From a virus, in IMG/VR virus record IMGVR_UViG_3300035701_001393, positions 1 through 25,340 of that record: a DNA stretch of 25,340 bases; one strand, given 5' to 3'. This document shows positions 1 to 25,340 of the stretch, one piece after another. Each line of letters starts with the position of its first letter. Position 1 is the first letter of the stretch. The notes below the pieces were generated by a model. The model was not told the DNA's origin, did not search any database, and saw nothing but the letters and a program-made list of their open reading frames with translations. The translations under genes and the position numbers were made by a program.

Positions 1-29
1 CTGGACATTGAAAGTGAGGGATTGGAAAG

Positions 30-338
30 ATGGAAGCTCTGGGGAAGGAAATTAAATTTGAAGATTTACACAATGGCTTAGAGGAAGGCATTGATGGTTA
101 TCTTTGTGTGCATGGAGATACTGTTTATCTATCATCTATAGAGGTTCAAGTTCCGAATCAAGGCAGATGCCAACGGTATCTTGAAAAATTAGAAAGCAAA
201 TATAAAGTAGTGAAAGTCCCGAATGTTATTTCAGCTGCCTTACTCCATATCCTGCAAAAGAGAGGATATAAACCTATTGCTGAATGGGCTGAGGAATTTG
301 GCGAATTTGTTGATGTGTGGGTGAAAATATCTTGTTAG
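30..338 (+). CDS. GNAT-like hypothetical protein
   Basis: A 102-aa protein with a GAGGG ribosome binding site about nine bases before the ATG. The middle and C-terminal parts resemble the acetyl-CoA-binding half of GNAT acetyltransferases: a strand (VYLSSIEV, residues 32-39), a loop and helix resembling motif A (VPNQGRCQRYLEKLE), then a strand leading to VPN and a helix ending in an RGY turn where GNATs have L..xGF. It is shorter than a full GNAT domain (about 140-150 aa), so the N-terminal part is missing or reduced and activity is uncertain. No substrate can be inferred. It is the first gene of an accessory run ahead of the terminase genes and overlaps the next gene. The GNAT call rests on pattern alone. 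Confidence 0.6.
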   Translation: MEALGKEIKFEDLHNGLEEGIDGYLCVHGDTVYLSSIEVQVPNQGRCQRYLEKLESKYKVVKVPNVISAALLHILQKRGYKPIAEWAEEFGEFVDVWVKISC

Positions 339-679
339 ACCGTCAATTAGTAAAGCGGTTAGACCGTCAAGGCTGTCAAGAATACCAAGAGGGATACCAA
401 AGGGAATTAGACCTCGCTAACCGCCGCCTGGAACGGCTCAGAAATAAACAGAAACAGAATCCTAACTTTGAAGCCTACGATTACTACGCTGGAGAGAAAG
501 TCAATATTGATATCCGCATTGAAGAGTGGGAAGCCGTCAAAGATGAGCTGGAATGGATTCTCCAAATCCTTCAAGAGCGATTAGACTCGTTGGAAATTAA
601 AAAGAAATATCCTGAATCGAAACAGGTTGATGCGCATAGCCACCAATTAAGTATAATGGATGTGATTCAATGCAAGTAA
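317..679 (+). CDS. Coiled-coil hypothetical protein
   Basis: About 120 aa, highly charged and helical, with Arg/Glu/Gln-rich stretches (residues ~15-50 and ~65-95) that look like coiled coil. No catalytic motif or membrane segment is seen and the family is not recognised. The start is uncertain. The GTG at 317 overlaps the upstream gene by 22 bases. The TTG at 332 lies seven bases after a GGTGA sequence and is an equally good candidate. The 3' end overlaps the start of the radical SAM gene by ten bases, so the two are probably translated together. Confidence 0.6.
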   Translation: MGENILLDRQLVKRLDRQGCQEYQEGYQRELDLANRRLERLRNKQKQNPNFEAYDYYAGEKVNIDIRIEEWEAVKDELEWILQILQERLDSLEIKKKYPESKQVDAHSHQLSIMDVIQCK

Positions 680-1392
680 TCTACCAACCGGCAGGCAGAG
701 CCAAAGAATACAGCCCCTGGGCGGCCAATCTTTATAGAGGATGCGGCCACCACTGTATCTACTGCTATGCCCCCAAAGCCCTACAGATGGAGAGAAAAGA
801 ATTCGATAACCCTCAGCCCCGGGTAGACATCATCAAAAAACTTCTGAAGGACTGCATCGAATTAAGGAAGCATGATCTACACTATAAAGTTCTTTTGTGT
901 TTTTCATGCGATCCTTACCAGCAAATCAATGACCAGTACCAATTAACTAGACAAGCGATTGAGATACTACACTTTCATGGTCAGAACGTTATTATACTGA
1001 CTAAAGGTGGCTACCGCGCTAGTCCCGATATTCCTTTGCTAATCCCCGGTGATGAATTCGCGGTGACTTTAACCTGTTTAGATTCGATACAGTCATTAGT
1101 ATGGGAACCTAAAGCAGCTCTGCCGAATGAAAGAATAGATACACTCAGAGAGGCTAAAGGGCGCGGCATCTATACTTGGGTGTCTCTGGAGCCGGTCCTA
1201 TTTCCAGAAGAAAGCCTTTTGATGATCGAACTGACACATACTTTCATTGACAAATATAAACTCGGAACTCTAAACTATCATCCCAGGGCAAAAGTAATCG
1301 ACTGGAAACTTTACGGCATCCAGGCCATCAAACTTTTGGGAAGCCTTAAAAAAGACTACTATATCAAAGATGACCTAAAGGCCAAGCTATGA
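670..1392 (+). CDS. Radical SAM protein (SPL-like)
   Basis: A 240-aa radical SAM protein. The cluster motif CxxxCxxC is seen at Cys25, Cys29 and Cys32 (CGHHCIYC), which in this superfamily binds a [4Fe-4S] cluster that cleaves S-adenosylmethionine. The N-terminal YxPxGRAxEYSPWAANLYRG-type lead-in and the short length resemble the SPL-like/Rv2578c-type radical SAM proteins common in metagenomes and phages. Those relatives are named after spore photoproduct lyase, but their substrates are mostly unknown. A later ILTKGG motif and a WVSLEPV segment fit strands of the TIM barrel. The gene overlaps both neighbours (ATGA with the next). It may modify DNA or a host target, but the reaction cannot be assigned. 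Confidence 0.85.
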   Translation: MQVIYQPAGRAKEYSPWAANLYRGCGHHCIYCYAPKALQMERKEFDNPQPRVDIIKKLLKDCIELRKHDLHYKVLLCFSCDPYQQINDQYQLTRQAIEILHFHGQNVIILTKGGYRASPDIPLLIPGDEFAVTLTCLDSIQSLVWEPKAALPNERIDTLREAKGRGIYTWVSLEPVLFPEESLLMIELTHTFIDKYKLGTLNYHPRAKVIDWKLYGIQAIKLLGSLKKDYYIKDDLKAKL

Positions 1393-1805
1393 ATTGCCCG
1401 GTATGCCAAAAGCTCCAGGGGAAAGAGATTTGGAACTCAAAGGTAGATATTGTCTCTTGCCTTAATTTAAACTGTCCTCTATACCATCGGCCACAGGGTT
1501 ATTTTCCAAATCCTGAAAATGTCAAACTATTTGCCCCACTTTCGAAGGCCGAAATAGGAAGAAGGAATCGCGCAGATAGGGCGGCTATAACGAGAAACTG
1601 TAAAGCTTGGAGAGAGAAAGCACATCTGCCAAAGAAATATGTCCGGCATATAAAAGCTAGGCCGGAACTTTTCTGTGTGAACTGCGGGGCAAAGGTTCTT
1701 TCGGATAGGTTGTGTCCTTCTGAGTTAGCCAGGCGGAAGCGAATCTTCTGCAAAAAAGAATGCTGGTACGAGTATCAGAGAACTCATCCAAGGTGGAAGG
1801 GCTAG
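1389..1805 (+). CDS. Cys-rich zinc-binding hypothetical protein
   Basis: A 138-aa basic protein that starts in an ATGA overlap with the radical SAM gene. It carries an N-terminal CPVC knuckle (Cys3, Cys6) followed by further cysteines near residues 24 and 29, and a C-terminal FCVNCGAK...CP...FCKKECWYEYQ arrangement typical of two treble-clef or zinc-ribbon halves. The Arg/Lys-rich centre suggests nucleic-acid binding. The C-terminal part resembles the zinc finger of HNH-type phage proteins, but no HNH catalytic residues are seen. It is the last gene before the terminase promoter. The function is not known. Confidence 0.65.
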   Translation: MNCPVCQKLQGKEIWNSKVDIVSCLNLNCPLYHRPQGYFPNPENVKLFAPLSKAEIGRRNRADRAAITRNCKAWREKAHLPKKYVRHIKARPELFCVNCGAKVLSDRLCPSELARRKRIFCKKECWYEYQRTHPRWKG

Positions 1806-1831
1806 ACAGAAAACAAAAAGTATAGTATAAT
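1803..1831 (+). promoter_or_regulatory. Sigma70-like promoter of the terminase genes
   Basis: TAGACA at 1803-1808 (five of six against TTGACA), a spacer of exactly 17 bases, and a perfect TATAAT at 1826-1831. The -35 box overlaps the stop codon of the upstream gene. A start seven bases after the -10 box falls at about 1838, the first base of the terminase small subunit ATG. No Shine-Dalgarno sequence lies between, so the transcript may be leaderless. Confidence 0.6.
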
Positions 1832-1837
1832 TCCTGC

Positions 1838-2194
1838 ATGGCCAGGACAGGGCGACCTAAAATCAATATCAACTGGCAAGAAGCTGAGAAGCTTTGCGCT
1901 ATTCAATGCACAGCTCAAGAGATAGCGGACTGGTTTCATATTTCTATCGATACTCTTGACCGGCGAGCCCGCTCAGAAAAGGGAGCGACTTTTGCGGAGT
2001 TTTTTGACAAGAATAGAGTAAGTGGGAAAATTGCCCTCCGCAGAAGCATGTTTCAAATGTCTCAAAAGCATCCCAGCATGGCTATCTTCTTGGCAAAGAA
2101 TTGGCTGAAGATGAGCGAGAACTTTGAAGTCACAGGAGAAGGCGGAAAGGCCATAGAGATAACTTATCGAGTGGTTACTGAAGCACCGGTATAG
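1838..2194 (+). CDS. Terminase small subunit (putative)
   Basis: A 118-aa protein directly upstream of the large terminase. It opens with MARTGRPKI, followed by a helix-turn-helix-like stretch (TAQEIADWFHISIDTLDRRA, residues ~29-48), the usual DNA-recognition part of phage small terminase subunits. A basic helical segment and an N-W-L-K-M-S-E-N-F-type tail follow, also common in this family. It would bind the packaging site and load DNA onto the large subunit. An in-frame TAG lies 15 bases upstream, so this ATG is the first possible start. It lacks a ribosome binding site and coincides with the predicted transcription start. A general HTH regulator is the alternative, but position and ending favour TerS. 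Confidence 0.75.
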   Translation: MARTGRPKININWQEAEKLCAIQCTAQEIADWFHISIDTLDRRARSEKGATFAEFFDKNRVSGKIALRRSMFQMSQKHPSMAIFLAKNWLKMSENFEVTGEGGKAIEITYRVVTEAPV

Positions 2195-2205
2195 AGAGCC
2201 CCGAA

Positions 2206-3435
2206 TTGGAAGAGAAAAGGGAAATCATAACTACTCGTCTCTGGTCTAAACTACTATCCGAAACAAATATTGAACTTATCAAATCTGAAGTAGTTGGATT
2301 CTACGGCGGCAAGGGCGGGTCTAAGAGCTATACCATAGCCCAGTTTATGATTCACAAATTACTGAATGAGCAAAACAAACTAATTGCTATCGGCAGGAAA
2401 ACCTTCCCAGCACTCCGCATGACAGCCTACAAACTCATTACTGACCTACTAATCAAAGATGGCTGGTATCAGTATGTCCAGCATAATAAATCAGACCACA
2501 CAATAGACTACGGCACCAACCGGATACAGTTCTTTTCTCTTGATGATCCCACTAAAATATTCTCTTTTGATGCTAACTATATCTGGCTGGAAGAGACGAT
2601 AGAGTTCACCTGGGATGATTTCAGAGCTATCCGGCTATGCCTCCGACGCCCGCCTGGGAAGGAAATTAACCAAGTCTTTTTATCGTTCAACCCGATAGAC
2701 GAGAATCACTGGCTGAAGCAAAAGTTGTGGGCTGACCCTGACGTTACTTGGATACACTCCACTTATAAAGACAATCCCTTCTTGCCTAAAAGCTACGTCC
2801 GGCAACTGGAGGGCTTAATAGAGCAGGACGAGGGCTATTACCGTGTTTATACCCTGGGAGAATGGGGAACCCTGGAGAATGTGATTTATCCTACATGGAC
2901 TCAAATTGATGATATGCCCAGAGAATTCGAGCATCAAGGTTACGGTCTGGACTTCGGCTATGAAAACCCCTCAGTCTGTATTCATGTCGGCGTCATGGGA
3001 GATAACCTTTATTTAGATGAACTCGTTTACCAGACCCACTTAACGAATGCCGAGCTGATAGATGCGCTTAAAACTTTACGGCGATTGGACATCCATGCTG
3101 ACAGTGCTGAACCTCAGAGGATAGAGGAACTATGCCGAGCTGGGCTTAATGCTTATCCGGCCATGAAAGATGTAAAATTAGGTATTGACACAGTGAAGCG
3201 ATATAAGATACACTTAACTAAAAGAAGCGCGAATCTCATTAAAGAGATTCGCTCTTACCAGCGCAAGAAAGATAAATCGGGTAAAATCTTGGAAGAGCCT
3301 GTTAAATTTAATGACCATTGCCTTGATGCTTCCCGCTATGGCGTAGTCGGACTGGTAGGCTTAAAACCCTTAATTCCACAGGAACAGATAGTCGAGCTTA
3401 ACACTATGGACTTTGTGCCGGACTTAGATTTATGA
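2206..3435 (+). CDS. Terminase large subunit
   Basis: A 409-aa packaging motor, PBSX-like. The ATPase half shows a Walker A motif GGKGGSKS (residues 34-41) and a Walker B region FDANYIWLEE (121-130) with adjacent acidic residues. The nuclease half shows YGLDFGYENPS (~247), HADSAEP (~290) and a late DHCLDASRYG segment (~380), which match the acidic metal-binding residues of the RNase H-like headful or cos nuclease. It translocates DNA into the prohead through the portal and cuts it. The start is a TTG. The stop overlaps the next gene by ATGA. No intein is present, although large terminases are frequent intein hosts. Confidence 0.95.
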   Translation: MEEKREIITTRLWSKLLSETNIELIKSEVVGFYGGKGGSKSYTIAQFMIHKLLNEQNKLIAIGRKTFPALRMTAYKLITDLLIKDGWYQYVQHNKSDHTIDYGTNRIQFFSLDDPTKIFSFDANYIWLEETIEFTWDDFRAIRLCLRRPPGKEINQVFLSFNPIDENHWLKQKLWADPDVTWIHSTYKDNPFLPKSYVRQLEGLIEQDEGYYRVYTLGEWGTLENVIYPTWTQIDDMPREFEHQGYGLDFGYENPSVCIHVGVMGDNLYLDELVYQTHLTNAELIDALKTLRRLDIHADSAEPQRIEELCRAGLNAYPAMKDVKLGIDTVKRYKIHLTKRSANLIKEIRSYQRKKDKSGKILEEPVKFNDHCLDASRYGVVGLVGLKPLIPQEQIVELNTMDFVPDLDL

Positions 3436-5423
3436 AACCTTACTGGACTGATGGCGAAAGGACTATTTATTTTGGTGACTGCCGAGAGATATTACCCGAA
3501 CTTGACAGGGTTTCAGCCATAGTAACCGATCCGCCTTATGAGCTAGGCTTCATGGGCAAGTCATGGGATTCTAAGGGTATTTCTTTCCAGAAAGAGACAT
3601 GGCAGATTATACGGAACGTTTGTTTATCTGGTGCGTCTCTTTTATCCTTTGGTGGCACTAGGACATTCCATAGGATAGCTTGCGCTATTGAAGATGCTGG
3701 CTGGGAGATAAGGGATACCTTGATGTGGGTATACGGCTCAGGTTTCCCGAAATCTCTTGATATTAGCAAGGCGATAGACAAGGTAAATTCAAGATTTTAT
3801 GATAAGAATTTTCAAACTTATTGTAATGAGATGCGAATTAAAAAGGGATTATCACATAATAAGTTAAATGAGTTAATGGGAACAGCAATAACAGGTGGGG
3901 GATTTTCAAGTTCAATTATGGGGGATAAAAAGGTTAACGAATTGCCTACGCTTGAGATGTATCTAAAATTAAAACCCATTTTGGAATTAGACAATCGCTA
4001 CGATGCGTTGATAAGCAAAACAGAAGCTGAAAGAGAAGTTATTGGCAGGGGTGAAGCAGGTTTAGGGAAGGGACGGCCAGCCCATGAAGGGGGATTTAAG
4101 CCTGAATATGACTTAACAACTCCCGCCACTCCCGAAGCCCAGCTCTGGGAAGGCTATGGCACAGCCCTTAAGCCAGCATACGAAAGTATCACACTAGCCA
4201 TGAACCCCTTAAATGGTACATTCGCTAATAACGCCCTTAAATATGGCGTGGCAGGACTGAATATAGATGGGTGTAGGATACCTACCAATGGACAAATTAC
4301 TAATCATTCAAGAGGCAAAGAATCAGCAATCAGTAAAGGCAAATATGGTGATAGTGTAGCACAAGAAACACATCAAACCATTGGGCAACAAATAGGTCGC
4401 TTCCCAGCCAACTTTATACATGATGGTAGCCAACAGGTAATGGAGTTGTTTCCGAATACGAAAAGTGGTGCGATGAACTCAATGGCTCAAGAAGCTCAAT
4501 ACAACACCTATGGCAAGATGTATGCAAGGCGTGTAGTTAACCCCGCAAGTAATGGTTCGGCAGCCCGCTTCTTTAAGGAATGTAAATACTCACTCATTGA
4601 TTTGTGTTTATCACAAAGTTATGATACAATGAGTATATGCAAGAATATATATGTGGCTACTGCGGAAAGACTTTTAGCACTTATCCAAGCAACTATAGAA
4701 AATACTGCTCGCTTGAATGTGGTGGACTTGCAAGGCGAACAAAGCGACCCGCTTGTAAAGTCTGCGGTAAGCCATGCCGACATATGCGAAATATTTACTG
4801 CTCTCGTGCTTGTAAGAATAAAGAACTTGGCTTCCAACCAAGAGACATCACAAGCTATTCGGGATTATACTTCAAACTTCAGAGAATGTTCCCTACTCCT
4901 GAACCTTGTATCCTCTGCGGAAATCCAGGCGAACACAGACATCACCCAGATTACAACAAGCCTTTTGAAATCGTTTGGCTATGTGAATCCTGCCACCACA
5001 AACTTCACCCCAGAAATAAGAAGGTCAGAACCAGTCCGATTTCTATACGCACCTAAAGCATCAAAGGCTGAGAGAAATAAGGGATGCGAGGAGTTGCCTT
5101 TGAAACTTCATAGTAGTATGCCAGGAAGAAGAAACCCTGATGATATGAGTCAAAGCAAAATAGATAATGATGTCACGAGTAGATTTGTCACACCCGCACA
5201 GAATACCCATCCCACAGTCAAGCCCCTTGCCCTTATGGAATATCTAGTCAAGCTAGTCAAGATGCCAGAATATAACCTAATCATAGACCCATTCATGGGA
5301 AGCGGCTCAACGTTACTGGCCTGCATCCGATTAGGAATACCGTGTATCGGAATAGATAATGATGAGAAGTCATGCGAGATAACAGCCAAACGCTGTAGTC
5401 AAGTAATGGAGCTAGGACTGTGA
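3432..5423 (+). CDS. DNA methyltransferase, beta type, with insertions
   Basis: A 663-aa N4-cytosine/N6-adenine MTase. The catalytic DPPY (residues 33-36) comes first and the AdoMet-binding DPFMGSGST (619-627) last, the motif order of the beta class. HPTVKPLALMEYL precedes the last motif, as in relatives. Two insertions lengthen it. The first, about residues 117-200, includes a GLSHNKLNELMG helix-turn-helix-like stretch seen in other phage MTases. The second, about 385-532, has no MTase character and is the out-of-frame shadow of an HNH gene at 4637-5056. The MTase frame stays open through it, and homology resumes at PVRFLYAPKASKAERN. Whether the protein is active with this ~150-aa insert is unclear. 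The C-terminus AKRCSQVMELGL recurs downstream as remnants. Confidence 0.88.
   Translation: MKPYWTDGERTIYFGDCREILPELDRVSAIVTDPPYELGFMGKSWDSKGISFQKETWQIIRNVCLSGASLLSFGGTRTFHRIACAIEDAGWEIRDTLMWVYGSGFPKSLDISKAIDKVNSRFYDKNFQTYCNEMRIKKGLSHNKLNELMGTAITGGGFSSSIMGDKKVNELPTLEMYLKLKPILELDNRYDALISKTEAEREVIGRGEAGLGKGRPAHEGGFKPEYDLTTPATPEAQLWEGYGTALKPAYESITLAMNPLNGTFANNALKYGVAGLNIDGCRIPTNGQITNHSRGKESAISKGKYGDSVAQETHQTIGQQIGRFPANFIHDGSQQVMELFPNTKSGAMNSMAQEAQYNTYGKMYARRVVNPASNGSAARFFKECKYSLIDLCLSQSYDTMSICKNIYVATAERLLALIQATIENTARLNVVDLQGEQSDPLVKSAVSHADICEIFTALVLVRIKNLASNQETSQAIRDYTSNFRECSLLLNLVSSAEIQANTDITQITTSLLKSFGYVNPATTNFTPEIRRSEPVRFLYAPKASKAERNKGCEELPLKLHSSMPGRRNPDDMSQSKIDNDVTSRFVTPAQNTHPTVKPLALMEYLVKLVKMPEYNLIIDPFMGSGSTLLACIRLGIPCIGIDNDEKSCEITAKRCSQVMELGL
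4637..5056 (+). CDS. HNH endonuclease nested inside the methyltransferase gene
   Basis: A 139-aa protein read in a different frame inside the MTase gene. Its content is unmistakably coding: paired zinc knuckles CGYCGKTF...YCSLECG and CKVCGKPC...YCSRACKN, then CILCG and the HNH core HRHHPDY...WLCESCHHKLHP with the His-His and CxxCHxxLH elements of zinc-type HNH proteins common in phages. The surrounding MTase frame is featureless here, so this is an inserted homing-type gene. The last ten codons run into resumed MTase sequence. The ribosome binding site is poor, so expression may depend on re-initiation. Too little extra sequence surrounds the gene for a group I intron. It could cut MTase alleles lacking the insert. 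Confidence 0.85.
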   Translation: MQEYICGYCGKTFSTYPSNYRKYCSLECGGLARRTKRPACKVCGKPCRHMRNIYCSRACKNKELGFQPRDITSYSGLYFKLQRMFPTPEPCILCGNPGEHRHHPDYNKPFEIVWLCESCHHKLHPRNKKVRTSPISIRT

Positions 5424-5450
5424 CACCTTACTATCAGGAGTGGGTAACAA
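5384..5450 (+). repeat. MTase-end repeat, copy A
   Basis: The last codons of the large MTase (AKRCSQVMELGL) are followed, in a GTGA overlap, by a 15-codon reading frame at 5420-5467 that translates as VTPYYQEWVTIYDNQ and then stops. This resembles the first residues of a beta-type MTase (compare the upstream gene's MKPYW...TIYFGDC). It is the start of a second tandem MTase whose body is gone. Near-identical bases recur at 5984-6056. Confidence 0.75.
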
Positions 5451-5453
5451 TCT

Positions 5454-5975
5454 ATGATAATCAATAGAGTTTGGGCAATGCCAAATAAGTGGACATTCCA
5501 AATACCACCAATCGCTGAATTACTATCTCGTTATATCGGCGATGGTAAAGATTGGCTTGACCCCTTCTCTGGAAATTCCAAATTAACCGAACACACAAAT
5601 GACATAAACCCTAAAACCAAAGCCCAAATGCACTTGGATGCGGTCGAATATTTAAAAAGTAAAGGTGATTGTTCTGTTGCGGGAGTTCTATTTGACCCGC
5701 CCTATTCTCCGAGGCAGGTGGCGGAATGTTATAAGAATAATGGGTATCAGGTGAATTTAATGACTACCCAATCTAGCTTTTGGGCTAAATTAAAAAGGGA
5801 GATAGCCCGTATTGTAAGACCAGACGGCTTTGTTATTAGTTGTGCATGGAATAGTTGTGGCATAGGGAAAAAACTGGGATTTTACATTGTGGAAATCTTA
5901 TTGGTATCCCACGGTGGCTGGCATAATGACACAATAGTAACCGTTGAAAGGAAAATAAAAACGAGGCTTTTATGA
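5454..5975 (+). CDS. Adenine-type DNA methyltransferase (second MTase gene)
   Basis: A 173-aa class I MTase unrelated in layout to the upstream gene. AdoMet-binding DPFSGNS (residues 36-42) precedes the catalytic DPPY (81-84), followed by SPRQV and a late WNSCG...HGGWHNDTIVTVERK segment characteristic of a family of short phage adenine methylases. It probably methylates DNA to escape host restriction. No restriction enzyme gene accompanies it. It lies between the MTase start remnant (5420-5467) and the MTase end remnant (5985-6026), as if it replaced the body of a tandem MTase. AGGAG lies 13 bases before the ATG, which is long. Its start overlaps the stop of the remnant frame. Confidence 0.82.
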   Translation: MIINRVWAMPNKWTFQIPPIAELLSRYIGDGKDWLDPFSGNSKLTEHTNDINPKTKAQMHLDAVEYLKSKGDCSVAGVLFDPPYSPRQVAECYKNNGYQVNLMTTQSSFWAKLKREIARIVRPDGFVISCAWNSCGIGKKLGFYIVEILLVSHGGWHNDTIVTVERKIKTRLL

Positions 5976-5983
5976 TTCTAATT

Positions 5984-6056
5984 AGCCAAACGCTGTAGTC
6001 AAGGGGTTATGGAGTTGAAATTATGACACCTTACTATCAGGATAAGTGGGTAACAA
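5984..6056 (+). repeat. MTase-end repeat, copy B
   Basis: Translates as AKRCSQGVMELKL and stop (5985-6026), then in an ATGA overlap as MTPYYQDKWVTR and stop (6023-6061). These are the end of one MTase and the beginning of the next with no body on either side. The bases agree closely with copy A, including the shared block tgacaccttactatcagga and then gtgggtaacaa. The second mini-frame ends in an ATGA overlap with the following gene. Confidence 0.75.
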
Positions 6057-6057
6057 G

Positions 6058-6591
6058 ATGAAACCACCTTTAATGCAGGGTATGTCAAATGATTTTCAAA
6101 CCCCGCCAGAGGCATTAAGTCCCTTACTATCTTACCTCAAAAACGATTGGGTGGTATGGGAATGTGCCGAAGGTAGGGGGAATCTGTCTAATGCCCTTCG
6201 GAGATTTGGTTATCAGGTTATTGGTAGTGATATTCTGACTGGGCAGGACTTTTTACAGTGGCAACCAGATGAATTTGATTGCATTGTTACTAATCCACCA
6301 TTCTCAATTAAGCAGAAGTTTTTGGAACGATGTTATCAATTAGGTAAACCATTTGCCTTATTACTTCCGTTGACTACGTTTGAAACAGAAAAGAGACAAC
6401 GGCTATTTAAGAAATACGGGCTTGAGGTTATATTTTTGCCTAACAGAATAAACTTTGAAACACCATCGGGCAAAGGGTCGGGTGCATGGTTCGCTACAGC
6501 ATGGTTTACTAATTGGCTTGACATTGGCAAGGAATTAACATTCTCTGAGATAGCAGCCAAACGCTGTAGCCAAGAGGAGTTAGGACTATGA
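6058..6591 (+). CDS. NPPF-type DNA methyltransferase (third MTase gene)
   Basis: A 177-aa class I MTase. AdoMet-binding WECAEGRGNLS comes about residues 34-44 and the catalytic NPPF at 79-82, followed by FSIKQKF and a GKGSGAWFATAWF segment typical of phage N6-adenine methylase-like proteins. An in-frame GTG at 6046 is an alternative. The ATG at 6058 is preferred because it overlaps, as ATGA, the stop of the upstream remnant mini-frame MTPYYQDKWVTR, which would couple translation. The last ~15 residues (FSEIAAKRCSQEELGL) do not belong to this fold. They match the C-terminus of the large beta-type MTase, so the gene is fused to a foreign tail. The stop overlaps the next gene by ATGA. Confidence 0.8.
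   Translation: MKPPLMQGMSNDFQTPPEALSPLLSYLKNDWVVWECAEGRGNLSNALRRFGYQVIGSDILTGQDFLQWQPDEFDCIVTNPPFSIKQKFLERCYQLGKPFALLLPLTTFETEKRQRLFKKYGLEVIFLPNRINFETPSGKGSGAWFATAWFTNWLDIGKELTFSEIAAKRCSQEELGL
6548..6591 (+). repeat. MTase-end repeat, copy C
   Basis: agatagcagccaaacgctgt and the bases after it encode the IAAKRCSQEELGL tail, here in frame with the NPPF-type MTase. The bases match copies A and B at the agccaaacgctgtag core. No start-of-MTase half follows. The next gene begins directly in the ATGA overlap. Confidence 0.7.
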
Positions 6592-6806
6592 AGCATCTTA
6601 CTTTACAAACAACCAGATTGCCAGGTCGGAAAAACTCTTATTTGTTACACACAGACATACATCACAACACTAGAACATTAGCTCAACTAAAGATGGAGCC
6701 AGAGCAGTTCTGGGATGAGATTACAGAGTGGCTTTATCAGGATTTTGGCATTACGATACATTGGGTAGATGACACAACAGATAGCAGCCGAACGCTGTCA
6801 GGATAA
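6588..6806 (+). CDS. Hypothetical protein
   Basis: A 72-aa soluble protein with a strand-rich N-terminus and a helical centre (PEQFWDEITEWLYQDFG) followed by ITIHWVDD. The family is not recognised. It starts in an ATGA overlap with the NPPF-type MTase. Its last eight residues (DSSRTLSG) are encoded by MTase-end repeat copy D read in another frame, so the gene uses repeat sequence for its 3' end. It is the third cargo-like gene in the repeat-bounded locus. Confidence 0.6.
   Translation: MKHLTLQTTRLPGRKNSYLLHTDIHHNTRTLAQLKMEPEQFWDEITEWLYQDFGITIHWVDDTTDSSRTLSG
6779..6803 (+). repeat. MTase-end repeat, copy D (degraded)
   Basis: agatagcagccgaacgctgt matches copy C with one substitution, then diverges. 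In the MTase frame it reads IAAERC and then drifts, with no stop in the expected place. Here it forms the end of a 72-aa gene in a different frame. Confidence 0.6.
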
Positions 6807-6817
6807 GGAGGATACCA

Positions 6818-7009
6818 ATGACTATAGAAGAAGCTATACAAGTATTAAAGGAACACAGCGAGGATGAAATAGAGGTCAGCGACAAAGAACTACTACATGC
6901 CTTATCACTAGGCCTTGAAGCCTTGAAACGGATAAAGTACTACCGTGAAGAACTGGAGAGGAATAAAACCCTCAAAGTTCATTTACTACCAGGAGAGACA
7001 GAGAAATAG
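6818..7009 (+). CDS. Hypothetical protein
   Basis: A 63-aa acidic helical protein. A good AAGGAGG ribosome binding site at 6805-6811 lies six bases before the ATG. Sequence such as TIEEAIQVLKEHSE and LSLGLEALKRI suggests a small helical bundle of the kind found in many phage accessory proteins. No function is assignable. Its TAG stop (7007-7009) lies inside MTase-end repeat copy E. Confidence 0.6.
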   Translation: MTIEEAIQVLKEHSEDEIEVSDKELLHALSLGLEALKRIKYYREELERNKTLKVHLLPGETEK

Positions 7010-7047
7010 CAGCCAAGAGATGTGAAATTATGGAGCTAAAGGTGTAA
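7006..7047 (+). repeat. MTase-end repeat, copy E
   Basis: Translates as IAAKRCEIMELKV followed by TAA (7045-7047), a clean C-terminus of a beta-type MTase with no gene attached. It sits just before the portal ribosome binding site (GGAGGTGA, 7051-7058), so the ancestral gene upstream of the portal was probably an MTase. Confidence 0.7.
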
Positions 7048-7062
7048 AATGGAGGTGATATT

Positions 7063-9522
7063 ATGGAACAAAAAGACCTAAACGAAACAGTAGGTTATCA
7101 AGAATTTCAGCAACTCTTACTCGAAGCCACCACCACGGTTGAGCGAGAGCTGGCTATTGAAGATAGAGGCTGGATAAATTTAACAGGCGGCGGTTATGAC
7201 CCGATTACGCCATCTCTAAGACCAGTCTATATCAAACAGTCCCGCCTATACCATGCTAGAGACCCCTTAGCGGCTCAGGCTATAAGAATCTGGACTGACT
7301 ATACCTTCGGCCCGGGCATGACCTGGGAAGTAGACGAAACAAACAAAAAGACTAAAGACATACTTGAAACCTTCTGGTATAGTAGAAGCAACACGCCGAT
7401 ATTAGGTTCCCGCGGCCAAAGGAAATGTTCGCAGAAGCTCTTAGTAGACGGCGAAGTATTCTTTGCTATCTTCTTAGGCCCGGAGTCTACTATCCGAACC
7501 ATCGACCCTCTCGAGATTACAGAGATAGTCACTGACCCTGAAGATTTAGAGAAGCCTATGTTCTACAGACGGTCATGGAGTGATGCTCAGAGTCGGCCAC
7601 ACATTGATTACTACCGGAGCATATTCAATATAAAGGGCGATCCTACCAAAAATGCTTTAGGCCAGACAATCTCAAAGACAAGCGAAGCCATCGTTTACCA
7701 TCTAGCTTACAACACGACCTCTCAAAGAGGCAATCCGCTATTACTTCCCGCCCTAGACTGGATTAAGCAGTACAGGCGCTTCCTTGCGGCTAGGGTAGGC
7801 ATGATGTTGGCCAGGTCACGTTTCGCCTGGAGAAAGCCAGTCAAAGGTGGCGCCGCCGCCGTAAGCACAGTCAAAGGCGCGCTGCAGGATAAGACCCCAG
7901 AGGCCGGTGCTGTTCTAGTGGAGAATGAGGCCGTGGGCATGGAGGCCATTCAGACACCCCAGGATGCCCGTAACGCCTATGATGACGCAAGGATGCTAAA
8001 ACTACAGGTCTGCGCTGCCGTAGGCATACCTGAGCAATATTTCGGCGATATCGCCTGTAGCTCTGAAGATACTGAAGTTTTGACAGAGAAAGGTTGGATG
8101 TTACATCAGGATTGGAAGGCTGTGAATAAGGTAGCCTCATATAATCCTGAAAAAAAAGAGATTGAGTATGTCGAACCTGTTATGCTTAGACAATATGAAT
8201 ATCAGGGGAATATGGTGCATTTTCAACATAACCAGATGGATATTTTGGTAACACCTAATCACCGGATGTGGGCAGCACGTAATGTACCCTATAAACCTAT
8301 TATTGAAGATGGTTTTAGAAAAGTTGATAGGAGTTGGCAGTTTATTGAGGCTCAGCATATTGTAGATAATCCTCGTGCTGCTGGTTGGAAGTTTGTTAAT
8401 ACCGCCAACTTATCAGAAAAGGAAAGTGAAATAAGCCAATCGCAAGCTAAATTCTTAGGCTATTGGTTGTCTGAAGGCTACACATTAAATGGTGGGAAAA
8501 AGAAAGTATTAGACAAACGAGATGGGCGGCAATATAACAGGATATTCTATCGGATAGCTATATCTCAAAAGCCAGGAATTGTACTTAATAAAATGAAATG
8601 CCTCTTGGGTAGGATGGGTTACAAATATCATAGCCAAACTAATCAAGCTGGTGTGATTTCGCTTACTATAGTCAATAAGGCTTTATGGACATGGTTAAGG
8701 ACTGAGTGTGGCACAAATAGCCATGATAAACGCATACCTCGTGAATATTTACAAGCTGATAAATCAGCAAGAAAAGCTCTTTTGTCTGCTTTACTTGAAG
8801 GTGATGGTGGTAATGCCAATGGACAAGGTAGTGGTGGTTTGAAATATAGTTCAGTGAGCAAGCAATTAGCCGATGGTGTCATGGAATTGGCTCTAGGACT
8901 TGGTTATGCTACATCTGTTTACGAAGAACATGGAACATATAATGGTCAGCCGTCATCAATATGGCGTGTCGCTATTCGTAGCCAGCGAAAAGGGTGTCAA
9001 GTGCTTTCTAAACATGTTAAACTCGAACCTTATGATGGCATGGTTTACTGCTTCGCTTTACCCAAAAACCATATTTACATTACGCGGCATAATGGCAAAG
9101 TGGCTATTCAAGGAAACACCGGTAACCTTGCCACTGCTAAGACGGTTGAACTGCCAATGCTAAAAATGTTTCAATCCTATCAGTCGGTGTGGGGCGATGC
9201 TTACCAGGATATCTTTGACTTGGTACTCGAATACAACAAAGTCCCTGAAGATAACTGGTATGTGGACAAAGACTTCCCAGCGATAGCACCGGAGGATGTG
9301 TTCGCCGCAGCTCAGGCAATAGTACAGATGGTTATGGCCTTCCCTGAGTTCGCATCGGCGCCAGAAGTTAGACAGCAAGCCTTAGTAACTCTAGGAATCA
9401 ACGACCCCGCCCAGGTCTTAGATGCGCTGGCAAAAGAGGCCAAGTTAGACCCGACAATATCTCTGAGAAAAGCATTGGTAGAATTTAGGAGATTCCTTGA
9501 AGCAAAAAAGCCAACTCAATAG
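7063..9522 (+). CDS. Portal protein with intein
   Basis: An 819-aa precursor. Residues 1-331 and 686-819 together make a portal of 465 aa, the usual size for a dodecameric portal ring at the capsid vertex through which DNA is packaged. N-terminal YHARDPLAAQAIRIWTDYTFGPG and the joined YFGDIA/TGNLATAKTVELPMLKMF stretch are typical of SPP1/HK97-like portals. Residues 332-685 are an intein, described separately. The start has a strong GGAGGTGA ribosome binding site six bases upstream. It lies downstream of the terminase as expected, but separated from it by about 3.6 kb of MTase-related genes. Without splicing, the conserved TGNLATA region would be split and the protein presumably non-functional. 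Confidence 0.93.
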   Translation: MEQKDLNETVGYQEFQQLLLEATTTVERELAIEDRGWINLTGGGYDPITPSLRPVYIKQSRLYHARDPLAAQAIRIWTDYTFGPGMTWEVDETNKKTKDILETFWYSRSNTPILGSRGQRKCSQKLLVDGEVFFAIFLGPESTIRTIDPLEITEIVTDPEDLEKPMFYRRSWSDAQSRPHIDYYRSIFNIKGDPTKNALGQTISKTSEAIVYHLAYNTTSQRGNPLLLPALDWIKQYRRFLAARVGMMLARSRFAWRKPVKGGAAAVSTVKGALQDKTPEAGAVLVENEAVGMEAIQTPQDARNAYDDARMLKLQVCAAVGIPEQYFGDIACSSEDTEVLTEKGWMLHQDWKAVNKVASYNPEKKEIEYVEPVMLRQYEYQGNMVHFQHNQMDILVTPNHRMWAARNVPYKPIIEDGFRKVDRSWQFIEAQHIVDNPRAAGWKFVNTANLSEKESEISQSQAKFLGYWLSEGYTLNGGKKKVLDKRDGRQYNRIFYRIAISQKPGIVLNKMKCLLGRMGYKYHSQTNQAGVISLTIVNKALWTWLRTECGTNSHDKRIPREYLQADKSARKALLSALLEGDGGNANGQGSGGLKYSSVSKQLADGVMELALGLGYATSVYEEHGTYNGQPSSIWRVAIRSQRKGCQVLSKHVKLEPYDGMVYCFALPKNHIYITRHNGKVAIQGNTGNLATAKTVELPMLKMFQSYQSVWGDAYQDIFDLVLEYNKVPEDNWYVDKDFPAIAPEDVFAAAQAIVQMVMAFPEFASAPEVRQQALVTLGINDPAQVLDALAKEAKLDPTISLRKALVEFRRFLEAKKPTQ
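8056..9117 (+). mobile_element. LAGLIDADG intein in the portal gene
   Basis: A 354-aa intein (residues 332-685 of the precursor). Block A begins at Cys332 (CSSEDTEVLTEKGW). Block B has TPNH at 397-400. The homing endonuclease shows LGYWLSEGY (465-473) and LLEGDGG (577-583), the two LAGLIDADG helices with acidic Glu471 and Asp581. Blocks F and G are VYCFALPKNHIYITRHNGK and AIQGN. The first extein residue after Asn685 is Thr686. The penultimate residue is Gly684, where most inteins have His. Excision joins GDIA to TGNLATA, restoring a normal portal sequence. The DNA looks more AT-rich than the flanking extein. Confidence 0.93.
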
Positions 9523-9679
9523 AGTCGTCTGTTCAGACTGTAGCCGAATCGAAACCCTGGTAACTGTCAAGGGAAGAAAACACTGGTGTCCGAAATTACA
9601 CAAGTGGATTGGCAAAAGACATTATGATAGGCCGAGACAATGTTGTTTCCATGTTAGACCTAGCGAGATAAAATGCTAA
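9497..9679 (+). CDS. Small zinc-knuckle hypothetical protein
   Basis: A 60-aa basic protein starting with TTG and overlapping the portal 3' end by 26 bases. It has an N-terminal CSDC knuckle (Cys12, Cys15) and later Cys31 and CC near residue 49, with intervening His and Arg residues. This resembles small treble-clef zinc proteins found beside phage structural genes. The family and role are not recognised. The start is uncertain because no later ATG exists before the cysteines. Confidence 0.5.
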   Translation: MKQKSQLNRVVCSDCSRIETLVTVKGRKHWCPKLHKWIGKRHYDRPRQCCFHVRPSEIKC

Positions 9680-10002
9680 CAGGTGAAGCTAAGAAAATCT
9701 ACCAGCGTGAGTATATGAGAAAGAGGCGAGTTGTTAAGCCGTTAGACCCTTTAGTTGTGTTAGACCAGACCTTAGAACAGTTGCATGATTACTCTTGCCG
9801 GCTAGAAAAGGTTAATGATACAATAAGCGAGGTAGCAGAGACTATGAAAAAGAAACGCAAAGTTATTGAACCTGCGGACGAACCTAAAAAGGAAACGACC
9901 CTGATATTGGAAACCAAAATCTGTCCCGCCTGTGGCGGCAAGGGATACCGAGAGTTTGAGGCTGGCTTGATTAGACTGCCATGTAGGGAGTGTCAGAAAT
10001 GA
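9673..10002 (+). CDS. Hypothetical protein with C-terminal DnaJ-type zinc motif
   Basis: A 109-aa protein. The N-terminus (IYQREYMRKRR) is basic, the centre is helical (TLEQLHDY...KVNDTISEVAETMKKK) and the C-terminus carries CPACGGKGY...CRECQK. The CxxCxGxG form is a DnaJ-type zinc-binding knuckle, with the last CxxC as its partner. Function is unknown. A lone DnaJ-type zinc motif does not make it a J-protein, since no HPD domain is present. It overlaps the next gene by ATGA and belongs to a set of small genes between portal and MuF. Confidence 0.6.
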   Translation: MLTGEAKKIYQREYMRKRRVVKPLDPLVVLDQTLEQLHDYSCRLEKVNDTISEVAETMKKKRKVIEPADEPKKETTLILETKICPACGGKGYREFEAGLIRLPCRECQK

Positions 10003-10211
10003 GCGAATGGCAAAAGTGTCCTGTCTGTAATGGTGCTGGGAAAGTAACATCAGGTTTTTATAACCGAGGTGGTGATTGGCCCTTCTGGGTTTCCAGTGAT
10101 GGCAATCCTGAAATGTGCCGATGTTGTCAAGGCAAGGGAATCATTTTGAAGCCTATTGAATCACCGGAAGTAACAGTTACATACTTCACAGTCCCTATAA
10201 GCACTGGTTAA
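9999..10211 (+). CDS. Small DnaJ-type zinc-motif protein
   Basis: A 70-aa protein with CPVCNGAGKV near the N-terminus and CRCCQGKGI about 35 residues later, two CxxCxGxG knuckles that together could bind one zinc ion. It follows directly on another gene ending in the same type of motif. An in-frame GTG at 9990 is possible. The ATG at 9999 is preferred because AGGGAG (9985-9990) is eight bases upstream and the ATG overlaps the previous stop as ATGA. The role is unknown. Confidence 0.6.
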   Translation: MSEWQKCPVCNGAGKVTSGFYNRGGDWPFWVSSDGNPEMCRCCQGKGIILKPIESPEVTVTYFTVPISTG

Positions 10212-10217
10212 AAAGCA

Positions 10218-10400
10218 ATGAAAGAACTCGATGACATTATAGACCTGTTAGAAGCGCAGATTCCGGCTAATCCGGCAGCGCCACAGAACATAAAGCTGGC
10301 CAATGAGCTAGAGCGAGACCTCAAAAAGTACTTCGGTAATCTGGAGAGCATGATGCCTGATTTAGAGGGAATCTATTATAAGTATGTGGAGCAGGGATAA
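10218..10400 (+). CDS. Small helical hypothetical protein
   Basis: A 60-aa acidic, mainly helical protein (LDDIIDLLEAQI, then NIKLANELERDLKKYFGNLESM). No cysteines or membrane segment are seen. The ribosome binding site is weak. The stop TAA overlaps the following ATG by one base (TAATG), suggesting coupling with the 54-aa gene. The family is not recognised. Confidence 0.55.
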   Translation: MKELDDIIDLLEAQIPANPAAPQNIKLANELERDLKKYFGNLESMMPDLEGIYYKYVEQG

Positions 10401-10564
10401 TGCAATTCAAACAGGTTTGGCAAAATGGTGAACTTTTTATCATAATACCTGATGAACTTGTTTCTAGATTGGCAACATTGCTAGGGATAGAAGGTAAGCA
10501 TTATTTTTTCTATAATAGGTCATCTAAAGAATGGGCGAATTTTATTTTGAATCATAGGAATTGA
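10400..10564 (+). CDS. Small hypothetical protein
   Basis: A 54-aa reading frame filling the gap before the MuF gene. It begins in a TAATG overlap with the upstream gene, with CAGGGA just before. The translation starts MQFKQVWQNGELFIIIP and ends in WANFILNHRN. It contains hydrophobic strands and a VSRLATLLGI helix. The DNA here is AT-rich. Start overlap, spacing and close packing support a real gene, but the family is unknown. Confidence 0.5.
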   Translation: MQFKQVWQNGELFIIIPDELVSRLATLLGIEGKHYFFYNRSSKEWANFILNHRN

Positions 10565-10566
10565 AT

Positions 10567-11163
10567 ATGCCAGACCTAAACTCAGACCTTGATGATGCCC
10601 TAGAGCCTATAATAAGATTCTTACAATCTGCTCTAAGGACTACCATCGAAGGCCACTTAGTCCGTGCCTATATTCAAGGTGACAAAGAACTGATTTACTG
10701 GGGCATAACAAAGGGCGGCATCCCGATAGCCTATGAGGGACCGCCCTCTGAGCAGGCTATAAAGTGGGCTAGGGATTACTGTGCCAAAATGGTGACTAAG
10801 ATGGATGATGAGACCAAAACCAGACTGGCAAAAGCGGTAGCCGAGGCGATAGAGAATAAGCGCGGCGTCCCCGGGCTGGCTAAGAATATACGAGAAGAGT
10901 TTGCCGACATGACCCGCTACCGCTCACAGATGATAGCACGGACTGAGACAGCCAAAGCCCTGAGTGAAGGCTCTCAACAAAGAATGAAAGATATGGGCAT
11001 TGAGTATAAAGAGTGGGTCAGAACTAGCGGCTATGATTGCGATGTGTGCGAGGATAACGAAAACGCCGGCATAATTCCAATAGATGATGCCTTCCCCAGC
11101 GGAGATATGACTCCTCCTTCACATCCTAACTGTATGTGTGTGGTATCGCCAGCGAGGAAATAA
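10567..11163 (+). CDS. Phage head morphogenesis protein, SPP1 gp7/MuF-like
   Basis: A 198-aa minor head protein. The C-terminal half has the family signature: RSQMIARTETAKALSEG (~120-136), then EWVRTSGYDCDVCEDNENAG and a final PPSHPNCMCVVSP, with cysteines and histidine probably binding zinc. These proteins sit near the portal inside the prohead and can be ejected with the DNA. Family members follow the portal, as here, although five small genes intervene. The ATG at 10567 is chosen because AGGA (10556-10559) is seven bases upstream. A TTG two codons earlier is the alternative. It is shorter than many MuF proteins because the N-terminal region is reduced. Confidence 0.85.
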   Translation: MPDLNSDLDDALEPIIRFLQSALRTTIEGHLVRAYIQGDKELIYWGITKGGIPIAYEGPPSEQAIKWARDYCAKMVTKMDDETKTRLAKAVAEAIENKRGVPGLAKNIREEFADMTRYRSQMIARTETAKALSEGSQQRMKDMGIEYKEWVRTSGYDCDVCEDNENAGIIPIDDAFPSGDMTPPSHPNCMCVVSPARK

Positions 11164-11333
11164 TGGAGAAGCTTGACATCATAGACCCCAAGAGAGTAGA
11201 ATTGCAGGGATACATTGAGAAGATTCCCTGGAAGAAATTTATTAACTATGGGTCAGTCAAAATTATGATTCAAAATGGCAAAGCGGTATTGATTACTTTG
11301 GAAGAAACTGTTAAAATGTTAGATAGAGCGTAA
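11163..11333 (+). CDS. Small hypothetical protein
   Basis: A 56-aa basic protein with alternating strands and helices (RVELQGYIEKIPWKKFINYG, KIMIQNGKAVLITLEETVKML). It starts in a TAATG overlap with the MuF gene, with GAGGAA five bases before. A GTG at 11136 would extend it by nine residues into MuF, without better support. The family is not recognised. It is the last gene before a strong terminator. Confidence 0.55.
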   Translation: MEKLDIIDPKRVELQGYIEKIPWKKFINYGSVKIMIQNGKAVLITLEETVKMLDRA

Positions 11334-11357
11334 AAGCTCGGTAAAAAAGCTGAATGG

Positions 11358-11392
11358 AACAACCATAGGCGAAAGTCTGTGGTTGTTTTTTT
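11358..11392 (+). terminator. Rho-independent terminator abutting the next start codon
   Basis: AACAACCATAGGC (11358-11370), loop GAAA (11371-11374) and GTCTGTGGTTGTT (11375-11387) form a 13-bp stem with two G-U pairs and a GNRA tetraloop closed by C-G. A run of seven T follows (11386-11392, the first two within the stem). The ATG of the protease/scaffold gene starts at the very next base, 11393. No ribosome binding site fits between, so the element may act as an attenuator as well as a terminator. Confidence 0.8.
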
Positions 11393-13135
11393 ATGCCTTA
11401 TACGACAGCTAACCCACCAAGCGCAGTCAAGGGACTTCCCTCCCATGCTATTGAGATATATGTGGCTGCCTTCAATTCCGCTTTAGAGCAGTACAAAGAT
11501 GAAGGCAAGGCCGCCGCGACTGCATGGGCGGCAGTCAAAACCAAATATAAGAAAAATGAACAGGGCGACTGGGTCGCGAAGGAGGCAAGTGTGATTGATG
11601 AATTGAAATCAAAGCACTCTGAGATAATTCAAGAGCTAGGCCGGCGCAATGCTAGTGCTGATGCTGGGCGCATCAAAAAGATAATGGAACTCTGCCAAGA
11701 ACTTCTGTCCAGCGAGCCGACTGAAGAGAAAACTACTGAAGCTCTGAAGGAATCCGACTCTGTTCTAGCCTGGTTAAGAGAACAGCCGATTGTCAAAACC
11801 GAAGATAGTGTTCAATTCCCTGCGGCCGCTTATGCTTATGTGCCCGATTCTCAAAACCCCTCTACTTGGAGATTGAGACTATGGGAATCTGTAAAGTCCA
11901 CCAAGAAACAGTTGGACAGAGCATCGGCCTATTTGAGCCCAGGCGGATTTGCAGGTGAGCGGATAAATCTTACTTCTATTGCCTTATCAGAAACCAAGCG
12001 CAGAATCCGCTCTGAATATAGAAAACTCGGTATTGAAGAAGATATGCCCCGATGGGTAAAGGAGGCTGAATTGAGAACTTATCTCCGTGAATCAATAGAA
12101 ATTCCAATCGAGGAAGTTAATAGAGAGAATCTATCTAAAGGTGTTCTTCCTGTTAGATTCCTGCGTCCAGGATTTAATGAAGGCAAGACTCGATATTATA
12201 CCGAGGCTGCACTTGCTGATGCCTGTACTGTCCTTGATGGTATGCAAATGTTTGCAAATCATCAGACAGAGGCAGAGGCTAGAGAACGCCCCGAAGGTGA
12301 TATACGAGATTGGGTTGCTGTTCTTGAGACAAAAGGAGTTTCCCAGAAAGGTAATGCCATAGGTGCATCTCTTATACATGCTCCCTGGTTCAAAGAAATG
12401 GTGAATGGTCTTTATGAGCAGGGGACTCTAAACAAATTGGGCGTATCGATAAATGCTATTGGTAAAGGTGTCAAAGGTACTATTGATGGGGTCGAAACAC
12501 TGGTTATAGAAGCAATAACTGGTGGACGTTCAGTAGACTTTGTAACTTTGCCTGGAGCAGGTGGAGTTGCTGGATTGAGAGAAGCAATTCAATTAACTGA
12601 AGCTGACAATAAGTTAGCAGAGATAGATGTGGACTTAATTAGTTTAGCAACTCTCAGAGAACATCGACCTGACTTAGTGAAGGAAATCGAGACTTTAACT
12701 AAAAATACCTTATTGAAGGAGGTCAAAAAGACTATGGAACTTGAAGAGGAAAACAAAACTCTGAAAGAAGCAAATGCAACCTTAACCACAGAGAATGAAA
12801 CTCTCAAAACAGAAAAAGAGACCGCTGAGAAGGCGAAACTTTTAGCTGAAACCAAAGCCACTGTTGAGGCGGCTGTTGGCAAGGCGGAATTGCCCGAACC
12901 AGCAAAGGCTCGCATTCTGGAGAGGTTCAAGGATGCTGAGAAGGCCGATGGGCTTGAAGAGGCAATAACAGCCGAGCAAACCTACATAGCCGCCATAAGC
13001 GAGGCGGGAAGAGTCAAAGGTCTGGGTGGGGGCAGTCCTGAAGATGATGGCGATAAAGCTCTAGCCAAAGCTCTCAGGGAAGCAAACCCGACCTGGACAG
13101 AGAAACAAGTCGAAATCGCCGTTAGAGGGCGATAA
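11393..13135 (+). CDS. ChaB-like/prohead protease/scaffold fusion
   Basis: A 580-aa head maturation protein. Residues 1-61 are ChaB-like (LPSHAIEIYVAAFNSAL...TAWAAVKTKYKKNEQGDWV). Residues ~115-220 hold a segment beginning FPAAAYAYVPDSQNPSTW, seen in other phage proteins. Residues ~245-400 are the capsid protease: MFANHQ with His290, LGVSINAIG with Ser352 and SVDFVTLPGAGG (380-391), probably containing the catalytic His and Ser. Residues ~448-580 are a charged coiled coil rich in Glu, Lys and Thr, typical of scaffold. The scaffold would guide capsid assembly and be digested by the protease. The start lacks a ribosome binding site and directly follows the terminator. An in-frame TAG upstream leaves no earlier start. 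Confidence 0.85.
   Translation: MPYTTANPPSAVKGLPSHAIEIYVAAFNSALEQYKDEGKAAATAWAAVKTKYKKNEQGDWVAKEASVIDELKSKHSEIIQELGRRNASADAGRIKKIMELCQELLSSEPTEEKTTEALKESDSVLAWLREQPIVKTEDSVQFPAAAYAYVPDSQNPSTWRLRLWESVKSTKKQLDRASAYLSPGGFAGERINLTSIALSETKRRIRSEYRKLGIEEDMPRWVKEAELRTYLRESIEIPIEEVNRENLSKGVLPVRFLRPGFNEGKTRYYTEAALADACTVLDGMQMFANHQTEAEARERPEGDIRDWVAVLETKGVSQKGNAIGASLIHAPWFKEMVNGLYEQGTLNKLGVSINAIGKGVKGTIDGVETLVIEAITGGRSVDFVTLPGAGGVAGLREAIQLTEADNKLAEIDVDLISLATLREHRPDLVKEIETLTKNTLLKEVKKTMELEEENKTLKEANATLTTENETLKTEKETAEKAKLLAETKATVEAAVGKAELPEPAKARILERFKDAEKADGLEEAITAEQTYIAAISEAGRVKGLGGGSPEDDGDKALAKALREANPTWTEKQVEIAVRGR
12716..12736 (+). promoter_or_regulatory. Internal ribosome binding site and start for free scaffold
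   Basis: A perfect AAGGAGG (12716-12722) lies 11 bases before an ATG (12734-12736) that is in frame with the protease/scaffold gene (Met448). It is placed exactly where the protease domain gives way to the coiled-coil scaffold. Initiation here would give a 133-aa free scaffold, as in phage lambda C/Nu3. The spacing is slightly long. Confidence 0.5.
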
Positions 13136-13157
13136 TTAAAGAAGGAGGTACAAAAAT

Positions 13158-14228
13158 ATGTGTCCAGCTATATATTATGCAACTGGTAAAACTGCTGGAG
13201 ATCAAGGCTCCAGCGACTTAGAAGGCAGACATATCCAAATTGAAGAAAGTCTGCTAATCCATCCTTATCATTCCGATGGTTTGGTTGATAAGGGAGACCC
13301 AGTAATTGTTGGAAACCCCGCATTAGGTTCTTGTGCTGTTGGTGTCGCATTTACGAGTGCGGTAGCCGCAACCGATTCCATCACCATAGACACTGAGGGG
13401 ATTTGGTTCCTGAATGTCCTGGGCAAAGAATCAGACGGCACTATCGATGGGCACGCTCATGCCCTAGCTTTGGGCGACCCTGTCTATATCGCAAGAGAGG
13501 CTGCAACTTCGGGAGCACCCTATATTCTCTCAGGCGAAGACGACCCAGCGGATTTCTTGCCGTTTGGTTATGTCCTGGGTGATGTTACCAGTAGCCTAAC
13601 TGTCCCGACCCTTGTGGCAGTCAAGGTTCACTGGAATCCGAACTATCTGGAGAGCATCAATGTTGGTAGCCTTAGTCTTAATACGCAGACTCAGGTTCAA
13701 ACCGTTGATAACCTTGAACTCGATATAGCAACCTTGAGGGCTGGTGGCGAAACCCAAGAGTCCTGGGGACTAGAGTATGCCTGGATGAAGTGCTTTATCG
13801 GCCTTGCCAATGCACTACATGCCGATGAAGACATGTGTGGTATCTACATCCGGCTTGAGGATGACACGGCTTCGACAGGTGGCGACCTTTTTGCTGGGCG
13901 ATTCCAGACTCACGTAAGTCATGCCAGCACTCATACTCGGATTTATGGACTGTATGTGGCCATTTCCAACGAAGTCTCTACCGTCATCTCAGAATCGTTT
14001 GGAATTGCGATTGCTATGGGCGGCGCAGGTTGCGCTCCAGCAATACAATCGGCAATTCAGATAATGGGCGATGGCACTCTGGGTGGAGTCCAGAGTTGGT
14101 TCCAGACAGAGATTGGCAGAGGTGCTGGTCTCAAAGCTAACGTTGCCGCAGTTGGCAATACAGTATTTGAAATCCCAATCAATGTAAATGGGACAAAATA
14201 TTGTATTCCAGTAATCGCTTGGGCATAA
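13158..14228 (+). CDS. Capsid decoration-like protein (DUF2190-like N-terminus)
   Basis: A 356-aa structural protein with a strong AAGGAGG ribosome binding site. The N-terminal half (~40-160) has the alternating small-residue beta pattern VDKGDPVIVGNPALGSCAVGV, ITIDTEGIWFLNV and ALALGDPVYI, like DUF2190-type capsid-stabilising proteins. The C-terminal half (~190-356) is a different beta-rich domain with repeated RIYGLYVAI/ESFGIAIAMGG-type strands and a final VNGTKYCIPVIAW, resembling domains in phage fibre or surface proteins. Position between protease and major capsid gene supports a head role. It is longer than simple decoration proteins (about 110-150 aa), so the C-terminal domain may be displayed on the capsid. 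No enzymatic motif is seen. Confidence 0.65.
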   Translation: MCPAIYYATGKTAGDQGSSDLEGRHIQIEESLLIHPYHSDGLVDKGDPVIVGNPALGSCAVGVAFTSAVAATDSITIDTEGIWFLNVLGKESDGTIDGHAHALALGDPVYIAREAATSGAPYILSGEDDPADFLPFGYVLGDVTSSLTVPTLVAVKVHWNPNYLESINVGSLSLNTQTQVQTVDNLELDIATLRAGGETQESWGLEYAWMKCFIGLANALHADEDMCGIYIRLEDDTASTGGDLFAGRFQTHVSHASTHTRIYGLYVAISNEVSTVISESFGIAIAMGGAGCAPAIQSAIQIMGDGTLGGVQSWFQTEIGRGAGLKANVAAVGNTVFEIPINVNGTKYCIPVIAWA

Positions 14229-14237
14229 GGAGTTGAA

Positions 14238-14513
14238 GTGAAGATTGAAATAACTGGCGACCCAGTAATCGATAACCTGAAGAGCCGGAAGGAAACAACC
14301 GTCTCTAAAATTCAGGAGTTGGCTTATAAGCGACTTCAGCTGACCAGACAAGTCGAGGAAATCGACAAGTTTATCGGTCAACTCGAGGGCGCTTCAGTGG
14401 CCAATGAACTGGTACAGAAGGATATTGATTCACGGAGAGCTATAACCCAAGCACAAAAAGAGGCAGACGAAAAGAAAACTGCCGAAAAAGTAACAAAGAA
14501 GGAGGTTCAATAA
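14238..14513 (+). CDS. Coiled-coil hypothetical protein in the head operon
   Basis: A 91-aa protein with a GTG start and AAGGAG five bases upstream. It is almost wholly helical and charged (DNLKSRKETTVSKIQELAYKR...QVEEIDKFIGQLEG), ending in a Lys/Glu/Ala-rich tail. It lies between the decoration-like and major capsid genes. It could be a small assembly or scaffold-associated protein, but the family is not recognised. Its last codons overlap the capsid gene's ribosome binding site (AAGGAGG). Confidence 0.65.
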   Translation: MKIEITGDPVIDNLKSRKETTVSKIQELAYKRLQLTRQVEEIDKFIGQLEGASVANELVQKDIDSRRAITQAQKEADEKKTAEKVTKKEVQ

Positions 14514-14514
14514 T

Positions 14515-15663
14515 ATGGAACTTATGAAGTTAATGGAAGGATGGGATGGCTACCATGCCATCTCTGAGATAAAAAAGCCTGAAGATTGGAAACAGCGGCT
14601 TGCCAAAGTTCAAGAAGTGCTTTCCAACGCTTCAAGGTTGCCTCAGTGGAAGGCTGAATATGTGATAAGGGAAGCTATGACCACATCGGACTTTCCTTTG
14701 CTGTTCGCCGATGTCACTGACAGGCAAGTGTTAGCGGCTTACCAAGCCATCGAACCTGTCTGGAAACAGTACATGCGGATAGGCAAGATAAACAGACTCT
14801 ATCCGTGGGTGGGTGGTAAAAGATTCGCCATCGCTAATACCGGCATGATTCTTGGCGAGGTAGCCGAGAAGGGTGAATACCTGCCCGTCAAGAAAACCGA
14901 AACCAAGTTCGATGTCTATGCCAGGAAGTACGGCAACCAGTTAGACATTTCTTGGGAAGCCATACTCGCGGATGATCTGGGGGCGCTACAGAACACCCCC
15001 AATGAATTTGCATGGCTGGCGGCTAACACTGAGCATTATCTGGCTGTCAACTCTTATGCAAACGATGTAGGCACTCATGCGGGCGGAAACCTGTATGAGG
15101 TCGGCGTGAATGCCGGAGTCCTGCCGCTTACCATCGGCAACCTCGAATTGGATGTGGCTAGGATGCAGGCATTCAGGCATCCAAGCGGACAGCCGATGCG
15201 GAACCGCCCGAAGTTTCTCGTTATCTCTGATGGTGGATTGGAGTTTACCGCTCGACAAATCCTGACCTCGGCTAACAAGATGTGGATAACGGATGCTGAT
15301 GTTGGCTTGACTGTACCGGTTGCGATGCCGACAACCAACGTCCTAGCCCAGTATGGTTTGCAGCTCGTGATAGACCCTTGGCTATCGATTGCTGGCACTG
15401 CTGGCTTTACACAGAATACCTGGTATCTGTTTGCCGACCCAGCAAATATCGCAGCCGTGGAATGCGATTACTTGCAAGGCCATGAGAATCCCGAAATCTG
15501 CATGAAGGCTTCGGATAAGGTCTCGGTAGGTGGAGGCGATGTTGGCCCAATGACCGGCGATTTTGCTACCGACAACATTCTCTACAGGGTGAGACAGTGT
15601 TTCGGCGCAAACAAGCTGGATTGGCGAGCGACTTACGTCAACACCGTTGCCGATACGAGGTAA
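14515..15663 (+). CDS. Major capsid protein
   Basis: A 382-aa protein with a strong AAGGAGG ribosome binding site. Length, position after protease/scaffold and before the connector genes, and sequence features (RLYPWVGGKRFAIANTG, a long EKGEYLPVKKTETKFDVYARKYGNQLDISWEAIL strand-loop-strand and C-terminal FATDNILYRVRQCFGANKLDWRATY) fit an HK97-fold major head subunit of the Mu-like/ClpP-associated kind. The N-terminal ~50 residues (EDWKQRLAKVQEVLSN) are helical. No decisive sequence motif exists for this fold, so the call rests mainly on context. A stem-loop follows the stop codon. Confidence 0.85.
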   Translation: MELMKLMEGWDGYHAISEIKKPEDWKQRLAKVQEVLSNASRLPQWKAEYVIREAMTTSDFPLLFADVTDRQVLAAYQAIEPVWKQYMRIGKINRLYPWVGGKRFAIANTGMILGEVAEKGEYLPVKKTETKFDVYARKYGNQLDISWEAILADDLGALQNTPNEFAWLAANTEHYLAVNSYANDVGTHAGGNLYEVGVNAGVLPLTIGNLELDVARMQAFRHPSGQPMRNRPKFLVISDGGLEFTARQILTSANKMWITDADVGLTVPVAMPTTNVLAQYGLQLVIDPWLSIAGTAGFTQNTWYLFADPANIAAVECDYLQGHENPEICMKASDKVSVGGGDVGPMTGDFATDNILYRVRQCFGANKLDWRATYVNTVADTR

Positions 15664-15673
15664 ATTTTGCTCT

Positions 15674-15714
15674 TAGAGGGGGAGGTTGGAGGTCACCCCT
15701 TCCCTCTCCCTCTA
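15674..15714 (+). other. Stem-loop after the capsid gene
   Basis: TAGAGGGGGAGG (15674-15685) pairs with CCTCTCCCTCTA (15703-15714) in a 12-bp stem with one G-U pair. The loop is 17 bases. No T run follows, so it is not a standard terminator. It fills most of the 71-base gap between the capsid gene and the next gene. It may protect the 3' end of capsid mRNA or lower read-through. Confidence 0.55.
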
Positions 15715-15734
15715 GGGGGACTGAGAGGTGAGAT

Positions 15735-16013
15735 ATGCAATCTGTAATTGACTTCCCTTGGGAAGTAAAGAATGTAACCGGAACACTTCTAGTTAAGACT
15801 GGCACTGGTGCGCTACATACCATTGTTGTCAATTCAATAGCAGCACAGAGTTCAGTTGCCATATATGACGGCCTGACTGCTGCTGGCACTCTGCTCGGAA
15901 CTTTGACCGCAGCAACTTCGCATCCGGTGACCTTGATGTATGGTGCCAGAATTTCAACTGGAATCTACATCGTTATAACTGGCACAGCTGATTTGACAGT
16001 AACTTATAAATAG
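15735..16013 (+). CDS. Small beta-rich structural protein
   Basis: A 92-aa protein with a GAGGTGA ribosome binding site. It is rich in Thr, Val, Ala and Gly with alternating strands (TGTLLVKTGTGALHTIVVNSI, SSVAIYDGLTAAGTLLGTLTA, GIYIVITGTADLTVTYK). This pattern, including VAIYDG and a final ADLTVTYK, is frequent in small phage capsid or fibre accessory proteins. It directly follows the major capsid gene, so a head decoration role is likely. The family is not identified with certainty. Confidence 0.65.
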   Translation: MQSVIDFPWEVKNVTGTLLVKTGTGALHTIVVNSIAAQSSVAIYDGLTAAGTLLGTLTAATSHPVTLMYGARISTGIYIVITGTADLTVTYK

Positions 16014-16020
16014 GAGAGTT

Positions 16021-16185
16021 ATGGCAGCGACCTATGTATGGGATAAAAATAAAAAGCGGTGGGTGCTTGTTTCAGATATTGTTATTCCTGAATTCACTCC
16101 TCCACCTAACAAATATAAAGTTACTAATTTATATGTCGACCCACCAACAAAAAGATTAGTTGTGGAATATGATTCTAAGATATAA
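16021..16185 (+). CDS. Small hypothetical protein
   Basis: A 54-aa frame with a clear AGGAGAG ribosome binding site (16013-16019) and ATG at 16021. It begins MAATYVWDKNKKRWVLVSD, has a PEFTPPPNKYKV linker and ends with a strand YVDPPTKRLVVEYDSKI. Similar short proteins with an LxVDPxTxRLxVEYD ending occur beside phage fibre genes. The next gene has its own AAGGAGG just after the stop. It is probably part of the capsid or fibre accessory set. Confidence 0.6.
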   Translation: MAATYVWDKNKKRWVLVSDIVIPEFTPPPNKYKVTNLYVDPPTKRLVVEYDSKI

Positions 16186-16196
16186 GGAGGTGCAAA

Positions 16197-16475
16197 ATGG
16201 CGATAGAGAAAATCTATTTAGACCCAAATGCAGCAGCTTATGCGGACTTAGCAGACTTGGATTCTGTGGCTGCGGCTAAATTGGCAGGTATTGCAGCGGG
16301 AGCTGAAGTAAATCCTACTGCTACGGCTATTCGGGATAGTATAGTCGGGCTTGCAGACGATGCCCGTAAGATTGTTATCAGCAGACCTACATCAGGGCAG
16401 AAAAAGATTTACGCATTACAGACGCATTCAGACGGTAAACAGGAAATAGAGCAGAGCGATACGGCTGAGAGTTAA
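16197..16475 (+). CDS. Fibre-associated small protein
   Basis: A 92-aa protein with AAGGAGG seven bases upstream. It contains KLAGIAAGAEVNPTATAI, close to the KLxGIxxGAxxN segment that recurs in tail fibre proteins, followed by a beta-rich C-terminus (KIVISRPTSGQKKIYALQTHSDGKQ). The resemblance suggests a small fibre or trimer-forming surface protein. Its place is between major capsid and head-tail connector genes, so it may be on the head and not the tail. Confidence 0.6.
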   Translation: MAIEKIYLDPNAAAYADLADLDSVAAAKLAGIAAGAEVNPTATAIRDSIVGLADDARKIVISRPTSGQKKIYALQTHSDGKQEIEQSDTAES

Positions 16476-16476
16476 A

Positions 16477-16905
16477 ATGGCTGCTGAAAAGAAATATCCT
16501 GGCCATCCAGAGTTAACAGCAGGAGAGGCAACTGCGTTGCATAGTCACGCTGTTAATACTTTCCCTGTTGGTGCTGTCTTTCTTGCTGTGGTTAATACTG
16601 ATCCCAATGCCCTACTTGGGTATGGTACTTGGAGTCAGATAGCTCAGGGGCAGTTTCTGGTTGGTCAAAAGGCAACTGATGCCGACTTTGATGTTGCAGA
16701 AGAGACAGGTGGGGCAAAGACCCATACGCATACCGACCATCCCGCAACAGCAACTAGCACCTTTGCCGCTACTTCTAAACTTGGAACTAGCACGGCTAAT
16801 ACAGCAACGATTGGGCATAGCCATAATACTCCAATACTAAGTCACAGTTCACCAAGCCACTTGCCACCATATTTCGTAGTTTATGTTTGGAAAAGGACGG
16901 CATAG
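16477..16905 (+). CDS. Collar/fibre-type receptor-binding protein
   Basis: A 142-aa protein. LTAGEATALHSHA (~12-24) is a fibre trimerisation-like stretch. FPVGAVFLAVVNTDPNALLGYGTW (~28-51) and GQFLVG (~57) form a phage tail-collar/fibre tip start. The C-terminus has THTHTDH, GHSHN, a run of His/Ser and PPYFVVYVWKR, the standard end of such fibre proteins. The HxH motifs bind metal in the related T4 gp12 tip. It would bind a host surface structure. It is short and lies in the head module, so a head fibre is plausible. It overlaps a possible longer start of the next gene. Confidence 0.75.
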   Translation: MAAEKKYPGHPELTAGEATALHSHAVNTFPVGAVFLAVVNTDPNALLGYGTWSQIAQGQFLVGQKATDADFDVAEETGGAKTHTHTDHPATATSTFAATSKLGTSTANTATIGHSHNTPILSHSSPSHLPPYFVVYVWKRTA

Positions 16906-16909
16906 AAAA

Positions 16910-17257
16910 ATGTCATTTACTTATGTTCTTACAACTAATATCGGTAAAGTCAGGCTGAAAATAGCAGATACTGATGGTACTTCTTTTCACTTTACCGATG
17001 AGGAGATACAGGTCTTCTTAGATGAGGCCAGTGATGACATTTTGCTTGCGGCAGCCTTAGCTCTTGAAGCATGGGCAGCTTCTTTATCAGAGAGTTCTAC
17101 CAGCGAAAAGATAGGCGACTATGCCTACACAAAGAAACAAACAGACAATATGCTTGCTCTGGCTCAACGATACCGTGACGCCTCTGGCTCCGGGCCAGTA
17201 GTAGATTATGCGGAGATGGACTTGGCGGCAATCGGTGAATTTGAGGAGAGCGAATGA
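16910..17257 (+). CDS. Head-tail connector, gp6-like
   Basis: A 115-aa helical protein of the gp6/gp15-like connector family. It has the typical start TTNIGKVRLKIADTDGT, FTDEEIQVFLDEASDDILLAAALALEAWAAS and a later helix DNMLALAQRYRD. It forms the ring between portal and stopper. An ATG at 16883 would add nine residues and overlap the fibre gene. The ATG at 16910 (MSFTYVLTT) agrees better with family starts, although AAGGA is 12 bases away. The stop overlaps the next gene by ATGA. Confidence 0.82.
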   Translation: MSFTYVLTTNIGKVRLKIADTDGTSFHFTDEEIQVFLDEASDDILLAAALALEAWAASLSESSTSEKIGDYAYTKKQTDNMLALAQRYRDASGSGPVVDYAEMDLAAIGEFEESE

Positions 17258-17580
17258 GCTATACCGATTTATTGATAAACACCGCCACTATCAGGCGTTT
17301 TACTGCAGGCGCTCAAGATGCCTATGGCAACCCTGTAAAGACATGGGCTAACCATCTTGTAAGTCAGCCATGCCGTTATAGCGAGCCCAAAAACAATGAA
17401 ATCAAAGTTGGTGCTGAGGTACTTATCTATGACCTCGATTTATTTATGAACGATGTAGATATCACCGCCCAGGACAGGGTTGTTTTGAATAGTGTGACCT
17501 ACGAAATCTTAGGCGTGAAGGATAGACAAAATGGAATGGCGGCACACCACAAAGAGTTAGCAATAAGGACAGTAAAATGA
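17254..17580 (+). CDS. Head-tail stopper (head closure protein)
   Basis: A 108-aa beta-barrel protein of the SPP1 gp16/head-tail adaptor type. Features are ATIRRFTAGAQDAYGNPVKTW near the start, CRYSEPKNNEIKVG, the conserved DITAQDRVVLNSVTYEILGVKDRQ and a final HHKELAIRTVK. It closes the connector after packaging and docks the tail. It overlaps both neighbours by ATGA, in the usual connector gene order. Confidence 0.82.
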   Translation: MSYTDLLINTATIRRFTAGAQDAYGNPVKTWANHLVSQPCRYSEPKNNEIKVGAEVLIYDLDLFMNDVDITAQDRVVLNSVTYEILGVKDRQNGMAAHHKELAIRTVK

Positions 17581-17942
17581 GAATGAATGTTACGATAGAT
17601 TTGAACCTAAAGACCAAAGAGGCTACTGAGACAGTCGTGAAGGCTGCCAGGTTAGCCATGAGGGATACTGTTCAGGATATTCAGCAAGAAGCTATACATT
17701 GCCATCCTTATAAAGACCGAACTGCGACCAATACTCGTTCAATAGGATTTGAGGTTAGCGGTGCCGGCAGCAATAGAATCGTAGACCCCAATAAAATAGA
17801 AGGCGCAGTCTATAGCGAATCTGGCTATGGCGGGTTCTTGGAAACAGGCACAGTGAAGATGAGTGCCTATCCTTACATCAAACCCGCTGCCGATAAAAAG
17901 CTTCCTAACTTTCCTCAGAGAATGAAGGCGCACTTGCCATGA
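17577..17942 (+). CDS. Tail completion protein, HK97 gp10-like
   Basis: A 121-aa protein. It has an N-terminal helix with LAMRDTVQDIQQEAIHCHPYKDRTATNTRSI, then GAVYSESGYGGFLETGTVKMSAYPYIKPAADK, the signature of the HK97 gp10 family (an E-x-G-T-xxM-x-A-x-P-Y-xxPA motif). It acts at the head-tail joint. It overlaps the stopper gene and the tail terminator gene by ATGA, in the conserved order stopper, gp10, terminator. Confidence 0.85.
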   Translation: MRMNVTIDLNLKTKEATETVVKAARLAMRDTVQDIQQEAIHCHPYKDRTATNTRSIGFEVSGAGSNRIVDPNKIEGAVYSESGYGGFLETGTVKMSAYPYIKPAADKKLPNFPQRMKAHLP

Positions 17943-18328
17943 TAGATACTAACGCAGTCATAAAATCTTACTTAGCCAGCGATGCTGCTCTGGCAATATT
18001 GGTGTCAACTCGAATTTATTGCCCGCGCTTACCAGAGAATGCAACCTTACCAGCGATAGGATTTTTTACCAGAGGCGGAACTTCAACACCTTATATCCCA
18101 GGGATGCCGGCGCCCAGCGTTCAATTCGATTGCTGGGCTTCAAGTCCTATAGTGGCCAGACAGGTCTATCGTGCTCTCTACGATGCTTTACAGGGAATAC
18201 AAAATGTAAAGGTGGGCTCTAATTATATTTTAAGCGCGCGAGAAGAGGTACAGGGACAAGATTTAGTCGATTCCGAAGTGCAGGGTTACTTTCGGGTACT
18301 TTCATTTTGGGAAATTATGTTAAGGTGA
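17939..18328 (+). CDS. Tail terminator (DUF3168-like)
   Basis: A 129-aa protein with the DUF3168-like layout: helix IDTNAVIKSYLASDAALAILV, then RIYCPRLPENATLPAIGFF, VQFDCWASSPIVARQVYRALYDAL and a C-terminal strand region ending WEIMLR. Tail terminators cap the tail tube and join it to the head. The last 18 bases (18311-18328) recur with changes as the end of the following HNH gene (18969-18986). Confidence 0.8.
   Translation: MIDTNAVIKSYLASDAALAILVSTRIYCPRLPENATLPAIGFFTRGGTSTPYIPGMPAPSVQFDCWASSPIVARQVYRALYDALQGIQNVKVGSNYILSAREEVQGQDLVDSEVQGYFRVLSFWEIMLR
18311..18328 (+). repeat. 3' end of tail terminator, original copy
   Basis: The 18 bases ending in the stop codon (gaaattatgttaaggtga) match 14 of 18 positions of the bases ending the HNH gene at 18969-18986 (gagattatggtgagatga). 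Both encode EIM-x-R and stop. Each copy carries the purine-rich bases preceding the next start codon, so the HNH insertion kept the spacing to the following gene. Confidence 0.5.
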
Positions 18329-18335
18329 TATGACT

Positions 18336-18986
18336 ATGCCAGAATTAGGAATTCAAAAAAGAGGTATTGAAATAGGAAGGAAGGGTACTAATACTTGGCA
18401 ATGGTGTGCTTGTCCTAAATGTGGTAAGGAACGTTGGGTTTATCTTAGATACGGTAAGCCTGTTTCGATACATTGTGTCCAATGTCGTGGTTATATTTTA
18501 ACACCTGCAAGAATTAAAGTGCATGAATCACAAAGAGGGATACCAAGAAAACCTGGTATTATCAAAAGTGGTAAAGAATCCCATGCCTATAAAGATGGTA
18601 AAAGTAGAACTGTTCAAGGCTATATAAAAATACTTCTAGCCCCTGATGATTTCTTTTATCCGATGGCAAATTCTAAACATTATGTCTTAGAGCATCGCCT
18701 TGTGGTCGCTAAAGCTCTAGGTAGATGCCTACAACCCTGGGAACTCGTGCATCACAAAAATGGAATTAAAGATGATAACCGTTATCCTGAGAATTTAGAA
18801 TTAACCTTGATTGGTTCTCATAGTAGAGAACATGGCAAGGGTTATCGTGATGGTTATCAAAAGGGATTGATTGATGGTAGAAATAAGCAAATAGAATCAC
18901 TTAAATCACGAATTGAGATTTTAGAATCACGTTTAACTATCCTTGAAGCAGAGCAAGCAATTCCCAATGAGATTATGGTGAGATGA
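18336..18986 (+). CDS. Free-standing HNH endonuclease
   Basis: A 216-aa homing-type nuclease. An N-terminal zinc ribbon (CPKCGKERW...CVQCRG) is followed by a DNA-contacting linker, then the HNH core: YVLEHRLVVAKALGR, VHHKNGIKDDNRYPENLEL with the His-His and Asn residues of the beta-beta-alpha metal site. A C-terminal coiled coil (QIESLKSRIEILESRLTILE) follows. AAGGTG (18322-18327) fits the ATG at 18336. An ATG two codons earlier is too close. The gene splits tail terminator from the tail module, as mobile nucleases do. Its DNA is more AT-rich than the neighbours. The last residues EIMVR copy the upstream gene's EIMLR. Confidence 0.9.
   Translation: MPELGIQKRGIEIGRKGTNTWQWCACPKCGKERWVYLRYGKPVSIHCVQCRGYILTPARIKVHESQRGIPRKPGIIKSGKESHAYKDGKSRTVQGYIKILLAPDDFFYPMANSKHYVLEHRLVVAKALGRCLQPWELVHHKNGIKDDNRYPENLELTLIGSHSREHGKGYRDGYQKGLIDGRNKQIESLKSRIEILESRLTILEAEQAIPNEIMVR
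18969..18986 (+). repeat. 3' end of tail terminator, duplicated at the HNH gene end
   Basis: This is the second copy of the sequence at 18311-18328, here fused in frame to the HNH gene. The following gene starts inside it by ATGA. See the HNH entry. Confidence 0.5.
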
Positions 18987-19249
18987 GCAAAAAACACAAA
19001 AGGAGAATTGAAGAGATGATAGACATAGACCCTGAGAAGGATATGCCCTTACCTGAGCGGTTAAAGGTGGATAATCAGACACCTACGGTTACAGAAGAGC
19101 CTACAGAAGCCCCTGTGCAGCCACTAGAGGCTAAAATTGAGGCATCTAAGGTAAAAAAGGTAATACCAGAGCCAGAAGTAGTCGAACCTGACTCTGAGGA
19201 GATAATCAAGGCGCGCAAAAACGCACATCAAGCAATGTTAAGGAGGTAA
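18983..19249 (+). CDS. Hypothetical Pro/Glu-rich protein
   Basis: An 88-aa protein, strongly charged and probably disordered (PTVTEEPTEAPVQPLEAKIEASKVKKVIPEPEVVEP), with a basic N-terminus and a short helix (EEIIKARKNAHQAMLRR) at the end. It overlaps the HNH gene stop by ATGA. Before the HNH insertion it was presumably next to the tail terminator gene. No family is recognised. A role as a small tail-assembly factor is possible. Confidence 0.55.
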   Translation: MSKKHKRRIEEMIDIDPEKDMPLPERLKVDNQTPTVTEEPTEAPVQPLEAKIEASKVKKVIPEPEVVEPDSEEIIKARKNAHQAMLRR

Positions 19250-19251
19250 AT

Positions 19252-19602
19252 ATGGCAGACCAAACAATGACAGTAACTAATCTAACGGCAAGCATCACAG
19301 ACTTGGCAGCACATGCCAATAGTTTAGCTGGCAATGCAGCCGGAGCTGACTGGTGGTATATGCCCAATGACGGTCATACCGTACTTTTAGTAGATGCGGT
19401 GACTGGCGATACATGGACTTTCACCGCCGTAGCCGATAAATTCGGGCGGACTGAGACGTATACCTTAGTGTTGGCTTCTGGCAAATGGGGTACAACGAAA
19501 ACCATGCTACCTGAACTGTGGAATCAGTCCAATGGATGCGTGAAGTTCAAGCCAACGGTCGGTAATGCAGGTGATAAACTGCTTGCCGTAAGAATCCCAT
19601 AA
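19252..19602 (+). CDS. Hypothetical structural protein
   Basis: A 116-aa beta-rich protein with AAGGAGG upstream. GADWWYMPNDGHTVLLVDAV, TWTFTAVADKFGRTETYTL and LWNQSNGCVKFKPT resemble small structural proteins of phage head or tail modules (a GR-T motif followed by LWN.S.G). It lies directly before the tail tube gene. A tail or decoration role is likely, but no family name can be given with confidence. Confidence 0.65.
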   Translation: MADQTMTVTNLTASITDLAAHANSLAGNAAGADWWYMPNDGHTVLLVDAVTGDTWTFTAVADKFGRTETYTLVLASGKWGTTKTMLPELWNQSNGCVKFKPTVGNAGDKLLAVRIP

Positions 19603-19614
19603 AGGAGGTAAAAT

Positions 19615-20103
19615 ATGGCAAAAACAATAGCGAATGTCTTAGTTGGAGTAGCGACTCTCTATTTTAAGTATCCGGTGGGCGGAAGTTATGTCGAGGTCGG
19701 CTACACTGAAGATGGCGTGAATCTGGAATATAACGCTGACACAGCAGATATCGATGTCGAAGAGGCAACCTTCCCGCTTGCTAGGAAAATCACCAAAGAA
19801 CGGTTATCGGTCAAATGTAATATGGCTGAATCCAGCCTAATAAACATGGACAAGGCCATAGCGGGTTCAGTTTTGGCAGCCAGCACAATTACTATCGGTG
19901 GCGGCATCAACAAAGAAATGTCCATCCAGATAGTCGGCACCAATCCGGCAGGCTTTGCTAGGACAGTCACAATCGCCCTAGCGACCGCTGTGGGAACGGT
20001 AGGTATGAGCTACCGCAAAGGCGAAAAGACAGTTGTTCCGGTGGAGTTCCAAGCCCTGAAGGGTGCCAGCGATGTCTGCACAATAGTCGATGCTGCTGCA
20101 TAA
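19615..20103 (+). CDS. Major tail tube protein (putative)
   Basis: A 162-aa protein with AAGGAGG upstream. The pattern fits a siphovirus tail tube subunit: a beta-sandwich with VEVGYTEDGVNLEYNADTADIDVEEATFPLARKITKERLSVKCNMAESSL, which recalls the GxTxxGV...E..D...D.....P....G..V.V...L.E motif of tube proteins. It also has a late KGEKTVVPVEFQALKG strand. It immediately precedes the tail assembly chaperone pair and the tape measure gene, the usual place for the tube protein. Confidence 0.82.
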   Translation: MAKTIANVLVGVATLYFKYPVGGSYVEVGYTEDGVNLEYNADTADIDVEEATFPLARKITKERLSVKCNMAESSLINMDKAIAGSVLAASTITIGGGINKEMSIQIVGTNPAGFARTVTIALATAVGTVGMSYRKGEKTVVPVEFQALKGASDVCTIVDAAA

Positions 20104-20113
20104 GAGGTGAAAG

Positions 20114-20500
20114 ATGGAACGAACTGAAGAGCAGAAAGTTGCTCGTGCATCAGTGTTTGTCCTATTGGGCGGGAAAGAACACGAGGTCAGGCAGCTTACC
20201 CTTGAGGAATCGAGGGTTTGGAAACAGTCAGTCGCAAAACTATTGACTGAAGGTTTCAAATCAACCAAAGTCACTGCCGATGACCCAGAGAAATTCAGCG
20301 CAGCATTACTTACCTTTATGATAGATGCACCGAATGCTCTGATTGACCTTTTCTTTTCCTATGCCAAAGATTTGAACAGGGGAGAGATAGAAAAAATCGC
20401 AACTGAGTCTGAGATAGCAGTTGCGTGGGAGAAGGTGCGAGAAGTCGCATTCCCTTTAGCGCAAACACTGGTGCAAACGATGGGGAAAATGCTTCCGTAG
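20114..20500 (+). CDS. Tail assembly chaperone (gpG-like)
   Basis: A 128-aa acidic helical protein between tail tube and tape measure genes, the fixed position of lambda gpG-like chaperones. The N-terminus has KEHEVRQLTLEESRVWKQ, a common opening of this family. It coats the tape measure protein before tail tube growth. GAGGTGA lies five bases upstream. The 3' part overlaps a -1 frame that stays open to 20712, with a slippery heptamer at 20452-20458, so a longer gpGT-like form is expected. Confidence 0.78.
   Translation: MERTEEQKVARASVFVLLGGKEHEVRQLTLEESRVWKQSVAKLLTEGFKSTKVTADDPEKFSAALLTFMIDAPNALIDLFFSYAKDLNRGEIEKIATESEIAVAWEKVREVAFPLAQTLVQTMGKMLP
20452..20458 (+). promoter_or_regulatory. 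Slippery heptamer CCCTTTA for -1 frameshifting
   Basis: In the frame of the chaperone gene the bases read C CCT TTA, a perfect X XXY YYZ heptamer. Slippage by one base gives CCC TTT and continues with SANTGANDGENASVG in the -1 frame. The long form would have about 199 residues (115 plus 84). A second, weaker candidate is G GGG AAA at 20482-20488. No downstream structure was worked out. Confidence 0.6.
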
Positions 20501-20712
20501 GTGAAGCCTTTGAGTTCTTTATGGCTGAGTGGCATTTGCCACCGGACTATATTATGTCGCACTGGACAGAAGAGCTTTTTGTGCTGATGATAGACAAATT
20601 GATAGAGCGCAAAAGAAGAGAGATGGTAGCAATAGGCGGTCATAGTGGCCGTGTAGTTTCCGATGAGCAATTTTTCAGAGAAGCAGGAATAAAGGTGAAC
20701 CGTGGCAATTAG
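20458..20712 (+). CDS. Tail assembly chaperone C-terminal part (gpT-like, frameshift product)
   Basis: An 84-codon -1 frame continuing the chaperone gene. It contains FEFFMAEWHLPPDYIMSHWTEELFVLMIDKLIERKRRE, a helical segment typical of the T part, which contacts the tail tube subunit. The frame is open from 20425, where a GTG occurs without a ribosome binding site. The first ATG, at 20521, also lacks one. Frameshifting from the upstream gene is therefore the likely route. The stop overlaps the tape measure start. Confidence 0.72.
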   Translation, partial: SANTGANDGENASVGEAFEFFMAEWHLPPDYIMSHWTEELFVLMIDKLIERKRREMVAIGGHSGRVVSDEQFFREAGIKVNRGN

Positions 20713-22858
20713 TATTGGCGATGCAGTCTTAAAAATAACAGGCGATGCTAGCGGCCTTGATAAAACTCTTTCAGGTATAGATGGGAAAATGAAAAAGGTC
20801 GGAATAGCGATGGCTGCGGTAGGTACTGCAATCGTTGGTTCTTTAATAGCTATAACATTAAAGACTGCTAGTGCAGCCGACAATATAGAAGAGATGGGTC
20901 AACGTACAGGATTGTCAACTACTCTTCTACAGGAACTCGATTATGCTGCTAAATTAACAGGTACATCAATAGAAGGACTTGAAGTCGCCACAAAGCGGAT
21001 GGCAGTCACTCTTAATGATGCAGCCACTGGTGGGGAAGAAGCTCAACAGAAATTGGCTGCTCTTGGTTTAACCATTTCAGATTTGCAGGGACTTTCACCG
21101 GACGAACAGTTTTTAAGGATTGCAAAAGCATTAGGTGCGATACCAGACCCGACAAAAAGAGCGGCTCTAGCTATTGATATCTTTGGCAGGTCGGGTACTG
21201 ACCTTTTGCCTATGTTGGCTGATACTACAATGTCACTTGATGAGATGCTGAAAAAAGCACATGACCTCGGTTTGGTCATGTCAGAAGAAGACGTGAAAAA
21301 AGCCGCTGCCCTCAATGATGCCATTACTTCACTAAAAGCACAATTTGGCGGAATAGGAAATGCAATAGCAACGACTTTAATTCCTGTTTTTAAAGATATA
21401 GTGGATACAATCTCAAAAATAATAAAAGCTGTGACAGATTGGATGGCAAAACATCCAGAATTAACTAAAGTTATAATTGCTGCGGCATTTGGTTTAGGCT
21501 TGCTTTTGCTGGGCTTCGGGACTTTCATTTTGCTAGCTCCTGGTATTTTAGCAGCAGGTACTTTAATGGGTGCTGGCTTCTGGGCTGCACTTGGCCCGAT
21601 AGCTTTAATAATCGCTGCCATAGCCGCTTTAATTGCCATAGGTATTCTTCTTATAAAAAATTGGGATAAAATAGTTGATTTCTTTACTGGCAGCAATCGC
21701 CAGATGACAAAAGAATTGAAGGCGGAACAAGAGAAGCAAACCAAAATAATGAAGGAAGCCCATGATAAACAAAGGGCAGATGCTGTAGCAGCTAATACCA
21801 AAGCCAAAACAGATTTACGCAATCATTACGGAGTCTTGGAAGGTTATACTAAACAGGAAAATAAGACCTTAATGGATTTGGCTAAGGACGCTTCAAAAGC
21901 CAGAGGAAAAGCTATTGATATAGAAATGGATGCTTTGGGCAGAGCACATGACGAAAAGATGCGGATGATTGATGAGGAATACAATGCTAAAGTCGATGCC
22001 CTCGATGCTGAAACTAACGCAGCCATCGCCGCTCTCGAAGGTCAGTTGGATGCTATGGATGCTGAGGACAAGGCCACAACCAGAAGCGAAGAAGACCAGG
22101 GCGATACCAAACGGCTACAGCAAATTCAGAATGCTATCATCAACGCCCGAAATGTCTTTGAGCAAAAGAGTGCAGAGAAAGAGCTGGCTGCTTTCCAAGC
22201 AGAGATGGCGGACAAATATAAGGAAAGAGGCCGAGCAGATAAAAGAGAATCTCTACAGGCACAGATTTCTACTTTGAGGGAACAGGCAGCCAACCAACAA
22301 GAGGCTTTACAGACTGAGCATGAGGCCAAAGTAAAACAGGAAGAAGAACTCTACAATGCTTCAAAGACTAGATTGGATAATGAGAAGGAAAATTTGGATG
22401 CTGCTTTAGAAACCGAATTGATACGGTTGGAAGAGGAACGCCTAGCTTTTGAAGATGCCGAGGATGCCAAACTCACTAAGTTGAATGAAAGCCTTGCTAA
22501 TCAAGAAACTGCCCTGATAGCTTTCCATGAGAGAGAGATGGCCAGGATAGATGAGAGAGCTAAGGCTGGTGCTGTAAGTGCAGGCACAACAGGCACTACG
22601 GAAAAAGGTTGGTGGCAGAAATTCCTAGACTTTATGAATAAACCCATCTCTTTTCAGGGCTTCGAGGGCATAATCCCAGGCATCCCAGGGACACCGATAC
22701 CGGCAGTGGTACATGCTGGAGAATATATAGGGCAAAGCGCACCTTCTAACACAGTCAATATCTACAATCCAGTGGTACGGAGTGATAACGACATAAGAGA
22801 AATCACCAAACAGGTATCGAGAGAAATGTACCGGATGCAGCAGGTGAGATATGGCTAA
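20702..22858 (+). CDS. Tape measure protein
   Basis: A 718-aa protein with a GTG start and AAAGGTG four bases upstream. The N-terminus (ITGDASGLDKTLSGIDGKMKKVG) is the usual tape measure opening. A hydrophobic stretch lies at ~32-52, and a long one at ~256-318 (LLLLGFGTFILLAPGI and following) could insert in the host membrane. Residues ~335-640 are charged coiled coil. The C-terminus (MNKPISFQGFEGIIPGIPGTPIPAVVHAGEY) has the family ending PAVVHAGEYI. It sets tail length: at about 0.15 nm per residue, roughly 100 nm. The chaperones above coat it. The stop overlaps the Dit-like gene by eight bases. Confidence 0.93.
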   Translation: MAISIGDAVLKITGDASGLDKTLSGIDGKMKKVGIAMAAVGTAIVGSLIAITLKTASAADNIEEMGQRTGLSTTLLQELDYAAKLTGTSIEGLEVATKRMAVTLNDAATGGEEAQQKLAALGLTISDLQGLSPDEQFLRIAKALGAIPDPTKRAALAIDIFGRSGTDLLPMLADTTMSLDEMLKKAHDLGLVMSEEDVKKAAALNDAITSLKAQFGGIGNAIATTLIPVFKDIVDTISKIIKAVTDWMAKHPELTKVIIAAAFGLGLLLLGFGTFILLAPGILAAGTLMGAGFWAALGPIALIIAAIAALIAIGILLIKNWDKIVDFFTGSNRQMTKELKAEQEKQTKIMKEAHDKQRADAVAANTKAKTDLRNHYGVLEGYTKQENKTLMDLAKDASKARGKAIDIEMDALGRAHDEKMRMIDEEYNAKVDALDAETNAAIAALEGQLDAMDAEDKATTRSEEDQGDTKRLQQIQNAIINARNVFEQKSAEKELAAFQAEMADKYKERGRADKRESLQAQISTLREQAANQQEALQTEHEAKVKQEEELYNASKTRLDNEKENLDAALETELIRLEEERLAFEDAEDAKLTKLNESLANQETALIAFHEREMARIDERAKAGAVSAGTTGTTEKGWWQKFLDFMNKPISFQGFEGIIPGIPGTPIPAVVHAGEYIGQSAPSNTVNIYNPVVRSDNDIREITKQVSREMYRMQQVRYG

Positions 22859-23591
22859 TTCACTATCATTTAATGGAATCGATTTAAGTGTTTACGGGCT
22901 GATTGTAAAGACCCGTGGTACACCAGTGGAGTTCACGGCGGATAGCGTTCTGGTTCACAATATCTCTTACGCTGGCGATAGCAAAGTACCACCTAAAAAT
23001 ATCTCTCTGGAAGTGGCAGTCTTAGGAAGTACGGTTACTGAATTAAAATCCTTTATGGACTCAATTATGTTAATCCTGAATCAGCCAACCGATGAGCAGC
23101 TTATTTTGGACACTCAGACAGACCGATATTGGCTGGCGCGGTTCAAAACTCTGACCGGCGGTTATCGTGGGCTGAAATTCGAAGGGGCATTAGATTTCAC
23201 CTGCCACGACCCTTTCGCCTATGCGGTTGCACCAAGCTCAGATGCCACCGCGATAGCCAATGTTGTCGCTGACAATGCCGTTGTAGACACAGGTGGTAAT
23301 GCTTTAATCCGCCCAGTCTACACAATACTCTCGGATGCTATCAGAGTCGGCATAAACGTAATTCTGCATAGTGACAATACAGATGAAGAAATAGAGTGGA
23401 CTGGAAATTTAGCGGTAGGAACTGTTTTGGTATTTGATACTGCTCTCTGGGTAGTGACAAAAAATGGAGTTGAGGACATGGCAACGGTCGATGGCCAGTT
23501 CCCGACTTTAGTTCAGGATACTACTAATTTAATTTTGACAGCAGGTTTCACGGGGACTCTAACCGTGACCTGGAGGAATAGATTCTGTTAA
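22851..23591 (+). CDS. Distal tail protein (Dit-like)
   Basis: A 246-aa protein of the phage tail/SPP1 gp19.1 type. The N-terminus NSLSFNGIDLSVYGLIVKTRGTP, a later KNISLEVAVLGST, RYWLARFKTLTG and a DFTCHDPFAYA hinge to a C-terminal beta domain match Dit proteins, which form the hub at the tail tip. AGGTGAG lies just before the ATG. It follows the tape measure gene directly, as is usual. Confidence 0.85.
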   Translation: MANSLSFNGIDLSVYGLIVKTRGTPVEFTADSVLVHNISYAGDSKVPPKNISLEVAVLGSTVTELKSFMDSIMLILNQPTDEQLILDTQTDRYWLARFKTLTGGYRGLKFEGALDFTCHDPFAYAVAPSSDATAIANVVADNAVVDTGGNALIRPVYTILSDAIRVGINVILHSDNTDEEIEWTGNLAVGTVLVFDTALWVVTKNGVEDMATVDGQFPTLVQDTTNLILTAGFTGTLTVTWRNRFC

Positions 23592-23600
23592 GGAGGATAT

Positions 23601-23750
23601 ATGCCAGAGAAACACGATAAACAAGGAATAAAGTCGAATATCCACATCGTCCTTACCGGCCCGGATGGGAAGATAAAGGATGAACGGACACCTGAGACAT
23701 TACACAAGAAGGAGGTAGACAATGAAAAGAACATTAACAAAGAGGGCTAG
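23601..23750 (+). CDS. Short truncated paralogue of the next gene
   Basis: A 49-aa frame with an excellent AAGGAGG site (23590-23596), so it is probably translated. Residues NIHIVLTGPDGKIKDERTPET match FHAELFGPDGKLKEVRDLKN in the next gene, both in sequence and in distance from their starts. Similarity ends after about 30 residues, and the frame runs past the next start to a TAG at 23748-23750. It looks like an N-terminal duplicate that lost its body. It could alternatively be a small functional peptide. Confidence 0.55.
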   Translation: MPEKHDKQGIKSNIHIVLTGPDGKIKDERTPETLHKKEVDNEKNINKEG

Positions 23751-24192
23751 GTTCCCAATTAAAGGCCAGTTCCATGCAGAACTGTTCGGCCCGGATGGCA
23801 AGCTAAAAGAGGTCAGGGATTTAAAGAATACCGTCACTGAACTTGGAGATGCCTTTACCGCTTATAGCTTCGCTAACACAGGCGCCAATGTTATCGGCTT
23901 CATGGCGGTAGGCACTGGCTCAGGACAGACTGCAGCCAGTACAGGTCTGGCGGCAGGGGCTAACTGCAATGCGATAGATTCCATTACTCAAGGCGTTGCG
24001 GGTGCTGATAACGATGTTGTTATTAAAGCGACTTGGGCTCCTGGAGACGCTACAATGGCCATAACCGAGGCCGGCGTTTTCCAAGCGAACAACAACACCA
24101 CCATGATGCTCTATGATGACTTCGATGTCATCAATAAGGGAGCAGCGGATACACTCGTCATCACGTGGACTGCAACCTTCGGAGCTTCGTAG
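23722..24192 (+). CDS. Tail or baseplate structural protein
   Basis: A 156-aa protein with AAGGAGG upstream. It begins with a strand motif GPDGKLKEVRDLKNTVTELGDAF that opens many small phage tail proteins. It continues with a beta-rich domain (NVIGFMAVGTGSGQTAAS...VIKATWAPGDATMAITEAGVFQANN...MMLYDDFDVINKGAADTLVITWTATF). The AITEAGVF and DTLVITWT strands recur in such proteins. Its exact place in the virion is not known. It overlaps the upstream 49-aa paralogue by 29 bases. Confidence 0.75.
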   Translation: MKRTLTKRARFPIKGQFHAELFGPDGKLKEVRDLKNTVTELGDAFTAYSFANTGANVIGFMAVGTGSGQTAASTGLAAGANCNAIDSITQGVAGADNDVVIKATWAPGDATMAITEAGVFQANNNTTMMLYDDFDVINKGAADTLVITWTATFGAS

Positions 24193-24239
24193 TAATTAAG
24201 ACATTCGGAAGGTTCATAGTGAAGAGAGAGTCAATTAAA

Positions 24240-24265
24240 AGTGGGCAGGCTTAGGTCTGCCCACT
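24240..24265 (+). other. Stem-loop ahead of the next gene
   Basis: AGTGGGCAGGC (24240-24250), loop TTAG and GTCTGCCCACT (24255-24265) form an 11-bp stem with one G-U pair. On the + strand no T run follows. On the - strand it is followed by TTTTAATT, which is terminator-like. GAGG at 24266-24269, the ribosome binding site of the next gene, directly touches the stem. The gap 24193-24275 contains nothing else recognisable. Confidence 0.6.
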
Positions 24266-24275
24266 GAGGTAAATT

Positions 24276-24668
24276 ATGGCTAATACATTTACTCGCAAAA
24301 CCCCAATGAAAACTATCCTGTCCCAAATTAAGGGGAAGTCTGCTTGTCCCAAAGCTGTGGATTGGGTTAAGAAACATGCTGATCTAACTTGGGGAGAGGC
24401 AGCGGATATTATGGTACAAGATACTAATTTTGAACAGGTTTGGGCTGCCTGGGTCTTGGCTAAAATAGGTGAGATAGCAGATGCCACAATTATCAAAGCA
24501 CACATTGACAAAATCACAGACCCGATGATGGCTTTCTCGCTTTATTTAGAGTTAAGTTGGCTAAGTGATGAAGAAGATAAATTGCTGGAGGCTAAATTCA
24601 AGGGCAAGTTGCCTACTGCGGAATCCGAATTGGCACAAGGTATCGTTAAAAGGGCGAAGGTAACCTAA
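24276..24668 (+). CDS. Hypothetical helical protein in the tail module
   Basis: A 130-aa protein with GAGG six bases before the ATG. It is mostly helical (SACPKAVDWVKKHADLTWGEAADIM, FEQVWAAWVLAKIGEIADATIIKAHIDKI, MAFSLYLELSWLSDEEDKLLEAKFKGKLP). No known domain is recognised. Its stop overlaps the next ATG (TAATG). It could be a small accessory factor or moron gene in the tail operon. Confidence 0.6.
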   Translation: MANTFTRKTPMKTILSQIKGKSACPKAVDWVKKHADLTWGEAADIMVQDTNFEQVWAAWVLAKIGEIADATIIKAHIDKITDPMMAFSLYLELSWLSDEEDKLLEAKFKGKLPTAESELAQGIVKRAKVT

Positions 24669-25219
24669 TGGCTGTCACAAGTTATAAAACCCCAGGGACT
24701 GTGGCTTCAGTTTACCGAAATGATCTGCCGTGGTTCGATGTCAACTATGCCAAAGTAAGCGACAATTATTATGCTTACAGCTCCATAGGCAAACAAACTT
24801 ATAGCGATTGGTTGCGTTGCACGAATTTCGGGTTTTCTACTTCTGATATTCCATCGGGTTCAACCATAGATGGCATCGAAGTAAAGATAGAACACAAGGC
24901 GGATGCTGCTAATAAAGTAAATGATAGTGCCTTATATCTCCGTAAGACATCTGGTCAGATAGGAGACAACAAGGCATCTGCAACATATTGGGGCACTTCT
25001 GATGCAGAGGTTACTTATGGGTCGTCATCCGACAAATGGAATGCAAGTTTAGTTGGTACTGATATTATAAGTACCGATTTTGGTATAGACCTTTCAGCCT
25101 ACAATACGGATGCGGACAGTCTACGCACTGCTTACATTGATTGTATTTCAATACGAGTATACTACACGGGGGCATTTATTCCATGTCAGAATTATTACCC
25201 AAAAATACTCGCTCACTAG
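24668..25219 (+). CDS. Beta-sandwich tail accessory protein
   Basis: A 183-aa protein starting in a TAATG overlap, with AAGGT upstream. It contains LRCTNFGFSTSDIPSGSTIDGIEVKIEHKADAA, YLRKTSGQIGDNKASATYW and a late AYIDCISIRVYYTG. This pattern (LxxxNFGFxIPSGATIDGIxVxIE...VYYT) is widespread in phage and environmental beta-sandwich proteins, often suspected to be carbohydrate-binding or virion-surface domains. The function is inferred from context in the tail module. Confidence 0.7.
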   Translation: MAVTSYKTPGTVASVYRNDLPWFDVNYAKVSDNYYAYSSIGKQTYSDWLRCTNFGFSTSDIPSGSTIDGIEVKIEHKADAANKVNDSALYLRKTSGQIGDNKASATYWGTSDAEVTYGSSSDKWNASLVGTDIISTDFGIDLSAYNTDADSLRTAYIDCISIRVYYTGAFIPCQNYYPKILAH

Positions 25220-25251
25220 GAGAACAATAAAAGTAAAAAAGGAGGTTTAAC

Positions 25252-25340
25252 ATGGGAAGAATTTACAACATAGTCGCAGCCAACGCAACAATGGTAACAG
25301 CAGTCAATGTCCTGGTCGGTATCTATCCAGTCGCCACACC
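25252..25340 (+). CDS. Virion-associated protein, N-terminal fragment
   Basis: This gene is cut by the window end. A very strong ribosome binding site (AAAAAAGGAGG, 25235-25245) precedes MGRIYNIVAANATMVTAVNV, with 29 full codons visible. The opening M-[GA]-R-I-Y-x-V...VTA is common in a small beta-rich phage protein family found near tail or head genes. Nothing more can be said from the visible part. Confidence 0.6.
   Translation, partial: MGRIYNIVAANATMVTAVNVLVGIYPVAT

Follow-up and report, generated by a model that had tools for sequence, protein, structure and literature searches.

The sequence analyzed here is the IMG/VR record IMGVR_UViG_3300035701_001393, positions 1-25,340, an incomplete linear record of an uncultured bacterial virus; this whole stretch of 25,340 nucleotides is referred to below as the window. 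In the interval between its terminase and portal genes, sequence coding for the C-terminus of a PF01555-type methyltransferase (MTase) is present at five gene boundaries, and at two of these five the first 11-15 MTase codons are found as well. According to repeat and end-profile searches, copies occur in the window only at these five boundaries and two starts. The MTase gene at 3432-5423 is the first gene between terminase and portal, and its final codons constitute tail copy 1. The features are listed below, with the genes found between MTase ends termed cargo.

3432-5423, + strand: PF01555-type (N6/N4) DNA methyltransferase, 663-aa frame (Pfam PF01555, E 1.2e-25; phrog_67, E 2.7e-54)
5376-5423, + strand: MTase tail copy 1 (EITAKRCSQVMELGL), attached to its MTase (repeat D1; L130-homologous body to ~5414)
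5420-5467, + strand: orphan MTase start 1, a leader mini-ORF (VTPYYQEWVTIYDNQ); next ATG at ACAATCT/ATG, junction also in L091 and G013
5454-5975, + strand: cargo 1, DPPY methylase, N-terminus complete (phrog_11619, E 3.6e-44)
5982-6026, + strand: MTase tail copy 2 (AKRCSQGVMELKL), orphan (repeat and end-profile searches)
6023-6061, + strand: orphan MTase start 2 (MTPYYQDKWVTR); stop overlaps next ATG, 33 nt identical to L103
6058-6591, + strand: cargo 2, NPPF methylase, C-terminus swapped for MTase tail (phrog_799, E 4.7e-39)
6547-6591, + strand: MTase tail copy 3 (EIAAKRCSQEELGL), fused in frame to cargo 2 (repeat D1)
6588-6806, + strand: cargo 3, 72-aa ORF; no family match in Pfam and PHROG searches
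6779-6812, + strand: MTase tail copy 4, degraded (IAAERC), with AAGGAGG (repeat D2)
6818-7009, + strand: cargo 4, 63-aa ORF; stop codon within tail copy 5
7003-7047, + strand: MTase tail copy 5 (EIAAKRCEIMELKV), the genuine 3' end of the MTase preceding the portal gene, displaced (L130 alignment)
10396-10566, + strand: second cargo locus, 54-aa gene in the window; in L103 an MTase-start/71-aa gene/MTase-tail shell, in L130 a Dam-type methylase

The DPPY methylase is 55% identical to a Streptococcus phage homologue, beginning at residue 1, and the ATG of its gene (5454) lies inside the first mini-ORF. The ATG of the NPPF gene (6058) overlaps the stop codon of the second mini-ORF (ATGA). Homologues of the NPPF methylase end with LxFxE.. 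and are devoid of the tail; the native last residues are replaced exactly at tail copy 3, which is 94% identical over 36 nt to L117/G002. Tail copy 4, when read in another frame, forms the end of the 72-aa ORF, and the 63-aa ORF, for which a family match is likewise absent, takes its TAG stop codon from tail copy 5, from GAAATAGCA. An MTase start precedes only two of the four cargo genes, those of the DPPY and NPPF methylases; the 72-aa and 63-aa genes have none. The window MTase can be aligned to a 520-aa MTase of G012 apart from an insert of 147 aa. The portal gene, which follows the 63-aa ORF, carries an intein. One portal relative (54%) was found inside a Dehalococcoidia metagenome-assembled genome (MAG), and from this single match the host probably belongs to the class of that MAG.

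The automatic repeat search returned repeat D1 with copies at 5376, 5976 and 6547, repeat D2 with copies at 6550, 6781 and 7006, and repeat D5, which pairs 5403 with 6006 at 81% over 37 nt. The top local repeats in 5301-7100 scored 70.7 bits (73 nt, 82%) and 53.6 bits, compared to a highest score of 31.9 bits in 60 first-order Markov shuffles of the same region, which rules out a chance origin. The five tails and two mini-frames reported in a first-pass annotation of this DNA were recovered at the same positions.

Relation of the repeats to intact phage methyltransferases

IMG/VR was scanned for the start codons and the tail codons of the MTase ends. Many intact phage MTases were obtained, beginning with M(T/K)PYYQDKWVTIYHGDCREILP and ending with ..IEIEEKYCEIAAKRCSQEVMEL. 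The remnants are the ends of phage MTases, as had been proposed, since their peptides match the termini of intact MTases on other phage contigs. On the end profiles the window remnants score 25-45 bits, with the degraded tail copy 4 falling under the threshold. Two contigs, L054 and L122, carry two intact MTases in tandem, the tail of the first directly abutting the start of the second (in L054 with the overlap ATGA), and these junctions represent the intact form of the tail-start junctions of the window. In L095, a portal relative, an intact MTase lies directly 3' of the terminase.

Among intact low-GC MTases the amino acid identity is ~0.69 at the ends versus ~0.28 in the middle; as the loci were partly found by end motifs, conservation of the end used in the search is biased, that of the opposite end is not. 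Excess synonymous identity at the MTase ends is absent in the low-GC set, and past recombination between MTases at these ends is thus unsupported there. The synonymous-site test was positive for starts in the high-GC set, and in view of these mixed results we do not count it as support. To judge from these alignments, protein constraint is enough to account for the well-conserved ends of the low-GC MTases.

Several other origins of the repeats were considered and rejected. As a regulatory element they show no common fold, one of the five copies beating shuffles (z -2.0), and no clear enrichment of promoter-like (15 vs. 10.4 ± 3.5) or terminator-like sites (1 vs. 3.4); searches of Rfam at gathering scores gave no match for the repeats. 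As a bacterial element they can be dismissed after a search of 343 genomes from the class of the Dehalococcoidia MAG, with 0 matches for the start pattern and 1 for the tail pattern (control 1). The degenerate tail pattern AKRCSQEVME was absent from the genome contigs searched.

Unrelated genes between MTase ends in other phages

Six-frame translations of loci totalling ~2 Mb were searched with the end profiles, and reversed peptides served as the control. At 22 bits, 110 start and 105 tail matches were obtained, compared to 2 and 0 in the control; in a later set of 40 stretches from 20 further records the reversed control gave 1 match. Seven shells of the type MTase start, unrelated gene, MTase tail were found in five contigs, two each in the window and L091 and one each in L103, L117 and G013. 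Their cargo comprises phage methylases, a C5-methylase, a radical-SAM-like gene and small proteins. L091 contains a 64-aa hydrophobic protein in one shell and the C5 methylase in the other, L117 a 107-aa protein, and G013 a 313-aa protein named radical-SAM-like from its CNMRCVYC motif by sequence inspection. In L077 and L149 the start is fused to the tail with nothing in between, leaving a body-less scar. Thus, cargo genes lie between the first ~11-15 and the last ~10-15 codons of PF01555-type MTases whose bodies are missing, and the anatomy described for the window is repeated in L091, L117, L103 and G013. Intact MTases are present at the equivalent locus in L095 and at the same type of junction in L054 and L122.

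G001 (L091), G002 (L117) and G013 have at most a few short stretches in common with the window and therefore represent different phages. G001 and G013 share ~3 kb, and G002 contains two near-identical pieces of the right end of the window, which indicates an exchange of DNA among these phages. Elsewhere, the homologues of cargo 1 and cargo 2 lack flanking MTase ends. The ends therefore belong to the site, and the possibility that the repeat is part of the cargo is ruled out for both methylases. Together with the shells and the body-less scars, these unbracketed homologues uphold the proposal that the interiors of MTase genes were swapped. Matches to the start pattern in L062, L075, L096 and perhaps L097 are probably due to chance and were left out of the shell count; by a rough estimate, a score of chance matches is possible for the 14-base start pattern in the scanned collection. 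The 86-nt tail-start junction was unmatched in the GenBank phage collection.

The window MTase itself harbors an HNH ORF at 4637-5056, and in L127 an HNH-like ORF (identified by eye) lies directly 3' of an orphan MTase start. HNH homing genes might accordingly have entered MTase genes, with subsequent decay of the bodies, survival of the ends and capture of cargo during break repair. None of the seven shells contains a recognizable HNH gene, however, and several cargos have no family match, which makes this course of events quite improbable.

A second locus could be compared directly. Over window positions 8681-10034 and 10567-14549, the identity to L103 amounts to 99%. The site occupied in the window by the 54-aa gene (10400-10564) is taken up in L103 by a shell, with a 71-aa gene between an MTase start and an MTase tail. 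The start of this shell is identical over 33 nt to window 6024-6056, i.e. to the second start, and its tail ends just 5' of a downstream ATG common to both sequences. The same locus is occupied by the Dam-type methylase in L130. Between L103 and the window the borders of the exchanged segment are gene boundaries with no evident common end sequence. Concerning the objection raised in the first-pass annotation, that the repeat might be an unrelated element also present at non-MTase loci, this site speaks both ways: the shell lies where the sister phage has no MTase, yet it is made of MTase ends.

The portal of L130 is 92% identical to that of the window, and its MTase continues without interruption into the tail IAAKRCEIMELKV, which adjoins the portal gene. 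In the window that MTase body ends with another tail (5385-5423), and IAAKRCEIMELKV is found 1.6 kb downstream, after the cargo. L130 170-1224 aligns to window 7003-8054 at 86.5% and L130 1-205 to window 5207-5414. From the continuity in L130 it follows that the last tail of the window is the genuine 3' end of the MTase preceding the portal gene, and the other cargo consequently lies inside the end of that gene, between copies of its tail. A stretch of ~36 nt in L130 matches both window tail copies, so that the cargo block is bounded by them. The difference may have arisen either by insertion or by deletion between the tail copies. In many relatives the terminase gene almost adjoins the portal gene, the gap being near zero in about one third of 28 intervals and below 350 nt in most.

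These tail copies, which bound the difference and both match the ~36 nt of L130, would also be expected if an ancestral region of several genes had simply gained or lost DNA between its homologous MTase tails, in which case the starts would be small leader ORFs of unrelated origin. As regards the starts this is largely refuted: start 2 matches 29/32 nt of the starts of intact MTases and 32/32 nt of that in L103, and the L103 shell stands at a site where the sister phage lacks an MTase tail. We consider this explanation very unlikely. The former tandem MTase array envisaged in the first-pass annotation holds in part. The two tail-start junctions and the intact tandem pairs in L054 and L122 fit such an array; the 72-aa and 63-aa genes, which are not preceded by an MTase start, and the last tail, as the displaced 3' end of a single pre-portal MTase, do not.

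Joints and translation signals

At the left joint the start codons of the cargo genes lie in a different frame from the MTase start. The latter is thereby turned into a leader mini-ORF with its stop codon near or overlapping the cargo start. The junction at the cargo start reads ACAATCT/ATG three times, in different phages, and GTAATAT/ATG once. Random joining does not obviously account for a near-identical junction in four cargos, and this counts against the explanation that we favor below. At the right joint a clear native stop codon is missing from most cargos, which terminate within the tail in any of the three frames: in frame in the window NPPF methylase, the L091 C5 methylase and G013, in +1 in the 63-aa ORF of the window, L117 and L172, and in +2 in the 72-aa ORF of the window, L103 and a 75-aa ORF in G013. 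The tails are not special three-frame terminators; such termination is equally frequent in MTase bodies (0.53 vs. 0.51).

Shine-Dalgarno (SD)-like motifs are present in the last 33 nt of 60% of the low-GC MTases versus 5% of body windows, an enrichment that is partly due to conserved Met-Glu codons (ATGGAG). Stop/start overlaps and SD-like motifs are the features of a possible translational-coupling leader that the sequence shows. If the MTase ends hold translation signals of the neighboring genes, selection would have a reason to keep them.

The same signals would be present if the repeats were a translation-initiation element copied before many genes, with their MTase origin being incidental. 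Start-associated sequences (SAS) of this kind are known at phage gene starts, in cluster K mycobacteriophages as a 13-bp consensus just before the start codon at dozens of sites (PMC3203893). A tail copy precedes every gene from 5454 to the portal, with an SD in or just after the tails, a 34-nt tail-RBS-ATG unit recurs at three successive boundaries in G016, and tail-RBS-start units of non-MTase genes are also repeated in phages. Such an element leaves unexplained why MTase starts lie upstream of cargo with matching tails downstream, and why body-less start-tail scars exist. Moreover, the copies retain their MTase coding sense, are few per genome rather than dozens, and differ within the would-be RBS part. 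We therefore regard it as unlikely that the repeats are an initiation element.

Gene ends are repeated beyond the MTases. In a set of 198 contigs, gene tails are over-represented ~2.9-fold and starts ~1.8-fold among the short local repeats, rough values given that the contigs are partly related. Downstream of the shell in L117, the tail of the upstream nuclease gene is repeated. The repeated ends of non-MTase genes indicate that MTase ends are frequent but not exclusive scars.

Proposed gene exchange at the MTase ends and known systems

Overall, we favor the explanation, with a probability of roughly 0.6, that the terminase-portal interval is a cargo locus exchanged at gene precision, the MTase ends being scars that are kept for their translation signals. 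Through illegitimate recombination or recombination at short homologies, an incoming gene would become joined to the first codons of an MTase just upstream of its own start codon and, within its own 3' end, to the last codons. These joints would be retained because the MTase ends carry a stop/start overlap and an SD for their neighbors: the start overlaps the upstream stop codon and could provide the leader in coupled translation; the tail could contribute a stop codon as well as the SD signal of the next gene. Once present, common ends may pair with other copies, so that cargo is moved or lost, with a tail-tail exchange as in L130 versus the window. A donor molecule or exchange intermediate was not found. 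The earlier suggestion that MTase ends act as docking sites for recombination is plausible, with the low-GC synonymous identity, which is not raised, and the repetition of non-MTase ends counting against it. A more far-reaching version, which we find possible but rather doubtful, takes the ends as standing adaptors: start-tail genes would move by short-homology recombination into any site with an MTase or a shell, amounting to an integrase-free trade in cassettes among co-circulating phages.

How single genes are swapped at gene precision is an old question in phage biology, since the joints seldom leave traces. Here the joints are marked by the ends of a common accessory gene that remain on either side of the replacements, so that exchange events can be found and counted by sequence. 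It can thus be asked which of the two, translation signals or homology for recombination, determines the places at which joints are retained. The leftover ends show where such viruses trade genes and, as far as the recombination mechanism can be deduced, how.

In integron arrays, unrelated genes are arranged in series with related attC repeats in one orientation. The arrangement in the window is alike in that successive unrelated genes are separated by related repeats of the same orientation. It differs in that the repeats are coding MTase ends that partly serve as coding sequence of the cargo. The five folded copies have no structure in common, and none except one beats shuffles, as opposed to attC sites. 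SAS resemble the repeats in being short, in carrying an SD and in recurring at one phage gene start after another with almost uniform orientation (PMC3203893), whereas the copies described here are coding ends of a real gene, lie 5' and 3' of the cargo and are few per genome. The SD position varies among the window copies, in contrast to an AGGAG consensus before many starts. By the features tested, the MTase shells are neither SAS nor an integron array. In T4-like phages, the promoter early stem-loop (PeSL) is a repeated intergenic element that is credited with gene shuffling, and in this tie to shuffling it resembles the repeats (PMC4503421). The element described here is a gene end, however, and no promoter or stem-loop signal stands out.

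The closest parallel is phage mosaicism, which arises by illegitimate or relaxed homologous recombination, with morons being small inserted accessory genes. In common with it are the gene-precise swap of small accessory genes in a structural operon and the variable loci between conserved genes. Homology-based mosaics between divergent phage sequences are driven by Rad52-like recombinases (PMC3945230). Sequence identity at the borders differs between the two relatives compared with the window: for L130 tail identity is present on both sides, for L103 the borders are gene boundaries that have no evident end sequence in common. Unlike in other mosaics, the borders are remnants of one gene family that are reused across loci and phages; an account of such borders around unrelated genes was not found in the open-access literature. 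The shells thus represent a variant of known phage mosaicism, distinctive in that both ends of one gene family border unrelated genes at several loci.

Cargo and gene-end units in other contigs

A small gene beginning MKVRLYSNP.. is common to two of the compared phage contigs (L193, 603-764; L205, 9743-9865); one of these phages has it between terminase and portal, the other at the second cargo locus (window 10396-10566). Since this gene occupies a different locus in each phage, the sequences indicate that cargo, the unrelated genes found among leftover methyltransferase (MTase) gene ends, moves between the two loci. Gene-end units recur in the contigs L039 (four places), L122/L276 (4703 and 5550), L129 and L114, consisting either of a tail, a ribosome-binding site and the start codon of non-MTase genes or of an MTase tail joined to the start of the following gene.

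Intein, HNH and radical SAM genes

The portal gene (7063-9522) is split by an intein in which a LAGLIDADG domain is recognised (PF14528, E 7.6e-10); in relatives such as contig L004 the portal is uninterrupted. The first MTase of the terminase-portal interval carries an in-frame insert of about 147 aa (4575-5056), which adjoins the conserved AKASKAER motif, is missing from the homologue in phage G012 and holds an HNH-endonuclease-like ORF in a different frame (phrog_2340, E 1.3e-10). A second HNH endonuclease gene (18330-18986, PF13392) is located in the head-tail region, and part of it (18647-18779) is 75% identical to DNA of phage G003. Close to the left end, the phage carries a radical SAM gene (670-1392, PF04055), directly downstream of which the packaging genes begin.

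Right end of the window

A 49-aa ORF (23601-23750) is similar to the opening part of the gene that follows it, 23722-24192 (xGPDGKxKxxR; D16 in an automatic repeat search), and is perhaps another leftover gene start. G002, another phage type, matches positions 24244-24276 at 100% and 25236-25340 at 99%, and the content between these pieces differs. This pattern points to one more recent exchange, its borders again on the scale of genes.
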